A stretch of 64,000 nt of DNA from Sphaerisporangium album. Lineage in GTDB: Bacteria; Actinomycetota; Actinomycetes; Streptosporangiales; Streptosporangiaceae. The stretch's first letter is position 1, and every line of letters starts with the position of its first letter. A program made the position numbers and the translations under genes. Positions 1 through 64,000 of the stretch are shown one piece after another. The stretch covers positions 124,001 to 188,000 of the forward strand of contig NZ_QOIL01000012.1 of NCBI RefSeq assembly GCF_003323745.1, given 5' to 3'. The notes under the pieces are model-generated. The model did no database searches, was not told the DNA's origin, and saw only the letters and a program-made list of their open reading frames with translations.

Positions 1-1017
1 GGCGGCCCGTTCACTGACGGGCCGGCGTCGGAGGCGCGAACTCTGGAGGGCCGGGGGCACGTAAGCCTGGTCGAGCGTGCCGACGTCGGTGCCGGGCGGG
101 ACGATCTCGTCGATCCGGCCGAGGATCTCGTCGGTGAGTGTGACCTCGACACCGGCGAGAAGGTCGTCGAGGTGGCTCATCGTGCGTGGCCCGACGATCG
201 CGCTGGTCACGCCAGGATGAGCGATCACGAACGCCATCGCGAGGTGGGTCAGCGGCAAGCCCGCCTCTTCGGCGAGCGAAATGAACTGCTCGACGACGTC
301 GAGGCGGCGCTCGTCGTTGAGGTGTTTGAGAAGGCCCGCGCGGCGAAGTTCGTTCTGCCGACCCTTGCGGACGCGCCCGGTGAGCAGTCCCTGCCCGAGC
401 GGGCCCCACACCAACGTGCCCATCCCAAAGCGTTGCGTGATCGGCAGCACCTCGCGTTCGACGCCGCGGTCGAGCAGCGAGTAAGGCGGCTGCTCGGTGC
501 GGAACCTTTCCAGGCCGCGCCGCTCTGCGACCCACTGGGCGTCGATGATGTCGGACGCGGGCATCGTGGACGACCCGATCGCACGGACCTTTCCGCTGTG
601 GATCAGGTCGGAGAGCGCGGAGAGCGTTTCCTCGATGTCAGTGGTGGGGTCCGGCCGATGAATTTGGTAAAGGTCGAGGTGGTCGGTCCGCAGACGGCGC
701 AGCGAGTTCTCGACCGCGGTCATGATCCAGCGCCGCGAGGCGCCTTGCTGATTGGGGTCCTCACCCATCGGGCGGCTCACCTTGGTCGCGATGACGACGT
801 TCTCACGCCGCCCCTTGAGCGCTTTGCCGACGACCTCTTCGGAGTCGCCGTAGGCGTCGGCGGTGTCGATGAAGTTGATCCCCGCGTCCAGCGCTTTGTG
901 GATGACACGGGCCGAGTCGTCGGGGTCGGGGTTGCCGATTGACGTGGCGAACATCAATGTGCCGAGCGCGTAGGGGCTGACCTTGATACCGGTCCGGCCG
1001 AGCGTGCGGTACCGCAT
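1..1017 (-). CDS. Aldo/keto reductase (3' end beyond window)
   Basis: NAD(P)H-dependent oxidoreductase of the aldo/keto reductase superfamily, a cytosolic TIM barrel. The protein begins MRYRTLGRTGIKVSPYALG and carries the family signatures: NFIDTADAYGDSEEVVG with the catalytic Asp and Tyr, then ATKV with the catalytic Lys, then the DLYQIHRPDP strand with the active-site His. Start chosen at the ATG at 1017, with an AAAGG ribosome site about 10 nt upstream; an in-frame ATG at 1026 sits too close to that site. The frame is still open at base 1, so the stop lies outside. It is transcribed away from the regulator at 1279, the usual layout for a target of that regulator type. Substrate unknown. 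Confidence 0.93.
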   Translation of the reverse strand, partial: MRYRTLGRTGIKVSPYALGTLMFATSIGNPDPDDSARVIHKALDAGINFIDTADAYGDSEEVVGKALKGRRENVVIATKVSRPMGEDPNQQGASRRWIMTAVENSLRRLRTDHLDLYQIHRPDPTTDIEETLSALSDLIHSGKVRAIGSSTMPASDIIDAQWVAERRGLERFRTEQPPYSLLDRGVEREVLPITQRFGMGTLVWGPLGQGLLTGRVRKGRQNELRRAGLLKHLNDERRLDVVEQFISLAEEAGLPLTHLAMAFVIAHPGVTSAIVGPRTMSHLDDLLAGVEVTLTDEILGRIDEIVPPGTDVGTLDQAYVPPALQSSRLRRRPVSERAA

Positions 1018-1278
1018 GCGATCCATACCTTTCTTCGGAGGGTTATCCGGATCATTCGAAAGCCCGGCACACCAGGGATTCCGGATGCGACTGTCATGTA
1101 GGTACCGCGTGGGGCACGTGGCCCCTCCCTGTGATCGTCTCGTCGCACCCGCGGGGTGCCGCCGGTCCGCCGGGGCGGCTTCCAGCGTGCGGCGGTGCGA
1201 GCGCCGGCGGGAGAGACGCCCTTATCCCGGGACCGGTCGTCCCTGGCTGCGTCCGGCGTCCCGGGGCATGGTAGAAGC
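1018..1278. promoter_or_regulatory. Divergent promoter region
   Basis: This 261-bp gap separates the divergent aldo/keto reductase and MmyB-type regulator genes, so it must hold both promoters and probably the regulator's operator. I see no convincing inverted repeat or consensus -35/-10 pair. Confidence 0.4.
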
Positions 1279-2121
1279 GTGGACAGATCCGAGCTGGCCG
1301 ACTTCCTGCGCCACTGCCGCACCCGCCTTGCCCCCGCCGCCGTGGGGCTACCGCACGGCCCCCGGCGCCGCACCCCGGGGCTGCGCCGCGAAGAGGTGGC
1401 ACAACTGGCGGGCATGTCCACCGACCACTACACGCGGCTGGAGCAGGCCAGGGGCTCGCGCCCGTCCCGCCAGATGCTCGCCGCCGTCGCCCGCGCGCTG
1501 CGGCTGGCGGGCGACGAGCGGGACCACCTCTTCCATCTGGCCGGCGAAGAGCCCCCACGGGACCGGCCGGCCACGGAGCACGTCCGCCCCGGCCTCCTCC
1601 TCGTCCTCGACCGGCTCACCGACACTCCCGCCCAGGTGGTGAACGACCGCGGCGACATCCTCGCGCAGAACGCGATGGCCAAGGCGCTCAACGGCGACGC
1701 ATCCGCCCGCCCCGAGGCGGAGCGCAACGTCGTCTGGCGCTACTTCACGGACCCGTCCGCGCGCGAGATCTTCCCGGCCGAGGACCGTGACGGCGGCGCT
1801 CGCGCGGCGGTGGCGGATCTACGCGCCACACTCGCCCGCCGCGCGGATGACGCGCGGCTGGCGGGGCTCGTCCGCAGGCTCCGCGCCAGGAGCGAGGAGT
1901 TCGCGGCGCTGTGGGACGCCCACAACGTCGCCGTACGCCGTTCCGACGTCAAACGCTTCCTGCACCCCGTCGTCGGCCTCCTGGAGCTGGACTGCGAGGT
2001 GCTGCTGAGCCCGGAGCACGATCAGCGGCTGGTCGTCTACACCGCCCGCCCGGGCAGCGAGTCCTACGAGCGACTCGAACTGCTCCGCGTGATCGGCCTA
2101 CAGGACCTGACCCGCGCCTGA
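1279..2121 (+). CDS. XRE-family regulator with MmyB-like ligand-binding domain
   Basis: DNA-binding transcription regulator of 280 aa. Residues about 5-75 form an XRE helix-turn-helix (TPGLRREEVAQLAGMSTDHY followed by TRLEQARGSRPS). Residues about 100-270 match the MmyB-type PAS-like ligand-binding domain (DRGDILAQNAMAKAL, NVVWRYFTDP, FLHPVVGLLELD). This family is abundant in actinomycetes and usually represses a divergent reductase or dehydrogenase, matching the neighbour here. Start placed at GTG 1279 because homology begins there. The open frame extends upstream to 1156 but that part is not protein-like. Ligand unknown. Confidence 0.9.
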   Translation: MDRSELADFLRHCRTRLAPAAVGLPHGPRRRTPGLRREEVAQLAGMSTDHYTRLEQARGSRPSRQMLAAVARALRLAGDERDHLFHLAGEEPPRDRPATEHVRPGLLLVLDRLTDTPAQVVNDRGDILAQNAMAKALNGDASARPEAERNVVWRYFTDPSAREIFPAEDRDGGARAAVADLRATLARRADDARLAGLVRRLRARSEEFAALWDAHNVAVRRSDVKRFLHPVVGLLELDCEVLLSPEHDQRLVVYTARPGSESYERLELLRVIGLQDLTRA

Positions 2122-2981
2122 GCCCCTACCCCGGATCCGTCGGCACCCGCCACCTCCGGGACGACCTCGGCGGCGTCTGAACGACCCACCGGCCTCAGAG
2201 CCCTGGGTGGACGTCCTCGGCTCCCACGCAAGCTCGGAGCTCCGACGCGTGATGCCCGCAGACGATCATCTGTATGCGACCGCACGTTGCCGCACTTAGG
2301 AGGCTGATGTTTTCGCGTGGGGAAACTTGGTCCCTCCACTGGGACCGCGAAAAACTAGAATCTGGCACACGTGCTCCACTCGAGAGCGAAACCAGCCTCG
2401 AAGCCGGCCAGGTTGTGTGCCGGCACTCCACCATGATCACTGGAAGGCCGCTTAACACCAGCCACCTAGGGCGGCGACGCGTCCGCGCCGTGGTCGGCGC
2501 CCATAAGGTCACGGTCGATATTCGGGTTGCCGTGCCCCGGGGGGTCGCCGAGCGTCATGGGGCAAGGAGGGCCGGCCTGCAGTACGTCCAGCCGTACAGT
2601 TGGCCTTGGCCTTCTCGGAGCCGCAGCGCTCAAGACCATCACCGACGTACCCATGCGCGGGTACGCGCGCACTTCGCCTGCTGATCATCCTGTCTGCCGT
2701 CGACCCGCCCGCAGGGGAAGCTGGTCAAGGCCAGGGGGTCAAGGTGGAGCGCCCCACCGGACGAACGACCTTGACCCCCTAGCCTTGGCCGGCTCGGCTT
2801 GTCCCGGGCCGATGGCGGGCGGGATGATCAGCTTTCGCCTCAGCCACCTACGGCTCTGCTCTCAGCACAGCGATCATCCCGGAGCCGGGAGCGCCCCCGC
2901 CGGAGGCTTCTTGTCACCCATCAGTCGCCTAGCTATCTCCGACCCGGCCGCGCGGCCTCGCCGCGTGACGAGGCCCGGCAC
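2122..2981. other. Gene-poor interval with hairpins
   Basis: I see no credible gene in these 860 bp; the open frames look like shadows. Two structures stand out. A nested inverted repeat lies at 2309-2355 (outer arms GTTTTCGCG and its complement, inner GGTCCC/GGGACC). A 23-bp inverted repeat lies at 2723-2745 and 2768-2790 (21 of 23 positions match, loop 22 bp) and could terminate transcription from either side. Confidence 0.45.
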
Positions 2982-4232
2982 TCACCTCTCCCGGCTCCTG
3001 TAGGTGGCCCGCAGGTCGATCAGCTTCTCCCTGGCCACTTCGTCCAAGGCCCGGCGCTGATCCGGGTCCTCCTCCCAGGTGGCCTCCGCGCACAACACCC
3101 TGGCCGCCTCGTGCGGCTCGGCGTCGCGCACCACGTACCAGACGGTGTCGCCACAGCCGCGCCTGTCGTGATCGCGGCGCAGGACCGTGACGATGCCGGA
3201 GACGAGGATTTGCCTGGTCCACGGGTTCCTGGCCAGAATCTGCCGATCTACTGTCAACCCGTCGTCCATGAGCTCGCCGCCGAGCATGTCGTCCTCCCAC
3301 CGCCACACGCGGCGGCTGACACCCGGTCGTACATATAGGGCGCCACGGCCTTCGACGGGCACCGAGAACGTCTGCGTGCCGCTGCGGCACAACTCCTTGG
3401 CGATGCGCTCGCTGTCGGCGTACTCGCGCAGCCGATCCTCGCCCAGGTCGCGCCTGGACAACAAGCCTCGCCGCGCCTGCTCGGCGTAGTAGCGGTCGAT
3501 CAGCGGATCCTCGAACCGCCCCGCACGCGCCCTCGGCGGGGTGCAGGAGGCCGGGGTGAGGTCCACGCCGTCCTCGATGTCGACCCCGGCCCCGCGCAGC
3601 AACTCGTGAACGGTGACGCCCCTGCCCTCGGCCTTGCCGCGCAACATACGCAGCCAGCCGTCGAAGGTGTCCAGGTCCGGGTCCGCGCGCAGCGACGCCC
3701 AGTCCGCCACCCCCGAAACCGGCACCGGCACCTCCCGCCGCGCCGGCGGTTGCACGAGTTGTTCGGGCTCGAGGTCGATTGAGTAGTACAGCACCCCGCG
3801 CGCAATATAGGAGAACGGCGCCGCGTGCGTGATCGGGTCGAAGACATCCCGGATCGGCCAGAACCGCAGGAGCCACGCCTCCTCGCACTCACCCGTGGCA
3901 TGCCCGTCGCCCGGCTCGGGCTCACGCAGGTACATGCGCACGCCGTACTCGAAACGCGGCGGCCCGATCAGGAAGTCGTGCCCCCTGCCGTCCATCATCG
4001 CGACGATCGCGACCACGCCACTCTCCGCGACGAACGTCGCCGAACTGACCGGCGTCCACGAGGCGTCCGCGGGTTCCGGCTCGGCGTCCCAGGACTCCAG
4101 CCGCACGCCCGCGACGAAGTGGTAGATCTCGTCGGTGGGGGAGCCCCACTGCGGCAGGTCGGTGCCGTCCAGCCCGAACGTGTTGTACTCGACGTAGATC
4201 TCGTCGTCGAGCCTCCGCAGCAACTGTGCCAT
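2982..4232 (-). CDS. Uncharacterised 416-aa protein
   Basis: I do not recognise this family. The protein is soluble, with no signal peptide or membrane segment. The first 200 residues look like beta-rich sequence full of aromatic and acidic residues. The middle (about 200-260) includes DTFDGWLRMLRGKAEGRGVT, which reads as a helical segment. The C-terminal 170 residues are charged and contain RYYAEQARRGLLSRRDLGED. Composition and codon use look genuine. Start set at ATG 4232, preceded by AAGGCG about 8 nt away; the frame extends upstream to 4316 but that stretch is not protein-like. It stands alone and convergent to the gene-poor interval. Confidence 0.65.
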   Translation of the reverse strand: MAQLLRRLDDEIYVEYNTFGLDGTDLPQWGSPTDEIYHFVAGVRLESWDAEPEPADASWTPVSSATFVAESGVVAIVAMMDGRGHDFLIGPPRFEYGVRMYLREPEPGDGHATGECEEAWLLRFWPIRDVFDPITHAAPFSYIARGVLYYSIDLEPEQLVQPPARREVPVPVSGVADWASLRADPDLDTFDGWLRMLRGKAEGRGVTVHELLRGAGVDIEDGVDLTPASCTPPRARAGRFEDPLIDRYYAEQARRGLLSRRDLGEDRLREYADSERIAKELCRSGTQTFSVPVEGRGALYVRPGVSRRVWRWEDDMLGGELMDDGLTVDRQILARNPWTRQILVSGIVTVLRRDHDRRGCGDTVWYVVRDAEPHEAARVLCAEATWEEDPDQRRALDEVAREKLIDLRATYRSRER

Positions 4233-4380
4233 GTCAACGCCTTCGCCTTGTTTGTGATCACCCTGGCTTGGCGGAGTATGGCCCACCGCACTGACAATCC
4301 GAGCCGCGCCGCACACATCTTGATCTTGAACGCTTCAGACCACGGAAAAGTGCGGCACCACCTCCGGGAAGGCAACCTCG

Positions 4381-4556
4381 ATGGACGCGCTGCGCACGGC
4401 ACTTCGCCGCATGGACCCGGCCAGGGTGCCGCACGGCCGGATCATGCACCGGATTCACGACTTCGGCGCCTTTCCCGACGATTGGCGCGGCGAGTCATCT
4501 TCCGGGCCACCGTCGATCCGGCGGGCACGGTGCGCTTCGTCCGGGCGGACCGATGA
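4381..4556 (+). pseudogene. Frameshifted small ORF remnant
   Basis: Frame 1 encodes MDALRTALRRMDPARVPHGR then IMHRIHDFGAFPDDW, both protein-like. At about 4485 coding quality jumps to another frame, which ends VIFRATVDPAGTVRFVRADR and a stop at 4556. The two halves read as one short protein broken by a frameshift. I do not know the family. It lies at the left edge of a stretch of mobile-element debris. Confidence 0.4.
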
Positions 4557-4724
4557 ACAGCCGCACCCCCGTACGGGGGAAGACCTGTCTGGCCTGGCAC
4601 ATCCCCGCGTTCAGGGATGGGGGGATGGTGGTGCACTGGCAGGAGCCTGCCCACCGGTTCTCCAAGGTGAGGGCGACACTGACCGTCGAGGAAGCACCGC
4701 ACGTGCACCCCCCAATGGATGGGC

Positions 4725-4760
4725 GAGGCCCGGCACAGCGGGGGCTGTGCGCCGGGCCTC
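4725..4760 (-). terminator. Strong hairpin after 4814-5332 gene
   Basis: A perfect 10-bp stem (GAGGCCCGGC paired with GCCGGGCCTC) extended by ACAGC/GCTGT with a short loop, just downstream of the minus-strand membrane protein gene. A GGGGT repeat lies between gene and hairpin (about 4769-4789). No clear T-run, as is common in high-GC genomes. Confidence 0.6.
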
Positions 4761-4813
4761 GCGATCGTGGGGTGGGGTGGGGTGGGGTCAGTTCAGCGGC
4801 GAACCTCGCCCCG

Positions 4814-5332
4814 CTACGAGGCGAGCAAGTCGAAGTGGAATCCGGCCACGAGCAGCACCAGGCTGCCGGTGCGCCACCATTGCAGCGACCTTGGGTGTTC
4901 GAGCACGCGAGCGACGCCGTTCAGGGCTGCCTCGAACAGCTTGGCCCGGGTCAATGCCAATACCATCCAGGCGGCCCCGAGCAGCAGCAGACCTGTGAGT
5001 GCGATCAACGCGAGCCGAGCGCCGGTAGGGCCTGCGGCGATGTCGGTGGTCGCGCCTGCCAGCCCCGAGAGGAGCGCTACCGCCACGGTGGCCGCGCCGG
5101 CGAGACCGCTTCGTGTCCGCGAGTCGGAGAGCCTTCGGATGCGGCCTCCGTATTCTCGGATCCGTTCTGGGCCGAGGACGTCGAGGACTGCGGTCATTCC
5201 GCCGAGAAACGCGCCGATCTTTCCCAGGCGCCCCCACCACAGCATGTTCAGCCCGAAGAGGTCGGCGTCCCGCAGGGTGGGGTTCCCCGACAGCCACATC
5301 TGCCAGGCGTCAAGGTAGCCGATGTCCGCCAT
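4814..5332 (-). CDS. Putative integral membrane protein
   Basis: A 172-aa protein of unknown function. The N-terminal 60 residues include MADIGYLDAWQMWLSGNPTL and NMLWWGRLGKIGAFLGGM. Two hydrophobic segments follow at about 95-115 and 125-150 (GARLALIALTGLLLLGAAWM), and a third near the C-terminus (GSLVLLVAGFHF). Start set at ATG 5332 because the protein-like sequence begins there; the open frame continues to 5542 through sequence that codes on the other strand. No good ribosome site is visible, so the 5' end may have been damaged by the adjacent recombination remnants. Confidence 0.6.
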   Translation of the reverse strand: MADIGYLDAWQMWLSGNPTLRDADLFGLNMLWWGRLGKIGAFLGGMTAVLDVLGPERIREYGGRIRRLSDSRTRSGLAGAATVAVALLSGLAGATTDIAAGPTGARLALIALTGLLLLGAAWMVLALTRAKLFEAALNGVARVLEHPRSLQWWRTGSLVLLVAGFHFDLLAS

Positions 5333-5437
5333 GATCGGAGCGTAAGCGGCGCCGACGGCACCGTCAGCGGCTATGCCGAATCGGCGTCGCCGTACATGCG
5401 GCAGCCCGGCGCGACGGCCGGGCTGGTTTGGGGAAAG

Positions 5438-5644
5438 CTCACCACGGCCGAGCGGATCACCCAGATCATCGGCCTCCTCGACGCCGTCGCCCCCATCGAC
5501 GACCTCTCCGAGCACGTCAGCGACGAAGCCCACCGGATGCACCGCCAGGCCCGCCGAGGCCTCGGCGACACCGAACCCGTGCGCCGGGTCGACGAGCCCT
5601 TGGTCAGATCAGGCGGTAGTCGGGCCAGCCGGAGCCAACGCTGA
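5438..5644 (+). pseudogene. Fragment of phage/island protein related to the 27448-28214 gene
   Basis: The frame encodes LTTAERITQIIGLLDAVAPI, then DDLSEHVSDEAHRMHRQARR and GLGDTEPVRRVDEP. This aligns by eye with the central part of the gene at 27448-28214 (LSRIVGLLRRVEEQQDLAEH, then ALRLARTAARALGDVEPV). No start or N-terminus is visible and the last residues run into a gene on the other strand. I read it as the 3' remnant of an element-borne gene. Confidence 0.5.
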
Positions 5645-5762
5645 GCAGGCAGGCCTGTACGCGGCCGTTGGCCAGGGTGCGCCTGAAGATCGGCAGGCCG
5701 GTCCCCTCGAAGGAGCGGCCCTGCTCCATGCATAGGCGGCACGGTTCGATGACCCCGGTCAT
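5604..5762 (-). CDS. Small protein with CxxC motif
   Basis: A 52-aa frame beginning MTGVIEPCRLCMEQGRSFEG and ending GSGWPDYRLI. It has one CRLC motif and another Cys at residue 38. Composition is protein-like on this strand. It overlaps the 3' end of the fragment at 5438-5644 by 41 bp. Function unknown. It sits within element debris and may itself be a remnant. Confidence 0.4.
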   Translation of the reverse strand: MTGVIEPCRLCMEQGRSFEGTGLPIFRRTLANGRVQACLLSVGSGWPDYRLI

Positions 5763-5824
5763 GAGAGCTCGTCCCACGCGCCGGCCGGGCCGCCCCGAGG
5801 CCACACCCGACGCCGGCGGGGGCC

Positions 5825-6172
5825 GTGCTCGTCCAAGAGGAAGCGCGCAAGCGGGCAGGAGATCGGTGGCAGGAGTCCGATCTCGTCTTCACGACCCGCA
5901 ATGGCACTCCGATTGAGCCGCGCAACTTCAACCGGGCCTTCGAGGCGCACTGCCGAAAGGCCGGCGTCCCGCGTATCCGCGTCCACGACACCCGACACAC
6001 CTGCGCCTCGCTCCTGGCCGCACTCGACGTCCATCCTCGGGTCGCGATGCGCATCCTTCGCCACTCGCAGATCTCGATGACCATGGACGTCTACACCCAG
6101 ATCCCTTCACCCGAGACCCGCAAGGCGCTCGACCGGCTGAATCAGAGCCTCGACGGTACAGCCGAGGCCTAG
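5825..6172 (+). pseudogene. Tyrosine recombinase, catalytic C-terminal fragment
   Basis: The 115 residues match the C-terminal half of an actinobacterial phage-type integrase: SDLVFTTRNGTPIEPRNF, then box II HDTRHTCASLL (catalytic H and R), then LRHSQISMTMDVYTQIP holding the second His and the catalytic Tyr. The core-binding domain and the first catalytic Arg are missing; such integrases are normally about 380-420 aa. No ribosome site. This is the relic of an element whose other parts lie just upstream. Confidence 0.8.
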
Positions 6173-6190
6173 CTCATCGCCCCCGCCACA

Positions 6191-6221
6191 AAGGCCCTTT
6201 GGGATCACCCTAAAGGGCCTT
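6191..6221. terminator. Hairpin after integrase fragment
   Basis: A perfect 10-bp inverted repeat (AAGGCCCTTT and AAAGGGCCTT) with an 11-nt loop lies 19 bp after the integrase stop. A-rich and T-rich flanks allow it to work on either strand. Confidence 0.7.
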
Positions 6222-6369
6222 ATTCACATGCAAGAGCCTTTACCCATAGCCAAACAGCCATGCGTAACTGACTATCAGGACAATTTCACTGTCTGTTATT
6301 TGTGATTTAAAGAGTAGGTCTCCGGCGAGCCAACAAGTGCACCTTCGAGCCGAACGCAATGGAGGGCGA

Positions 6370-7155
6370 ATGGCACACCCCGTGAGTTGCGAGCGCGCCA
6401 AGCGGCATCAGTGCCGATGTTCCGACTGCGGCGGAGCACAGCACGGCTGGCCCTACGGCATTACCTTGGCCCGGGACCCGTCTCCTACAGGGCGCCAGGA
6501 GGCGAGAGAGCGCAGCGACTCCGCGTGGGCAGCCACCCAGCCACCCAGGGGGCGCCGAGGGCCGTCCAAGCCCAGACAGGCGGCCGCCACCGATAGCGCA
6601 ACGATGGATCTCATCGACTGGCTGTCCGAAAACCCGCGCACCATCGAACAAATTCAGGAAGTGGGCGACCTCCTCACCGGCCCTGTCATCGCAGAACTGG
6701 ATAAAAGGTTCGGCGGCAGCAAGCCACGGGAAACCAGAAGAAGTCTCACCAATCATTTCTGGTGCGACCTCCTCGTCGCCCTGGCCGAGGGCATCGAGAA
6801 GTTATCGCAAGCGATGGACCAAGTGCCCGACCACGTGACCGCAGCCATCATCAAGTCCCGGAAGGTCGAGGGCCGCAGCTCTCTTCTAAGAGCACTCGTG
6901 GCTCTTGCGGTACGGACAGCGTGGGAGCCCATCAAAAGCATGATTCACATCAGTGGGGTTGAAGATCTGCAACGGACGTGCCGGATCCTCGCCGTCCTGA
7001 TCTGTCCGGCGCCCGAGAACCACGCAGCAGTACAGAACGGCGCCCTCCTTCCCCTGGCGAAGGAGGGGCTGTTGGAGATCAGCAAAGAGCGACTGGAGCA
7101 GGTCTTCCCCGCCGACTGGGTTCGCCGCCTCCGAGATGACCTCGGCGGTGCCTGA
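6370..7155 (+). CDS. Putative zinc-ribbon-like protein, function unknown
   Basis: A 261-aa protein. The N-terminus contains a Cys/His cluster (C7, C15, C17, C20, H25 in KRHQCRCSDCGGAQHGWPYG), which suggests metal binding. A basic, low-complexity linker follows (about 40-75). The rest is helical, with TMDLIDWLSENPRTIEQIQE and DWVRRLRDDLGG near the end. Start set at ATG 6370, preceded by GGAGG at ideal spacing. The upstream region (about 6225-6320) is distinctly AT-rich for this genome, and the gene lies between an integrase relic and a tRNA, so horizontal acquisition is likely. Function not known. Confidence 0.7.
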   Translation: MAHPVSCERAKRHQCRCSDCGGAQHGWPYGITLARDPSPTGRQEARERSDSAWAATQPPRGRRGPSKPRQAAATDSATMDLIDWLSENPRTIEQIQEVGDLLTGPVIAELDKRFGGSKPRETRRSLTNHFWCDLLVALAEGIEKLSQAMDQVPDHVTAAIIKSRKVEGRSSLLRALVALAVRTAWEPIKSMIHISGVEDLQRTCRILAVLICPAPENHAAVQNGALLPLAKEGLLEISKERLEQVFPADWVRRLRDDLGGA

Positions 7156-7286
7156 GCGAGCGTCGGCCTTGGCCGCCCGAGGACCGTTCTCAGCTCCCAC
7201 GAAAGTCACGCGTCTCAACGAGCGGCGTCTGCCGTCGGCCGTCTACGTGTGGCCGCGTTGCTTTACTTCGCTGCTGTACGCATAGC

Positions 7287-7321
7287 AAAAGGGCCACCTC
7301 CGATGATCGGAAGTGGCCCTT
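7287..7321 (-). terminator. Intrinsic terminator of tRNA-Arg
   Basis: On the minus strand a hairpin (AAGGGCCAC with GTGGCCCTT, plus inner TCCGA/TCGGA) is followed by TTTT. It lies 11 bp beyond the tRNA 3' end, so it probably ends the tRNA-Arg transcript. Confidence 0.8.
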
Positions 7322-7331
7322 GAGCTGTGGC

Positions 7332-7403
7332 GCGGCCGAGAGGACTCGAACCCCTAACCTTCTGATCCGTAGTCAGATGCTCTATCCATTGAGCTACGGC
7401 CGC
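7332..7403 (-). tRNA. tRNA-Arg (anticodon ACG)
   Basis: The 72-nt minus-strand sequence folds as a standard cloverleaf: acceptor GCGGCCG/CGGCCGC, anticodon stem TCTGA/TCAGA around loop CTACGGA giving anticodon ACG, and T arm AGGGG-TTCGAGT-CCTCT. CCA is not encoded. The integrase relic at 5825-6172 lies on the 3' side of this tRNA, but I found no second copy of the tRNA end to define an att pair. Confidence 0.95.
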
Positions 7404-7562
7404 CTGCTTGCCTCGATAAGCATAGCGGGTCTTGGGCGGTGCGCTGTACCGGATTGTGGAGCCGGTGGGTCGTGTGGCCGGCGGACGGAGGGCAGGGCGG
7501 GCGCGGGGCGGCAGGCCCAAGGCGGGGGGGCAGGCCAGTCATGGGGTGGCTGCGGGGGTTGG

Positions 7563-7796
7563 TCAGGGGGCGGCTACTACGCGGATTTCGAAGTCCATGC
7601 CGCTGACCACCTGGCCGGCTCTGATCTTGCGGGTTTTGCGGAGTTCCACGTCGCCGTCTACCAGGACGTTGCCCTCGGCGATCAGGTGCTTGGCTTCGCC
7701 GCCGCTTTCGGTGATGGAGCAGTACTTCAGCAGGTCGCAGAGAGGGATGTACTCGTCGCGGAGCTGGAAGGTCTCCTCCAGGAAGGTTTCGTCCAC
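7563..7796 (-). CDS. S4-domain RNA-binding protein (YbcJ-like)
   Basis: A 77-aa protein that is almost entirely one S4-like RNA-binding fold: IPLCDLLKYCSITESGGEAK, then HLIAEGNVLVDGDVELRKTR, then KIRAGQVV. Length and motifs match the single-domain YbcJ-type S4 family, whose members bind structured RNA; the target is unknown. Start set at GTG 7796 where homology begins (VDETFLEETFQLRDEY). The frame extends to 7886 through repetitive sequence unlikely to be translated. No strong ribosome site. Confidence 0.85.
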   Translation of the reverse strand: MDETFLEETFQLRDEYIPLCDLLKYCSITESGGEAKHLIAEGNVLVDGDVELRKTRKIRAGQVVSGMDFEIRVVAAP

Positions 7797-7914
7797 GAGG
7801 CCAGCATAAGCAGGCGGTGAGCTGAGGGCGGACGCTGAGGCGGAGTGGGCGGAGCTGAGGCGGAGTAGGCGGTCAGGCGCAGGCAAGCGGTCAGGCGCAG
7901 GTACGCGGTCGCGC

Positions 7915-7981
7915 GGAGGTGGATGGTCGCGCGGAGGTGGATGGTCGGGCGGAGGTGGATGGTCGGGCGGACGTGGCGGTC
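7915..7981. repeat. 18-bp tandem repeat, three copies plus partial
   Basis: Three consecutive copies of GGAGGTGGATGGTCGSGC (S is C in the first, G in the next two) occupy 7915-7968, followed by a degraded fourth. Just upstream (7865-7910) GCGGTCAGGCGCAGG-like units also recur. The tract lies between the S4 gene and the truncated kinase. Because 18 is divisible by three, the frame stays open through it, but I see no protein. Confidence 0.8.
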
Positions 7982-8090
7982 AAGTCGGTGGGCGGGTTAC
8001 TTTCGGCGGGAGGGCCACGCCTATGGGTCCCTCAGGTGGGCGTCCCTGCGGGTGGGCTACCCCTCTGGGCGGGACACCTGTCCGAGGAGG

Positions 8091-8195
8091 TTCCCGTCCA
8101 GGAAGGGGGGCTTCCGTCTAGGAAGGGGAGGCTTCCGTCCAGGGAGGCTTCCGTCCAGGGAGACCTGCGTCCAGGGAGGCTTCCTTCACGGAGGC
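8091..8195. repeat. 16- to 21-bp degenerate tandem repeat
   Basis: Units of the form CTTCCGTCCAGGGAGG recur at about 8111, 8132, 8148, 8164 and 8180, the first two units being longer. The tract lies in the upstream region of the kinase-like gene at 8362 and may shape its leader. Confidence 0.7.
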
Positions 8196-8361
8196 GTCCT
8201 CCAGGGGGCTTCGCAGGGGATGTGGGTGGACTATTCGGGCGAGCGGTTCTATTGGGACAAAGGGTGTTTAAAGTTTCTCGCGTCCGGGCGTGGCGGGGGT
8301 GGGTGTCGGCAATGAACCTCGGCAACGTTTCCGCGCGTGGCGAGTAGTTCCGGATCGAGGC

Positions 8362-8931
8362 ATGAACCAGCCATCCCTGTACGGCGTCGCCGGGCTTTCG
8401 ACGCAGATCGTCGTGGGCATCGGGCTGGCATTGGTCGGCGTCGTGGTGATCGTGGCGGCGCTGCTGGCCAGGCGGCGGCACCGGGTGGTCGCCGCGGACG
8501 AGCACGCGCGTCACGTCACACAGCTCAGACGGCTGCTGCTGAGGACGCAGTACGACTACCCGCGTCCGACTTTGTCCGATCTGGTGCAGTGCTCCAGGCA
8601 TGAGGGGCTGACGATACGGCTACATGTGGCCGGAACCCCCACGGAACTGCCCGATCCGGTTGATCTAGCGGGTATGCGGATCATCCAGGAGGCGCTGACC
8701 AACGTGCTGCAGCATGGGACGGCGCAGGCCACCGTCGTCCTCACCTACCGTCCGGACCGGCTCGTCCTCACCGTGGACAATCCCCTGAAGGGGAGGATTC
8801 CGGGCTCTCGGGGACGGCGTGAGGGGTTGGAGACGATGCAACGCCGGGCCGGCAAGCTGGGCGGGGCGGTGACGGCCGGGCTGTACCAGGGGGGCTGGCG
8901 GGTACACGCCGAACTCCCCTTCCGACCATAG
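8362..8931 (+). CDS. Truncated NarL-type histidine kinase-like ATPase
   Basis: A 189-aa protein. One membrane helix spans residues 14-37 (TQIVVGIGLALVGVVVIVAA). A HATPase domain of the NarL-kinase (HisKA_3) subfamily follows: LAGMRIIQEALTNVLQHG is the N box and GLETMQRRAGKLGGAV the glycine-rich end. The dimerisation helix with the phospho-accepting His is absent, so this cannot be a conventional kinase. The sequence joins the membrane helix straight to the linker that normally follows that helix. It may be a decayed kinase or an ATP-binding partner of another sensor. No response regulator is adjacent; the nearest pair starts at 9785. Confidence 0.75.
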   Translation: MNQPSLYGVAGLSTQIVVGIGLALVGVVVIVAALLARRRHRVVAADEHARHVTQLRRLLLRTQYDYPRPTLSDLVQCSRHEGLTIRLHVAGTPTELPDPVDLAGMRIIQEALTNVLQHGTAQATVVLTYRPDRLVLTVDNPLKGRIPGSRGRREGLETMQRRAGKLGGAVTAGLYQGGWRVHAELPFRP

Positions 8932-9106
8932 GACGAGCAAGCACAGGGGGATGGACTCTCCCGTCCTACACGAGCTCGCCCCCTCGACACCCCTTCGCAC
9001 CGTAGGCAGTAGTTCGTCCCTTGGGTGGCCGTTGCCCGTCGGAACCGCCGCCAAGCCGCCTGACAGCAGGACCAAGCGGGCAGCGGGGAGCTTAGGAGCG
9101 GACGCG

Positions 9107-9661
9107 TCACGTCCCCGACGCGGGCTGCTTCGTGGCCTTCTTGGGGAACAGCGTGTAGGACAGCGGCCACAGAACCGCGATCGCCGGCACGCGGGCCAGG
9201 CTGAGCATGAAGTCCGCGAGTGCCGCGGTGCGCGTGGCGTCACCGGTGATCCAGATCGCGAGGCCCAGCAGGCCGCACGCGATGCCGTACGCCAGGACGA
9301 TGCGCAGCCAGATGCCCCATTCGTACCGAGCCCTGGCCATTCCGCCCGCAGGCGGCTTCCAGGGCGGCGGGCCGCCGGAGAGCCGGTGCGCGGCGACCTG
9401 GTCCGCCCAGCGGATCGTCCGGTGGCCGAACACGACGGAGTACGCGAGGTATGCCGCGGCGAGCCCGTGCGTCCACGCGGCCGTGCCGCCGCCGCGCAGG
9501 TCGATCACCGTGGCGACGAGCAGCACCACGTCGATGAGGGGGACGCACAGCAGGAGCGCGCCGCCCAGGCGCCGGCGGCGCAGCGTGTAGCGTGCCAGCA
9601 GGCCGAGTCCGAGCAGCACCCAGAACCCGATTTCACATCCGATGATGATGGCTACGATCAC
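9107..9661 (-). CDS. Conserved integral membrane protein
   Basis: A 184-aa protein with four or five hydrophobic helices: IVAIIIGCEIGFWVLLGLGL at the N-terminus, LLLCVPLIDVVLLVATVIDL, LAAAYLAYSVVFG, LRIVLAYGIACGLLGLAIWI, and a last helix near RVPAIAVLWPLSYTLFPKKA. No catalytic motif. Similar small membrane proteins are common in actinomycetes with no known role. Start set at GTG 9661. It is divergent from the sensor kinase at 9785, so the 123-bp gap holds promoters for both. Confidence 0.8.
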   Translation of the reverse strand: MIVAIIIGCEIGFWVLLGLGLLARYTLRRRRLGGALLLCVPLIDVVLLVATVIDLRGGGTAAWTHGLAAAYLAYSVVFGHRTIRWADQVAAHRLSGGPPPWKPPAGGMARARYEWGIWLRIVLAYGIACGLLGLAIWITGDATRTAALADFMLSLARVPAIAVLWPLSYTLFPKKATKQPASGT

Positions 9662-9784
9662 CCTTCCAGCCTGGACATGTCCGAGGCGGCCGTCGTCGTC
9701 GGCGATGATGAACCGGACTACACCGTTGTATGTACGAGCAGGTCATGACGGGGACGGTGTCGCGGGGAGTTCGGACATGATGCG

Positions 9785-11020
9785 ATGAAGGGCATGAATC
9801 CGGTCCGGCAGGATGCCCTGATGGCGGGCGTCGTGTTCGCCGGCGGCCTCGCCCTGCTGGCCAGCGGCGCGTACGTCCAGCGGGGTCAGTATGTGCCGCT
9901 GCTCGCGGTCCCTCTGGCGGTGACGTGCCTCGGGGTGGTTCTACGGCGACGCCGGCCGGTGGTGACGCTGGCGCTCGGTGTGGCCGCGGTCGTGGGTGAC
10001 GTCCTGCTGGGGCCGTCCCTGGGCACAATTCTCATATTCACCGACAACCTGTACGCGGCCACCCTGTACGGCCCGCGTCGCCTGGCCACGTGGCTCCTGG
10101 GGATCACCTCCGTCCTCGCGATCGTCATAGGCGTCATAGCCGGATTCGTCGCCAGGAACTGGGGCGCCCTGGCGATCGCCGGCGTCCAGGCCGGGCTGGT
10201 GCTGACGACTCCGGCCGTCACGGCGCTGATCATCCGGCAGCACCGCGACCAGGTGATCGCCGAGCGCGCACGCGCGGAGCAGGTCGCGCGGCTGGCCGAG
10301 CTGGACCGCCAGGCGGCCGTCACCACGGAACGCACGCGCATGGCGCGTGAGCTGCACGACATCATCGCCAACCACTTCAGCGCCGTCGCGATCCAGTCGG
10401 CCGCGGTCATCGCGCGGCAGGACCTCGACGCGGCGTCCGTCCGCAAGGTGCTGGAGTCGATCAGGGAGAACAGTGTGCGCGGGATGGCGGAAATGCGCAC
10501 GATGATCGGCCTGCTGCGGGCGGAAGCCGAGGACGAGGAGGCCGAGCCGACCCGCCATCGCCTGCAGGACGCCCCCGACCTGGTCGCACGGTCGCGAAGG
10601 GCGGGAATGGACATCGACCTGTCGGTGTCCGGTACGCCGCATGACCTCCCGCCGTCCATCGAGCTGGCGGGTTATCGCATCCTCCAGGAATCGCTGACGA
10701 ACGCCCTGAAACACGGCACCGGACGCGCGGATGTGAGCATCCAGTACAAGTCCGACGAGGTGGTGCTGAGGATCGAGAACCCGTGCGGGGCTGATTCGAC
10801 TGGTCTGCCCGGTTCGGGTGCGGGCCTGGTGGGGATGGCCGAGCGGACGGCCCTCGTCGGCGGTACGTTCGCCGCCGGCCCATGCGCAGGTCCCTCGCTG
10901 GAATGGGCGCAAACACAGGTAATGGGTGAAACAGACCGGCTCTGGCGCGTCGTGGCGACGCTCGCTGTGGAGTCGCAGCCGTTCGAGGCCAAGCTGATCT
11001 CGGTCGAGGACGCCAGATGA
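9785..11020 (+). CDS. Sensor histidine kinase (NarL/HisKA_3 family)
   Basis: A 411-aa membrane sensor kinase. Residues 11-150 hold five or six membrane helices with short loops. A coiled segment leads to the H box MARELHDIIANHFSAVAIQS with phospho-acceptor His191. The N box is LQESLTNALKHG and the G box GSGAGLVGMAERTALVGG. The C-terminal 45 residues after the ATPase fold (SLEWAQTQVMGETDRLW onward) look like an unusual insertion and extension. ATG 9785 and ATG 9794 are both possible starts. Its stop overlaps the regulator start by 4 bp (ATGA), so the pair is translationally coupled. Signal unknown. Confidence 0.93.
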   Translation: MKGMNPVRQDALMAGVVFAGGLALLASGAYVQRGQYVPLLAVPLAVTCLGVVLRRRRPVVTLALGVAAVVGDVLLGPSLGTILIFTDNLYAATLYGPRRLATWLLGITSVLAIVIGVIAGFVARNWGALAIAGVQAGLVLTTPAVTALIIRQHRDQVIAERARAEQVARLAELDRQAAVTTERTRMARELHDIIANHFSAVAIQSAAVIARQDLDAASVRKVLESIRENSVRGMAEMRTMIGLLRAEAEDEEAEPTRHRLQDAPDLVARSRRAGMDIDLSVSGTPHDLPPSIELAGYRILQESLTNALKHGTGRADVSIQYKSDEVVLRIENPCGADSTGLPGSGAGLVGMAERTALVGGTFAAGPCAGPSLEWAQTQVMGETDRLWRVVATLAVESQPFEAKLISVEDAR

Positions 11021-11649
11021 TCAGGGTCCTGGTCGCGGACGACCACGCCGCGGTGCGCGCGGGCGTCGTCTTGATCCTCGAAGGCCAGCCCGACATCGAG
11101 GTGGTCGGCGAGGCGGCGGACGGGGAGGCGGCGGTCCGGGCGGCCGTGGAACTGCGGCCGGACGTCGTCCTCATGGACATCCGCATGCCCCGGCTCGACG
11201 GCATCTCGGCGACGCGCGAGCTGGCGGGCGTCTCGGACGTGCTGATCCTGACCACGTTCGACCTGGACGAGTACGTTTTCGGCGCGCTGCGCGCGGGCGC
11301 CGCCGGGTTCCTCCTCAAGAACACCGACGCCGACGCCCTGATCCAGGCCGTACGGGTGGTCGCGCGCGGCGACGGGCTGATCTCCCCGTCCGTGACCCGC
11401 CGCCTGATCAGGGCCTTCGCCAGGACCGGCGAGCCCGAGCCGCACGACCTCGGCGTTCTGACGCCGCGCGAGCGCGAGGTGCTCGCCTGCGTGACGCGGG
11501 GCATGTCGAACGCCGAGATCGCGCGGGCCCTGGACATGAGCGAGGCGACCGCGAAGACGCACGTCAGCCGCATGCTCGGCAAGCTCGGCCTGCGCAGCCG
11601 GGTCCAAGCGGCGATCTTGTACGCCGGGCTGCCCCCGCTCAGTCGGTGA
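11017..11649 (+). CDS. NarL/FixJ-family response regulator
   Basis: A 210-aa regulator. The receiver domain (1-120) has the acidic pair D8/D9, phospho-acceptor D54 in VVLMDIRMP, the conserved Thr in LTTFD and Lys in LLKNTD. The LuxR-type helix-turn-helix (about 145-205) reads LTPREREVLACVTRGMSNAE then IARALDMSEATAKTHVSRML. It is the partner of the kinase at 9785. Its 3' end overlaps the convergent MaoC gene by 11 bp. Target genes not identifiable. Confidence 0.95.
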   Translation: MIRVLVADDHAAVRAGVVLILEGQPDIEVVGEAADGEAAVRAAVELRPDVVLMDIRMPRLDGISATRELAGVSDVLILTTFDLDEYVFGALRAGAAGFLLKNTDADALIQAVRVVARGDGLISPSVTRRLIRAFARTGEPEPHDLGVLTPREREVLACVTRGMSNAEIARALDMSEATAKTHVSRMLGKLGLRSRVQAAILYAGLPPLSR

Positions 11650-12094
11650 CGATGAGGGAAAGGGTTTCGGCAACGCAGGCGGGCCGTTTCGCCCCCTCCA
11701 CCTCCACGGTGATCTTGAAGTTGGCGAGCGTGCCGGACGGCGTTCCCTTCACGTCGACGACCTCCGCGCCCGCGCGAACCTTCGCGCCGACGGGGACCGG
11801 CGCCGGGAAACGCACCTTGTTGAGCCCGTAGTTGATCACCATCTTCGGGCCGTCGACCCGGAAAAGCTGCGTCGTGAACGAGGGGATGAGGGCCAGGCTG
11901 AGGTACCCGTGGGCGATGGTCCCGCCGAAGGGGCCGCTCGCCGCGCGCTCGATGTCCACATGGATCCACTGGTGGTCGTCGGTGGCGTCGGCGAACAGGT
12001 TCACCTGGTCCTGGGTGACCTCGCGCCACTCGGTATATCCCAAGTGCTCGCCTTTGGCCGCTTTGAGCTCGCTGAGGTTGGCGAAGATCCGCAT
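11639..12094 (-). CDS. MaoC-family (R)-hydratase
   Basis: A 151-aa hot-dog-fold enzyme. The hydratase 2 motif is visible as ADATDDHQWIHVDIERA, with catalytic Asp and His, followed by GGTIAHGYLSLALIPS. Family members hydrate trans-2-enoyl-CoA to (R)-3-hydroxyacyl-CoA in fatty-acid or polyketide metabolism. Length is typical for a stand-alone single-domain member. Start ATG 12094. It faces the response regulator and is not in an operon with it. Confidence 0.92.
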   Translation of the reverse strand: MRIFANLSELKAAKGEHLGYTEWREVTQDQVNLFADATDDHQWIHVDIERAASGPFGGTIAHGYLSLALIPSFTTQLFRVDGPKMVINYGLNKVRFPAPVPVGAKVRAGAEVVDVKGTPSGTLANFKITVEVEGAKRPACVAETLSLIVTD

Positions 12095-12174
12095 AGTAGA
12101 AGGTTATTCCGCGCAGCCGTGATCCGCGTGCCGCCGGTCACCCTCCTGTGTACGACCAGGCGGCGTACCGACGG

Positions 12175-12651
12175 TCACCCCTCTGTGAAGGACCAGGCGG
12201 CGTACCGCAGGACGTCGATCCTGATCACCGGGCCCTCGGGGACCCGCTCGGCGTACTGCGAATACTTCGCGATCAGCGGCTCCAGCGCGGCGACGCGTTC
12301 CTCGTTGCGCTCCAAGATCGCCGCCAGGCCGTCGGCCCGCACCCACCACAGCCGCGTCCAGTCGTCCTCGTAGTGGTCCACGAGGATGGACACCTGGGGG
12401 TTCGCCCGGATATTTCGGATACGGCGGAGATCGGTGGTCTTCTTTGGCTTGTGGTCGACAGCGGTCACAATCCGCTCGCCGTCGAACGCGAACGTGATCG
12501 GGACCAGATGCGGAGCCCCATCGTCGCCCACGGTCGCGAGCCTCGCCACGCGCGCTCCGCGCATCCTCGCGCGCGCCCGCTCGTCCGTACGTCCACCCGC
12601 CGCGGGTACGCCTCGCTCAGCCTCTGCCACCCGCGTATCCAAGCACGTCAC
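12175..12651 (-). CDS. PPOX-class F420-dependent oxidoreductase
   Basis: A 158-aa split-beta-barrel protein of the pyridoxamine-oxidase-like fold. Diagnostic parts are RVARLATVGDDGAPHLVPIT, then AVDHKPKKTTDLRRIRNIRA and SILVDHYEDDWTRLWWVRAD. These match the actinobacterial F420-binding subfamily typified by mycobacterial Rv0121c-like proteins. The physiological substrate is unknown. Start placed at ATG 12651; the first 25 residues are weakly conserved and a later start (ATG for residue 30) is possible but would trim the fold. Confidence 0.88.
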   Translation of the reverse strand: MTCLDTRVAEAERGVPAAGGRTDERARARMRGARVARLATVGDDGAPHLVPITFAFDGERIVTAVDHKPKKTTDLRRIRNIRANPQVSILVDHYEDDWTRLWWVRADGLAAILERNEERVAALEPLIAKYSQYAERVPEGPVIRIDVLRYAAWSFTEG

Positions 12652-12674
12652 GCCCGGCGGGACCGCGAGGTGGC

Positions 12675-12818
12675 TCAGGTGTCGGGCTGACGGGGGAAGA
12701 CGTGGTCACCGGGGTGGTCTAGGGGCAGGACGCAGCGACGGCCGGCGTCGGCTTCGGCGCAGCGCATGGCCTCGTCCCGCCGGGGAAGCGGCGGCGATTC
12801 GGAAGGGGGGATTTCCAT
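12675..12818 (-). CDS. Small Cys-containing hypothetical protein
   Basis: A 47-aa frame: MEIPPSESPPLPRRDEAMR then CAEADAGRRCVLPLDHPGDH and VFPRQPDT. The spacing of two Cys and two His resembles other short actinobacterial hypotheticals ending in LPLDHPGDH-like motifs, possibly a minimal metal site. The open frame continues upstream to 13271 but that part is not protein-like. The ribosome site is poor. It lies 23 bp upstream of the PPOX gene on the same strand. Confidence 0.5.
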   Translation of the reverse strand: MEIPPSESPPLPRRDEAMRCAEADAGRRCVLPLDHPGDHVFPRQPDT

Positions 12819-13103
12819 GGGGTGCTGCCTGTTCTCCAGGTTGGGCGCCTGGACCGAGAGACATAATCGCACGGGGCGGTCCGATATTCCTCCCCTCAAA
12901 GCCCCAGGACGATCTACCTCAAAGGCAATCGAATCCGGACGAAGCCCCGACCGCACCGGGTCGGCGGAAACGTCCAGCATTCCGCCATCGTTCGCGACAC
13001 CCGTCCCGAACCTGGCATCGAGGCGCGCGGGCGGGAAACGATCGTGAGGAGGGAACGGCGTCACGGCACCAGCCACAAAGCCACATGAGATGAGGCCATC
13101 AGG

Positions 13104-13850
13104 ATGGAACCGACAGTCCGGGCACTGCTGTTCGACCTCGACGGCACACTGATCGACCACGACGCGGCCGCGTCGCTCGCGCTGGCCGAAACGCTCGCGA
13201 CGACCCCTGATGTCCCTTCCGACCTGAACCGGGAGCACGCCGCCCGCCGGTGGACGGAGCTGGAACGGCACGCCATGGACCGCTACGCCGCCGGTGAGCT
13301 CACCTTCCCCGGCCAGCGGCGCCTGCGCATCGTCTCCCTCGCCGCCGAACTGGGCCTCGGCGCGTGGGACGACACGCGGGCCGACGTCTGGTTCGCCACA
13401 TATCTACGCCACTACGAGGCGGCATGGCGCCTCTTCCCCGACGTACGCCCGATGCTCGACACCTTGATCGAACGGCAGCCGCACGTACGGCTCGGCGTGC
13501 TCACCAACGGGGACTCCGAGCAGCAGCGCCACAAGCTGCGCGCGGTCGGCCTGGCCGCCGACCTCCCCCACGTGATCATCTCCAGCGAGGTGGGAGCGGC
13601 CAAACCCAGCCCCGTGATCTTCGAGCGGGCCGCCGACCTGCTCGGCCTCCCTCCCGGCCGGATCGCCTACGTCGGCGACCGCCTCCGGACGGACGCGCTG
13701 GCCGCCACGAAGGCCGGAATGCACGGCATCTGGCTGACCCGCCACGGCGAACCGGCGCCACCGCCTGTTTCCGTCATCCAGACCCTGCACGACGTGCCCG
13801 CGCTGCTCACCAGCCTTGGAGAAAGAGAACCCGGCACCGAAACGGCCTGA
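13104..13850 (+). CDS. HAD-superfamily hydrolase
   Basis: A 248-aa cytosolic phosphatase-like enzyme. Motif I is LLFDLDGTLIDHD (nucleophile D11, acid/base D13), motif II VLTNGD, motif III Lys in GAAKPSPVIFE, motif IV VGDRLRTDALAATKAGM. The cap is a helical C1 insertion (about 20-95). This resembles the YjjG or phosphoglycolate-phosphatase-like branch; the substrate cannot be assigned. Start ATG 13104 follows AGG at short spacing. It converges on the phage-like gene at 13871. Confidence 0.92.
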   Translation: MEPTVRALLFDLDGTLIDHDAAASLALAETLATTPDVPSDLNREHAARRWTELERHAMDRYAAGELTFPGQRRLRIVSLAAELGLGAWDDTRADVWFATYLRHYEAAWRLFPDVRPMLDTLIERQPHVRLGVLTNGDSEQQRHKLRAVGLAADLPHVIISSEVGAAKPSPVIFERAADLLGLPPGRIAYVGDRLRTDALAATKAGMHGIWLTRHGEPAPPPVSVIQTLHDVPALLTSLGEREPGTETA

Positions 13851-13870
13851 CCTCCTCGGCCGGCGGACCG

Positions 13871-14161
13871 TCAGAGCGACGCCACGGGTTCGTACGTCTC
13901 CCGGAGCACGTCGCCGTCAATCGGATAGAACTCGCCCCTCACCCCTCTGATCACCCACTGGCCGGTCTTGATGCCCACCCAGGTCGAGTGCAGGACGTCC
14001 AGGACCTCGGCGGTGACGTCCGTGCCGTCGCCGTGGGCGGCCCCGGCGGCAACCGTACGGAAGCGGAAGCCGGTGAACGAGATCAGTTCGGCTGCGTTGT
14101 CCCCGGCCCACTGAACGGCCTCGACCTCCACAGGACGCTTGCGAAACCTGTGAACACCCAC
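13871..14161 (-). CDS. Small phage-type protein
   Basis: A 96-aa protein: RFRKRPVEVEAVQWAGDNAA near the start and GQWVIRGVRGEFYPIDGDVL then RETYEPVASL at the end. This pattern (basic start, EAVQW, WVI.GV.GEFYP, YEPV) is typical of short proteins in actinobacteriophage and prophage genomes, function unknown. Start GTG 14161 is preceded by AAGGAGGG at good spacing. No other phage gene lies nearby, so it is either a lone relic or domesticated. Confidence 0.75.
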   Translation of the reverse strand: MGVHRFRKRPVEVEAVQWAGDNAAELISFTGFRFRTVAAGAAHGDGTDVTAEVLDVLHSTWVGIKTGQWVIRGVRGEFYPIDGDVLRETYEPVASL

Positions 14162-14254
14162 CGGTCATCCCTCCTTACGAATCAGTTCATGGTGCACGAC
14201 GACCGCACCGACATGGCAGACCAGGGTTCCGTGCGCGACGCGACCAAAAGCGGA

Positions 14255-14287
14255 AAGGGCCCTCCCCGCCGAACGGGGAAGGCCCTT
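14255..14287 (-). terminator. Terminator of the secreted-protein gene
   Basis: Inverted repeat AAGGGCCCTCCCC against GGGGAAGGCCCTT with a 7-nt loop and one bulge, lying 18 bp beyond the stop of the minus-strand gene at 14305. On that strand it is followed by a short T-rich stretch. Confidence 0.75.
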
Positions 14288-14304
14288 GAACGCGGAAGGG
14301 GAGG

Positions 14305-14652
14305 TCAGTCCTGCGGCTCGTCCGTGGACGGCGAGACCTTCTTGCAGTCCGTCCCCGAGATCGAGAAGGGCGCGTCCGTCCCGACGCGGTCCACCTTGCC
14401 GCAGGTGTAGACGCTCCGGTCCCGGGCGAAGGAGACCTGGCCGACGTTGCCGAGGGAGTTCTCCCAGCATTTGGTTCCGGCGACGTCCGTGCCGACCTGC
14501 CAGGGGCCGTTCTCGCAGACGTACTGGGAGGACGATGGCACGACCTCGGCGTGGGCTCCGGGTGCGAGGGCGAGACCGCCTATCGCGACGGTGACGGTCG
14601 CCGCGACCAGAGCGGCGCAGCGGCGGCTGAGCATGGGCATGGGGCTGGGCAT
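14305..14652 (-). CDS. Small secreted Cys-containing protein
   Basis: A 115-aa precursor. Residues 1-36 form a Sec signal peptide (RRCAALVAATVTVAIGGLAL then APGAHA, cleavage after AHA). The mature part of about 80 residues has four Cys (in QYVCENGPW, GTKCWENSL, VYTCGKVD and GTDCKKV), which suggests two disulfides. Function unknown. Starts at ATG 14652, 14640 or 14634 would all keep the signal peptide. A large dyad symmetry lies about 40 bp upstream (14693-14727). Confidence 0.8.
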   Translation of the reverse strand: MPSPMPMLSRRCAALVAATVTVAIGGLALAPGAHAEVVPSSSQYVCENGPWQVGTDVAGTKCWENSLGNVGQVSFARDRSVYTCGKVDRVGTDAPFSISGTDCKKVSPSTDEPQD

Positions 14653-14692
14653 GGATGGCTCCTGGGGGACCGAACCAACTATCGTCGCTTTA

Positions 14693-14727
14693 AGTTATCA
14701 CTCAACTACTTTAGGTGAGTGATAACT
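14693..14727. promoter_or_regulatory. 12-bp perfect dyad, probable operator
   Basis: AGTTATCACTCA and TGAGTGATAACT form perfect 12-bp arms with an 11-bp spacer. The site overlaps the last codons of the DUF418 gene and lies upstream of the secreted-protein gene on the same strand. It is AT-rich compared with its surroundings, as operators of MarR- or TetR-type regulators often are. A bidirectional terminator is the alternative, but no T-run follows. Confidence 0.6.
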
Positions 14728-15791
14728 AGCGGTGAGGGATGGCGCAGAGGTGGACGGCGGGCCCAGGTCGCCCAGCGCCAGAGCCACTCCAGGGGGCCTT
14801 GGCGGTACCGGCGCAGCCAAAGGGTGGAGAACAGCCACTGGACGGTGAGAATGGCGGCCGCGAGCAGGAACACCGCGGTCCACGACGAACTGAGCGGCAG
14901 GCCGAGAACGCGCGCCGCCACCAGAACGAGGACCGTCGCGGTCAGGTAGTTGGTCAGCGCCATCCGGCCCAGCGGCGCGAAGACGACCTGCATCGCCGGC
15001 CGCAGCGGCGTCCTGAGCAGGACCAGCAGCGCGCACACGTACACCCCTGCCAGCAGAAGCCCGGGCACGGCCAGCGTGAGAGCGAAGCCCAGGGTGTCCA
15101 GGTCGCCCGGATGTGGCTGCGCCTGCCACCACAGGGCGGGCGCGGCGCCCGCCGCGAGGACCAGGCCGACCACGGTCGGGACGTGGGTGGATCGATCGAT
15201 CCGATCGATCACTCCATACCGAGTCAGTGCCGAGCCCAGCAGGAACAGGCCGGGAACCAGCGTGCTTCCGCCGCCGTACACGACGAACGACGCCCCGAGC
15301 AGCACGACGCCGAGGCCCGCCACGGCCCACCGCGGCAGCCAGGTGGACGGCAGCAGGACCAGCAGGCCGACGATGGCGTAGACGGTCAGGACGTCGCCCC
15401 GCCACAGCAGCATGTGCACGAGCCCGAAGCCGAGCAGCACCAGGAGCCGGCGTAGCAGGATCAGCCGTGGGCGGGCGGCGCGGTTCCCTGCCGATTCCAG
15501 CAGCAGTGAGAATCCGATGCCGAACAGCAGGGAGAAGATGGGGAAGAAGCGCTGCTCGACCAGCAGCCCCACCCACGCGTTCCCCGAATCCACCGCCGAG
15601 TGCTGTACGGCGTCCCCGACGTTGGCTATCGGCTGTACGTTCGCCACGAGGATCCCGCAGAGCGCGAACCCCCGCACGACGTCCAGCGCCCCGATCCGCT
15701 GTCGCCCGGACGAACCGCGCGCCCCGCCTCCCGGCCCCCGAGCCCTGACCGGCCCCTCGACGGATACCGCACCTGGTTCTTCATTCGACAT
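14706..15791 (-). CDS. DUF418-family membrane protein
   Basis: A 361-aa polytopic protein with about ten membrane helices. Typical DUF418 features: the N-terminal [20 protein letters not shown], then [20 protein letters not shown], and C-terminal [19 protein letters not shown] with [19 protein letters not shown]418 proteins resemble acyltransferase-3-like membrane proteins; their role is unsettled. Start set at ATG 15791; the first 30 residues are a disordered Gly/Arg leader. The frame is open to 16064 but overlaps the other strand's promoter. Confidence 0.9.
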
Positions 15792-15975
15792 GCGCCTTAT
15801 CGTGCGACCCCGCCCATGTACAGACATCAACCGAAAGCGCGATCCACACCGCCCAGGACCATACTTTCGGCGGCCTCGCCCACGCGCACACGTAGTCGGA
15901 ACCGCGACTAGGGTCGCCCACAGAAAGAGGGCCGTTCCCGTGTGCGGGGGCGGGGATTCGACCTGGGGATCTGCG

Positions 15976-16668
15976 ATGAGTCCTGAATCGACGCCGGGCC
16001 AGGCGAGCGCCCAGCGCATGGTGGAGATCCCTGCCGGGGAGATCGTCCTGCGGGACGAGGGCACGAAGACGAACTGGAAGGTCGAGGTCCGAGCCTTCCG
16101 GCTGGCGTCGTATCCGGTGACCCGCGAGCTCTACCGCGCCGTCCGAGGCGAGGCGCCCGCGAGCCCGGCGGGGCCGCGGACGCCGGTGACCGACGTCTCC
16201 TGGAAGGAGGCCGTCCGCTTCTGCAACCTGCTCTCGCAAAGGACCGGGCTGGACTCCTGCTACTCGCCGGGCGACGACCCCGACGGACAGGACGTGGTCT
16301 GCGACTGGGGGGCCGGCGGCTATCGCCTCCCGTCCGAGGCTGAGTGGGAGTACGCGTGCAGGGCAGGGACCTCCGGCGTCCGCTACGGAGAGCTGGACGA
16401 GATCGCCTGGTACCGCGAGAACTCCGGCGGCGAGGTGCACGACGTCGCCACCAAGGCGCCGAACGCGTGGGGTCTCTACGACATGATCGGCAACGTGTGG
16501 GAGTGGTGCTGGGATCTCTATGACCCCGGCGTCTACGGCCCGTACCGCGTGTTCCGCGGCGGAAGCGGCCATGATCTCCCCCGAGGCTGCCGCGCGTCCT
16601 GCCGCCGCAAGAGCCACCCGACGTTCCACATCGACGACCTCGGCTTCCGCCTCGCCCGATCACTATGA
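15976..16668 (+). CDS. Formylglycine-generating-enzyme-like (SUMF1/FGE) protein
   Basis: A 230-aa single FGE-sulfatase domain. Signatures: [74 protein letters not shown] and VFRGGSGHD. Several Cys are present, but the paired catalytic Cys of true formylglycine-generating enzymes cannot be confirmed; many relatives are EgtB- or lectin-like. No sulfatase gene is nearby. Start ATG 15976 has GGGGA 7 nt upstream; no signal peptide, so probably cytosolic. Divergent from the DUF418 gene. Confidence 0.88.
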
Positions 16669-16977
16669 GCCCGAGGACGCGTCAGAAGAGCACGAAAGAC
16701 GGCGCAGCCGATCTTCTGGCGTTGACGGAGGGGCGCGGCTATCGGCAGGGCTGCCGGGGAGGGCCTCGCTCGGCATGACCGTCACGAGTTCGACTGCGAA
16801 ATCTCCGGTTATCAACCGCGATACTTGAGCGGCCGCTCAGCGATGGCTGCAGCCGTTCGCCGGGGCAGGCCGTCGCCGGGGGCGGGAGCGGGAGGCCGTT
16901 CCTCGTTCGTCCGTACAGTTTGATCTTTGCCGATAAGGTGCCTCAGGTCTGTTCGAGCGGCGAGGAGTCGGCCTCAC

Positions 16978-18141
16978 ATGTGGCGGTCACGCGGGTTCCG
17001 GCTCTGGGCGGTCGCGACCGTGATGGCCGTGCTGCCTCTGGCGCTGTCGGTGCTCCCCGATTCGATGCTGACCACCGGTTTCGCGCTGATCAACCCGCCC
17101 ACCTGCCCGGCCTTCGTGTTCCAGACCGAGGTCTACTCGCCGTCGATCATGCCGACGGTCCTGGGGTGGAACTTCCTCGTCGTTCCACTCGCCTTCGCGC
17201 TCTGGCTGGTCACCCGCAGGGGACGGCCAAGCCGCGTCGCGGCCCGCACCGTCGCGGCGTACGTGCTGCTCCCCGCCCTTCTCGATCCGGCGCTCATCGT
17301 GTACGACCTTTCCACGGTCGGCGCCGGATGCTGGGAGGTGTGGCTGCATACCGCTGACTGGAACCTCGCCCTGGACGCCTACCACATGACCTGCGCGGTC
17401 CTCATCCTGCTCGCCGTACGGCCCGCAGGCCGCGCCACTCCCCGCCGGATCCGGCTGCGCCGTGCGGCCGAGGGCGTCCTGGTGTGCTGCCTCCTGCTCG
17501 GCCTGATCGGGGCGGACCGGGGACTGGACGACCGCTTCACGGGAGTCGACGTCGCGGCGCGGTCCATCGACGACAGCGGCCATCTGGTGGCGGAACCCGG
17601 CGCGGACCTGTACTGGGACTCCATGATGACCCAGGCCGGCGATGGGCACCCCGAAGAGGCGGACTGCGATCCGTGGAAGATCATCCACCGCTCCTACGGC
17701 GACACCGCGCCCGGTGACCGCGAACTGGCTTTCCTCTGTCTCGCCAGGGATGTCGACGGGTACGCCCCCCGGCTGGTGGCACTTCCCGACCGGGAACTGC
17801 TCGGATTCGGCCGGGCGCTGTGCGGCGTCGCCGGACGGCCCTCCACCGAACGCCGCGTCCGCACGCTGCTCGACCAGGCCGGCGCGTACGACTGGAGCTA
17901 CGCTCTGATGCGCGCGCTGGTGTTCCTGTGCCCCGACGCGGTCGCGCGTACGCGGCCCGACCTGGTGCTGTCGGACGCCGAGTCGCAGCGGAAGGAAGAG
18001 CTGTATCAGGCGGAACTGACCTCGCACTGCACGGACTCGGCGCGGCGGCTGCGGGGCTGTGCGGCAGGCGACCACCGCCCTGATCGTCAGCGAGGGCGGC
18101 GGCTACTTCATCGAGGACGGCGAGACCGAGGGCGACGCTGA
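16978..18141 (+). CDS. Membrane protein, 3' end probably frameshifted
   Basis: The frame gives 387 aa. Residues 8-190 hold about five membrane helices (LWAVATVMAVLPLALSVLPD; WNFLVVPLAFALWLVTRRG; a Cys-containing pair). Residues 195-350 are soluble and acidic with several Cys. Up to about base 18050 the sequence is protein-like. The last 30 residues turn into an Arg-rich run typical of reading GC-rich DNA out of frame, while good coding sequence starts in another frame at 18059. Start ATG 16978 has GAGGAG 10 nt upstream. Function unknown. Confidence 0.65.
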   Translation: MWRSRGFRLWAVATVMAVLPLALSVLPDSMLTTGFALINPPTCPAFVFQTEVYSPSIMPTVLGWNFLVVPLAFALWLVTRRGRPSRVAARTVAAYVLLPALLDPALIVYDLSTVGAGCWEVWLHTADWNLALDAYHMTCAVLILLAVRPAGRATPRRIRLRRAAEGVLVCCLLLGLIGADRGLDDRFTGVDVAARSIDDSGHLVAEPGADLYWDSMMTQAGDGHPEEADCDPWKIIHRSYGDTAPGDRELAFLCLARDVDGYAPRLVALPDRELLGFGRALCGVAGRPSTERRVRTLLDQAGAYDWSYALMRALVFLCPDAVARTRPDLVLSDAESQRKEELYQAELTSHCTDSARRLRGCAAGDHRPDRQRGRRLLHRGRRDRGRR

Positions 18142-18535
18142 GGTGCCGCGCGCGCTGGACGAGGCTTTCGGTGCGAGCCTCAGCGACGTGTCCGCCCACA
18201 GGGTCTCGGTCAACACGGCGGTGGAGAACTATCCCATCTGCCTGACGGTCAAGGTGCTGCGCCACGCTCCCCGCTTACGCCTCGACGGCTGGGACACGGT
18301 CGTTGAGACCGGAATCGGCACCCCGTCCGGCAGGCTCGGGCTCACGTCATGGGAGACGGGCGACCCCCTGCCCAACCTCGCCGCTTCCGGGCCCGGCGAC
18401 TACCGCGTCCGTATCCATGTGCGCAACCAGGAGGAAGCCGCGAAGTACGCGTCCGATCTGCCGGTCGAGGAGCACCTGGTCATCGTCTATCCCGGCACGT
18501 CGAGAAGGACCGTCTTCCTTAGCGCGGGCAGGTAG
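18059..18535 (+). CDS. Soluble domain, likely continuation of upstream gene
   Basis: The frame from GTG 18059 encodes 158 aa: RQATTALIVSEGGGYFIEDG at the start, a beta-rich centre, and PLPNLAASGPGDYRVRIHVR then DLPVEEHLVIVYPG near the end. I know this pattern only as an uncharacterised actinobacterial domain. The frame opens at 18020, inside the upstream gene, with no ribosome site at the GTG. The simplest reading is one original gene of about 510 codons split by a frameshift near 18050, real or a sequencing error. A separately translated gene is the alternative. Confidence 0.6.
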   Translation: MRQATTALIVSEGGGYFIEDGETEGDAEVPRALDEAFGASLSDVSAHRVSVNTAVENYPICLTVKVLRHAPRLRLDGWDTVVETGIGTPSGRLGLTSWETGDPLPNLAASGPGDYRVRIHVRNQEEAAKYASDLPVEEHLVIVYPGTSRRTVFLSAGR

Positions 18536-18639
18536 ACCAGCGTCAGCGCCCGGACGGCGCTGAGATAGTGGTGGATCTCGTCGGTGTACGGGTCCACATA
18601 GACGGTTACAAGATCAGCCCGGCACGTTGTATCCGACAT
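18487..18639 (-). CDS. Possible small protein, weakly supported
   Basis: A 50-aa minus-strand frame from ATG 18639: DLVTVYVDPYTDEIHHYLSA, then VRALTLVYLPALRKTVLLDV. It reads like protein but overlaps the end of the plus-strand gene by 49 bp and has no visible ribosome site. It may be part of the same decayed locus as the DUF1259-like fragment at 18738. Confidence 0.25.
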   Translation of the reverse strand: MSDTTCRADLVTVYVDPYTDEIHHYLSAVRALTLVYLPALRKTVLLDVPG

Positions 18640-18737
18640 TGCACCGGCGTGGAGCAGGTGGTCGAGGGACGGCGGCGGCGTGTGTACACCGCGACCGGTG
18701 CCGGACGTGCGGCGCCGGCCGAGGACCGGGCCGCGCC

Positions 18738-18824
18738 GGCTCCAATGTGGTACTGCAGCACGCCGTTCTCGTTGTCGCCCTTGGTGCCGATGATCCGGTC
18801 CAGCGCCGCGGTGTCCAGGTTGAT
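18738..18824 (-). pseudogene. DUF1259 (LppY/LpqO)-like fragment
   Basis: Twenty-nine codons read NLDTAALDRIIGTKGDNENG then VLQYHIGA. The block resembles the conserved start of DUF1259 proteins (DTAALDRIIG.KG....GVYQ). Nothing recognisable continues downstream and there is no start codon, so this is a scrap of a larger gene. It lies in the gap between the split membrane-protein locus and the SulP gene. Confidence 0.4.
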
Positions 18825-18912
18825 CGCCGGTTCCTTCCCTCTTTCTGGTTGAGAGGGATGTGGGTATAGGCGAGTGCGGTGTGCACGGTGCGGGCGATCT
18901 GGCCCGCCGGGA

Positions 18913-20427
18913 TCAGTGGCCGCCGGTCAGTTCGCCAGAGAGGGTGGCGTGCATCTTGGCGCTGGCTCCGTTGAGGCCGATGATCTGCACGGCCTTGCCG
19001 CGGGCGGCGTACTTGGCCTGGACGGCGTCCAGGGCGGCCACGGTGGAGGCGTCCCAGATGTGGGCGTCGGACAGGTCGATGACGACCTGGTCGGGGTCGC
19101 CGGTGTAGTCGAACTGGGTGACCAGGTCGTTGCTGGAGGCGAAGAACAGCTGGCCGGTGACGGCGTAGATGACCTGGCGGCCGTCGGGGTCGGTGACGGC
19201 GGTGACCTCGGCCAGGTGGGCCACCCGGCGGGCGAAGATGACCATGGCGGTCAGCGATCCGGCGACCACGCCGATGGCCAGGTTGTGGGTGGACACCACG
19301 ACGGCGACGGTGAGCGCCATGACGGTCAGCTCGCCGGCCGGCATGCGCTTGAGGGTGGCCGGGGCGACCGAATGCCAGTCGAAGGTGGCAAACGAGACCA
19401 GGATCATGACGGCGACCAGGGCGGCCATCGGGATCCGGGAGACCAGTGGACCGAAGGCGATGCACAAGACCATCAGGAAGGCGCCGGCGCAGAAGGTGGA
19501 CAGGCGGGTGCGCGCCCCGTTCCTGACGTTGATCATGGTTTGGCCGATCATGGCGCAGCCGCCCATGCCGCCGAAGACGCCGGTGACGATGTTGGCGATG
19601 CCCTGGCCGATGGACTCGCGCGTCTTGCCCGAGCGGGTGTCGGTGATGTCGTCGACCAGTTTGGCCGTCATCAGCGACTCCATGAGCCCGACCAGGGCGA
19701 ACGCCAGGGCGTAGGGGGCGATCAGGGTGAGGGTGGCCCAGGTGGGGGGCACGTCCGGCAGGCCGGGCACCGGCAGGGCAGAAGGCAGGGCGCCGCGGTC
19801 GCCGACGGTGGGCACCGCCAGGTGGGCGCCGACGGTGAGCGCGGTCAGCGCAATGATGGAGATCAGCGGGGCGGGGACCACCCTGGTCAGCCGGGGCAGC
19901 GCCACCATCAGCGCCAGGGCGCCGGCGACCAGCGGGTAGACGATCCAGGGCACACCGGTGAGTTCGGGCACCCGCGCCATGAAGATCAAGATGGCCAGGG
20001 CGTTGACGAAGCCGACCATCACGCTGCGCGGCACGAACCGCATCAGCCGGGCCACCCCGAGGGCGCCGAGCGCGACCTGGATGAGGCCGCCGAGGATGAC
20101 CGTGGCGATCAGGTAGCTCAGGCCGTGCTCGCGGACCAGGGGCGCGATCACCAGGGCGATGGCGCCGGTGGCGGCCGAGATCATCGCGGGGCGGCCGCCG
20201 ACGACGGCGATCACCACGGCCATGGTGAAGGAGGCGAACAGCCCGACCCTGGGGTCGACGCCGGCGATGATGGAGAACGAGATCGCCTCGGGGATCAGCG
20301 CCAGGGCCACCACCAGGCCCGAGAGGATCTCGGTGCGGGCGACCTTCGGCGACAGCCAGGCCGGGCGCCCCGGGCGCGCCGAGCGCAAGAAGGCGGGCAG
20401 GCGGACAGCGGATGCTGAGGTGGGCAA
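18913..20427 (-). CDS. SulP-family anion transporter with STAS domain
   Basis: A 504-aa secondary transporter of the SulP (SLC26-like) family. Residues 30-400 hold 10-12 membrane helices, including ALALIPEAISFSIIAGVDPR, GGRPAMISAATGAIALVIAP and GGMGGCAMIGQTMINVRNGA. The C-terminal STAS domain (about 415-500) reads VIDLSDAHIWDASTVAALDA. Family members move sulfate, bicarbonate or similar anions; the substrate here is unproven. Start assigned to TTG 20427 with GAAGGA upstream; the nearby ATG at 20443 is out of frame. Divergent from the MerR regulator at 20857 with a shared dyad. Confidence 0.93.
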   Translation of the reverse strand: MPTSASAVRLPAFLRSARPGRPAWLSPKVARTEILSGLVVALALIPEAISFSIIAGVDPRVGLFASFTMAVVIAVVGGRPAMISAATGAIALVIAPLVREHGLSYLIATVILGGLIQVALGALGVARLMRFVPRSVMVGFVNALAILIFMARVPELTGVPWIVYPLVAGALALMVALPRLTRVVPAPLISIIALTALTVGAHLAVPTVGDRGALPSALPVPGLPDVPPTWATLTLIAPYALAFALVGLMESLMTAKLVDDITDTRSGKTRESIGQGIANIVTGVFGGMGGCAMIGQTMINVRNGARTRLSTFCAGAFLMVLCIAFGPLVSRIPMAALVAVMILVSFATFDWHSVAPATLKRMPAGELTVMALTVAVVVSTHNLAIGVVAGSLTAMVIFARRVAHLAEVTAVTDPDGRQVIYAVTGQLFFASSNDLVTQFDYTGDPDQVVIDLSDAHIWDASTVAALDAVQAKYAARGKAVQIIGLNGASAKMHATLSGELTGGH

Positions 20428-20767
20428 GAGGAATCCTTCGCATGAGCAGGTGGCGGGCGCGTGGCGGCGCGCCCGCGCCGGGTGAAGCGCACCGGTGCGC
20501 GGCCGACGTCGGTGGGCCGGGCCGGTGGAAGACCGGGGAGTGAGGAATCCCCGCGGCGGGCGGTCACGGGTAGTGCGGCGCCGGGCCGTCTGCCACCCCG
20601 GGGCAGGTCACGGGGGGCAGCAGGCGGAGCGGTTCCAGGCCATGCGCGCGGGGTGTCCTTTGCTGTCTTCTCCGATGAGGGGCCGGCCGGTCCGACCGGC
20701 GGGTGGGCGGGTGCAGCGCCCGCAGGTGGGGCCTGCGGGATCGCCGGTGATCTTCCCGCCTCGGCAA

Positions 20768-20791
20768 CTCTATCGTAACGTTAGGGTAGAG
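20768..20791. promoter_or_regulatory. MerR-type dyad operator between SulP and regulator genes
   Basis: A 24-bp imperfect palindrome whose core is CTATCGTAACGTTAGGGTAG (20770-20789), centred on TAACGTTA. It sits 66 bp upstream of the MerR gene and about 340 bp upstream of the SulP start. MerR proteins bind dyads of this size in promoter spacers. The length and AT-rich centre fit this, so it is probably the regulator's own site. Confidence 0.65.
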
Positions 20792-20856
20792 ATCGGGCCG
20801 GGGGTGGCCGCCGGGGCGCACCGCGCCGGTCGGTGCATCAGTGAGGTCGTGACGAC

Positions 20857-21315
20857 ATGGACGAAATGGCGGCAATGACGCCCGATGCGGCTGCTGCGGC
20901 CGCTGTGGGGCGCGTCGCAGATCACATGCACATCGGGCAGGTGGCCGCGCGCACCGGCTTGTCGCTGCGCACCATCCGGCACTACGAGGAGGTCGGGCTG
21001 GTGGTGCCTTCGGCCCGTACCCGAGGCGGGTTTCGCCTGTACACCGAGGCGGACGTGGCCCGGCTGATGGTGATCCGGCGGATGAAGCCGCTGGGGTTCA
21101 CCCTGGGGGAGATGGGCGAGCTGCTGGCCATCACCGATCGGCTGGATGCCGGCATCGACGCGGCCGAGCGCCAGGCGCTGCTAGCGCGGCTGGGCCGCTT
21201 CGAGCAGGCCGCCGCCGACCGGTGCCAGGCGCTGCGTACCCAACTGAGCCAGGCCGAGGAGTTCGCCGCCGACCTGCGCCGGCGCGCCGGCCAGCTGACC
21301 GGCGAACCCGCCTAA
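20857..21315 (+). CDS. MerR-family transcriptional regulator
   Basis: A 152-aa regulator. The helix-turn-helix and wing are MHIGQVAARTGLSLRTIRHY, EEVGLVVPSARTRGGFRLYT and EADVARLMVIRRMKPLGFTL. A dimerisation coiled coil follows (about 95-150). There is no Cys-rich effector loop, so it is unlikely to sense metals through cysteines. Start ATG 20857 has TGAGGT upstream; ATG 20866 and ATG 20926 are alternatives. By position it should control the divergent SulP transporter. Confidence 0.92.
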   Translation: MDEMAAMTPDAAAAAAVGRVADHMHIGQVAARTGLSLRTIRHYEEVGLVVPSARTRGGFRLYTEADVARLMVIRRMKPLGFTLGEMGELLAITDRLDAGIDAAERQALLARLGRFEQAAADRCQALRTQLSQAEEFAADLRRRAGQLTGEPA

Positions 21316-21376
21316 TGGGAGCACCGGGTCGGCTGATCGGGCAGACGGTGCCTGGTAGCCGCCGGTGGGTGAGCAC

Positions 21377-21628
21377 TTACACCGCCTGGACCCCGCCGTT
21401 GGCGATCTGGGTGTTGAGCGCGGCCCGGAGGTCAGAAAGGTCTGCACCTCGACGAAATCCCCGACGGCCAGGTAGGGACGGCGGCTGAGGCTGATGCCCA
21501 CGGATCCGGAGGCGGCGGCCTGGATGGACGCCCACCCGACGGCCGTCGTGCCGTTGATGAGGAAGAATGCCTGTCACAGGCCGGTGCCGTTGGTGACCCA
21601 GATGACGTTGCTCAACACCGCATAGTGG
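21377..21628 (-). pseudogene. Degenerate phage tail/structural protein C-terminus
   Basis: On the minus strand, codons read HYAVLSNVIWVTNGTGL, then a TGA, then in the same frame AFFLINGTTAVGWASIQAAA and GISLSRRPYLAVGDFVEVQT. Coding then passes to another frame: DLRAALNTQIANGGVQAV and stop. This looks like the beta-rich C-terminus of a phage tail or receptor-binding protein with one nonsense and one frameshift lesion. It lies just outside the leftmost tRNA-Ser fragment, so it may belong to an older insertion. Confidence 0.5.
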
Positions 21629-21735
21629 CCTGCGGTCTTGGCGTGATCGCCTGCTGAATGGTCTGGCAATGGTCCGGCAACGCCGTCGTGTCTCGATTCC
21701 GGGCAGAACAAAGGGCCTTCAGCGAATCTTGCGAA

Positions 21736-21779
21736 AGGGCCTTCGAGGTGCGAAGGCTCGGAGATTTGAACCCCGGATG
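21736..21779. repeat. Third, degraded att-like copy of tRNA-Ser(GCT) 3' end
   Basis: These 44 bp match 22690-22733 at 39 positions. The tRNA part (GGCTCGGAGATTTGAACCCC and GGATG) matches the T arm and acceptor of the intact tRNA-Ser at 35185 with one difference. It marks the probable original downstream end of the tRNA before two successive insertions. Confidence 0.65.
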
Positions 21780-21915
21780 CCCGACGACCGCCACAGCTTC
21801 GTCTCTGCTCGGGATCACACTGCGGCACGCGAGTCTGAATACAGACAGTGATTGCTAGTGACTGTGCGTTGTGGCATGGTGCTTGAGTCTTGATCAACTC
21901 TTCTGGGAGGCAACC

Positions 21916-22449
21916 ATGCTCGCTCGCCGTCTGCTGGCCACCGCCGTCATCTCCGCCGCCGTGGGCGCGGTCACCCCCCTGCCTGCGATGGCCTCTGCTC
22001 ACGACCCCGACAGCCGCACCGCCCTGGTCAAGACCCCAATGTGCGTCGACGTCAGCAACAACCGTGGCAACGGCACTCTGATGTACCAGTGGCTGTGCGA
22101 CAACAACAACACCAACCAGAAATTCGCCATCGAGGACGGCCTGATCAAGGTGCAAGACACCATCGGCAAAGGCCAGGTGATGTGTCTGGACTCCTCCAAC
22201 GGCCGCACCAACGGCACCCGGGTCTACCAGTGGCAGTGCGTGGGTAACGCCAACCAGGTCTGGGTCATCCGGAGAGGCGCGATCATCCTCAAGTCCACCC
22301 TCAACTCAAGCAATCCCCTGTGCCTGGACGCCACCAACGGCCGCGGCAACGGCACCCAGGTGTACCTGTGGCAGTGCGACAACAACAACACCAACCAGAA
22401 GTTCGTGATCGACGACGGCCAGATCGCGATCAAGGACACCCTGTCCTGA
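21916..22449 (+). CDS. Secreted ricin-type beta-trefoil lectin
   Basis: A 177-aa precursor. Residues 1-27 are a Sec signal peptide (LLATAVISAAVGAVTPLPAM then ASA). The rest forms one beta-trefoil with three repeats of the ricin-B type, seen as MCVDVSNNRGNGTLMYQW, MCLDSSNGRTNGTRVYQW and LCLDATNGRGNGTQVYLW, each followed by a QKF or QVW closing motif. Such domains bind galactose or xylan in secreted actinomycete proteins. No catalytic domain is attached. Start ATG 21916 has GGGAGG 6 nt upstream. It is the only intact gene between the two left tRNA fragments, so it is cargo of island A. Confidence 0.9.
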   Translation: MLARRLLATAVISAAVGAVTPLPAMASAHDPDSRTALVKTPMCVDVSNNRGNGTLMYQWLCDNNNTNQKFAIEDGLIKVQDTIGKGQVMCLDSSNGRTNGTRVYQWQCVGNANQVWVIRRGAIILKSTLNSSNPLCLDATNGRGNGTQVYLWQCDNNNTNQKFVIDDGQIAIKDTLS

Positions 22450-22551
22450 TCTCTGGTCACACCCGCCAGCTTCCCGATGTACCGCAGGGCGTCAGAGGCA
22501 GGCAGGACGGCGAGCGGCGGAGGGCCGGGTGCGGCGGCGCGGCGCGCCGCG

Positions 22552-22654
22552 AGGTCCATCGTCAAGCGGGCTTGGGTTCGGGACGCCCGACTGCACGATG
22601 CGCGGCACACCGCCGGACGCTCCTCGAGGGGCAGGGGGCGCTCACATCCGCGTC
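22552..22654 (+). pseudogene. Shredded integrase C-terminus of island A
   Basis: Codons read KRAWVRDARLHDARHTAG, then in the next frame TLLEGQGA, then in the third HIRV. Put together this is the box II region of an actinobacterial tyrosine recombinase (HDARHTAATLLLEQGVHIRV-like) with two frameshifts. It lies directly before a terminator and a tRNA-Ser 3' fragment, the same order as the integrase, terminator and tRNA at the right end of element B. Confidence 0.6.
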
Positions 22655-22663
22655 AGAGATCGA

Positions 22664-22698
22664 AAAGGCCCTCGTCCCGGAACCGGGAGAGGGCCTTT
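22664..22698 (-). terminator. Stranded tRNA-type terminator
   Basis: AAAGGCCCTC and GAGGGCCTTT form a 10-bp stem, extended inside by TCCCGG/CCGGGA, followed on the minus strand by TTTT. It follows the tRNA-Ser 3' fragment exactly as a tRNA terminator would, and was presumably displaced from the intact tRNA by element B. Confidence 0.75.
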
Positions 22699-22703
22699 GA
22701 AGT

Positions 22704-22760
22704 GCGGAGGCTCGGGGATTTGAACCCCGGAGGGGCTGTAGGCCCAAACCGCATTAGCAG
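22704..22760. repeat. Left attachment site of element B (tRNA-Ser 3' half)
   Basis: Fifty-seven bp from the anticodon loop to the 3' end of tRNA-Ser(GCT), matching 35184-35240 with two differences (positions 22732 and 22742). Identity ends just inside the anticodon loop, a common crossover point for tRNA-targeting tyrosine integrases. The 5' half of the tRNA is absent here. Confidence 0.85.
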
Positions 22761-23175
22761 CTCGGATCTTGCCCGTTCAATGCGGTTCAAGCTCGACCAA
22801 CGCGCCCGGCCAGTCCCCCTGGAACGGCATGGTACGGGGCGAACTGCAACCCAATCCGGCCAGAGCGCGAACGCTCATGTGATGATCATCTGAATAACGG
22901 CGGCTGCGGCGAGCCCGGCGCCGATCCCTGCCGCCGCGTTCCCCGACACGAGGCCGACAGCGATCGAGATCGCGAACTGAACCCTCGTCGGCCACACTGA
23001 ATCCGTGGAATACGTCGGCCGGGTGCCCGCACCGCCGGCGGCGACATCGCAGCCCTGGCGATCGCCGCCCTCTTCACCGCGGGCTGCCTTGGACTGGCGT
23101 GGCTGGCACACCGCGACAGCCCACACGATCCCGACGAGGATCCCGACCGTCTCGACTGGTAAGCGCAAAAAACCA
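22761..23175. other. Gene-poor left end of element B
   Basis: No intact gene is evident in these 415 bp. A plus-strand frame ending at 23163 encodes GGDIAALAIAALFTAGCLGL then AWLAHRDSPHDPDEDPDRLD, a membrane helix plus acidic tail, but has no start codon. A minus-strand frame nearby also has a hydrophobic end (VQFAISIAVGLVSGNAAAGI). Both look like remnants. Confidence 0.4.
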
Positions 23176-23208
23176 GGGCTCGCGTTTCCAAAATCGAAAC
23201 GCGAGCCC
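23176..23208 (-). terminator. Strong intrinsic terminator of the cargo operon
   Basis: A perfect 13-bp stem (GGGCTCGCGTTTC with GAAACGCGAGCCC) and a 7-nt loop, followed on the minus strand by TGG and six Ts. It lies 7 bp after the stop of the 304-aa cargo gene. Confidence 0.9.
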
Positions 23209-23215
23209 ACGCCTA

Positions 23216-24130
23216 CTACAGATAGTCCAGCCACTTGGGCGGATAATCTAGCCGTATTTCCAAAGGCCCATCGGTAGGCGCGTCCTCCAGTTCACCGCCG
23301 AGCACGATGTTGTCGGGGAAGTGCAAGTTGACATCACATCCGGCGCCGGGGAATCGATCGAGAGAATAGGCGAGATACGGCCGGGCATCGAACAGGAACT
23401 TCCCTGATGGCAGCGGCTTCGGCCGGGCAACCACAACGACTCTTCTGAGCAGCTCTACCCCTCCCAGCTTGTCCAGGCCGTGATGCTGGGTGAGCTGGTC
23501 GAGCAGAAAACACAGGTTGTTACGGGCACGGACCGAGAGATGCTCTCCGAGTAGAGCGGCGGAGAACCCTTGGACCGCTCGGAGGAAGTACCCCAGTTCG
23601 TCTGTCGTCATCGTGGTTGGAGGTACCAGTGGCGCCGGGTCGCGACTGGTTGCCGTAAGCGTCCCATCGGCATCCACGTTGAGCTGGCCATGTACAACGG
23701 AATGACGCAGGTCCACGGTGTTGCCGTACAGGTGCATGAACCGCTTCCACAGCTCGGGCTCTCTGTGGAATGGCTTGACCCCCTGCGGCCCGAGCCCGTT
23801 GAGCGCGGTCCGCACCTTTGCCTCGATCGTTTGCGGTCTACCGTCTGTGCGGGGCGACAGTAGGGGCTCTATGACCAGATCCAGGATCTTCCACGCCATA
23901 CCGAAGATGAGCGGGGTGACGTTGACGGTTGCGGGTTGACCGCCAATAGTCACAACGGCTTTGACCGGGCTAGTGCCGACGATGGCATGAATACGTGGCT
24001 GGTCTCTGGTCTCGTCGAGATAGTCGATGACCTGAAGCCCGGGACTAGCAGTGATCGCCGGAGCGAGATCACCGAGAGCATACCGCTCGAAGCCGGAGTC
24101 TTCCGTGAACTGCGTTAAAGAAAATGGCAC
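23216..24130 (-). CDS. Cargo protein with HEPN-like R-x4-H motif
   Basis: A 304-aa soluble protein I do not recognise as a named family. Residues 75-215 are mainly helical and include LYGNTVDLRHSVVHGQL, with R142 and H147 spaced as in the R-x4-6-H catalytic motif of HEPN ribonucleases (family knowledge; the assignment is inference). The last 90 residues look beta-rich (SGKFLFDARPYLAYSLDRFP). Start GTG 24130 has AGGAG 10 nt upstream, inside the end of the preceding gene only 5 bp away, so the two are coupled. Position beside the att site, with its own terminator, is typical of phage-borne accessory or defence genes. Confidence 0.7.
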   Translation of the reverse strand: MPFSLTQFTEDSGFERYALGDLAPAITASPGLQVIDYLDETRDQPRIHAIVGTSPVKAVVTIGGQPATVNVTPLIFGMAWKILDLVIEPLLSPRTDGRPQTIEAKVRTALNGLGPQGVKPFHREPELWKRFMHLYGNTVDLRHSVVHGQLNVDADGTLTATSRDPAPLVPPTTMTTDELGYFLRAVQGFSAALLGEHLSVRARNNLCFLLDQLTQHHGLDKLGGVELLRRVVVVARPKPLPSGKFLFDARPYLAYSLDRFPGAGCDVNLHFPDNIVLGGELEDAPTDGPLEIRLDYPPKWLDYL

Positions 24131-24135
24131 GAGGT

Positions 24136-24387
24136 TCAGCTCCTGACGGCCCGCCGAGCCTTCTCCGTGACTCGGCAGACACCATCGATACTGCCCACCA
24201 GGGTTTCACCCGTGACCTCGAAGTAGTCACTGTGCCTCAGAGAACGAAGCGCTTTCTGGACGGTCGCCTGGTCCAGCCCGCTCACCTGCTGGATCGCCTC
24301 CGTGGAGACGACTCCGGGGTTATCGCCGTACAGCTGCACGATTGCGGTCAGGACGGGTAAGTCCCGATCGCTCCAATAGTAACTCAT
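24136..24387 (-). CDS. Winged-helix-like partner of cargo protein
   Basis: An 83-aa protein: YYWSDRDLPVLTAIVQLYGD, then VVSTEAIQQVSGLDQATVQK, then ALRSLRHSDYFEVTGETLVG. Helix spacing and the following strands resemble a winged helix (MarR or GntR-like), so it may bind DNA or cap its partner. Start set at ATG 24387 (MSYYWSD). It precedes the 304-aa gene in a two-gene operon. Roles as regulator, antitoxin or complex subunit are all possible. Confidence 0.65.
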   Translation of the reverse strand: MSYYWSDRDLPVLTAIVQLYGDNPGVVSTEAIQQVSGLDQATVQKALRSLRHSDYFEVTGETLVGSIDGVCRVTEKARRAVRS

Positions 24388-24502
24388 GGTGCACAGCGTC
24401 CCACCGGCCACTGATCATTTGCAGCCGAAATACCGGACTTGGCACGCTCCTATCGGCAGGAACGCCTCCCTCAGCGGACCGCATACCGCAGTGCTTCGTC
24501 TG

Positions 24503-24805
24503 TCACTCCCCGAAGCGCCGCATGTGAGGCTCGCCCGCTGGCTCAGCCTTCGGCGGCTCGTACACCGGCTGCTTGCCCGACCACAGCATCAGCTTCCCGA
24601 TCCACGGGTAGGCGCGCTCCAGCCACCGGGCGGCCACGTAGTAGGCGAGCTGGCCACCGACGACCAGCGCACTGGACACGGCCAGGGTCGCGGACTCCGA
24701 CAGGTCTGCGGGGACGGCGACGCCGAGCCCAGCGGCCAGACCGACCACCCCGCCGACGAGTTTGGACGCGGCCATGCGCGCCAGGGAGGTCAAGAAGTTG
24801 GACAT
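24503..24805 (-). CDS. Putative phage holin
   Basis: A 100-aa protein: short N-terminus, two hydrophobic helices (ASKLVGGVVGLAAGLGVAV; LAVSSALVVGGQLAYYVAAR) and a charged, proline-containing tail (GKQPVYEPPKAEPAGEP). Size, topology and position beside an endolysin gene fit a class II holin, which would let the endolysin cross the membrane at lysis. Start ATG 24805 follows GAGGAGG at good spacing. Confidence 0.75.
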   Translation of the reverse strand: MSNFLTSLARMAASKLVGGVVGLAAGLGVAVPADLSESATLAVSSALVVGGQLAYYVAARWLERAYPWIGKLMLWSGKQPVYEPPKAEPAGEPHMRRFGE

Positions 24806-24839
24806 GATGTCCTCCTCAAATGAGGTCGGAAAAGCAGAA

Positions 24840-24862
24840 GACCTGCGGGCTCTCCGCAGGTC
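24840..24862 (-). terminator. Hairpin between endolysin and holin genes
   Basis: GACCTGCGG and CCGCAGGTC form a 9-bp perfect stem with a 5-nt loop, followed on the minus strand by a T-rich tract (CTTCTGCTTTTCC). It may partly terminate transcription before the holin. Confidence 0.6.
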
Positions 24863-24906
24863 AGAGGCGATCTGGTATGTGAGCCGGTATGAAATCGGGC
24901 CGGATG

Positions 24907-25688
24907 TCAGGTGACCGGCAGCGCGAACGCCGCGCGCCAGGTGTCGCGGCCGACGACGCCGTCGGCGTCCAGGCCCTTCTCCTTCTGGAACGCCATGCAC
25001 ACCGCCCGCGAGGCGGCCCCGTAGGCGCCGTCCACGTCGATCGCCCAGCCGCGCCGCTTCATCTGCGCCTGCCAGACGCGCACGTCCTCGCCGCGGACCA
25101 CCGGCGGGTAGGCGAGCAGCCGCCCCGGGAACGGCGGCACGTCACCGCCAGCGGCCGGGACAATCGGCGCGGGCGACTTCCCGCCCGGCCGGGGCGCGCC
25201 CTTGCGCACCCACCCGTACAGGGCGTCCCCCGGGCAGCCGGTGGCGTAGCCGTCGCGGTGCCCTTGATCTCTTTGCCTGCGCCGCCGTGCTCGCGCAGGT
25301 AGTCGATGGCGTCCATGACGCCGAGCAGCAGCTCGTCATTCGGCTCGACGAGCCCGGCGTTGCCGACCAAGGCGAGGACGGCGAAGTGGGCGGAATTCAG
25401 GCCGCCCCCGTTGGCCGCGCACACATGCCCGGGACCGCGGCCGACGAAGACCTTGCGGTGCGGGCAGGCGACCATGCTGTAGCCGATGTCGATCCAGCCG
25501 TTGCCGTCCATATGGAACGCCTGCACCTGCCGCACCTTGGCGACGCACCGGTCGTGGTCGTCCAGGAGAGCCGGGTCGACCCTGTCCCCGGTGTAGTGGA
25601 CCTTGACGCCCCTCGTCGACAGCAGGGGCGAGTACGAGCCGCGGGGTGCGCGAGCGCCCCAGGCGGCACGGGTTACCAGATCGATCAC
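24907..25688 (-). pseudogene. Endolysin (amidase plus peptidoglycan-binding domain), frameshifted
   Basis: The first frame (from GTG 25688, GGAG upstream) encodes a PGRP/amidase_2-type N-acetylmuramoyl-L-alanine amidase: TRAAWGARAPRGSY, VKVHYTGDRVDPALL (zinc His), FHMDGNGWIDIGYSMVACPH and VFVGRGPG. At about 25259-25261 one base appears to be missing; the downstream frame continues GHRDGYATGCPGDALYGWVR (second zinc site) and then a PG-binding domain (VRVWQAQMKRRGWAIDVDGA, DGVVGRDTWRAA) to 24907. Restored length is about 260 aa, normal for actinophage lysins. As given, the protein would lose its zinc ligands near the C-terminus. Confidence 0.85.
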
Positions 25689-25709
25689 GGCTTCTCCTCA
25701 CGGTGTCTT

Positions 25710-26015
25710 CTACACGAGCCAGACGATGACTGCGACGGCGATCGGGCCGATGAACGCGGTAAGCGCCACGCCCAGCGCCCATCTGGCGTTGCCCCTGATC
25801 CGTTCGATGTCCTTCTCGGTACGGCCGACCCGATCGAGCACCGCGGACCGCTCAGCGTCGTAACGGTCGCGGGTGACGAACAGGTCCAGGCGTGTGGCGA
25901 TGACCTGGAGGTCCCGGTCGTGCTGGACGCGCATCTCGGCGATGTCGTCGCGGATGTCGCGGCGGGCGTCCTCCAGGCGGCGCGCCAGCTCGCTCAGGGA
26001 CGGCTCCTTGGCCAT
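25710..26015 (-). CDS. Coiled-coil membrane protein (XhlA-like)
   Basis: A 101-aa protein. Residues 5-75 form a charged coiled coil (SELARRLEDARRDIRDDIAE; DRVGRTEKDIERIRGN) and a single membrane helix closes the protein (LGVALTAFIGPIAVAVIVWL). This matches the XhlA or haemolysin-XhlA-like proteins encoded beside lysis genes in many phages, thought to assist the holin. Start ATG 26015 overlaps the preceding stop (TGATG), and the endolysin gene follows after 21 bp. Confidence 0.75.
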   Translation of the reverse strand: MAKEPSLSELARRLEDARRDIRDDIAEMRVQHDRDLQVIATRLDLFVTRDRYDAERSAVLDRVGRTEKDIERIRGNARWALGVALTAFIGPIAVAVIVWLV

Positions 26016-26524
26016 CACGCGGCCTCCATCGTGTAGGACACCTTGAACTCGGCCGACTCCAGGCGCATGGGCAGCGCGGCGTCGTGGTACACGAGGTAGC
26101 CCAACGGAGTGCCGGGGTGAACGAAGATGGGCCAGGTCTTGGTCCGGCAGGTGCCACCGGTCCCGGCCGGGCGCGGCCGGTGGTCGCTGGTGGCCGTCGA
26201 ATCGTAGCCGGTGACCAGGTTCAGCGGGTCGCGGACGAAGCGGTGCCGCACGTGGGTGGGGCGGTCGGCGGCGTCCAGGTCGGCGATGTCCTGCCAGACC
26301 ATCATCGCGGCCAGGTGTGCCCAGGCGTCGTGGCGGGGCCAGATCAGCCCGGCACGCGGGTCGGAGCTGGTCACGGTGCGGCCGGTGTCGGGCTGCTGTG
26401 CGGGGTGGAGCTTGTCGGGGTCGTAGGACTCGGCGGCGAAGGGGAACCGCACCAGGGTGTACTCCCTGGGCGGGATCATCTGAGGCCCGCCGGTTGTCAG
26501 TGAGCAGATCAGCCATCTCGTCAT
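26015..26524 (-). CDS. Phage minor structural protein, unknown role
   Basis: A 169-aa protein with no named domain. It is rich in aromatic and Thr/Asp residues typical of virion proteins (VRFPFAAESYDPDKLHPAQQ; DRPTHVRHRFVRDPLNLVTG; RLESAEFKVSYTMEAA). Start ATG 26524 is chosen because AGGAGG lies 9 nt upstream; ATG 26479 lacks a ribosome site. It is between tail-type and lysis genes, where actinophages encode minor tail proteins. Confidence 0.6.
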   Translation of the reverse strand: MTRWLICSLTTGGPQMIPPREYTLVRFPFAAESYDPDKLHPAQQPDTGRTVTSSDPRAGLIWPRHDAWAHLAAMMVWQDIADLDAADRPTHVRHRFVRDPLNLVTGYDSTATSDHRPRPAGTGGTCRTKTWPIFVHPGTPLGYLVYHDAALPMRLESAEFKVSYTMEAA

Positions 26525-26561
26525 GGGTCGATGCCTCCTGATGTTCGGCTGTGCCGGATGG

Positions 26562-27080
26562 TCAGGGCAGCGGTTCGACCAGCAGCCACGAGTCCTGAAT
26601 GGCGTGCGTGGATGTCGTGCCGGAGGAGATCCGCCCCTGGAGCTTGAAGGTCGTCGTCCCGGGCGTCAGGTCGGTGTAGACCTTCGTCCTGCTGGTCGAT
26701 CGCGGCACGGCCACGGGGTCGGTTGCGGCGCCATTGTTGTCGCCGGCTGCGCTGGCGCTGTTGGCCGTCGTGGGGGCGGCTGTGTTCGCTCCGCTCAGCA
26801 CGGGGGCGACGCGAAGGGTTGAGGTCCCTGTGGCGTTGTTGTAGCCGGAGAACCCCCCCGACACGCGAACTTTTCCGCTGGCGGGCACGACGATCGACAC
26901 GGTCGGCTGGCCGGTGTAGTCGAGGAAGGCACCGGTCGAGGCAACGGTGCGGTTACCGCCGCTCTCGTCGTGGGCGTACTGTCCGCCGGTCATGATGACC
27001 TGCATGGCGCGCAGGCGCTTCTCCAGGGCGGCGATGCGGCGCAGCAGCGTCGCGGTGTCGGTTGGGTCCAGGGTGCCCAT
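26562..27080 (-). CDS. Tail-fibre-like protein
   Basis: A 172-aa protein with a short N-terminal coiled coil (ATLLRRIAALEKRLRAMQVI) followed by a beta-rich, Gly/Thr/Ser-rich domain (TVSIVVPASGKVRVSGGFSG; RTKVYTDLTPGTTTFKLQGR; HAIQDSWLLVEPLP). This layout is typical of trimeric phage tail or receptor-binding proteins. Start ATG 27080. It resembles in style, but not in sequence, the decayed fragment at 21377-21628. Confidence 0.65.
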   Translation of the reverse strand: MGTLDPTDTATLLRRIAALEKRLRAMQVIMTGGQYAHDESGGNRTVASTGAFLDYTGQPTVSIVVPASGKVRVSGGFSGYNNATGTSTLRVAPVLSGANTAAPTTANSASAAGDNNGAATDPVAVPRSTSRTKVYTDLTPGTTTFKLQGRISSGTTSTHAIQDSWLLVEPLP

Positions 27081-27088
27081 GGCGCGGC

Positions 27089-27437
27089 CTACTTGAGCGG
27101 CGTGGGGACGGCCGGGATGGCGGGCGGCTCTCCGGCGTGCTGCGCGGGGGGCTCGGGGTCGGGCTCGGGGATGTTGACGACGATGACCGCTTCGGCGCCG
27201 GGGTAGTCGGCGGGGACGAATCCGCGTTCTGGGGTGCATGAAGGCATGCCGGGTGCGGCGGGACAGGTCGAGGTCGGCGATCTCCCAGGGCGTCAGGCCC
27301 TGGTCGGCCAGGTAGGTCTCGGCCTGAGCGATGGCGTCGGCGCGGCGGGTCTTGGCCTCTGCAACCTTGCCCGCATTGTCGGGCCTGGCCAGCGGACCCT
27401 GGTCGACGACGAGGCCGTGTCCGGGCAGGTGCTTCAC
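27089..27437 (-). pseudogene. Small phage protein, frameshifted
   Basis: From GTG 27437 (AGGAGG 6 nt upstream) the frame encodes KHLPGHGLVVDQGPLARPDN and QAETYLADQGLTPWEIADLD up to HAFMHP. In the CCCC run at 27231-27234 coding passes to another frame: ERGFVPADYPGAEAVIVVNI, then a Pro-rich end and stop at 27089. One extra C explains it. Restored length is about 115 aa. Function unknown; it lies among tail-type genes. Confidence 0.7.
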
Positions 27438-27447
27438 AGGGGACCTC

Positions 27448-28214
27448 CTAGATCTGGTAGACGCCGGCGAGCACGAGCTGGCAGCCGGACGCCCAGGCGA
27501 ACGGGATGGTGCCGCTGGCGCCGGTGCCGGTCTGCACGGGGATGCGGTCGACGCCGGCGGCGCCGCTGAGCAGGCCGCTGGACCAGGCGCCCGAGCCGTA
27601 GGTGGTGGTGGTGCCGGTGACCAGGCGGATGCGGATGTGCACCGTCTTGGCGGTGTCGGCCACCTTGTACGCCCCGGCCAGGGTGCCGTTTCCCAGCACC
27701 GGGTTGGTGGTGGCGCCTGTCCAGGTCGGATGCACGGGCTCGACGTCGCCCAGGGCGCGGGCGGCGGTCCGCGCCAGCCGCAGCGCCTCGGCCTCGACGT
27801 GCTCCGCCAAGTCCTGCTGCTCCTCGACCCTGCGGAGCAGGCCGACGATGCGCGAGAGCCGCGCGCCCGTGGACGCGCCGACAAGGGCGGTCAGGCCGAG
27901 CCGGTCGGCGATGGCTCCCTCCAGTTCGGCCACCGACACCTCGAGGTCGGCCAAGACGGCGAGGAGGTCATATCCAGCGGGGCCCGGCCGTCGCCGATGA
28001 CCGTGATGCCGGCCGTGATGTTCGCCGTCTTGGCCTCGCGCTCGGCGACGGCCAGGGCGTCGAGGCGGGTGCGCTGGTCGGCGGTGAGGTCGCGCTGTGC
28101 CCAGCGCCGGGGCGTACCCGGGACCAGCGCAGCGCGCAGCGCGGGCAGCCGACCGCGCAGGGCGGCCAGCTGCTCGTAGGCGCGCTCAGTGGTACCGGCC
28201 GGGTGCTGGGTCAC
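27448..28214 (-). pseudogene. Phage structural-type protein, frameshifted
   Basis: From GTG 28214 (GTGA overlap with the previous gene) codons read RAYEQLAALRGRLPALRAAL and AKTANITAGITVIGDGRAPL. Near 27970-27985 coding moves to another frame: YDLLAVLADLEVSVAELEGA, then LSRIVGLLRRVEEQQDLAEH, and a beta-rich end (TVHIRIRLVTGTTTTYGSGA). The second half has no natural start. Restored length is about 255 aa. The central part is related to the fragment at 5438-5644. Confidence 0.65.
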
Positions 28215-28837
28215 GGGCTCTGCCCGGCGACGACGTCGAGCAGCACGGCCCCGTGGCACAGGTCCGGCTCGGCCCACCAGTCCGCGGGCAGGCGGCACCA
28301 GCACGCCAGGTCGCGCCCGGCCAGCTCCCGGCGGGCCTGCTCGACCAGCTCGGGACGCGCGCGCAGGCGGGCCCGGTACAGCTCGACGGCCTCGGCCGTG
28401 GTGTGGACCTGGCCGCCGCACGCGCGGCATCCGTTGGGTGAGGTGCTGTGCGGGTTGGCGTAGGGCGAAGCGGGCAGGCCGGGCGCGGCGCGGCCGACGT
28501 ACAGCGCGCTGTCGGGGACGCGGCCGTGGAAGAGGTCGCCCTCGACCTGGACGCGCTGCCTGGGGGCCGGGACGCCGACGAGCTCATCGTCGAGCTCGGC
28601 CAGCAGCGCCATGGTGGCGCCCTCGTCGTACAGCCGTTGGTCGTACGTCTCGGCGGTCTGGGTGAGCAGGCGGCCGATGTGCGCGGCGCGGCCGGGCGTG
28701 AGGGTCAGCCTCACGGTCCTGCCGTCATCGAAGGTGGCGTTGAGGATGGTGACGTCCCGGTCCTCGTTCATCTGGACGCGGACCTCGGTCGGGTCGTCCG
28801 AGCCAGTGATCGTCTCGGGCTCGTGGTCGCTGTTCAT
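28211..28837 (-). CDS. DUF4326-domain phage protein
   Basis: A 208-aa protein. The C-terminal half is DUF4326: ALYVGRAAPGLPASPYANPH, then AVELYRARLRARPELVEQAR, then LAGRDLACWCRLPADWWAEP and the closing CHGAVLLD. This domain recurs in phage genomes and its biochemical role is unknown. The N-terminal half is acidic (TILNATFDDGRTVRLTLTPG). Start ATG 28837 has AAGGGA at good spacing; the frame extends to 28921 without another site. Confidence 0.8.
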   Translation of the reverse strand: MNSDHEPETITGSDDPTEVRVQMNEDRDVTILNATFDDGRTVRLTLTPGRAAHIGRLLTQTAETYDQRLYDEGATMALLAELDDELVGVPAPRQRVQVEGDLFHGRVPDSALYVGRAAPGLPASPYANPHSTSPNGCRACGGQVHTTAEAVELYRARLRARPELVEQARRELAGRDLACWCRLPADWWAEPDLCHGAVLLDVVAGQSP

Positions 28838-28917
28838 CGTGGTCCCTTCGTGGAGCGTGCGAGGCTTGGCTGGGACCACCCGGATAGCGCCCGGGTGGTC
28901 CCCTCGCGTGGTCGTGG

Positions 28918-29094
28918 TCACGGCCGGGCGAGCTTGCGGAGGTTGGCCAGGATGAGCCTGAGCAGACGCCCCTGCTCGGTGTCGGCGATCTCGTCGACCA
29001 CGTCGAGCGCGCCGCGGATCTGGTCGAGCTCGCGGGCGTCGTCGAGCTGGTCGGCGATCCGCCGGGCCGTCCGCGCCCTGGCCGTCGCGGTCAT
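28918..29094 (-). CDS. Small helical phage protein
   Basis: A 58-aa frame: TATARARTARRIADQLDDAR, then ELDQIRGALDVVDEIADTEQ, then GRLLRLILANLRKLARP. It is fully helical with no known domain. Its ATG at 29094 overlaps the stop of the upstream 70-aa gene (ATGA), which supports real translation. The stop at 28918 lies just upstream of the DUF4326 gene. Confidence 0.65.
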   Translation of the reverse strand: MTATARARTARRIADQLDDARELDQIRGALDVVDEIADTEQGRLLRLILANLRKLARP

Positions 29095-29303
29095 CGGTCG
29101 GCCTGCCCGTCCGGCTCGGGCCGCTCGATCAGGGCCGTCACCTCGTCGAGCCGGGCGTTGACCTGGACTCCGAACCGGTCGACCCGGGCCTGAAGGTCGC
29201 GGACCTCCTCGGTGGTCGGAGTGTCGGGCTGCTGGATGCCGAGGAGCTGGTCGAGCTTGCGCTCGATCCTGTCCAGGGCCTCGATGTGCTGCTGATCGGT
29301 CAT
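29091..29303 (-). CDS. Small coiled-coil phage protein
   Basis: A 70-aa acidic protein made of two predicted coiled coils: HIEALDRIERKLDQLLGIQQ and EVRDLQARVDRFGVQVNARL. No named domain. Start ATG 29303 is preceded by AAGGGAACC. It is coupled to the following 58-aa gene by a 4-bp overlap and follows the replication ATPase gene. Confidence 0.65.
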   Translation of the reverse strand: MTDQQHIEALDRIERKLDQLLGIQQPDTPTTEEVRDLQARVDRFGVQVNARLDEVTALIERPEPDGQADR

Positions 29304-29387
29304 GTCCGGTTCCCTTCTGATCGGGATGGATGGGTCAGGCTGAGGCGTCGTCGGGGAACGCCCCCGTCCCAGCGATGGACGGGCGGG

Positions 29388-30191
29388 TCATCCGGGAGCG
29401 ACTTCCTCGTAGTAGGGCGCCCAGTTGCCAGGAGCCCTCACGGGCCGAGGCGGGACCATGAACGTCAGCGGCGGGGACGCAACGCCGCCCTGGCGGCGCC
29501 GGTCGTTGCCGTCGAAGACGACCCGCTGGGCCATCTCGTTCAACCGCCCGGTGATCCGGTCACCGAGGCGTTCCTTGATCTCGTCGAGCTCCAAGTTCGA
29601 GACGAAGACCGTGGGGGCCATGTGCTCGTAGCGGTAGTTCACGAGCCGGAACACCACCTCGTTCACGGTCCAGTCGCTGGCCTTCGCGCTGCCGAGGTCG
29701 TCGAGAACAAGCAGCTCGGCCTGCGCGACCCGCTCGAACTCCGCTTCGGAGTCCACGCCGGGGCGTGGCCGCAGCCGGGCGAATAGGTCGCCCTCGGTCA
29801 GGGCCGCCCAGTGGGCTGCGATGCCCGCCTCGGCGACGGCCCGGATGACTCCGTACGCCTCGAAGGTCTTGCCCCGGCCCGTCGCGCCGAGCAGGAACAG
29901 AGACCCGCCACGGGCCAGGCCCCGACCGGGTACCGCGTTGGTCGCCGAGATCAGCGCGTCCGTCCAGGCGGCGATCTCCGCGTGAGTGATCGCGGCGTCG
30001 CGGTAGCGCAGCGGGATGCGGTCGCGGGTCCGCTGGACCAGGTCGCGCCGCCGCTCCAGCTCGAACTCGCGGCGCTGCTGGTCGGCGTCCGAGGTCACCG
30101 AGCGGAGCGAACGGTCGGCGACGTTGGCCAGGCAACGCTCGGCGAGAACGCCGATGCTCTGCGGTCTCCTGTCGTGGATGGGTGCGGTCAT
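29388..30191 (-). CDS. DnaC/IstB-like replication ATPase
   Basis: A 267-aa AAA-type ATPase. Walker A is LFLLGATGRGKTFEAYGVIR, Walker B LLVLDDLGSAKASDW, sensor 1 PTVFVSNLEL, and an arginine-finger region lies near RITGRLNEMAQRVVFDG. It matches DnaC-like helicase loaders of actinophages, which act with a DNA-binding initiator. Start ATG 30191 overlaps the stop of the upstream initiator-like gene (ATGA), so the two form a replication module. Confidence 0.88.
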   Translation of the reverse strand: MTAPIHDRRPQSIGVLAERCLANVADRSLRSVTSDADQQRREFELERRRDLVQRTRDRIPLRYRDAAITHAEIAAWTDALISATNAVPGRGLARGGSLFLLGATGRGKTFEAYGVIRAVAEAGIAAHWAALTEGDLFARLRPRPGVDSEAEFERVAQAELLVLDDLGSAKASDWTVNEVVFRLVNYRYEHMAPTVFVSNLELDEIKERLGDRITGRLNEMAQRVVFDGNDRRRQGGVASPPLTFMVPPRPVRAPGNWAPYYEEVAPG

Positions 30192-31060
30192 CACAACTCC
30201 CCGTAGTAGCCGGATGAATCTGTGGGGTCGCGGTACGGCTGGTGGCCTGGTGCGGCCTTGGTACCGTCGCGCTGCGCCTGGAGGCGCAAGGTGTCGTACT
30301 TCTCGCGGAGCTTGTGCATGGAGAGCACGTTCGACCGCCAGAACTCCGAGTCCTGGCACCAGTCGATGGCCTTGTGCACCTGCTCCTCGGTCCGGCCGTC
30401 GGCGTCGATCATCAGCCGGACGGCGTCCCTCCATCGCTTGCTGATCGTGGGCCGCTTGCTGTCGTTCTGCTCGATGCGGTCCGCGAGGTGCTCGCAGATC
30501 CGTTCGACGTCTTCGCGGACTGGGTCGCCGTCGCGCGGCGAAGCCGACGACGAAGAAGTAAGAAGTACTTCTTCTGTGGGGTTGGGGTTGGGAGCACCCG
30601 TTACGGGGCCGTTAGTAACGCCGTTACGGGTGCCGTTACGCTTCTCGGCCTTCTGGCGGTCACGCCATGCCCTCTGACGTGCGGCGTTGCTCTTGCGCCC
30701 GGCCTCGATCTGCTCCTTCGACCCCTGGTAATCGAGGTAGTCGTGGACGCGATACCCCCCCTCGACCTCATGCCAGAGACGGGCCTCGACCAGTCTCCTG
30801 ATGACGATGCGCGCTATGGCGGGCGTTAGGTCGTCGTTACTGCTCCCGTTAGTAACGGCGTTACGGTCGGCGTTACGCACTGCCTCGACCGCGTCCTCGA
30901 AGTCGAGCAGGCGAGCCGCCGTCCTGCGCGGTATGAACCCATCGCTCAGGTTCCTGTTACACCAGGCGAGCGAGGCGGTGAACAGCGCGATCCCCAGCGA
31001 CCCGACCCGGTCGAACTTCGGGTGATCGTAGAAGTCGTCGCTGAGGCGTACCCACGCCAC
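30191..31060 (-). CDS. Phage replication initiator-like protein
   Basis: A 289-aa protein. The N-terminus (MAWVRLSDDFYDHPKFDRVG, then LGIALFTASLAWCNRNLSDG) is the winged-helix start found in replisome-organiser proteins of actinophages. A linker rich in Lys, Asn and Ser follows (about 125-165). The C-terminus has a DnaD-like helical part (MIDADGRTEEQVHKAIDWCQ). It probably binds the origin and recruits the DnaC-like partner encoded next. Seven GTTAC/GTAAC-type motifs occur within the gene (30599-30875), which could act as iterons. Start ATG 31060. Confidence 0.8.
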   Translation of the reverse strand: MAWVRLSDDFYDHPKFDRVGSLGIALFTASLAWCNRNLSDGFIPRRTAARLLDFEDAVEAVRNADRNAVTNGSSNDDLTPAIARIVIRRLVEARLWHEVEGGYRVHDYLDYQGSKEQIEAGRKSNAARQRAWRDRQKAEKRNGTRNGVTNGPVTGAPNPNPTEEVLLTSSSSASPRDGDPVREDVERICEHLADRIEQNDSKRPTISKRWRDAVRLMIDADGRTEEQVHKAIDWCQDSEFWRSNVLSMHKLREKYDTLRLQAQRDGTKAAPGHQPYRDPTDSSGYYGEL

Positions 31061-31061
31061 C

Positions 31062-31871
31062 TCAGTCCGCCGCGGGCTCGATGGTGATCAGGGCCATCTG
31101 CCGGAGCGGAGGCATCCGACCGGCGCGGACTCCGGCCGCGACCAGTCGCCGCCAGATGAACGCCTCTCCTCTCGGGGTGACGTAGGTGACGGACCGTTCG
31201 AGCGGCGCCCGGTCGGGGTCGACGTTCACCAGGGCGACCTTGACCTCGAAGTAGCCGGCCTGTACGTACATGGCCATCGGCTCGTTGCGACGCGATCCTG
31301 TCTGGATCAGCACGTGTTCCGCGAACAGGAACTCCCGGAGCGCCTTCTCTCTCAGCCCGAACCTCTTGGCCACCGTGCCGACCAGGGCGAGCCCGTCGGC
31401 GTCCATGGTTTGGCGGGCACGGGCGGCCTCCGGCTCCAGCTCGGCGATCTTCGCCTGTTTGGCCTCGATCTCCCGGGCCTGCCTCGCGGCGAGCTCCAGC
31501 GCCTCGGCGTACGACGCCGGGATGACGTGCTGCGGCTGGACCGTGTACGAGCCGGTGTGACGGATCGCGGGCAGCACCTCGTGCGTCACCCACCGCTTGA
31601 ACGCCTTGGCCTCCGGCTTGCGGCTGCGGAGGATCAGCGAGTACAGGCCGGGCTCGTTGATGACGATCGTCGACTGCTGACGTCCCATGGAGTCGATGAC
31701 CGGGACAGTGTCATGCTCATCGTCGTCCAGCAGGTTGAGCGAGGCCCTCGCGTCAGCGATGCCGAGGATCTCGGCAGCGTCGCGGCCGACGAACCACGAC
31801 TCGCCGTTGAGCAGGATCGCGCGGATCGTCTGTCCCGTGTCGGGACAGACGAAGCGCTGCAACTCGCTCAT
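31062..31871 (-). CDS. Phage antirepressor (BRO-N plus C-terminal KilAC-like domain)
   Basis: A 269-aa protein. The N-terminal BRO-N domain (about 5-105) includes TIRAILLNGESWFVGRDAAE, NEPGLYSLILRSRKPEAKAF and KRWVTHEVLPAIRHTGSYTV. A coiled coil follows (about 125-155), then a C-terminal antirepressor domain (VAKRFGLREKALREFLFAEH). Such proteins counter the prophage repressor or regulate early genes. Start ATG 31871 overlaps the previous stop (ATGA). Confidence 0.9.
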   Translation of the reverse strand: MSELQRFVCPDTGQTIRAILLNGESWFVGRDAAEILGIADARASLNLLDDDEHDTVPVIDSMGRQQSTIVINEPGLYSLILRSRKPEAKAFKRWVTHEVLPAIRHTGSYTVQPQHVIPASYAEALELAARQAREIEAKQAKIAELEPEAARARQTMDADGLALVGTVAKRFGLREKALREFLFAEHVLIQTGSRRNEPMAMYVQAGYFEVKVALVNVDPDRAPLERSVTYVTPRGEAFIWRRLVAAGVRAGRMPPLRQMALITIEPAAD

Positions 31872-32152
31872 CAGTGGGTCTCGGCGAAACGCGCGGCCTC
31901 GATGTGCGCCAAGACGTCGCTTTCCCAGGCGACGACGCGGCGGCCGAGGCGGAAGTAGTAGCTGGCCTGGCCCTGGTGGCGGAGCCACCGCTCCGTGGCG
32001 GGTGAGGTCCGCTTCATCGCCGCGACCTCGTCGATGGTGAGCCAGCGGTCGTTGCTCCGCTTCTCGCGCAGCTGCTCGGCTACCTGCGGAGATAGGGAGG
32101 TGCTGACGGAGAGATCGCTGCGAACCTGAGAGAACTCAGTGGTACTTTTCAC
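31871..32152 (-). CDS. Excisionase-like helix-turn-helix protein
   Basis: A 93-aa protein with a MerR-like helix-turn-helix of the Xis/AlpA type: DRWLTIDEVAAMKRTSPATE, then RWLRHQGQASYYFRLGRRVV and AWESDVLAHI. Excisionases of this type direct integrase towards excision. Start GTG 32152 has AAGGA 8 nt upstream. It is the first gene of the long leftward operon, divergent from the repressor, as in many actinobacterial elements. Confidence 0.85.
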   Translation of the reverse strand: MKSTTEFSQVRSDLSVSTSLSPQVAEQLREKRSNDRWLTIDEVAAMKRTSPATERWLRHQGQASYYFRLGRRVVAWESDVLAHIEAARFAETH

Positions 32153-32241
32153 TTGCGCGTCCTTGTTGGCATCCGTTGGTAGCGGTAGACGTCGGGGATC
32201 AACGCGCTCTGGGCCTGGCGGGGGTAGGAGCCCGCCGGGCC

Positions 32242-32255
32242 CATCTCATGAGATG
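32242..32255. promoter_or_regulatory. 14-bp perfect palindrome in control region
   Basis: CATCTCATGAGATG lies 90 bp upstream of the excisionase-like gene, in the 399-bp region between divergent operons of element B. It is a plausible operator for a dimeric regulator of the leftward operon. Confidence 0.45.
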
Positions 32256-32455
32256 AGCCCTTCGGCCGTTGCTGCTAGATCAGCGACTCACCAGCACCAT
32301 ACGACACGCGGCGCCCACGTGTCACCATCAACGGGAACGAACAGACACCCAATGTGCAACACAGAGCCTCCCCGGTCAGGACGCGACATAGCAACAGCGT
32401 AGAAGCCATAGGAAGCATCGCGCTTGTACACAACTCGGGCATACATATCGTTGGG

Positions 32456-32480
32456 CATTGTTGACAATGCTTGTGCATCG
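32456..32480 (+). promoter_or_regulatory. Repressor promoter with palindromic operator
   Basis: GCATTGTTGACAATGC (32456-32471) is a perfect 7-bp inverted repeat around TG. It contains a consensus -35 TTGACA (32462-32467); a weak -10 (GCTATC) follows at about 17 bp spacing. An operator over the -35 of the repressor gene is what autorepression would need. A related motif, TTGTACACAA, lies about 30 bp upstream. Confidence 0.6.
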
Positions 32481-32551
32481 TGGGCTATCGTGGGTTGCAC
32501 ACGGAAGGGTCGCCCTGTTGGAACTCCCCCAAGCACAGGAGCAGTCACCCC

Positions 32552-33646
32552 ATGTCAGACCCCACCCTCGAAGCTCAACTCGGCCTCGGAGTCCATCTGC
32601 GCAACCGGCGCGAGGAGATTCGCATCAGCCAGGCAACCCTCGCCTGGCTCGCCAGAGTCTCCCGGAACACCGTCAGTAACTTGGAGCGGGATGCGGTCGC
32701 GGAGCCGGACGACCGGGTCCTTAACAACGTGGAGGCCGCCCTCGGACTCGATCACTGGTACGCGTACAGCTCCACGCACCATCCTCGGGACGCCATGCTG
32801 CTCGTGCAGCCGCGAATCGCTCACCGCCTGATCGAAGTCATCGAACGGCTAAAGCGCGAGGATCCGAAAACAGCAAGGGACGCTGCCGATGCGTACGTCG
32901 CATTCATGGCAGCTCTGCGAGACGCGCGGGATGATGATTCCCGGCTGAGTGCTCATCAAGCTCTACAGGAAGAGGCGGGCCGCCTGGCGCAGTTCATTGT
33001 CCCGCGCCTCGACCTGGCTACTGAGCTGGACTCATCCATTCGCGCGTTTCTGGAAGACCAAGGGTGGTCCCCGGAAGACTCCACCTTTCTCGGGGGCGGC
33101 GCTGCTCTCATCTCGGTGCGTGCTTCGACTACCGATTCCGCGCGGATGACCGAGACCGCAGCGAGGATCCACAGCGAACTGGACAAGCTGCGCGAGCAGA
33201 TCGGGCAAATGACCGAGACATTCGCTCCGGCGCTGTTCGTGCGTCACGATGAAGCGAACGCATTCGGCCGGCTGCCTATCCGCGTGCAAGACGCGCTTCT
33301 TTCAGGCCAGGTGATTGATGCGGACATCGTCAAGCCACCACACACTGAAGGTATTTCACTGCTCACGATGGTGGTCCGGCAGGACGACTCAGAAGCACCG
33401 CTCACTGCGGAGGGTCGAAAGGCACTCATCAATTCTCTGCACATATGGCACCTATCCCTCGTCGCTGCGGCTGGCATGTTCTCATTCATGCAAAAGCATT
33501 CCTGGATGGCCCCCGAGGTGGTTGAGGACAGGATTAAGGAAGCGCTCGCGGTCATCACCGAGTCCCCGCAAACCGGCCTGGCAACACATCCCGGACAGTC
33601 GGATAGCGCGACCGAGCCCGACCACAGCTCGGAGGAGGCTCGATGA
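32552..33646 (+). CDS. XRE-family prophage repressor-like protein
   Basis: A 364-aa protein. The XRE helix-turn-helix is at about 10-70 (GVHLRNRREEIRISQATLAW, then LARVSRNTVSNLERDA). The rest is a long mainly helical region without a peptidase motif, so it is not a LexA-type self-cleaving repressor. Start ATG 32552 has AGGAG 11 nt upstream. The stop overlaps the start of the integrase gene by 4 bp, so the repressor and integrase were translationally coupled. By position it maintains the integrated state. Confidence 0.8.
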   Translation: MSDPTLEAQLGLGVHLRNRREEIRISQATLAWLARVSRNTVSNLERDAVAEPDDRVLNNVEAALGLDHWYAYSSTHHPRDAMLLVQPRIAHRLIEVIERLKREDPKTARDAADAYVAFMAALRDARDDDSRLSAHQALQEEAGRLAQFIVPRLDLATELDSSIRAFLEDQGWSPEDSTFLGGGAALISVRASTTDSARMTETAARIHSELDKLREQIGQMTETFAPALFVRHDEANAFGRLPIRVQDALLSGQVIDADIVKPPHTEGISLLTMVVRQDDSEAPLTAEGRKALINSLHIWHLSLVAAAGMFSFMQKHSWMAPEVVEDRIKEALAVITESPQTGLATHPGQSDSATEPDHSSEEAR

Positions 33647-35088
33647 AGCGTGCCGGCGTTGTGAAGAAGCGATGCGACTGCCGTGACCCGCAGACGGGTA
33701 AGCAGCTGGGCGACCGTTGCCCCCAGCTCAGAGTCCATGTGAAGGGCCGCGACGGCGGGCCCAAGCTCGGCAAAGATGGACAGCCCGAATGGCGCTGGAG
33801 CCGCGATCACGGCACCTGGTGGGCTCGATAATCGGCGCCACCTGGCCCTGATGGCAAGCGTCGCCAGCCCTGGATCGGCCCGTTCGAGAACGCGACCGAG
33901 GCGGAGAAGGCACTCCGGAAGGCGCTCACCGTCGCGGATGAGGGTGGCATTGCTGCGGAGCGGACTCTCACGGTCGGGTCTTACCTGCGCTTGTGGGTTG
34001 AGGGAAAGAACCGGCTCAAGGACTCCACGCGGGCCTCCTACGTGGAGGCGATCAACCTCTATCTCGTCCCTGGCATCGGCCATGTGCGGCTTCAAGACCT
34101 GAGCGAGCATCACCTTGCCCAGCTCTCCGCTGCGATGGTGCAGATCAACAACCTGCCGGAGGACCAGAAGCCTTCGGAGATGCTGCGCCGTCTACTGGGG
34201 GCCCGCTCGCTCGCCCCGAAGGTCCGCCTAGCGGAAGGCGAGAAGCCGGGGCTGAAGCGGAAGCAGCCGCTGTCGGCCTCGCGTATCCAGCGCGTGCATC
34301 GGGTGCTTTCGTCCGCACTCGGCACGGCGGTGAAGACGAAGAAGATCGGGCGCAACCCTGCCGAACATGTCGAGCTGCCGCGCGTTCCGAAACGCCGCCC
34401 CCTGGTCTGGACGCCGGAGAGGGTGGCGCGCTGGCGGGAGACTGGCAAGGTTCCGGGCAAGGTCATGGTCTGGGGACCGCAGCTGTGCGGTGAGTTCCTG
34501 GACTTCGCCGAGGCCCGGAAGGAACGGCTATACCCGCTGTACCACCTGACGGCGACGCGCGGCCTTCGCCGCGGCGAGGTCTGCGGCGTGCGGTGGGAGG
34601 ACAGCGACTTCGACGGCACGAAGACCGTGAGCCTTCTGGAGTCGCTCGACGAAGACGACGACGGCCTGAAGTCAGAGGCGTCCTGGCGAACTGTTGCCCT
34701 GGACGACATCAAACTGACGTTGCTGAGGGCGTGGCGCGCGAATCAGCGGCGTGAGCGCCTGGCGGCTGGCGCCGATTGGACCGACACGGGCCTGATCTTC
34801 ACGACCGAGGATGGGAAGGCGCTTCGCGAGGAATACGTCTCCGAGAGGTTCGCAGCGATCGTCAAGGCTGCGGGGCTTCCCCCGATCCGGTTTCATGATC
34901 TGCGGCACTGCGCTGCGACGCTGATGCTCGCGGCGGGCGTGGACATGAAGGTCGTCAGCGCGACGCTCGGTCACAGCAGGTACTCGTTCACCGCCGACGT
35001 CTACACCTCAGTCGTCCCCGAGGTGGCCCAGGCGGCAGCCGAGGCGACGGCCGCGATCATTCCGAGGAGGCGCGCGATGAGCACATGA
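33643..35088 (+). pseudogene. Element B tyrosine integrase with in-frame stop
   Basis: Read through, the frame encodes 481 aa. The N-terminus is VVKKRCDCRDPQTGKQLGDR with a Cys motif usual in actinobacterial integrases, then an arm-binding domain (PWIGPFENATEAEKALRKAL), a core-binding domain (VGSYLRLWVEGKNRLKDSTR) and the catalytic domain: TRGLRRGEVCGVRWED (Arg I), HDLRHCAATLMLAAGV (His-x-x-Arg), LGHSRYSFTADVYTSV (His and Tyr). Codon 63 (33829-33831) is TAA between WWAR and SAPPGPDGKRR where Tyr is expected. Restart at TTG 33991 would leave most of the core-binding domain but no arm-binding domain. Confidence 0.88.
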
Positions 35089-35134
35089 CACGGGCTTGTG
35101 CTCATCGCGTGCTCACGTTGGCCTTGAAACGCAA

Positions 35135-35179
35135 ATCAGGGGATCCCTACGGAAGATCCTTCCGAGAGAAACCCCTGAT
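35135..35179. terminator. Terminator between integrase and tRNA-Ser
   Basis: ATCAGGGG and CCCCTGAT form the outer stem and CGGAA/TTCCG the inner one. It lies 46 bp after the integrase stop and 5 bp beyond the tRNA 3' end, so it can serve both convergent transcripts. Confidence 0.75.
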
Positions 35180-35183
35180 CAGA

Positions 35184-35240
35184 GCGGAGGCTCGGGGATT
35201 TGAACCCCGGATGGGCTGTAGACCCAAACCGCATTAGCAG
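35184..35240. repeat. Right attachment site of element B
   Basis: The 3' half of the intact tRNA-Ser(GCT), from the anticodon loop outward, matching 22704-22760 at 55 of 57 positions. Because the repeat reconstitutes the tRNA end, insertion left the tRNA functional. Confidence 0.85.
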
Positions 35241-35274
35241 TGCGGCGCCATAGACCTGACTAGGCGAAGCCTCC
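35185..35274 (-). tRNA. tRNA-Ser (anticodon GCT)
   Basis: A 90-nt class II tRNA: acceptor GGAGGCT/AGCCTCC with discriminator G, anticodon stem CCGCA/TGCGG around loop CTGCTAA (anticodon GCT), a long variable arm (TTGGGTCTACAGCCCA) and T arm CGGGG-TTCAAAT-CCCCG. CCA not encoded. It is the integration target of element B and, by inference, of island A. Confidence 0.95.
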
Positions 35275-35523
35275 TGATCGGCCCGTCGGCTTGGTGTTGC
35301 CGCCGACCGGCTCAGCACAGAGTACCGGCCTTGATGCCGGGCGGCAAAGTGGATTCGCCGTCGCGAGCAATCATGTCTGGGGCGGAGGGCTGTGCCGGGT
35401 GCCGCGTCCGGAGTTGGCAGGTGGTCGGGGCATGGGTGGGCCGGTGGTCGCGCTCGGAGTGGGCCGGTGGCTCCGGCCGGAGTTGGGGCTTGCCGGGGTT
35501 TCCACACCCTGTGTCCACAGGCT

Positions 35524-35562
35524 GTGGAAGCAGGGTGTGGAAGCAGGGTGTGGAAGCAGGGT
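35524..35562. repeat. 13-bp tandem repeat, three copies
   Basis: Three exact copies of GTGGAAGCAGGGT at 35524, 35537 and 35550, followed by a diverging fourth (GTGGACGTGGG). The upstream CCACACCCTGTGTCCACAGG is partly complementary, so the tract could fold. Confidence 0.85.
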
Positions 35563-35852
35563 GTGGACGTGGGAAGTGGGGAAGCCGGAAGGGGGCGGGC
35601 CGCCGGGGCAGGGAGTCCGGCGGCCCGCTTCCGCGCCTTGGCGGTCTCGCCGAAATGACCGCCGCGCTTCCGGGGAGGAGGTATCACCGGCCATCCGGTC
35701 CCACGGTGTCCGGATGGCCGGGAGTTGAGAGGGGCGACGCGATGGGGACGCGTCGCCACGCACGCGCGGCCCAGGTGCCGACGAGGGCCGACGCCGCGCG
35801 TGGCCGGGAGCCCAACGAGCCAGCGGCCGCCAGGGGGCCCCGCGGGGCCGGC

Positions 35853-35936
35853 GCGCGGCCTAAGCCCTGCAGAGGCGGACGCGCGGCCTGAGCCCTGGTG
35901 AGGCGGAGGCGCGGCCTAAGCCCTGCAGAGGCGGAC
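35853..35936. repeat. 28-bp tandem repeat, three copies
   Basis: Copies start at 35853, 35881 and 35909. Copies one and three are identical (GCGCGGCCTAAGCCCTGCAG then AGGCGGAC); copy two differs at 4 positions. A degraded continuation (GAGGCGGGAGAGGCC-like units) runs to about 36030. Confidence 0.85.
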
Positions 35937-36089
35937 GCGTGGGAGGAGGCGGGAGAGGCCTGCGGCGGGGGCCCGCAGAGGCCGACGCGGCGACAGGAGC
36001 CGGGAGAGGCTTACGCGCGGCTGGGGGCCGGGGCCGCGCATGGAGGAGCCCGGTGGGCTGCCGGCATGCGCGGTCCGGGGCGTGCGGGG

Positions 36090-36653
36090 TCAGGCGCGGC
36101 GGGCGGCCTGGCCCTCTACCTCGATCTTGACCTTCTTGCTGACCAGGACGCCACCGGTCTCAAGGGCGACGTTCCAGGTCAGGCCGAACTCCTCACGGTC
36201 GATCTCGGTCTCGATGGAGAAGCCGAAGATCTCCGCGCCCCAGGGGTTGGTGCCGGCGCCGCCGTACTCGACCTTGAGGGTGACCTCCTTGGTGACCTCG
36301 CGGATCGTGAGGTCGCCGACGAGCACGAAGTCCTCGTCCGAGTGGCTGACGACGCGGGTGCTGCGGAAGGTCAGCTCGGGGAACTTGTCGACCGCGAGGA
36401 AGTCCTCGCTGCGCAGGTGGTTGTCGCGGTCGGTGCTGCCCGTGTCGATGCTGGCGGTCTGGATGGTGAGCTCGGCCGACGAGTCGAGGGGGTTCTCACC
36501 GATCGTGACGCTTCCCCTGAAGTCGCCGAACCGGCCGCGGACCTTGGTGACCATCATGTGCTTCGCCATGAAGCCGATGCGGGTGTGTGCGACATCCAGG
36601 TCGAAGGTGCCGGGCTCGGGGATCGTGAGGCCTTCCCAGGCGCGAGTGCTCAT
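36090..36653 (-). CDS. YceI-family protein
   Basis: A 187-aa protein with the lipocalin-like YceI fold: GTFDLDVAHTRIGFMAKHMM, GRFGDFRGSVTIGENPLDSS, DNHLRSEDFLAVDKFPELTF and DLTIREVTKEVTLKVEYGG. The family binds polyisoprenoid-type lipids; without a signal peptide this one is cytosolic. Start ATG 36653 (MSTRAWEGL) has GGAG 10 nt upstream; ATG 36662 is too close to that site. Divergent from a MarR gene 104 bp away, a recurrent pairing in actinomycetes. Confidence 0.93.
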   Translation of the reverse strand: MSTRAWEGLTIPEPGTFDLDVAHTRIGFMAKHMMVTKVRGRFGDFRGSVTIGENPLDSSAELTIQTASIDTGSTDRDNHLRSEDFLAVDKFPELTFRSTRVVSHSDEDFVLVGDLTIREVTKEVTLKVEYGGAGTNPWGAEIFGFSIETEIDREEFGLTWNVALETGGVLVSKKVKIEVEGQAARRA

Positions 36654-36690
36654 GATTTCCATCTCCGTGGGACTAGTTGCTGGGCGGATG

Positions 36691-36704
36691 TCTGCTGCAA
36701 CAGA
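36691..36704. promoter_or_regulatory. Possible MarR operator
   Basis: The 14-bp imperfect palindrome TCTGCTGCAACAGA, flanked on both sides by GATGTC-type sequence, lies between the divergent YceI and MarR genes. Size and place suit a MarR dimer. Confidence 0.4.
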
Positions 36705-36757
36705 TGTCTACACGAGGAATATTCCGCTCGTCAACTATCGTCGGCTAGACTGAGAGC

Positions 36758-37252
36758 GTGATCCCAACTGACGACGCCCGACTCACCGCGATAGGCCTTC
36801 TCATGGAGGTCCACTCGGGTCTCACGAGCAAGATGACGCCCGCCTTCGCGGAGAGCGGGCTGTCCGAGGTCGACTTCGAGACACTGATCCGCCTCGCACG
36901 CTCTCCTGAGCGGCAGCTGCGCATGAGCGACCTGGCGGCGCAGACGTCGCTGTCCACCAGCGGGGTGACCCGGGTGGTGGACAGGCTGGAGCGCGAGGAC
37001 CTGGTCCGGCGCGTGGCGTGCGCGAGCGACCGCCGGGCGTCCTACGCGACGCTGACGGACGCCGGCCTGGCCCGCCTGCAGGCGGTCCTGCCCAGGCACC
37101 TGGAGGACATCGAGACCTGGTTCACGGGCCTGTTGACCCCCACGCAGCTGGAGACGCTGCTCGACACCCTGCGGATCATCCGCGACGTCGTACGGCCCTG
37201 CGCCACGGCGGGCGCGGACGTGCCGACCCAGGTCACTCCTGCACGATCATGA
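36758..37252 (+). CDS. MarR-family transcriptional regulator
   Basis: A 164-aa winged-helix regulator: FETLIRLARSPERQLRMSDL, AAQTSLSTSGVTRVVDRLER (recognition helix) and EDLVRRVACASDRRASYATL (wing). Dimerisation helices lie at both ends. Start GTG 36758. Likely represses itself and the divergent YceI gene. Its 3' end overlaps the acyl-CoA synthetase relic by 20 bp. Confidence 0.93.
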   Translation: MIPTDDARLTAIGLLMEVHSGLTSKMTPAFAESGLSEVDFETLIRLARSPERQLRMSDLAAQTSLSTSGVTRVVDRLEREDLVRRVACASDRRASYATLTDAGLARLQAVLPRHLEDIETWFTGLLTPTQLETLLDTLRIIRDVVRPCATAGADVPTQVTPARS

Positions 37253-37572
37253 GCTCGCCCCGGGCGTGCATCTCGCGCAGCGCCCGCTTCGCGAACTTGC
37301 CAACGCTGGTCTTGGGCACCGCCTCGACGAACGCCCATGCTCGGTGTTGTTCCAGCAGAACGTCGCGACGCGCTGGTCGCCGTCCACGCCGAGCGCGCGC
37401 AGGGCGCCGGCCAGGCGGGCGGCCTCCCCGGCCGGCTCGCCGTACGACAGGCGCCGGTAGCGTCGCCGGTGTTCGTGGCCACCTCGTGGTCGGCGAACCG
37501 GCCGGTGCCATATCGCATGATCGAGGTGACGGTGAGCGGGAACTCGGGCATCGTGCTGCGCATCAGTGCCAC
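37233..37572 (-). pseudogene. Acyl-CoA synthetase reduced to its two ends
   Basis: The start reads MRSTMPEFPLTVTSIMRYGT, the usual N-terminus of long-chain acyl-CoA synthetases. After a frameshift near 37450 it continues RRLSYGEPAGEAARLAGALR and GVDGDQRVATFCWNNTEH. It then jumps directly to WAFVEAVPKTSVGKFAKRAL, the C-terminal catalytic-lysine motif, and ends GELMIVQE. More than 400 codons that form the ATP- and substrate-binding core are gone. It is non-functional. Confidence 0.85.
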
Positions 37573-37621
37573 CTGCGCTTACCGAGTCTGAACCCGCCTC
37601 CGGTCCTCGACAAGCGCTCGG

Positions 37622-38152
37622 TCAGCCTGCGGATCCCAACTGGGGTCGCGTCTCGGGTACGCACGGCTCGACGACGACCAGGTCGCCGCGGAGCTTCGCC
37701 ATCGCGCGGGAGACCGTGCTCTTGACGGTGCCGATGCTGATCCCGAGCGTCGTGGCGATCTCCGTCTCGGTCATGTCCTCGTAGTAGCGCAGCAGGATCG
37801 CCGTGCGCTGCCGCGCAGGGAGCCGGTCGATCGCCTGCTCCAGCAGCTCGTGGATCTCCCCGGGCGTGGGGCCGTCCCGCACCGGGGTGTCCGGCAGTTC
37901 CTCGGACGGATACTCCTCCAGCTTCCTGCGCCGCCACCACGAGATGTTGATGTTGACCATGGCGCGGCGCACGTACCCGTCCAGCGAGGCCCGGTCGTTG
38001 ATGCGGTCCCAGGCGAGGTAGGTCTTGGCGAGGGCGGCCTGGAGCAGATCCTCGGCGTCGGCGGGCTGACCGGTCAGCTGATAGGCGACGCGCAGCAGCG
38101 CCGGGCCGCGCGCGACCACGTACTGGCGGAACTCCTCATCTTTACCGCTCAT
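37622..38152 (-). CDS. SigE-family ECF-like RNA polymerase sigma factor
   Basis: A 176-aa sigma factor. Region 2 is LLRVAYQLTGQPADAEDLLQ then YLAWDRINDRASLDGYVRRA and NINISWWRRRK. Region 4 is RLPARQRTAILLRYYEDMTE then TEIATTLGISIGTVKSTVSR. The WWRRR stretch is typical of the actinobacterial SigE (ECF41-like or SACE) group. No anti-sigma gene is adjacent. Start ATG 38152. Confidence 0.93.
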   Translation of the reverse strand: MSGKDEEFRQYVVARGPALLRVAYQLTGQPADAEDLLQAALAKTYLAWDRINDRASLDGYVRRAMVNINISWWRRRKLEEYPSEELPDTPVRDGPTPGEIHELLEQAIDRLPARQRTAILLRYYEDMTETEIATTLGISIGTVKSTVSRAMAKLRGDLVVVEPCVPETRPQLGSAG

Positions 38153-38445
38153 GCGACCACCGGTGCCGTGACGAAGGGCATGATTCGTTCGGGTCTCGTG
38201 GTCAGAATCGCAGCCGGACCCCCTAATGCGGCTGAACCTTCATCCAGGTTTCGCCCCACCGAATGCAAAGATCGTTACATTCGGACGGCAGGCGGGGACG
38301 GCGACTAGTTCCTCCGAGAGTGGGTAATTTGCTACCCGCGCCCTGCGCGGGGGAAATATCTGCCCCGCCGGAAACGCTGCCCCCGGCAAAACGTGTGACG
38401 CTAGCGGGCATCTAGGTGACTCGCCGCAGTTGCTGGGGAGGGCCC
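38153..38445. other. Intergenic region
   Basis: I see no gene in these 293 bp. They hold the promoter for the sigma-factor gene and for the plus-strand Cys-rich protein gene. A moderately AT-rich patch (38318-38335, GTGGGTAATTTGCTACCC, which is palindromic) could be an operator. Confidence 0.35.
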
Positions 38446-39384
38446 ATGGGAGTGGAGCGCCGCCACGCGCTGGCGTCCAAGGCACTCGGCCGCAGCCTGG
38501 TGCCACCACAGGCGGAGGAGGAGAACCCCGCCCTGACGGCGGTGACGGGCGAGATCCTGGATGTCAGCCCGCACCTGATCATCGTGGAAAACCCCGAGGG
38601 GGTGGAGGAGCGCCTCGTCATCGCCCCGTGGGCCACGGCCTGGCGTGGCAGCGTGATCACGCCGGCGGACCTGCCCACCGGGAGCCGCGTCGTCATCCGC
38701 GCCCGGCAGTCCGGCCGCGTGGCCGACCGGCTGTGGGGCGACGTCACCCGCGTCACAGGCGTGATCCTCTCCATGGGCAGGGACGGCCGGGACCGCACGG
38801 TGGAGCTGCACTGCGGGCCGCACCGGGGCACGCGCGAGGTCGTCATCCCGTACGGCGCCTCCGGCCGCATCGCCGTACGCCATCCGCGGCTCGAACCGGG
38901 GTACCTCTTCGACGCCATCGGCACCCGCGTGGAGGGCGTCACGACCGCCTACCTGCCGGCGACCTCGCAGCCGCCGTACCGCGCGACGGCCGTACCGCCT
39001 CCGCCGCCCGCGTACAACGGCGTGCAGTCGAGGATCTCGGGGGCGGCCGCGTGGTCGGACGCGTTCGACGAGGGTGAGGCCGGGGTCGCGTACCCGATGT
39101 TGGAACGTGCCGATTCCCAGTGTGACGACGCGGGGGTGTCGTGCACTGGTTTGCCCTACTTGTCGCTTGGGTCGATGCTTTACGTCGGCAATGTGTGCGA
39201 GAGCCGCGCCGCCGTGTTGCCGATCGTGGCCTGCGGGTGCATGGCGGGCCGGTTCTGTGATCGATGCGTGGAATGTGGCACGTCACCGCGGGGGCGGATC
39301 GCCGAGCTGTCTCCGGCGTCCTTCGTGGAGCTCGGGGGAGATCTCACCAACGGATGCTTCAACGCCCGTGTCGGATTGGGGTGA
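38446..39384 (+). CDS. Cys-rich protein with double-psi-barrel-like C-terminus
   Basis: A 312-aa protein. The first 170 residues look beta-rich (VTGEILDVSPHLIIVENPEG; ATAWRGSVITPADLPTGSRV). A Pro-rich linker follows (about 180-190). The last 90 residues hold nine Cys (226, 233, 251, 263, 265, 271, 274, 277, 304) around ACGCMAGRFCDRCVECG. The pattern YLSLGSMLYVGNV then GRIAELSPASFVELGG recalls RlpA-type double-psi barrels (inference). No signal peptide. Start ATG 38446 follows GGGGAGG. Only 3 bp separate it from the MauE-like gene, so they form an operon. Confidence 0.75.
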   Translation: MGVERRHALASKALGRSLVPPQAEEENPALTAVTGEILDVSPHLIIVENPEGVEERLVIAPWATAWRGSVITPADLPTGSRVVIRARQSGRVADRLWGDVTRVTGVILSMGRDGRDRTVELHCGPHRGTREVVIPYGASGRIAVRHPRLEPGYLFDAIGTRVEGVTTAYLPATSQPPYRATAVPPPPPAYNGVQSRISGAAAWSDAFDEGEAGVAYPMLERADSQCDDAGVSCTGLPYLSLGSMLYVGNVCESRAAVLPIVACGCMAGRFCDRCVECGTSPRGRIAELSPASFVELGGDLTNGCFNARVGLG

Positions 39385-39387
39385 CCC

Positions 39388-40218
39388 ATGGCGCCTGAAA
39401 CCCTCGCCACCGCCGCTCTCGCGCTCGTCGTGCTCCTCCTGTTCCTCGGAGGCTCCGCCAAGGCCGCGACCGCCGGCTCGCACGCCGAGCCGGGAGGGCT
39501 CGCGCGCCTCGGTCCGGGAGTCCTGGTGCCGGAGCGGTGGCGCAAGCCCGTGATGATCTTCTGTGCCGGGGCGGAGGTCGTGCTGGCCGCGGGCCTGGTC
39601 TTCACCGCGAGCCCGCTGCCCCGGTGGGGGACGGTCACGTTCTTCTCGGTGGCGACCTACGTCCTGTGGGAGCTGCGCCGCCGGCGGCCGGACGTCGGGT
39701 GCGGGTGCTTCGGCGACGCGAGCGGCTCCCCCGTCGGCCTGCGGTCGATCGGCCGGGCCGTGGTGCTGACCGGGGCGGCGGTGCTGGTCGCGGTCGTGCC
39801 GGTGACCGGGAGGAACCTTCTCTCGCCTTCGTGGCACACGCTGATCGCCTTCGGGGCGGGGCTCGCGCTGCTGGCCGTCCTGTCCCCCGAGATGGAGGAG
39901 AGCCTCGCCCGCGTCCGGCACCGGGCACCGTGCGAGCAGCGGCCCATCGCGGCGCCCAAGGCGCTCGCCCGCCTGAGGTCGAGCAGCGAGTGGCGTTCCC
40001 ATCTCGACCTGCTCACGGCGGCCGAGCCGTCCGACACCTGGCGCGAGCTGTGCTGGCGGTTCTTCGTGTACCCGGCGCGCGTGGCCTCGGGAGCCGAGGC
40101 GGACGTCGTGTTCGCCGTGTACCTCAGCGGGCGGCGGCCTCCCGTACGGGTGGCCGTGGTCGAGGGCGAGGCGGCCGGTCCTCTTCGGAAATCTATCGGT
40201 GTATCGGCTGGGCACTAG
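39388..40218 (+). CDS. MauE/DoxX-like membrane protein
   Basis: A 276-aa protein. Four membrane helices lie in residues 5-170 (ALALVVLLLFLGGSAKAATA; VMIFCAGAEVVLAAGLVF; VLTGAAVLVAVVP; LIAFGAGLALLAVLSP). The loop DVGCGCFGDASGSPV carries the MauE-type CxCFG motif linked to redox maturation. The last 100 residues are a soluble tail (EWRSHLDLLTAAEPSDTWRE). Its operon partner is the Cys-rich protein, so a thiol-redox or cofactor role is likely but unproven. Confidence 0.85.
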   Translation: MAPETLATAALALVVLLLFLGGSAKAATAGSHAEPGGLARLGPGVLVPERWRKPVMIFCAGAEVVLAAGLVFTASPLPRWGTVTFFSVATYVLWELRRRRPDVGCGCFGDASGSPVGLRSIGRAVVLTGAAVLVAVVPVTGRNLLSPSWHTLIAFGAGLALLAVLSPEMEESLARVRHRAPCEQRPIAAPKALARLRSSSEWRSHLDLLTAAEPSDTWRELCWRFFVYPARVASGAEADVVFAVYLSGRRPPVRVAVVEGEAAGPLRKSIGVSAGH

Positions 40219-40326
40219 AAAGCCCTAGACAGCCGCAGACGGGCGGCCGGCATCGCCGCGCCACGGGTGAGCATGGGGAGCACGGTGCCGGACGGCGGGG
40301 GCGGCCGCCCGGCACCGCGCATTCAA

Positions 40327-40370
40327 CTCTCTACGGCTCTCTAGCTTCCCCTCTAGAAAGCCGTAGAGAG
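40327..40370. terminator. Bidirectional terminator between convergent genes
   Basis: CTCTCTACGGCT and AGCCGTAGAGAG form a perfect 12-bp stem with a partly self-paired loop (CTCTAG/CTAGA). It lies between the convergent MauE-like and AAA-ATPase genes. Confidence 0.75.
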
Positions 40371-40398
40371 GTCAATGGGGTGTCGCGTCCCGTCTCTA

Positions 40399-41721
40399 CT
40401 ACAAGGGCTGGGCCCGGAGGAACCTGCCGAAGTGCGGCACCGTGAAGGCGATCAGGCCGCGCTCGGCGCTGAAGATCAGTCCTTTCTTGATGAGGCTGTC
40501 GCGGGCGGGAGAAAGGCTGGAGGGCTTGCGGCCGAGCAGCTCGGCGACCTCGGACGTCGGCACGGGCTCGTCGCCGACGGACGCCATCGCGTGCATGTAC
40601 TCACGCTCGGCGGGGGTGGCGCGCTCGTACCGGCTGCCGAAGAAGCCCACCGCCAGTTCCTCCTCGGCCTCGGGCGAGGCGACCCGGATGTCGTCGGCCG
40701 TGATGGGCGACTTCGGCGCGACGTCCCAGGCGACCTTGCCGTAGGCCTGGACGAAGTAGGGGTAGCCGTCGGCGGCCTCGTACAGCGCGTCGAGGGCCTC
40801 GGGGGTGAACTCCACCTCTTCGCGCTCGGCCGGGGCGATGAGGGCCAGATCGGCCGCCGCGCGGTCGAGCCGGTCGATGCGCGCGTACCGGAACAGGCGC
40901 TCGGAGTAGCTCTTGCTGGCGCTGAGCACGCTCGGCAGGTGGGGCAGGCCGGCGCCCACGACGATCAGCGGGCCGCCGCTCTGCGACAGCTCGTGGCAGG
41001 CGGCGCACAGGGCCGAGATGTCGGGCGGCTGGACGTCCTGCATCTCGTCGATGAACAGGGCCACGCCCACGCCGAGGTCGGTCGCCACCGAGGCGGCGTC
41101 CACGAACAGCTCGGTGAGGTCGATCTCCAGATCGCCGGAGTCGGCGCGGCCCCGGCCCGCCGGGACGTCGATCGCCGGGGACCAGTGGGACGTGCCCTTC
41201 GCCGCCGACGGGTCGCGCATGGCGAAGGCCTTCAGCACGCCGAGGAACTCTTCGATGCGCTCGGGCGCGCGATGGCGGGGGGCCAGCTCGCGGATCGCCA
41301 TGTGCATCGCGGCGGCGACGGGACGGCGGATCGACTGCTCGGGACGGGCCTCGATCTTGCCGGTGCCCCACAGGCGCTGCATCGCCATGGACTTGAAGGT
41401 GTTGAGCAGCACGGTCTTGCCGACGCCGCGCAGACCGGTGAGGACCATGCTGCGCTCGGGCCGCCCACGGGCCACGCGTTCGAGCACGACCTCGAACTGT
41501 TGCAGCTCACGATCGCGCCCGGCGAGCTCTGGGGGGCGCTGCCCCGCACCGGGGGCGTAGGGATTGCGCACGGGGTCCACGCTCTCGGACTTTATGACCG
41601 GATATAGCGGCCGTCCTAGATTTCCATAGAAAGCGCTACGGCGTGTCGCCGGTCGGCGGGGCACGCGCGCCGGGCGGGACGCCGGCCGCGAGGGCGTCGG
41701 AGGCATCGAGACCACCGCCAT
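40399..41721 (-). CDS. AAA ATPase (Orc1/MalT-like signalling ATPase)
   Basis: A 440-aa cytosolic P-loop ATPase. Walker A is SMVLTGLRGVGKTVLLNTFK, Walker B GVGVALFIDEMQDVQPPD, sensor region SGGPLIVVGAGLPHLPSVLS. A winged helix closes the protein (VPTSEVAELLGRKPSSLSPA; FTVPHFGRFLRAQPL). It resembles the single-copy ATPases of actinomycetes annotated only as ATP-binding proteins. Start ATG 41721 follows GAGGGG; ATG 41706 and later codons are possible. Function unknown. Confidence 0.85.
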   Translation of the reverse strand: MAVVSMPPTPSRPASRPARVPRRPATRRSAFYGNLGRPLYPVIKSESVDPVRNPYAPGAGQRPPELAGRDRELQQFEVVLERVARGRPERSMVLTGLRGVGKTVLLNTFKSMAMQRLWGTGKIEARPEQSIRRPVAAAMHMAIRELAPRHRAPERIEEFLGVLKAFAMRDPSAAKGTSHWSPAIDVPAGRGRADSGDLEIDLTELFVDAASVATDLGVGVALFIDEMQDVQPPDISALCAACHELSQSGGPLIVVGAGLPHLPSVLSASKSYSERLFRYARIDRLDRAAADLALIAPAEREEVEFTPEALDALYEAADGYPYFVQAYGKVAWDVAPKSPITADDIRVASPEAEEELAVGFFGSRYERATPAEREYMHAMASVGDEPVPTSEVAELLGRKPSSLSPARDSLIKKGLIFSAERGLIAFTVPHFGRFLRAQPL

Positions 41722-41926
41722 GGGCACACCACCCCTCACCTGGAACTCCTCCGCCCGAACGCCCGTTCGATCCGATGCCCAGAACTGTAGCGCGCAGTCG
41801 AACACGTGCGCGAGCGGTCTCGGGTAAAAGCTGCGACACAGATCCGGCATCGCCGCGCCGGGGGCACGTGACCAGCGACATCACGATTGCGTCACGAGCG
41901 GGGTCACGAAGGCCTTACTCTGACGT

Positions 41927-42739
41927 ATGTCCGAGAAACGAAAGCCACGTCACCTGGGCGTTCTCCTTCTCGCGTGCGCGTCCGCCGTGGTCACGGCATG
42001 CGGCGGCGCTGCGACCGGCACTGCGACCGGCTCAGCGGCCGACGCGGGGTCCGGCGTGACGGGCGAGCCCGCGGCCGACTCGGTTCCGCCCTCGACCCCC
42101 ACCGTCACCACCTCGGCCCCGCTCGACTCCCCCTCGACGGCGCCGAGCGCGTCCGCGTCCGCCACAGAGCCGCCCGCGTTCACGTCGAAGGTCTCCGACG
42201 TCACGCCCGGCACGCTCAAGCAGTCCTGGCGCGAGGGATGCCCGGTTCCGCCGCGGGACCTGCGGAAGATCACGATGACCTACTGGGGCTTCGACAAGAA
42301 GCCCCACACCGGTGAGCTGGTCGTCAACGAGGCGGTCGCCGACGACGTGGTCTCCATCTTCAAGCAGTTGTACGACTGGCGGTACCCGATCACCCGCATG
42401 GAGACGATCGACAAGTACGGCGCCAGCGACTTCGACTCGATCGAGGCCGACAACACCTCGGCCTTCAACTGCCGCAGGGTCGCCGGCTCCAGCAGCTGGT
42501 CCAAGCACTCGTACGGCAAGGCCGTCGACATCAACCCGCGCGAGAACCCGTGGGTGGAGCCGGACGGCTCGGTCGCCCACGACAACGCCAGGCGCTTCGC
42601 CGAACGTCCACTGCACAAGCCGGGCGTCATCAACGACGGCGACCGCGTGGTGCGGCTGTTCGAGAAGTACGGCTGGGAGTGGGGCGGCTACTTCAACGGC
42701 GCCAAGGACTACCAGCACTTCGCCAAGGGCGGCGGGTGA
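41927..42739 (+). CDS. M15-family D-Ala-D-Ala carboxypeptidase-like lipoprotein
   Basis: A 270-aa exported protein. The N-terminus is a lipoprotein signal (LLLACASAVVTACGG, lipobox Cys25). A disordered Thr/Ser/Pro linker runs to about residue 85. The peptidase domain has the VanY/M15 zinc motif SSWSKHSYGKAVDINP (zinc His and Asp) and the final zinc ligand in GGYFNGAKDYQHF. It would act on peptidoglycan stem peptides outside the membrane. Start ATG 41927. Confidence 0.92.
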   Translation: MSEKRKPRHLGVLLLACASAVVTACGGAATGTATGSAADAGSGVTGEPAADSVPPSTPTVTTSAPLDSPSTAPSASASATEPPAFTSKVSDVTPGTLKQSWREGCPVPPRDLRKITMTYWGFDKKPHTGELVVNEAVADDVVSIFKQLYDWRYPITRMETIDKYGASDFDSIEADNTSAFNCRRVAGSSSWSKHSYGKAVDINPRENPWVEPDGSVAHDNARRFAERPLHKPGVINDGDRVVRLFEKYGWEWGGYFNGAKDYQHFAKGGG

Positions 42740-42845
42740 CACCTGGCGGCCCTTTACGCCGGGTCCCACGCGGAGAGCGGCCGGAGGCGGCAGTTCATGG
42801 GATGCTGCAGTTCAGCCGATTCGGCGGCTCACGTACCGTCAATAC

Positions 42846-43880
42846 ATGGGTATAACGCCTCTCAGGCTGCGCCCACGGTCCATCCGCGGACGGATCGCCC
42901 TGCTGACGGTCGCGACCACCACGCTGGTCCTGGTTCCCATAGCAGTGATCACGATTCTGGTCATCGAGAGCACCGGCCTCGTGAACCTCGTCATCACGGG
43001 CGACACCATCATCCTGATCGCGCTCACGGGTTCGGCCACCTGGGCGCTGGTCGGGCGGGCACTGCAGCCTGTCGATGCCATTCGCGCCCAGCTCGCCGAC
43101 ATAACCTTCAACGACCTGAGCGGCCGGATCCCGCAGCCGCCAGGGAGCGACGAGGTGTCCGAGCTCGCTCGCACCGCCAACCTGACGCTCGGCCGGCTGG
43201 AGCTCGCCGTGCGGGGGCGGCAGCAGGCCGTCACCGACGCCACGCACGAGCTGCGCACTCCCCTGGCCGGTCTACGGCTCCAGATGGAGGAGGCGCAGCT
43301 GCACCCGGCGGACACCCACCTCCCGGAACTGCTGGCCAACATGCTCGGCGACGTCGACCGGTTGCAGCGGATCGTCACCGATCTGCTCTATCTCGCCGGC
43401 ATCGAGGCCACCGGCGCCCAGGGCCGGAAGAGGCTGGACCTGGCCCGGCTGGTGCGCACGGAGCTGGCGCACCGCCGCGACCGTCATCCGGTCGGGCTCG
43501 CCCTGGACGAGGAGGTCACCGTGGACGGCGTACCGGAGCAGATCGGCCGGGCGCTGGCCAATCTGCTCGACAACGCCCAACGCCATGCCCAGCACGGCGT
43601 GGACGTCCGCGTGTGCCTGGACGGGGACTCCGCCCTGCTGGCCGTCTCAGACGACGGCCACGGGATCGCCGAGAACCGCGCGCAGGAGATCTTCAATCCC
43701 TTCGCCCGGGTGGACACCGCCCGCAGCCGTGACCGTGGGGGCGCCGGCCTGGGCCTGGCGATCACGTCCGCCGTGGTGCGCGTCCACCACGGGACCATCC
43801 GCGTGCGCGAATCGCCCACCGGCGGCGCCTGCATCGAACTGCGGTTCCCCTGTGAGGGCGCCTTCACCGGTGTCCTTTGA
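42846..43880 (+). CDS. Orphan sensor histidine kinase
   Basis: A 344-aa HisKA-type kinase. Two membrane helices (ALLTVATTTLVLVPIAVITI; TIILIALTGSATWALVG) enclose almost no extracellular loop. HAMP follows (RALQPVDAIRAQLADITFND). The H box is DATHELRTPLAGLRLQM, N box ALANLLDNAQRHA, G1 VSDDGHGIAE, F box FNPFAR and G2 RGGAGLGLAIT. No response regulator is adjacent. The start (MGITPLRLRP) lacks a strong ribosome site. Confidence 0.92.
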   Translation: MGITPLRLRPRSIRGRIALLTVATTTLVLVPIAVITILVIESTGLVNLVITGDTIILIALTGSATWALVGRALQPVDAIRAQLADITFNDLSGRIPQPPGSDEVSELARTANLTLGRLELAVRGRQQAVTDATHELRTPLAGLRLQMEEAQLHPADTHLPELLANMLGDVDRLQRIVTDLLYLAGIEATGAQGRKRLDLARLVRTELAHRRDRHPVGLALDEEVTVDGVPEQIGRALANLLDNAQRHAQHGVDVRVCLDGDSALLAVSDDGHGIAENRAQEIFNPFARVDTARSRDRGGAGLGLAITSAVVRVHHGTIRVRESPTGGACIELRFPCEGAFTGVL

Positions 43881-43940
43881 AGGGGCCGGACGCCGTGGCC
43901 CGGCCGCCGTTTCGCACGGGCGGCCGGGCGCCGGGCCGTT

Positions 43941-44330
43941 TCAGCAGGGGCGCAGCGAGGAGGCCTGGTCGTTCTCCTGCGGCAGGACGTTGACCCGATA
44001 GCGGTTCTCCATCACGTGACGGTCACCGGCGTAATTGGCGTCCACATACCAGCAGTAGCGCCTCCCGGAGTCGTTGGCCCACGAGGACATCTGGTCGTTG
44101 AAGCCGACCTGGCCGAGGAACCCGATCGAGTGGCCGGCGGCGACGCCGTAGCCGCCGCCCTGGAACTCGTAGTCGCGGAACAGGCAGACGTAGCCGTCGG
44201 GACAGCGCGTCTGACCTGCGGGGATCGTGATCACCGGTGGCCCGGCCACGGCGTCGGCGTGGGCGGCGCCCGCACCGGCGGGCAGCAGGGCGGTGGTGGC
44301 GAGGGCGAGTGCGGCGAGGTAAGCCTTCAC
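43941..44330 (-). CDS. Secreted peptidase-inhibitor family I36-like protein
   Basis: A 129-aa precursor. Residues 1-27 are a signal peptide (LAALALATTALLPAGAGAAH then ADA). The mature domain is a gamma-crystallin-like fold of the I36 (SMPI) type: CPDGYVCLFRDYEFQGGGYG and FNDQMSSWANDSGRRYCWYV. Four Cys should form two disulfides. Family members inhibit metalloproteases or simply bind extracellularly. Start GTG 44330 has AAAGG about 9 nt upstream; ATG 44369 is possible. Confidence 0.88.
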   Translation of the reverse strand: MKAYLAALALATTALLPAGAGAAHADAVAGPPVITIPAGQTRCPDGYVCLFRDYEFQGGGYGVAAGHSIGFLGQVGFNDQMSSWANDSGRRYCWYVDANYAGDRHVMENRYRVNVLPQENDQASSLRPC

Positions 44331-44479
44331 TGGAGGAAACCTTTCGATCGTGATCAAGGCCAACGCCACACATTGTGACAGAGCAACTACGGAGAGTTGG
44401 AGTCCTGTTGCGGCCAGCGTGTCCGCGCCCGCGGTCGTCAGGTCCGTCGCCCGGGGTACGCGCTGTAGCGTGGACGGCC

Positions 44480-44803
44480 ATGGACGCCGAGACCTGGGAG
44501 ACCGTCGAACGGCTCGTGGCCTGGCTCGACGCGCGAAGCGCGCTGGCGCCCGACGTCGAGCTGATGTCCCGGCTGATGAAGCTGTCGGAGGAGACCGGCG
44601 AGGTGGCCGCCGCCGTGATCGGCGTCCTCGGGCAGAACCCCCGCAAGGGCTTCACCCACACGTGGGACGACGTCGACCGCGAGCTGTGCGATGTGATCCT
44701 GACGGCCATGGTGGCCCTCAGGAGCCGCACCCCCGACGCGGCGGCCGTCTTCAGGTCACACCTGGCGGCGGTGGCGAGCCGGGCGTCCGGTGCCGGCCGC
44801 TGA
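44480..44803 (+). CDS. MazG-like nucleotide pyrophosphohydrolase
   Basis: A 107-aa helical protein: LMSRLMKLSEETGEVAAAVI carries the EExxE-type metal-binding motif and DDVDRELCDVILTAMVALRS the partner ExxD motif of the MazG-like superfamily. Such enzymes hydrolyse house-cleaning NTPs. Start ATG 44480 (MDAETWETVERL); the frame extends upstream to 44375 without protein character. Next gene 65 bp downstream on the same strand. Confidence 0.88.
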   Translation: MDAETWETVERLVAWLDARSALAPDVELMSRLMKLSEETGEVAAAVIGVLGQNPRKGFTHTWDDVDRELCDVILTAMVALRSRTPDAAAVFRSHLAAVASRASGAGR

Positions 44804-44867
44804 TCCTCCTGGGGCATACCCCTATGGGCGCACCGGCCCGGCCGTGCGAGGAGGGCCTTGAGGCAGG

Positions 44868-45764
44868 ATGGAAAGCATGGCGGCGAAGGACGGCGACGGG
44901 TGGGCGCTGTGTGAGCGGGGGCACCGGCATTGGGGGGTGCACGGAGCCTCCGGGCTGCTCGCCGTCCACTTCGACGCCCTCGGCACGCCGCACATCCTGA
45001 TGCAGAAGCGCGCGCTGTGGAGCCATCACGGGGGCACGTGGGGCCTGCCCGGCGGGGCTCTCGACAGCCACGAGGACGCCGTCACGGGGGCGATGCGCGA
45101 GGCGCTGGAGGAGGCGGCGCTGGAGGCGGACATCCTGCGCGTGCTCGGCGTCTACATCGACGACCACGGCGGCTGGTCGTTCCAGACGGTGATCGCCGAG
45201 GCGGACGCGCTGTTCCCCGCCGCGCCCGCCAACGCCGAGAGCACCGACATGCGGTGGCTGCCCGCGGACGATGTCGGGGGTGAGACCCTGCACCCGGGGT
45301 TCGCCGAGACGTGGCCGGTGATCAGGCAGACGCTGCCGCCGTCCGTCGTGATCCTGGACGCGGCGAACATCCTCGGGGCCCGGGCCGAGCACGGCTGGTG
45401 GCGCGACCGGGCCGGCGCGACCCGGCGCCTGCTCAAGGACGTCGAGGACCTCGCCGTACGGGGTCTCCATCCGCCGGAGGGGTTCCCCGCGCCAGAGAAG
45501 TGGTACCCGCGGGTGCTCATGGTGGTCGAGGGCCAGGCCAGGAGCGTGACCTCGGAGGGGCCTGTGACGGTGGTCCCGGCCCGCGGCAGCGGCGACGACG
45601 CGATCGTGGACGTCGTGCGGGAGATCCGCGAGACCCGGCCGTGGGAGCGGGTGCTGGTGGTGACGGCCGACCGGGAGCTGCGCCGCAGGGTCAAGGAGCT
45701 GGGCGCGGAGGTCACCGGACCGCGTTGGCTGCTTGGGCAACTGCGACCGGCGGGACGGGTGTAG
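44868..45764 (+). CDS. NUDIX hydrolase fused to NYN/PIN-like domain
   Basis: A 298-aa two-domain protein. The N-terminal NUDIX domain (about 10-145) has the box GGALDSHEDAVTGAMREALE then EAA. The C-terminal part (about 160-295) reads VVILDAANILGARAEHGWWR and ILGARAE-type Asp at the start, DDAIVDVVREIRETRPWERV and LVVTADRELRRRVKELGAEV, the pattern of NYN (YacP/PIN-like) nucleases. The fusion joins a nucleotide- or cap-hydrolase with a predicted RNase. Start ATG 44868 or 44877. Confidence 0.85.
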   Translation: MESMAAKDGDGWALCERGHRHWGVHGASGLLAVHFDALGTPHILMQKRALWSHHGGTWGLPGGALDSHEDAVTGAMREALEEAALEADILRVLGVYIDDHGGWSFQTVIAEADALFPAAPANAESTDMRWLPADDVGGETLHPGFAETWPVIRQTLPPSVVILDAANILGARAEHGWWRDRAGATRRLLKDVEDLAVRGLHPPEGFPAPEKWYPRVLMVVEGQARSVTSEGPVTVVPARGSGDDAIVDVVREIRETRPWERVLVVTADRELRRRVKELGAEVTGPRWLLGQLRPAGRV

Positions 45765-45839
45765 CGTTCAGGAAGTCGAACACAGTGGAAGTCTTAGCCC
45801 TGTAAACGGAAATATCGGGAAACACCCCTAAAAACCCAT

Positions 45840-46868
45840 ATGAGCGACCGAACCACACTTGACTGGGCCGCCGATCCTGACAGTCCGGTTCCCCCGCCGT
45901 CATGGGGACGGCGAGCTCCCGAGGCGCAGGTCCTTCCTTGGGTGTTCGCGGCCCTCGTGGGTTTCCTTCTCATAGGCAACCTCCTCCTCGCCCCCCACCT
46001 CACCGCCCCGGCCCTGCGCACCTGGTCGACGATCTTCGTGGCCATCTGCGTCCAGGCGATCCCCTTCCTCGTGCTGGGCGTCGCGCTCTCGGCGGCGATC
46101 ACGGTCTTCGTGCCGCCGTCCTTCTGGACCCGCGCGCTGCCGAAGCGGCCGTACGCCGCCGTGCCCGTCGCCGGCGCGGCCGGCCTCGTGCTGCCCGGAT
46201 GCGAGTGCGCCTCGGTGCCGGTGGCCTCGGGCCTGATGGCGCGCGGCGTGACCCCGGCCGCGGCCCTCGCCTTCCTGCTGGCGTCCCCGGCGATCAACCC
46301 GGTCGTGCTGGTCGCCACCGCCGTGGCCTTCCCCGGGCAGCCCGCGATGGTCCTGGCGAGGTTCGCCGCGTCCCTCCTGGTCGCCGTGCTGGCCGGCTGG
46401 GCCTGGCAGTGGCTCGGCCGTCCCGGCTGGCTGCGGATCCCCTCCCGTACGACCCCGCCGGACGGGTCGCGCGTGGCGGCGTTCATGGCGGCGATGCGGC
46501 ACGACTTCCTGCACGCGGGCGGGTTCCTGGTCGTCGGAGGCCTGACGGCCGCGACGCTCAACGTCACCGTCCCCCGCTCCTGGCTCGCGTCGGTGGGCGA
46601 CGTCCCGGTGCTGTCGGTGATCGTGCTGGCGCTGCTGGCGGTGATCCTGTCGATCTGCTCGGAGGCCGACGCGTTCGTGGCGGCGTCGCTGTCGGCGTTC
46701 TCCCCCACGGCCAAGCTGGCCTTCCTCGTCGTCGGTCCCATGGTGGACCTCAAGCTGATCGCGCTTCAGGCGGGGACGTTCGGCCGGGCGTTCGCCGCAC
46801 GGTTCGTCCCGCTGACGTTCGTGCTGGCCATCGGAGTGAGCCTTCTCGTGGGATGGGTGCTGCTGTGA
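45840..46868 (+). CDS. UPF0718/DUF318-family permease
   Basis: A 342-aa membrane protein with eight or more helices. The family motif GLVLPGCECASVPVASGLMA holds two Cys in a membrane segment, and SICSEADAFVAASLSAF is the matching second half. Permeases of this family are linked to metal or metalloid transport in several bacteria. Start ATG 45840. It is coupled to the next gene by a 4-bp GTGA overlap. Confidence 0.9.
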   Translation: MSDRTTLDWAADPDSPVPPPSWGRRAPEAQVLPWVFAALVGFLLIGNLLLAPHLTAPALRTWSTIFVAICVQAIPFLVLGVALSAAITVFVPPSFWTRALPKRPYAAVPVAGAAGLVLPGCECASVPVASGLMARGVTPAAALAFLLASPAINPVVLVATAVAFPGQPAMVLARFAASLLVAVLAGWAWQWLGRPGWLRIPSRTTPPDGSRVAAFMAAMRHDFLHAGGFLVVGGLTAATLNVTVPRSWLASVGDVPVLSVIVLALLAVILSICSEADAFVAASLSAFSPTAKLAFLVVGPMVDLKLIALQAGTFGRAFAARFVPLTFVLAIGVSLLVGWVLL

Positions 46869-47623
46869 ACCGTATGGCGCAGAGCCTGGTGCTGACGCTG
46901 CTCGGCGGGGCGATCCTCCGGGTCTCCGCCCTGTCCACGATCTACCTGAACTACGTCAAGCCGGGCTTCCGTCCGCTGCTGGTGATCGCCGGGCTGGCGC
47001 TGTTCGTGCTCGGTGTGCTCGGCGTGATGCAGGAGTGGCGCAGGCCGTACGCCGACGGCGCGCCCACCGCCCCCGCGGCCGAGGAGGAGCCCCGGCACGA
47101 GGACGGGCACGGGCACGTGCACGGCTTCGGCCCGAAGGTGGCCTGGCTGCTGTGCCTCCCGGTGATCGCCATCTTCCTGATCTCCCCGCCCGCGCTCGGC
47201 GCGGACGCGGCGCAGCGGGACGACGCGCCCCCGCCGCGCCCGGCGCCCCAGGACGCGTATGTCCCGCTCACCACGGACAGGGCGACGGCGATGCCGCTCG
47301 GGGAGTTCATCGGCCGCGCCTGGGGGGACGCGAACCAGTCGCTGAAGGACCGGAAGGTCAAGCTGGTCGGCTTCGTGGTGCCGTCCAAGAAGAAGGGCCA
47401 GTGGTACCTCACCCGCATGCAGCTACGCTGCTGCGCGGCCGACGCCTTCCCGCTGAAGGTCTCCGTCCTGGGCCTGTCCGCGCCGCGCCCGGACACCTGG
47501 GTCGAGGTGACCGGGACGTGGGTTCCCACGCCGTACGACCAGCTCCCCAAGGGCACCGTGGCCCCCGAGATGAAGGCCACCGGCCTGGCCAAGGTGGCGC
47601 AACCCGCCGAACCGTACGAATGA
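46865..47623 (+). CDS. TIGR03943-family permease subunit
   Basis: A 252-aa protein. Two N-terminal helices (LVLTLLGGAILRVSALSTIY; LLVIAGLALFVLGVLGVM), a His-rich cytoplasmic loop (HEDGHGHVHGFG), a third helix, then an extracytoplasmic domain with LTRMQLRCCAADAFPLKVSV and the end TGTWVPTPYDQLPKG. It is the usual partner of DUF318 permeases. The His-rich loop suggests metal handling, zinc being the common proposal. Start GTG 46865. Confidence 0.9.
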   Translation: MNRMAQSLVLTLLGGAILRVSALSTIYLNYVKPGFRPLLVIAGLALFVLGVLGVMQEWRRPYADGAPTAPAAEEEPRHEDGHGHVHGFGPKVAWLLCLPVIAIFLISPPALGADAAQRDDAPPPRPAPQDAYVPLTTDRATAMPLGEFIGRAWGDANQSLKDRKVKLVGFVVPSKKKGQWYLTRMQLRCCAADAFPLKVSVLGLSAPRPDTWVEVTGTWVPTPYDQLPKGTVAPEMKATGLAKVAQPAEPYE

Positions 47624-47689
47624 CGCCGAGCCGCCCGCGCCGCTCGCGCGCGCGTGTCCGTCCGGCACCGCTATCGTTGGTGTCGCACA

Positions 47690-47779
47690 GGAGGGTTCGC
47701 ATAGTGGACGAGTGCAGCCGCCTTGAAAGCGGCCAGGTCGGCGACGGCCTCGTGGGTTCGAATCCCACACCCTCCGCCA
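47690..47779 (+). tRNA. tRNA-Ser (anticodon TGA)
   Basis: A 90-nt class II tRNA with encoded CCA: acceptor GGAGGGT/ACCCTCC plus G, anticodon stem GCCGC/GCGGC around loop CTTGAAA (anticodon TGA), a long variable arm and T arm GTGGG-TTCGAAT-CCCAC. No integrase or repeat lies beside it. Confidence 0.96.
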
Positions 47780-47792
47780 AGCCCGGGCGTCG

Positions 47793-50177
47793 TCAGAGGC
47801 GCACCCCGCCGAACCCGTCGCCCACCGACGCCGCCAGCAGCAGGTACGCCTGACGGGTGGCCGGCTGCAGGCGGTCGAGGTCGATCTCGGCGCCCTCCTC
47901 CAGGTGAGGGTCGTACGGCACGCGGATCACCGCGCGGCAGCGGGCGGCGAAGTGCGACTCCAGCTTGTCCAGGTCGACCGTCGACTTCGAACGCGGCCGC
48001 ACGCTGCACAGCACCACGGTCGCGGCCTTGACCAGGTCGGCGTAGTCGTGCGCCTCCAGCCAGTCCAGCGTCGCCGAGGCGGCCCGCGCGCCGTCCACCG
48101 ACGGCGAGCTGACCAGGACGAGCTGGTCGGCGAGGCCGAGCACGCCCGACATCGCCGAGTGGAGCAGGCCGGTGCCGCAGTCGGTGATGCAGATCGAGTA
48201 GAAGTTCTCCAGCACCTGCGCGACGGCCTGGTAGTCGCCCGAGCTGAACGCCTCCGACACCGAGGGGTCGCGGTCGGAGGCCAGGATCTCCAGCCGCGAC
48301 GGAGCCTGCGAGGTGAACGCGCGGATGTCGACGTACCGCTTGATCTGCTGCCGCTCGTTGAGCAGGTCGCGGACGGTCGCCGACGTCTCCAGCTCGACCT
48401 TGTCCGACAGCGTGCCCCGGTCGGGGTTGGCGTCCACGGCGATGACGCGGTCGCCGCGCACCGACGCCAGCGTCGCGCCAAGGCCCACCGTCGTGGTGGT
48501 CTTGCCCACCCCGCCCTTGAGGCTGAGGACGGCCACGCGGTGATGGCCGGTGGCGACCGGCGTACGGGCGCGGGTGACGAGCTCACGCCGCCGCCGCACC
48601 TCGGGGGACTCGCCCGGCTTGATCAACCCGGCGGACGCCTTGTAGACGATCTTGCGCCAGCCGCCCGCGGGAGCGTTCCTACGGCCGCGCAGCAGCGACA
48701 CCGGGTCGAGGCTGTCGGCCGTCGGGCGCGTGCCGGGCGCGGTGGCCGCCGCGCCCTTGGCCCGCGCCGGGCGGGCGGGCGGCGAGAAGGCGGGCTGGAA
48801 CTCCTCGGAGGCGGACCGCTGCGACTGCCTGCGTCGCGCGCGGTACGGCTCGCGCTCCTCGGCCTTGTCGTCGGCGCCCGGCTCCGCGGAGGGCGTCGTA
48901 CGGGCCTCGGCGGCGGGTTCGGGGGCCGGGGCGGGTGCGGGGGACGCGGGCTGCGGCGCGGGGCCGGTGGGCTGCTGGATCGAGGGGGAGGTCTGCTCCG
49001 GGCGCTCGTACAGAGGGTGCTCGACCCGGGGGACGACGACCTCCTCGGTGTCCATGGCGGTCGCACCGCCGGTCACGCCGCCTGACCCGCCGCCGTTCAC
49101 GAAGGCGTTGAAGCGTTCCTGCTCGGGGTCGGCCTCGGCGGTGTCGGCGGCCGGCAGCGCGGCCTCCAGCCAGCCGCGTACGGGCTGGTCGCCGGTGAGG
49201 TCCGGCTCGGGCTCGGAGCGCTTCGGCGGCTCGGCGGCGCCGGCCTTGACGGCCCCGTCTTCCTTGTCCTCTCTGGCGGGAGGGGCGACGGGGATCCATC
49301 CCGAGGCGGTTTCGCCGGAGGGCTTCTCGGTGAGGGGGCCGAAGGTGAAGCTGTCGGTGTCGTCGCCGGCGGACGGCTCGGCGGGCGCGGGGCTCGGGCT
49401 CGTCCGCCCGGACCCGGGCGGCTCGGCCTGGGCGGGCGCGGCGGGGGAAGCGGGGGGCGGCGGCTGGGTGAGCGACGAGGACGCCTGCTCGCCGAAGGCG
49501 CTGGTGATCCGCTCGCCGAACGCGCCGGTCGTGCGCTCACCGAAGGCCCCGCCGGACGAACCCTGACGCTCCCCGAAGGCCTGGCCCGAGGAGGCGGGAC
49601 GGTCCCCGAAAGTCTGGCCGGACGAAGCGGGACGGTCGCCGAAGGGGCCGGAGAACGCACCCGCCGAACGCTCGCCGAATGCGCCGCCGGACGAGGCGGG
49701 ACGCTCGCCGAAAGCCCCGAGCCCACCCCCCGGGGACGAGGGGGAAAGGCCGCCGAACGCGCCGCCGGAGGGTACGCCCCTCTCACCCGTGCCGCCGGAC
49801 GACGTGCCGGTGCCGCGTTCGCCCGCGCCGCCGTTGTCGCGGTCCCCGGACGGCGATGAGTCGCCGGACGCCCACCGGTCGAACCCTTCGAGCGCGGACG
49901 GGCGGATCTCCGTCGTCTCGCTCTGGGCGCGCCCGGCCGGGTCGTCGGGCTGCGCGCCACCGTGCGAGGGGTCGCCCGCCGCGCGGAACAGAGGGGACGA
50001 CGGCGGCGCGGACTCGGTCGGCACGAGCGACCACGGGTCCTTGGGGTACGGCGAGACGACGGACTCGTCCACGGTGATCGTCACCGGGGCGGGCGGGTCC
50101 TCGTTCTCCTTGATGGCGTCCAGCCAGGCGAGCTGCTCCTCAAGCGAATGAGGATCCTCGCGATCGTGTCTTGCCAC
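47793..50177 (-). CDS. EspI-like MinD/ParA ATPase with long disordered N-terminus
   Basis: A 794-aa protein. Residues 1-520 are low-complexity, rich in Pro, Ala, Gly, Ser and Glu, with a tandem repeat at about 130-235 built on AFGERPASSG. The C-terminal 280 residues are a MinD-type ATPase: HRVAVLSLKGGVGKTTTTVG (deviant Walker A), VIAVDANPDRGTLSDKVELE, and ICITDCGTGLLHSAMSGVLG. This architecture matches EspI-type proteins linked to type VII secretion, though no ESX gene is in view. Start GTG 50177 follows GGGGGAA. Its 3' end lies 13 bp from tRNA-Ser. Confidence 0.88.
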   Translation of the reverse strand: MARHDREDPHSLEEQLAWLDAIKENEDPPAPVTITVDESVVSPYPKDPWSLVPTESAPPSSPLFRAAGDPSHGGAQPDDPAGRAQSETTEIRPSALEGFDRWASGDSSPSGDRDNGGAGERGTGTSSGGTGERGVPSGGAFGGLSPSSPGGGLGAFGERPASSGGAFGERSAGAFSGPFGDRPASSGQTFGDRPASSGQAFGERQGSSGGAFGERTTGAFGERITSAFGEQASSSLTQPPPPASPAAPAQAEPPGSGRTSPSPAPAEPSAGDDTDSFTFGPLTEKPSGETASGWIPVAPPAREDKEDGAVKAGAAEPPKRSEPEPDLTGDQPVRGWLEAALPAADTAEADPEQERFNAFVNGGGSGGVTGGATAMDTEEVVVPRVEHPLYERPEQTSPSIQQPTGPAPQPASPAPAPAPEPAAEARTTPSAEPGADDKAEEREPYRARRRQSQRSASEEFQPAFSPPARPARAKGAAATAPGTRPTADSLDPVSLLRGRRNAPAGGWRKIVYKASAGLIKPGESPEVRRRRELVTRARTPVATGHHRVAVLSLKGGVGKTTTTVGLGATLASVRGDRVIAVDANPDRGTLSDKVELETSATVRDLLNERQQIKRYVDIRAFTSQAPSRLEILASDRDPSVSEAFSSGDYQAVAQVLENFYSICITDCGTGLLHSAMSGVLGLADQLVLVSSPSVDGARAASATLDWLEAHDYADLVKAATVVLCSVRPRSKSTVDLDKLESHFAARCRAVIRVPYDPHLEEGAEIDLDRLQPATRQAYLLLAASVGDGFGGVRL

Positions 50178-50291
50178 CGTGTTCCCCCTCGGGACTGGAC
50201 TAAAGGGGCAGCAAATAGCTTGAAGATTACCGCCCGCTATCACGGCGAACGCGGTCAACCGCCGAGTTGGCTACCCGGATAGTTTGGTCGC

Positions 50292-51248
50292 ATGCGCGCG
50301 ATCCTTGTTTCCGAGCCCGGCGGGCCAGAGGTGCTGCAGTGGCGTGAGGTGCCCGATCCCCGTCCGGGGCCGGGCGAAGTCCTCATCGACGTGACGGCCG
50401 CGGGCCTGAACCGCGCCGACCTGATGCAGCGCCAGGGGATCTACCCGCCTCCCCCCGGCGCCTCCGAGATCCTCGGCATGGAGTGCTCCGGAGTGATCAC
50501 CGAGGTGGGCGAGGACGTCGAGGGGTTCTCCCCCGGCGACGAGGTGTGCGCCCTGCTCGCGGGGGGAGGGTATGCCGAGAAGGTGGCCGTGCCGTGGGAG
50601 CAGGTCCTGCGCGTGCCGGAGGGCGTCTCGACGCGGGACGCCGCCGTCCTTCCCGAGGTCGCCTGCACGGTGTGGTCGAACGTGTTCATGACGGCGCGGC
50701 TGCGGCGCGGCGAGACGCTTCTCGTGCACGGCGGCGCCAGCGGGATCGGCACGTTCGCCATCCAGCTCGCGAAGGCGCTCGGATCGCGGGTGGTCGTCAC
50801 CGCGGGCACGGCCGAGAAGGCCGCGCGCTGCGTGGAGCTGGGCGCGGACGAGGCGATCAACTACCGGGAGGAGGACTTCGCCGAGAAGGTGCGGGCCGAC
50901 GTCGTCCTCGACATCATGGGGGCGAAGTACCTCGAGAAGAACGTGTCCGTCCTCAACACCGGAGGGCGGCTCGTGGTGATCGGGCTCCAGGGCGGCACGA
51001 AGGGCGAGCTGAACCTCGGCGCGCTGCTCGGGAAGCGCGGTTCGATCCACGCCACGGCGTTGCGCGGGCGTCCTGTCGCGGAAAAGGGCGCCATCGTCCG
51101 CGGAGTGGACCAGAATGTGTGGCCGTTGGTGGGCGCGGGCGCGGTGCGTCCGGTGGTGCACGCGACGGTGCCCATGGCGGAGGCGGCACGAGCCCATCAG
51201 ATGCTCGAATCCGGTGAGCACATCGGGAAAGTCCTGTTGACCAGGTGA
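50292..51248 (+). CDS. NAD(P)H quinone oxidoreductase (PIG3-type zeta-crystallin family)
   Basis: A 318-aa medium-chain reductase without zinc ligands. Signatures: RADLMQRQGIYPPPPGASEI, LGMECSGVITEVGEDVEGFS, and the NADPH site GETLLVHGGASGIGTFAIQL. It reduces quinones with NADPH. Start ATG 50292. The next gene, bpa, follows after 15 bp; this order is conserved in actinomycetes. Confidence 0.95.
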   Translation: MRAILVSEPGGPEVLQWREVPDPRPGPGEVLIDVTAAGLNRADLMQRQGIYPPPPGASEILGMECSGVITEVGEDVEGFSPGDEVCALLAGGGYAEKVAVPWEQVLRVPEGVSTRDAAVLPEVACTVWSNVFMTARLRRGETLLVHGGASGIGTFAIQLAKALGSRVVVTAGTAEKAARCVELGADEAINYREEDFAEKVRADVVLDIMGAKYLEKNVSVLNTGGRLVVIGLQGGTKGELNLGALLGKRGSIHATALRGRPVAEKGAIVRGVDQNVWPLVGAGAVRPVVHATVPMAEAARAHQMLESGEHIGKVLLTR

Positions 51249-51263
51249 GCTAGGTTGAATGTC

Positions 51264-51779
51264 ATGAATGCTGAGGAGAGCACCCCCCAGATCGTCGTGG
51301 TGGGCCCGAACGGACTCACGATCGAGGGAAACAACGACGGAGAACCCGAGGAGCGCTCGGTCGCCGAACTGGTGGAGCAGCCGGCGAAGGTCATGCGCAT
51401 CGGCAGCATGATCCGTCAGCTCCTCGAAGAGGTCCGGGCGGCGCCTCTCGACGAGGCCAGCCGCAAGCGCCTCAAGGAGATCCACCAGAGTTCGATCAAG
51501 GAGCTGGAGGACGGGCTGGCGCCGGAGCTGGTCGCCGAGCTCGAACGGCTGTCGCTGCCGTTCTCCGGGGGCGACGACAGTCCCGCGCCCAGCGACGCCG
51601 AGCTGCGGGTGGCGCACGCCCAGCTCGTCGGCTGGCTCGAAGGCCTGTTCCACGGAATCCAGACCACCTTGTTCGCCCAGCAGATGGCCGCGCGGGCCCA
51701 GCTGGAGCAGATGCGGCGCGCGCTCCCCGGAGGGGTCGCCAACGAGCAGCCCCAGCGCACCTCCGGCCCGTACCTGTAA
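51264..51779 (+). CDS. bpa: Bacterial proteasome activator Bpa
   Basis: A 171-aa helical protein of the DUF2587 family. Core helices are ELVEQPAKVMRIGSMIRQLL, RKRLKEIHQSSIKELEDGLA and AQLVGWLEGLFHGIQTTLFA. Bpa forms a dodecameric ring that opens the 20S proteasome without ATP. The C-terminal GPYL corresponds to the gate-opening GQYL motif of mycobacterial Bpa, with Pro in place of Gln. Start ATG 51264; a TTG at 51255 is less likely. Confidence 0.93.
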   Translation: MNAEESTPQIVVVGPNGLTIEGNNDGEPEERSVAELVEQPAKVMRIGSMIRQLLEEVRAAPLDEASRKRLKEIHQSSIKELEDGLAPELVAELERLSLPFSGGDDSPAPSDAELRVAHAQLVGWLEGLFHGIQTTLFAQQMAARAQLEQMRRALPGGVANEQPQRTSGPYL

Positions 51780-51923
51780 GTCGCCTGTAAGCCCCTCCAG
51801 CGCGTCCTCGGGGCCGTCTGGAGATTTCCACCCCGCGCCGTGATCTCGGGGCCGTTGTGGACGACTCAGCGGCCCCCACGGGACGAACCGGAAGGCACGC
51901 CGCCTCCTCGCGGCGTCGTCCCT

Positions 51924-52721
51924 TCACGCGAAGAGCTTCTCCAGGATCACGGCCACGCCGTCGTCGTCGTTGGCCGCCGTCACGTGGGTGACGGCGGCGA
52001 GGACGTCCGGGTGGGCGTTGGCCACCGCGTACGACGTCCCCGCCCAGGCCAGCATGGGCAGGTCGTTGGGCATGTCCCCGAACGCCACCACCTCGCCGGG
52101 GCCGATCAGATGGCGCCTCGCGAGCGCGGCGAGGGACGAGGCCTTCGTCACCCCCTGGGCGCTCATCTCGATCAGCGCCTTGCCGCTGGAGTGGGTGGCC
52201 GTCACGAGATCTCCGACGAGGTCGTTCACGATCACGTGCAGCAGGTCCGGATCCATGCTCTGGTGGAAGGCCAGGAGCTTGGCGCAGGGCCGCGAGGTCA
52301 GCGTGGAGGCGCCCACACGCGGCCCCGAGCCCTCGGCGACGTCCCAGCGCCTCAGGCCGAACCCGGTCTCGTGGGCGAACCCGCCCTCGTACTCCACCGA
52401 GAAGCTCAGCTCTGGGAGGCGGTGGCGCAGGCGGCTCACCGCCTCGGTCAGGACCTCGGCGCCGATGAGGTGGGACTCGACGACGCGCTCGGTGTGCAGG
52501 TCGTAGACCAGCGCGCCGTTGGCGCAGATGGCGAGCCCTTGGTGACGTACGGACTCGGCCACCGCGCCGATCCATCGCGGGGGCCTGCCGGTGACGAATA
52601 CGAGGATCGCGCCCGCCTGTTCGACGCGGGCGAAGGCGGCCGCGGTGCGTGGGGAGACGCTGCCGTCCGACCGGAGGGCGGTTCCGTCGAGGTCGGTGGC
52701 GACGAGTCTGGGGCTGACCAT
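51924..52721 (-). CDS. Cof-type HAD-IIB phosphatase
   Basis: A 265-aa phosphatase. Motif I VATDLDGTALRSDGSVSPRT, motif II VFVTGRPPRWIG, Lys in THSSGKALIEMSAQGVTKAS, motif IV VVAFGDMPNDLPMLAWAGTS. The C2B cap lies at about 85-185. Typical for sugar phosphates or cofactor phosphates; the substrate is unknown. Start ATG 52721 (MVSPRLV). Confidence 0.93.
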   Translation of the reverse strand: MVSPRLVATDLDGTALRSDGSVSPRTAAAFARVEQAGAILVFVTGRPPRWIGAVAESVRHQGLAICANGALVYDLHTERVVESHLIGAEVLTEAVSRLRHRLPELSFSVEYEGGFAHETGFGLRRWDVAEGSGPRVGASTLTSRPCAKLLAFHQSMDPDLLHVIVNDLVGDLVTATHSSGKALIEMSAQGVTKASSLAALARRHLIGPGEVVAFGDMPNDLPMLAWAGTSYAVANAHPDVLAAVTHVTAANDDDGVAVILEKLFA

Positions 52722-52956
52722 AACAAGCTCTAGTTTGCCTTGGCCGGAGTGGCACCGGTGTCAGCCCTGGGAGTAAAAGAATCTGGCCGTGGGGGGGAAC
52801 AAAGGCGCTCTGATGGTGTTAGATGTGGTGGCGTTGTATTAGCTGAACCCGATGTGCAGAACCAGCTTGACTGTCTGAGCGGCCCCGGGAAGCTGTGCGA
52901 CACAACCCGGGGTTCGCGAGGTGTGAACCCCAAGATCAATTGCAGGGAGAGCTTTA
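52722..52956 (+). promoter_or_regulatory. Long leader of cold-shock gene
   Basis: The 235 bp before the cold-shock gene include a probable 5' leader from about 52840. A hairpin-forming stretch, GGGGTTCGCGAGGTGTGAACCCC (52911-52933 region), precedes the GGGAGAGC ribosome site. Long structured leaders control cold-shock mRNAs elsewhere; here it is inference. Confidence 0.4.
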
Positions 52957-53160
52957 ATGGCTCAGGGAACCGTCAAGTGGTTCAACGCGGAGAAGGGCTA
53001 CGGATTCATCGCCCCGGACGGCGAGGCTCCGGACGTCTTCGTGCACTTCTCCGAGATCGTCGGAAACGGCTACCGCAGCCTCGAGGACGGCCAGCGGGTC
53101 GAGTTCGAGGTCACGCAGGGGCAGAAGGGCCCGCAGGCTTCGCAGGTCCGCGCCATCTGA
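52957..53160 (+). CDS. Cold-shock protein (CspA family)
   Basis: A 67-aa single cold-shock domain. It begins [20 protein letters not shown] with RNP1 GYGFI and continues to RNP2 VFVHFSEI. It binds single-stranded RNA and melts structure. Ribosome site AGGGAGAG precedes ATG 52957. Confidence 0.98.
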
Positions 53161-53173
53161 CCACTGACACACA

Positions 53174-53207
53174 GAAGGCGGGGTTCGCTCAGGCGAATCC
53201 CGCCTTC
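53174..53207 (+). terminator. Terminator of cold-shock gene
   Basis: GAAGGCGGGGTTCGC and GCGAATCCCGCCTTC pair over 15 bp (one G-T) with a 4-nt loop, 13 bp after the cold-shock stop. Confidence 0.85.
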
Positions 53208-53318
53208 GTGTCATATATAGACCTAATGTCCTGACAAAGCGGACATCCGTGATAGATAGGGCCGAAGTAAGCCACTTATCACTTGACAGCGACAAGTGGC
53301 CGACTTCCGTTCAAACGC

Positions 53319-54581
53319 CTACTTCAGCGGTTCGAGGACGTCCAACCCGACGAACGGGCGCAGGGCCTTCGGCACCACGACCGACCCGTCGGCCTGCTGG
53401 TGGTTCTCCAGGATCGCGACGATCCACCGCGTGGTCGCCAGGGTGCCGTTGAGGGTGGCGACGTGCCGGGGCTTCTCGTCGGTGTCCCTGTAGCGCACGG
53501 CCAGCCGCCGGGCCTGGAACTCGGTGCAGTTCGACGTCGAGGTCAGCTCCAGGTAGCGGTTCTGCGTCGGAAGCCACGCCTCGCAGTCGAACTTCCTGGC
53601 CGCGCTGGAGCCGAGGTCGCCCGCCGCCGTGTCGATCACCCGGTACGGGAGCTCGGCCTTCGCCAGCATCTCCTTCTCCCAGGCCAGCAGGCGCGCGTGC
53701 TCCTCACGCGCGTCCTCCGGGCGGCAGTAGGAGAACATCTCGACCTTGTCGAACTGGTGGACGCGGATGATGCCCCGGGTGTCCTTGCCGTACGAGCCGG
53801 CCTCACGCCGGAAGCAGGACGACCAGCCGGCGTACCGCAGCGGCAGCGACCTGCCGTCCAGGATCTCGTCCCAGTGGTAGGCCGCCATGGGGGCCTCGGA
53901 GGTGCCGACGAGGTAAAGATCGTCGGCCTCCAGCTTGTAGACCTCGCTGGCGTGCGCGCCGAGGAAGCCCGTGCCCGCCATCGCCTCCGGCCTGAGCAGC
54001 ACCGGGGTGATCATCGGCGTGAAGCCGACCTCGATGGCCTGCTGCATCGCCATGTTGAGCAGGCCGAGCTGGAGGCGGGCCCCCACGCCGGTCAGGAAGA
54101 AGAACCGCGCGCCCGAGACCTTGGCCCCGCGCTCGGTGTCGATCGCGCCGAGCATCTCGCCCAGCTCCAGGTGGTCCCGCGGCGTGAAGTCGAAGGACGG
54201 CTTCTCGCCGACCTCCTCCAGGACGACGTAATCGTCCTCGCCGCCCACGGGGGCGCCGTCCTCGACGATGTTGGGCACGGACATCAGCAGCGCGTCGAGC
54301 TCCTTGGCCAGCCTCTCGGCCTCGGCCTCGGCGCCCTTGACGCCCGCGGCCAGTTCCTTGGCCCGCGCCAGGAGCGCGGCGCGCTCGTCACCGGAGGACG
54401 CGGAGACCGACTTGCCGACGCTCTTCTGCTCTGCGCGCAGCGACTCGAAGCCGCTCAGCGCACTTCGGCGGCGTTCATCCAGGTCGAGCAGCGTGTCGAC
54501 GACCGAGTCGTCCTCACCGCGGGCACGCTGCGACGCCCGTAGCCGGTCGGGGTCCTCACGAAGGGTACGCAGGTCAATCAC
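53319..54581 (-). CDS. serS: Seryl-tRNA synthetase
   Basis: A 420-aa class II synthetase that charges tRNA-Ser. The N-terminal antiparallel coiled coil (about 30-105) grips the long variable arm. Motif 2 is [20 protein letters not shown], then [10 protein letters not shown]. Motif 3 is [17 protein letters not shown] and [15 protein letters not shown]. Start GTG 54581. Length is normal. The next gene upstream on the strand is pheA. Confidence 0.98.
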
Positions 54582-54644
54582 GTAACAAAGGCTACCGATG
54601 TCCGGCCGCCGCTCGCGCGCCTATAGGGGCCAGAAGTGATCGGG

Positions 54645-55568
54645 TCATACCCGGCCGGCGCGAATGCGGGCGAGCCAGCCGGCGGCCTCGGCGAAGTCCG
54701 GCCCGCTGGTGCCCCGCCTGAGCTCGGGAGACACGCCGTCGGCGCGGGGGTAGCTGCCGAGGAAGCGCACATCGTCCGACAGGCGGTGGAGGCCGGAAAG
54801 CGCCTCGCCCACGCGCGCCTCGGCCACGTGGCCCTCGGCGTCGAAGTGGAAGAAATAGCGCCCGATGCCGTCGCCGGTCGGCCGGGACTCGATGCGGGTC
54901 AGGTTGACGCCGCGCACCGCGAACTCGCTCAGCATCTCCAGGAGCGCGCCGGGGTGGTCGTCGCGGAGGAAGGCCACCAGCGACGTACGGTCGGCGCCGG
55001 TGGGCTCGGGAAGCGCCCCCGGACGCGAGACCCGGACGAACCTCGTCACCGTGTCGTCGCGGTCGCCTATGTTGGACGCCAGCTCGGCCAGGCCGTAGTG
55101 CTCGCCCGCGATGGACGGGGCGATCGCCGCGTCGTACGGCGAACCCGGCGAGGAGACCTCCTGCGCGGCGGCCGCCGTGGAGGGCGCGGCCACCACCACG
55201 GCGTCGGGCAGCTCGCGCGCCAGGTAGTTGCGGCACTGGGTGATCGCGGCCGGGTGGGTGTACACCCGCTTGATGTGCGGCAGGTCGGTGCCCGGCCGTA
55301 CGAGCAGGGCGAACTCGACGGGCAGCAGCAGCTCGGCGCCGATCAGCAGCGGCTCGCCCCACGCGAGCTCGTCGAGCGTGACGGTGATCGCGCCCTCGAC
55401 CGAGTTCTCCAGCGGGACGACGGCGCCGTCGGCCTCGCCCGCCCGCGCGGCGTCCAGCGCCGCGGTCACGTTCGCGCACGGCAGACGCTCGGCGTCCGGC
55501 GCGAGGATCCGCAGGGCGGCCTCGCAGAAGGTGCCCTCGGGACCCAGGTAGGCGAGCTTCGTCGGCAT
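54645..55568 (-). CDS. pheA: Prephenate dehydratase
   Basis: A 307-aa enzyme converting prephenate to phenylpyruvate in phenylalanine synthesis. The catalytic domain starts KLAYLGPEGTFCEAALRI and includes VVPLENSVEGAITVTLDELA and the catalytic TRF of DDTVTRFVRVS. The regulatory ACT domain (about 195-270) has GALLEMLSEFAVRGVNLTRI and ESRP, the Phe-binding signature. Start ATG 55568. Lies 63 bp upstream of serS on the same strand. Confidence 0.97.
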   Translation of the reverse strand: MPTKLAYLGPEGTFCEAALRILAPDAERLPCANVTAALDAARAGEADGAVVPLENSVEGAITVTLDELAWGEPLLIGAELLLPVEFALLVRPGTDLPHIKRVYTHPAAITQCRNYLARELPDAVVVAAPSTAAAAQEVSSPGSPYDAAIAPSIAGEHYGLAELASNIGDRDDTVTRFVRVSRPGALPEPTGADRTSLVAFLRDDHPGALLEMLSEFAVRGVNLTRIESRPTGDGIGRYFFHFDAEGHVAEARVGEALSGLHRLSDDVRFLGSYPRADGVSPELRRGTSGPDFAEAAGWLARIRAGRV

Positions 55569-55740
55569 ACCAGCAGGCTACCGGCCCAGGACCGGGCCTC
55601 ACCCGGGATATCTACCGGTTCCACCGAAATCACGACGCGAGACGGCGAAAAATTGCCCACTCCCGTCTCGGCCGCACTCTGACCTGCGCGAACGCGACCC
55701 TATGGGCTCCCTGCCCGCTCGGCCTTCGCCCCGGGGCGGG

Positions 55741-56157
55741 TCAGCGGCGGGGCCGGAGGGCGATGTCGGGGCCGTTGCCGAGACGGGCGGCGCGTACGGC
55801 CTGCTCCTCCTCGGGTGACAGCGGCTGGATGCCCCGCCCTCCCCTCACCGGACGGACGTAGGTGCGGGTCTCGGTGCGGCCGTTGATCGACGTCAGCACG
55901 ATGCCGTCGCCCAGCCCGTTGATCATGGCGACCGAGAACGAAAGCCGGCCCGTCATCTCGGCAAGGGCGTCGTAGCGGCAGACCGCCACGTCACGGATCG
56001 CCTTGACGTCCGGCAGGCCGCCGAGCGCGCACTGGCGGGCCAGCATGTCCAGACAGTCCTCGACGGCCCTGCGGGCGCTGCGGAGGGCCAGCAGGCCGAT
56101 GGCCACGCCGGTGATCCCGGCGATCGCGCCGACCAACGCCATGACGGTGCCCACCAT
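55741..56157 (-). CDS. DUF4446-family protein
   Basis: A 138-aa protein with one N-terminal membrane helix (MALVGAIAGITGVAIGLLAL). The soluble domain reads VKAIRDVAVCRYDALAEMTG, then LSFSVAMINGLGDGIVLTSI and NGRTETRTYVRPV, which defines DUF4446. Function unknown. Start ATG 56157; 13 bp after the glycosyltransferase stop on the same strand. Confidence 0.9.
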   Translation of the reverse strand: MVGTVMALVGAIAGITGVAIGLLALRSARRAVEDCLDMLARQCALGGLPDVKAIRDVAVCRYDALAEMTGRLSFSVAMINGLGDGIVLTSINGRTETRTYVRPVRGGRGIQPLSPEEEQAVRAARLGNGPDIALRPRR

Positions 56158-56170
56158 GTGCCGAGGGTAA

Positions 56171-57691
56171 TCAATCGATCACGCCGGCGCTCCGGAATCC
56201 CTGGGGTGGCACGGTTTGCCCGGCTTCGCCGTCGCGGCGGGCGAGCAGCCAGACGAGCGCGAGGGCCCCAAGCCCGAAGGCGTCCTGTACGACGCGGCCC
56301 AGGACAGGGCTGAGCACCGGGATCTCGGCCGCGCGCAGCGAGACCCCCCACCAGGGGATCGGCACCACGTAATAGAGCCAGGCGGCGGCCGGCACCAGTG
56401 ACGCGGGCCATGCCGTCCGTCCCCTCGCCAGGTCGTGGCGGTGCCGGCGTGCGGGAGCGGCGAGGGCGGCCAGCGCGATGACGAGCCACGCGAGGTGGTG
56501 GATCCAGGCCACCGGGGAGATCAGCACGGCCATGAGGCCCGTCAGCGCCACCGAGGTCATCCGGTCGCCCCGAAGCAGGGCGCGGCGGGCGTGGCGGAAG
56601 CCGTACCAGGCGACGAAGCCCGCGATCGCCGTCCACAGCACGGCGGTGAGCCAGCCCGGCAGGTAGAGGCGCAGCAGCATGCCGCGGATCGACTGGTTGG
56701 TGGTGGCGGTGTTGGAGCCCAGGCGCTCGGAGTCGAGCAGGGCCGAGAACCAGAAGTTCGCGGCGTCGTGGGGGATGACCAGGAAAGGGACGATCGTGAG
56801 CAGCGCGGCGGTGAAGGCGGCCATGTAGAACGTCCGGCGTTGCTCGGGGAGCGCGTCCCTGCCGAAGCCGGTGATCAGCAGATATATCAGGAAAACGCCG
56901 GGGGTGAGCTTGACCGCCGTCGCCAGACCGATCAGCATGCCGCGCGGCCACCACGGGCGCCGGGCGAGGCAGTCGACCACGCACAGCATCACCAGCAGGA
57001 TGTCCACCTGGCCGAAGCGGAACTGGTCCCTGATCGGCATCAGGTACAGGCACGCGGCCGCCACCACCCCGAACAGCACCGGCGGCGCCCAGGCCGGCAG
57101 CCCTTGTCGCGCCGGCAGGTCACGGAAGCAGAACCGGACCGACACGGCCAGGCAGACCAGGACGCCGGCCGTCCACACCCACTGGGCCACCGGCCAGGAC
57201 ATCACGGCCAGCGGCGCCGCCAGCAGCGCGGCGATAGGCGGGTAGGTGAACGGGAGCAGCTGGGGCGCGGGCGTGATCACGTCGTAGACCGGGAGGCCGA
57301 GCAGCACGCTCTCGCCTCCGGTCCGGTACACATCCAGATCCACCAGGCGCTGGTCGGCCGGATTGGACAGCCAGTAGTCCACCAGCGGAACGGCCGCCAC
57401 CCCGATGATCGCCAGCGCGACCACCCAAGCCCACCACGGCCCCGGGCCCACGGCTCCCCGCCCGCCTCGATCGCTCCCCGCCGATCCGGGCACGACACCA
57501 CCCCTGCCACGTGCCGCCCCGCCGGGCGCAGCCGCCTCCACACGACGATCTCCGGTTCCGGCTCCACCGGAGACGGACGCCACGGCACCGCCCCTCGTAC
57601 GGCCCGCTCCGCCGGACACGTGCGCCTCCGCACCACCACCATCCGCGGCGCGGTCGGCCCTGCCGGGCACGGGGGTCTCACCAGTGCTCAC
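56171..57691 (-). CDS. Glycosyltransferase family 87 (DUF2029) mannosyltransferase-like
   Basis: A 506-aa polytopic GT-C enzyme with about ten membrane helices. The first 75 residues are a disordered Gly/Ala/Arg leader. Diagnostic parts are DYWLSNPADQRLVDLDVYRT (acidic catalytic loop), GLPVYDVITPAPQLLPFTYP and PPIAALLAAPL. Members use polyprenyl-phosphate mannose for lipoglycans such as lipomannan. Start GTG 57691, though a start after the leader cannot be excluded. Confidence 0.88.
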   Translation of the reverse strand: MSTGETPVPGRADRAADGGGAEAHVSGGAGRTRGGAVASVSGGAGTGDRRVEAAAPGGAARGRGGVVPGSAGSDRGGRGAVGPGPWWAWVVALAIIGVAAVPLVDYWLSNPADQRLVDLDVYRTGGESVLLGLPVYDVITPAPQLLPFTYPPIAALLAAPLAVMSWPVAQWVWTAGVLVCLAVSVRFCFRDLPARQGLPAWAPPVLFGVVAAACLYLMPIRDQFRFGQVDILLVMLCVVDCLARRPWWPRGMLIGLATAVKLTPGVFLIYLLITGFGRDALPEQRRTFYMAAFTAALLTIVPFLVIPHDAANFWFSALLDSERLGSNTATTNQSIRGMLLRLYLPGWLTAVLWTAIAGFVAWYGFRHARRALLRGDRMTSVALTGLMAVLISPVAWIHHLAWLVIALAALAAPARRHRHDLARGRTAWPASLVPAAAWLYYVVPIPWWGVSLRAAEIPVLSPVLGRVVQDAFGLGALALVWLLARRDGEAGQTVPPQGFRSAGVID

Positions 57692-57943
57692 GACCTGGCA
57701 GGCTACCGCCTAACCCGACCCCGGCCCCTCCGTTCGCGCCCCTGTGCCCGGCCGGGCCCCGTCAACTGGATCGGCCGGCTTCCACAGGCACGCCCCCGGC
57801 AGACCGCACTCCGGGATGCGACACCGTCTCGGCAGGCGGCACTCCTGGGGGTGGCTAGGGTTTCCAGGAGCGAGGGCATCGAGACGTCCGCGGACGTCTC
57901 ACCAGGTCCACAGACGTCTGCAGGGGTGGAAGCGAGGTTTCCG

Positions 57944-60304
57944 GTGGGCATGCGAGGAACCGTCCGGGCTGCCGTGGCCCTCGCGTTGGGCGTGCTCGCC
58001 ATCCTCGGCTGCCTCATCGGTCCGGCCCTGGCCGCGACGGGCGGCGCGAGCCCCGCGGGCTTGAACGCCGCGGATCGATCGGGCACCCTCTCCGCCGCGG
58101 GCTCTGTCTCCGGCACCACTGGCGCCGGGCGTGTCGTGGTGATCGGCGTACCCGGGCTGCGGTGGGCCGATCTGAGCGCGGAGGGGACGCCCAACCTCTG
58201 GGCGCTGGTGGGCCGGGGGGCGTCGGCGTCGATGTCGATCCGCGCCTACCCCCGGCCGGATCGCGCGAGCACCTGCCCCGTCGCCGGATGGCTGACCGTG
58301 TCGGCGGGCCGGCGAGCCGGGTCGGCGGCGCTGGAATGCGCGCTTCCGCCCGTTCCCGTGGGTTCCGGGGACGGCGGACCGGCGACCGTCCCGGGCTGGG
58401 CCGACCTGAGGTCCTTCAACGCCGCCACGTCCTACCGCGCCGCGCTCGGCACGCTCGGGCAGGCAGTACGAGACGCGGGCGGCACGGTGGCCGCCGTGGG
58501 CCCGGGAGCCGCCCTCGCCGCCGCCGACAGATCCGGAAACATCCAGAAATACGCGGACACCATCACCAAACTGGGCGACCTGAGCCGGTACTCCCTCGTC
58601 ATCACCGACATCGACGACCTCGCCCAAGCCTGGCAAAACCCCACGGCGACCCGACCGGCATCCCGGCCCGGCGACCCGGCCCCGGGCACCACCACAACCC
58701 CGCCGGCGGAGCTTGAATCGCGGAATGAGGCGCCGCCGCAGGGGGACCTTGTCGATCCCGCGCGGGCGGCGGCGCTGGCGGGTGTCGATCGGCGGGTCGG
58801 GGAGGTTCTGCGGCTCGTGCCGGCCGGAGCCACCACGCTTGTCGCGGGGCTGTCGGATGTGTCGGCGGCCGCCCACCTGCACGTGGCCCTCGCCGCCGGG
58901 CCGTCGCCGGCCGGGCGTCCGTACGAGCCGGGGCACCTGACCGCGTCCTCCACCCGCCAGGACGGTCTGGTCACCATCACCGACCTGACGACGACGGTGC
59001 TGGACACGCTCGGCGTGCCGGTGCCCACCGGGACGGTGGGGCGGCCATGGCTGCCGGGCGGGCCGGCCCCGGCTTCGATCCACGAGACCGTCAGGGAGCT
59101 GGCCGACGCCGACCTCGCCAGCCGCGTCCTCGTCGAGGTGCGCGGGCCGTTCTTCGCGGTGTTCGTGGCCGTCCAGTTGCTCTTCTACGGCCTCGCCGCG
59201 CTCGCGGTCCGCCGCCGCAAGGGCGGCGCGCGCGTGCTCGCCGCCACCCGGGTCATGGCCGTCGCCAGTGGCGCCGTCGCGGTGTCCACGTTCCTGGCGC
59301 AGCTCGTCCCCTGGTGGAACCTCGGCCACCCGATGGCGGCGCTCATCGTCACGATCATGTGCCTGGCGGGGCTGCTCGCGGCCCTGGCGTTCGCCGGGCC
59401 CTGGCGCTCGCACGTGCTCGGCCCGCTCACGGTCGTCGCGGGCGTCACCTCGCTCGCCCTGCTCTTCGACGTGCTGACCGGCTCGCGCCTCCAGGTCAAC
59501 GCCGTCACCGGGTACGAACCGGTCACCGGCGGCCGGTTCTACGGCTTCAGCAACATCGCCTTCGCCGTGTACGCGACCGGCACGATCCTCGCCCTGGCCG
59601 GGGTCGCGCAGGCGCTGGTCGACCGCGGGCGGCGAAGGCTCGCCCTCGTCGTGTGCCTGGCGTACGGGCTGCCGGCGATCTTCGCGGACGGGTGGCCGAG
59701 CTGGGGGGCCGACTTCGGCGGCGTGCCCGCGTTCGTCCTCGGGTTCGCGGTCTTCATGATGCTGCTCTCGGGCCGCCGGATCACCTTCAGCAGGCTCGTG
59801 GTCGTCGGCGTGGCCGGGGTGGCGCTGATCGCCGTGATCGCGTTCGCCGACCGGCTTCGGCCCGCCGAGCAGCGCACGCACCTCGGCGCGTTCGCCCAGC
59901 AGGTGGTCGACGGCGAGGCCCTGCCGGTGGTCGGCCGCAAACTGGGCGCGATGCTCGGCATCACGATCGGCAACTGGCAGCTCTCGCTGCTGTCGCTGGT
60001 CGCCCTGGCGTTCCTCTACTTCGTCCTCGCCCGCCCTTCGCGGTGGGGCGCCTCGGCGCTGAGCCTGGCCTACGAGCGGGCTCCCGCGCTGCACGCCGGG
60101 CTGTTCGGAACTCTGACCGCCGCGCTCGCCGGGTTCCTGCTCAACGACTCCGGCATCGCGATCCCCGCCATGGCGCTGACCGTCGCGGTCCCGCTCACGC
60201 TCGCGGCGTCCGTGCGCGCCGTGCTGCTCGCACAGCCCACCACACCAGGGCGGCCGTCAGCGTCAGCAGAAGCCACGGCACCACCTGGCCCCTCCACACG
60301 GTGA
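57944..60304 (+). CDS. Membrane protein with alkaline-phosphatase-like extracellular domain
   Basis: A 786-aa protein. A signal anchor (AVALALGVLAILGCLIGPAL) precedes an extracellular domain of about 380 residues resembling the alkaline phosphatase fold (VVVIGVPGLRWADLSAEGTP; TTLVAGLSDVSAAAHLHVAL). At least ten membrane helices follow, with the conserved loop GSRLQVNAVTGYEPVTGGRF then YGFSNIAFAVYATGT. Such proteins occur near mannosyltransferases in actinomycetes; a role in cell-envelope modification is inferred. GTG 57944 fits the ribosome site GAGG better than ATG 57950. The last 110 bp overlap the convergent mannosyltransferase. Confidence 0.85.
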   Translation: MGMRGTVRAAVALALGVLAILGCLIGPALAATGGASPAGLNAADRSGTLSAAGSVSGTTGAGRVVVIGVPGLRWADLSAEGTPNLWALVGRGASASMSIRAYPRPDRASTCPVAGWLTVSAGRRAGSAALECALPPVPVGSGDGGPATVPGWADLRSFNAATSYRAALGTLGQAVRDAGGTVAAVGPGAALAAADRSGNIQKYADTITKLGDLSRYSLVITDIDDLAQAWQNPTATRPASRPGDPAPGTTTTPPAELESRNEAPPQGDLVDPARAAALAGVDRRVGEVLRLVPAGATTLVAGLSDVSAAAHLHVALAAGPSPAGRPYEPGHLTASSTRQDGLVTITDLTTTVLDTLGVPVPTGTVGRPWLPGGPAPASIHETVRELADADLASRVLVEVRGPFFAVFVAVQLLFYGLAALAVRRRKGGARVLAATRVMAVASGAVAVSTFLAQLVPWWNLGHPMAALIVTIMCLAGLLAALAFAGPWRSHVLGPLTVVAGVTSLALLFDVLTGSRLQVNAVTGYEPVTGGRFYGFSNIAFAVYATGTILALAGVAQALVDRGRRRLALVVCLAYGLPAIFADGWPSWGADFGGVPAFVLGFAVFMMLLSGRRITFSRLVVVGVAGVALIAVIAFADRLRPAEQRTHLGAFAQQVVDGEALPVVGRKLGAMLGITIGNWQLSLLSLVALAFLYFVLARPSRWGASALSLAYERAPALHAGLFGTLTAALAGFLLNDSGIAIPAMALTVAVPLTLAASVRAVLLAQPTTPGRPSASAEATAPPGPSTR

Positions 60305-61820
60305 CCAGCCACTGGAGGTCGTCCGGCAGGAGCTTCTGACGGGCCGGGACGTAGGCGAGCGACAGCACGGCCAGCCGCGCGGTCATGAAGCCGTCGAGCG
60401 GGGTGGCCGTGATCATCGCCAGCAGGGCGAACCCGAGCCCGTCGTACCAGGGCAGAGCGTACGGAGTGGCCACCAGCCATGCGGCCACCACCGCCACGGC
60501 CACCCGAGCCGCCTCCTCCCGCTCCCCCCAAGGCCCGACCACGGACGCCCAGACCCCGGACGACGTTTCGGGTGACGAGGCCCCTCTGGGCGAGGTCCCG
60601 GAGATCGGGAGCCCACGGGACAGGAGGACACGGGAAAGGGTCACGGCGAGGATCGCGAGCAGGAGCAGGGACCCGGCCTGGATCCACCCGCGGTAGGCCG
60701 ACCCCTTCCCGACCACGGCCTGCAGGCCGTATTGGAGCAGCCGCCAGGGGGTGGCCAGGGAGAGGGACTTGCTGGCGTGCAGCACCTGGTCCAGTGAGTG
60801 GCGCCCGGCCAGTACGTAGGCGACCAGTACGGTCACCGTCGCCGAGCCCGCCACGATCGCGAGCCGCTTCGGAGACCCGCGCAGCAGCCAGGCGGGGCCG
60901 AGCGCCACCAGACCGGCATTGGCCTTGACCGCGATCCCCAGCCCGAGCAGCGCACCCGAGACCCACCGCGAACCCGCCCGGCCACCGACGGCGCGGAGGC
61001 GCGAGGACGTCTCGTCGAGGAGCGGCGGAGTCGAGGGGGGACGCGAGCCGAGGCCGCCGATGGTGAGGGCGCCGACCACGAAGACGACCGCCAGGGTATC
61101 GACGTGCATGCCCGCGAGCAACTGGTAGATCAGCAACGGGTTCGCCGTCCAGAGGAGGGCCGCCCGTGCCTGCCGTGCCGGGTCGTTACGGGTGTGTCTG
61201 TGGAGGAGAAGGGCCGTGGTGACGAAGGCGGCGGCGTTGAAGAGGGCCAGGACGAAGACGGTCAGCCGTACGGAGTCGCCGCCCACGAGGCTCGCCAGCG
61301 CCTGGACGGCGGTCGCCACCGGGCCGTAGACGCTCGGCTCCTCCCTCCAGGGGAGTTCCACGGAGTCCGCGATCGGATCCCCGGGCAGGTCGACGGCGCC
61401 CGTGGCATAAGGATCATGGCCGAGGGCGACCATTCGGCCGTACGCGGCGTAGTTGAGGTGGTCGGCCGAACCGGAAGGCGGCAGGAAGGCCAGCACGACG
61501 GCGGCAAGGCACCCGGCGAGAAGGAGCAAGCGCGGGTCGGGCCTCCAGCCGCGCCGGAGCGCGAGCAACCCGGCGGCGAGGCCCAGCGCCCCGAGCAGAA
61601 CGGCCGCCGCCTCCAGCCCGACCACGAGATGGCCGTCCGGACGCGCGTCCAAGGAGTACGGCGGCTGCCAGGCGGGCCCCGGCAGCCGCGGGACCACCAC
61701 GGAAGGCCCCAGCGCGCCGATGGCCACCGTCACCACGACGCTGAGCACGCCCCCGGCCACCGCGACGCGGGCCCACCACCCCCGCCCCACTCCCCAGTCC
61801 ACCGCTCGATTCCAGCACAC
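60195..61820 (-). CDS. MptB-like polyprenol-phosphomannose-dependent alpha-1,6-mannosyltransferase
   Basis: A 541-aa GT-C membrane enzyme with about 12 helices. The family motif SADHLNYAAYGRMVALGHDP then YATGAVDLPGDP lies in the first catalytic loop. Further signatures are EEPSVYGPVATAVQALASLV and LLWTANPLLIYQLLAGMHVD. MptB-like enzymes extend lipomannan cores from polyprenyl-phosphate mannose. Start GTG 61820. Its 3' end overlaps the plus-strand gene by 110 bp in antisense. Confidence 0.88.
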   Translation of the reverse strand: MCWNRAVDWGVGRGWWARVAVAGGVLSVVVTVAIGALGPSVVVPRLPGPAWQPPYSLDARPDGHLVVGLEAAAVLLGALGLAAGLLALRRGWRPDPRLLLLAGCLAAVVLAFLPPSGSADHLNYAAYGRMVALGHDPYATGAVDLPGDPIADSVELPWREEPSVYGPVATAVQALASLVGGDSVRLTVFVLALFNAAAFVTTALLLHRHTRNDPARQARAALLWTANPLLIYQLLAGMHVDTLAVVFVVGALTIGGLGSRPPSTPPLLDETSSRLRAVGGRAGSRWVSGALLGLGIAVKANAGLVALGPAWLLRGSPKRLAIVAGSATVTVLVAYVLAGRHSLDQVLHASKSLSLATPWRLLQYGLQAVVGKGSAYRGWIQAGSLLLLAILAVTLSRVLLSRGLPISGTSPRGASSPETSSGVWASVVGPWGEREEAARVAVAVVAAWLVATPYALPWYDGLGFALLAMITATPLDGFMTARLAVLSLAYVPARQKLLPDDLQWLVTVWRGQVVPWLLLTLTAALVWWAVRAARRARTPRA

Positions 61821-61860
61821 CCCAGCCCCTTCCCGAGCCGGGCACCGCGGAGGGGTGGGG

Positions 61861-62763
61861 TCAGCGGGGGGTGCGGCGGGTGGATTTGAGGTTCGTGAGC
61901 ACTGGTTCGCGGGATGCGATGGCCAGGGCGACGTCGCGGAACTGGCGGGCTCTGTGCAGCTGGGCGTGCCAGTCGGTGCCGGTCGCGCGGTGCGCCATTT
62001 CGACCTCGACCTCCTGGACGCGGAAGCCCTTGCGGATCAGGTCGATGGTCATGCCCGTCTCGACCCCGAAGCCGTACGCGAGCGGGCGGGCCGCCTCGAA
62101 GGCCGCACGGGTCAGGCAACGCTGGCCGTTGAGGGGCTGGGTGGCCTGCCAGCCGGAGGCGCGTTTGATGCCCTCGCGCGCCAGCCGGACGACGAGGCCG
62201 TGGCCGCCGAGCTTGACGCGCGTGGTGAACTTGGCGATGGTCATGTCGGCCACGCCCGCGCGTACCGGCTCGATCAGCGCCGCCGCCGCGCCGGCGGTCG
62301 CGGCGAGGTCGGCGTCCAGGAACAGCAGGTGGCGGGCCCTGTGGCCATCCCCCGAGCCACCGGCCACGCTGTCATCCGGGCCACCGGTCCGGGCGTCGTT
62401 CGGATCGGTCGACTGCTCGACGTTCGATCCGTTGCTCTGGTCGTCGGCGGGGTCGACGTTCCGGACGTCCGCAGGGGGGGTGCCGTTGGTGCGGCGAGTG
62501 GTCAGGCCGTCGAGGAGGCGTACGGCCTCGGCGCCGCTTTCCATCGCCGCCGCCTTGCCGCGGTTGCGGCTGTGCCGGACGACGTGGGCGCCCGCGGCCT
62601 TGGCCACCCGGCCGGTGTCGTCGAACGAGCCGTCGTCGACGACCACGACAAGGTCGACCCCTGGGATGGCCAGCGCGGCCCTGACGGTCGCGGCGACGCG
62701 GTCGGCTTCATCCTTGGCAGGGATGATGACCGCGGTGTCGGGCTGTGCGGATGGGTCGCTCAT
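61861..62763 (-). CDS. Family 2 glycosyltransferase
   Basis: A 300-aa cytosolic GT-A enzyme. TAVIIPAKDEADRVAATVRA and VVVDDGSFDDTGRVAKAAGA form the nucleotide-sugar site; HLLFLDADLAATAGAAAAL holds the DxD-type motif; the C-terminal part includes LNGQRCLTRAAFEAARPLAY. Between the two acidic motifs lies a hydrophilic low-complexity insert (about residues 90-148) absent from most relatives. Start ATG 62763. Follows the MptB-like gene on the same strand, so both may serve lipoglycan synthesis. Confidence 0.88.
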   Translation of the reverse strand: MSDPSAQPDTAVIIPAKDEADRVAATVRAALAIPGVDLVVVVDDGSFDDTGRVAKAAGAHVVRHSRNRGKAAAMESGAEAVRLLDGLTTRRTNGTPPADVRNVDPADDQSNGSNVEQSTDPNDARTGGPDDSVAGGSGDGHRARHLLFLDADLAATAGAAAALIEPVRAGVADMTIAKFTTRVKLGGHGLVVRLAREGIKRASGWQATQPLNGQRCLTRAAFEAARPLAYGFGVETGMTIDLIRKGFRVQEVEVEMAHRATGTDWHAQLHRARQFRDVALAIASREPVLTNLKSTRRTPR

Positions 62764-63233
62764 CGCTCCTCGTCCGGTTCGCTGCCTGTGGCGGTCGATC
62801 GAAGCTAGCCGGGATTCTCGGCCTTCGGCAACTTCGCCAAGATTCCTGCGAGCGCACGTGATCACCGCCCATGACGCTCTTGAGCGCGCGTGAGGGCGGT
62901 GGGGATGGAGCGCGCGTGACAGCCCTTCGGGATCCTTTGAGCCACGTGACGGGCGGTTCGCGCGCGTGTGGCGGCCGGTCGGGCGGCCCGGCCGGGGACG
63001 GTCGGTCGCCGGCGGCCTCGTCAGCGGCGTGTCGTGCGCGCTGGACGTCGAGCTCGGGTGTCGTGCGTGGCCGGCGTCCGGTTTCGGACAACCCGACGCT
63101 CGGCCGCCGCGCGTCGTCGGCCCAGGGCGACCCGACCGGTCCGGACGAGTCCGCCGAGGTGTCCGGCCGCCGGCCCAATTGATCGCCGTGAGGCCGGTGA
63201 TCGCCGTAAGCCCCGGGTGTCCGGGGGCGGGCG
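62764..63233. other. Intergenic region without recognised gene
   Basis: These 470 bp are GC-rich, with long open frames on both strands but no protein-like sequence. GCGCGCGTGA/GCGCGTGAG-like strings recur at about 62884, 62909 and 62960. Nothing else stands out. Confidence 0.4.
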
Positions 63234-63593
63234 TCAGCCGGGGTGTTCGGCTGTCAGGAGGTTCGCCGGGATCGTGTCGTGGACCGTGAAGACCGAGTCC
63301 AGGCCGGTGACCTGGAGGATCTTGCGGACGGCCGGGCGTGGTGAGGCGACCTCCAGGGCGCCGCCGCGTTCTCGCATGCGCTTGAGCGCGGACAGCAGGA
63401 CGTTCATGCCCGTGGAGTCGCAGAACTCCACGCCGGACATGTCTATGACGACCAGATCCGGGCCGGTTTCCAGCAGGCGGGCGAACTCCGCTTGCAGGCG
63501 CGGCGCGGTATATAGGTCGATTTCGCCGACAACCGTCAAGATGGCGTGTCCGGCATGTGATCGAGTCGAGACCTTGAGCTCCACAGCGGGCAC
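63234..63593 (-). CDS. STAS-domain anti-sigma factor antagonist
   Basis: A 119-aa single STAS domain: ILTVVGEIDLYTAPRLQAEF, then LVVIDMSGVEFCDSTGMNVL with the phosphorylatable Ser in DSTG, then RERGGALEVASPRPAVRKIL. It would bind and displace an anti-sigma kinase when unphosphorylated. No kinase is in view. Start taken as GTG 63593; GTG 63584 is possible. No clear ribosome site. Confidence 0.92.
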   Translation of the reverse strand: MPAVELKVSTRSHAGHAILTVVGEIDLYTAPRLQAEFARLLETGPDLVVIDMSGVEFCDSTGMNVLLSALKRMRERGGALEVASPRPAVRKILQVTGLDSVFTVHDTIPANLLTAEHPG

Positions 63594-63814
63594 ACTAGCG
63601 CCGCTCGGCCGCCGGGTCACGTTCTACCGCGATAACCGAAGAGTCGTCCGCCCTTTGTTCCCGGTTCCCGCCTCACGGAAACGCTGGGTACGCAAAGCTT
63701 GACGCTATGCGACACCGGCTCGGCCGGAAGGGGGGGAGGCCCGGAACCTCCGCGTCCGGTCGTCACTTCGAGGAGGAGGGGCGGGCGAGGAGTTCGACGG
63801 GCCCGACAGCGCCA

Positions 63815-64000
63815 ATGAACAGTGAGATTCCTGAAGATCCCCAACGCCAGTGCATGCGTGAACGTCTGGAGGGCATCCTCGCCCGGACCGAGAGGGCGCG
63901 CGCCTGGGGGGACGCCGCCCTGCCGCTCCGGCCGCTGGTCAACCGGGATGGATACGTCCCGATCAAGACGCGCCTTTCCGTGGACGATCTGGCACTGCTC
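63815..64000 (+). CDS. Conserved hypothetical protein, cut by window edge
   Basis: The frame from ATG 63815 runs off the window after 62 codons. It reads RERLEGILARTERARAWGDA, then ALPLRPLVNRDGYVPIKTRL and SVDDLALL. The pattern is protein-like and resembles the start of a conserved actinobacterial hypothetical. GAGGAG lies 22-30 nt upstream, so the exact start is uncertain. Confidence 0.55.
   Translation, partial: MNSEIPEDPQRQCMRERLEGILARTERARAWGDAALPLRPLVNRDGYVPIKTRLSVDDLALL

What the first reader, a model, noticed from the sequence alone, without database searches (positions are those of the whole stretch)
21736..35274. Tandem insertion array at one tRNA-Ser(GCT)
Three copies of the tRNA 3' end lie in a row: intact at 35185-35274, a 57-bp near-perfect half at 22704-22760, and a degraded 44-bp match at 21736-21779. 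Left of each of the two right-hand copies are an integrase (intact frame or shredded) and a terminator in the same order. The simplest history is island A inserted first, then element B between A and the tRNA. The crossover lies in the anticodon loop.
Basis: partly seen in the sequence, partly recalled or inferred. Interest (0 to 1): 0.7.

Follow-up and report, generated by a model that had tools for sequence, protein, structure and literature searches.

The report
Stacked mobile-element fossils at one tRNA
One serine tRNA gene of a soil actinomycete seems to have been used repeatedly as a landing site by plasmid-like elements and a phage, leaving a stack of half-copies of the tRNA; this is a well-preserved case of a known process, with some extra twists.

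Summary
The three copies are real: tRNA-Ser(GCT) 35184-35274, a 57-bp half at 22704-22760 (2 mismatches) and a decayed fragment at 21750-21779. Accretion at one tRNA is right, but the history is longer than two steps. Left of copy 1 is the integrase end of a third element, C. Left of copy 2 is a 22-residue scrap of an AICE-type integrase, A1. Right of copy 2, 22761-22854 is an AICE-type left end, A2. Next to the tRNA is a decayed 12-kb prophage, B, whose integrase has an internal stop at 33829. A weak candidate for B's left arm at 22871 makes copy 2 look like a mosaic junction. The tRNA is a hotspot: partial copies in 17 of 60 genomes, integrase remnants beside it in two more same-genus species. 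One same-genus species shows no integrase there, but is not proven empty. Against a purely serial history, a lectin gene between copies 1 and 2 lies outside the array in two relatives. Ordinary in kind (AICE accretion is published); unusual in mixing AICE and phage.

The parts
35184..35274 (-). tRNA-Ser(GCT), intact, 3' half presumably rebuilt by the last insertion
   Evidence: ARAGORN; 100% identical in 10 of 11 same-genus genomes incl. own, 96% in G009
35135..35179 (-). terminator-like hairpin of element B directly after the tRNA
   Evidence: fold -29.1 kcal/mol, z -4.5; inverted repeat
35097..35118 (+). proposed arm-site pair of element B (GTGCTCA twice, 11 bp apart), 87 bp from the tRNA; one more perfect 11-mer lies inverted at 35075-35085
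   Evidence: same motif beside tRNA-Ser(GCT) in Actinomadura sp. KC06; this pair has 2 mismatches in 9 and does not pass the 1-mismatch scan
33643..35088 (+). tyrosine integrase of B, interrupted by an in-frame stop at 33829-33831; the frame from the next listed start, 33991, lacks the Arm-DNA-bind_4 stretch
   Evidence: PF00589 E 1.5e-20; Arm-DNA-bind_4 at residues 70-101, 20.2 bits, below its cut-off of 22.3
32471..33646 (+). HTH regulator of B (possible repressor)
   Evidence: PF13560/PF01381
31871..32152 (-). excisionase-like small protein
   Evidence: phrog_66 E 7e-4; homologue in the G018 prophage
31062..31988 (-). phage anti-repressor (Bro-N + KilAC)
   Evidence: phrog_130 E 2e-65
30191..31060 (-). 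phage replication initiator
   Evidence: phrog_2447 E 4e-43
29388..30434 (-). DnaC-like helicase loader
   Evidence: phrog_50 E 1e-32
26562..27884 (-). minor tail protein remnant; only residues 323-440 of this frame match
   Evidence: phrog_7565 E 6.5e-9; frames
25059..25688 (-). endolysin N-terminal part (residues 1-144 match), rest of the frame unlike it
   Evidence: phrog_1493 E 1e-17
22871..22889 (+). candidate degenerate left arm-site pair of B, about +111 from copy 2
   Evidence: second-best TGCTCAT pair at 11 bp in 64 kb, + strand; seen by eye first and core chosen afterwards; with the earlier core the chance is about 1%; not flagged by the scan
22761..22854 (+). AICE-type (A2) left end with one A arm site (AACTGCAAC at 22842), about +82 from the copy
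22704..22760 (-). copy 2: 57-bp tRNA 3' half
22661..22700 (-). A-type terminator beside copy 2
   Evidence: fold -27.4, z -4.9; 92% to G004 over 105 bp with the copy
22551..22654 (+). remnant of A1 integrase around its HxxR box
   Evidence: 22 aa, 77%, E 3e-6; DNA 76% to G004/G010
21750..21779 (-). copy 1: decayed tRNA 3' fragment
21637..21735 (+). integrase end of element C: arm pair AATGGTCYGGC twice (21657, 21668) and weak terminator hairpin
   Evidence: 79% to G006 junction over 143 bp
21871..22449 (+). ricin-B-type lectin gene lying between copies 1 and 2; outside the array in G006 and G008
   Evidence: PF00652 E 2.5e-19

Best explanation
The site is an accretion array. Elements with tyrosine integrases each recombine into the anticodon-to-3'-end half of the same tRNA-Ser(GCT). 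Each brings its own copy of that half plus a terminator, so the tRNA stays whole while the displaced half moves outward. At least three and probably four insertions are recorded: C (phage-family integrase end at copy 1), A1 (AICE-type integrase scrap at copy 2), A2 (AICE-type left end right of copy 2) and last B, a prophage that has lost its head genes and most tail genes and whose integrase is interrupted. A later deletion or recombination joined the A2 left end to B and removed one tRNA half. Shown: copies, hairpins, A- and C-type flanks, B gene content and stop. Inferred: integrase action, order of insertion, the A2-B fusion, loss of mobility.
For: Copies. Hotspot: partial copies in 17 of 60 genomes incl. 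own, plus a contig-edge fragment in G048. A = AICE: the 18.9-kb G006 element carries RepSA (E 7e-94), FtsK, GntR, NUDIX and integrase. A-type left end right of copy 2: arm site at +81 to +83 in 7 of 20 half-copies incl. copy 2; background 5 of 376 tiles. A|A junction precedent in G032. B-family rule: paired 11-bp repeats at +106 to +119 in 6 of 20 half-copies, each with a similar integrase-side pair in the same genome, for 3 of 6 on another contig; random stretches give 4.5%. C end. B is a prophage; in G018 a 39-kb relative with terminase, portal, head and tape-measure genes sits at the same tRNA, integrase 64% identical.
Against: The lectin gene between copies 1 and 2 lies about 9-10 kb outside the array, in the same orientation, in G006 and G008, so a purely serial order does not explain copy 1. 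The right flank of copy 1 shows no A or B signature. No left copy of C was found at 12000-21600 and no convincing C integrase residues. B's left arm is only a degenerate candidate, and B's own pairs on both sides fall short of the scan used for relatives. 7 of 20 half-copies show neither right-hand signature.
Confidence: 0.82

Rival explanations
1. Three insertions only (C, A1, B): the B phage itself carried a mosaic attP whose first 94 bp derive from an AICE, so copy 2 is simply B's distal site.
For: B-like arm pair near the expected offset, +111 (rule); no trace of an A2 body.
Against: By eye, three other B-family left ends (G002, G018, G050) show no A-like sequence, and none of the six has an A arm site; an A|A junction exists in G032.
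Confidence: 0.3
2. Copy 1 is not part of the series but a fragment moved there by rearrangement, since the lectin to its right lies outside the array in relatives.
For: Lectin position varies among relatives and its DNA identity roughly, not strictly, follows that of the tRNA's right-hand neighbour region; copy 1 has no recognisable element left end on its right.
Against: Copy 1 keeps its C arm pair and hairpin in register and lies only about 0.9 kb from copy 2.
Confidence: 0.35
3. Chance similarity unrelated to integration.
For: None beyond the short length of copy 1.
Against: E-values of 1e-20 and 1e-5 in the genome, integrase remnant and arm signatures at the junctions.
Confidence: 0.01

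Closest known systems
AICE accretion at a tRNA-Arg gene in a Streptomyces population (PMC9513070; passages seen)
   Same: Different elements with different integrases stacked in one tRNA, remnants, identical direct repeats
   Different: Here tRNA-Ser(GCT), another family, with a phage among the elements and an apparent mosaic junction
pSAM2-type AICEs (PMC3218068; passages seen)
   Same: The G006 A-type relative has RepSA, FtsK-type translocase, GntR, NUDIX and tyrosine integrase; tandem AICEs reported at tRNA-Lys and tRNA-Arg
   Different: In the window only an integrase scrap and one left end remain
Mycobacteriophage cluster K attP sites (PMC3203893; passages seen)
   Same: Paired 11-bp arm sites flanking a core in a tRNA or tmRNA gene, and for CrimD a terminator between core and arm
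   Different: Other integrases and repeat sequences; here seen as prophage and fossil junctions

Membership tests
Tandem accretion array at a tRNA gene | Repeated copies of the target's 3' part separating elements, intact tRNA at one end | tested here: met
Tandem accretion array at a tRNA gene | Integrase end next to each inner copy | tested here: met
   B at tRNA, A1 scrap at copy 2; at copy 1 only the C arm pair and flank, no convincing C integrase residues
Tandem accretion array at a tRNA gene | Empty site in a relative | tested here: inconclusive
   G009: one copy, no A/B/C integrase match in its 19-kb stretch, but about 6 kb left of the tRNA has no match in the window
AICE (elements A1, A2 in the window) | RepSA-type Rep and FtsK-type translocase within the element | tested here: not met
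   none among the window frames scanned; present in the G006 relative, so A1/A2 are AICE-like ends, not AICEs
Temperate prophage (element B) | Integrase, regulator/anti-repressor, phage replication genes | tested here: met
Temperate prophage (element B) | Packaging and capsid genes | tested here: not met
   none among the frames scanned; present in the G018 relative; B is a remnant
Temperate prophage (element B) | Excises and forms virions | not testable with these tools
   interrupted integrase and missing structural genes make it unlikely

The most novel reading that the evidence does not exclude
Stacked attachment sites at this tRNA let AICEs and phages exchange attachment arms: the junction at 22704-22889 joins a tRNA half, an AICE left end with its arm site and a phage arm pair, a mosaic site that either integrase type might bind.
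Probability: 0.25. Interest if true: 0.5.

Novelty: new member of a known kind. Interest (0 to 1): 0.32.

Why it matters
It suggests that a single tRNA serves as a shared dock for conjugative elements and phages across one actinomycete family, and that arm-site repeats can hint which extinct element a fossil junction belonged to even after the integrase is gone. That makes insertion histories readable and testable; the process itself is already known.

Tried and rejected
I first read B's left end as lost (note) and revised this when a candidate arm pair was seen by eye near 22872 and then counted (note); the narrower core was chosen afterwards. The lectin was first taken as A1 cargo; its places in G006 and G008 speak against it. 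No further tRNA half was found at 12000-21600: best score 21, against 18-24 in five shuffles and 50 for copy 1. The C integrase query gave nothing convincing at 13-22.8 kb (best E 0.049). A PADLOC scan of 10 proteins gave a mad1 match for the MerR-type protein at 20857 (E 5e-13) and one marginal hit at 24136. Plasmid collection: one record, matching the tRNA only. Phage collection, integrase query: 824 records, all under 60% identity. Paper searches showed accretion to be known; no title listed there describes this tRNA-Ser site in this family, but I saw listings for most, and only open PubMed Central papers are held. That arm repeats bind integrase, and the family name Streptosporangiaceae, are general knowledge.

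Full report
Setting. The window lies in a 9.3-Mb actinomycete genome (G000).

Observation. The tRNA and both partial copies are present and beyond chance. Copy 2 matches 57 tRNA bases with 2 mismatches. Copy 1 keeps 30 tRNA bases, but its similarity continues outward through the hairpin, and 143 bp match a half-copy junction of G006 (E 1e-29), so it derives from this kind of site; no other tRNA of this genome fits it better. Identity ends at tRNA nucleotide 35, just before the anticodon; 17 of the 21 partial matches end at 57-60 bases (the others at 30, 32, 61 and 64). This bounds the crossover without locating it.

Relatives. Of 60 genomes incl. own, 56 had a match to the tRNA and 17 also a partial copy, plus one contig-edge fragment in G048. 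In the genus, 8 of 11 genomes incl. own had partial copies. Of the other three, G001 and G005 have decayed A-type integrases beside the tRNA, and G009 has no A-, B- or C-type integrase match in its 19-kb stretch, though about 6 kb left of its tRNA has no match in the window. The region right of the tRNA (from about 36.1 kb) matches in all ten tRNA-bearing stretches compared: nine same-genus genomes (G007 was not compared) and G015.

Element types. In G006 the A-type element spans 18.9 kb with NUDIX, GntR, FtsK, RepSA and integrase, i.e. an AICE. The A-type integrase of G010 and that of B share 25% identity. The B family includes the window's B, G002 and G018. A 39-kb relative of B in G018 sits at the same tRNA and has terminase, portal, head and tape-measure genes; B keeps 12.4 kb with early genes and pieces of tail and lysis genes. 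B's integrase has a stop at 33829, and the next listed start is 33991.

Arm signatures. and one search examined 20 half-copies and 20 tRNA junctions in 32 loci. Six half-copies have a paired 11-bp repeat at +106 to +119, each with a similar pair on the integrase side of a copy in the same genome (three of the six on another contig, so linkage is not shown there). Random 160-bp stretches of the window give such a pair in 4.5% of cases. Seven half-copies, copy 2 among them, have the A arm site at +81 to +83; one more (G019) has it at +16 and is not counted; with that one, seven have neither signature. At copy 2 the A-type similarity runs to about 22854. The GTGCTCA pair of B lies beside the tRNA at 35098, with an inverted 11-mer at 35075; neither this pair nor anything right of copy 2 passes the strict scan. 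The next candidate, at 22871, is degenerate: with the core used earlier its score is reached at 0.033% of positions, about 1% over 26 positions; with a better core chosen afterwards it is second in the whole + strand. I treat B's left arm as likely but unproven.

Copy 1. Its left flank carries the ATGGTCYGGCA pair at 93 bp, as at 88-92 bp in G002, G006 and G008. A 36-bp part of this flank (92%) recurs beside a second B-family integrase in this genome, near a tRNA-Lys, so arm sequence and target tRNA are not tied together.

Terminators. The integrase ends at the tRNA and at copy 2 have strong hairpins right after the tRNA 3' end; the A-type and the G009 ones are alike, B's is different. A terminator between core and arm site is also described for a mycobacteriophage attP (PMC3203893, passages).

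History. C, A1, A2, B from left to right, oldest leftmost, is the simplest reading, with a later A2-B fusion. The lectin conflicts with strict seriality: in G006 and G008 it lies outside the array by about 9-10 kb, so either it moved or copy 1 did.

Verdict. Accretion of AICEs at tRNA genes is known (PMC9513070, PMC3218068; passages), hence a modest interest score.

Noticed in passing
5834-6157: Remnant of a related tyrosine integrase about 1.2 kb from tRNA-Arg(ACG) 7328-7403; in G015 a similar match lies close to the stretch that matches the same tRNA, suggesting a second hotspot.
   Followed up: partly
21871-22449: Ricin-B-type lectin; relatives in 6 other genomes of 60 at varying places.
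   Followed up: partly
L096 11367-13107: Second B-family integrase of the same genome near tRNA-Lys(TTT), with the C-type arm repeat.
   Followed up: partly
L103; L123, L126, L127: Nonomuraea thailandensis has a tRNA-Ser match and two partial copies over 53 kb, with a B-family integrase facing a half-copy of opposite orientation.
   Followed up: no
13816-21637: About 8 kb (DUF418, sulfate permease, MerR regulator) with almost no match in the relatives' stretches compared; possibly the body of element C.
   Followed up: no
23216-24130: Unknown 304-aa frame in the left part of B, with matches in only 5 of 150 family genomes incl. own.
   Followed up: partly
L110 10001-10532: Actinomadura sp. KC06: truncated B-type integrase with three GTGCTC-type repeats at tRNA-Ser(GCT).
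   Followed up: partly
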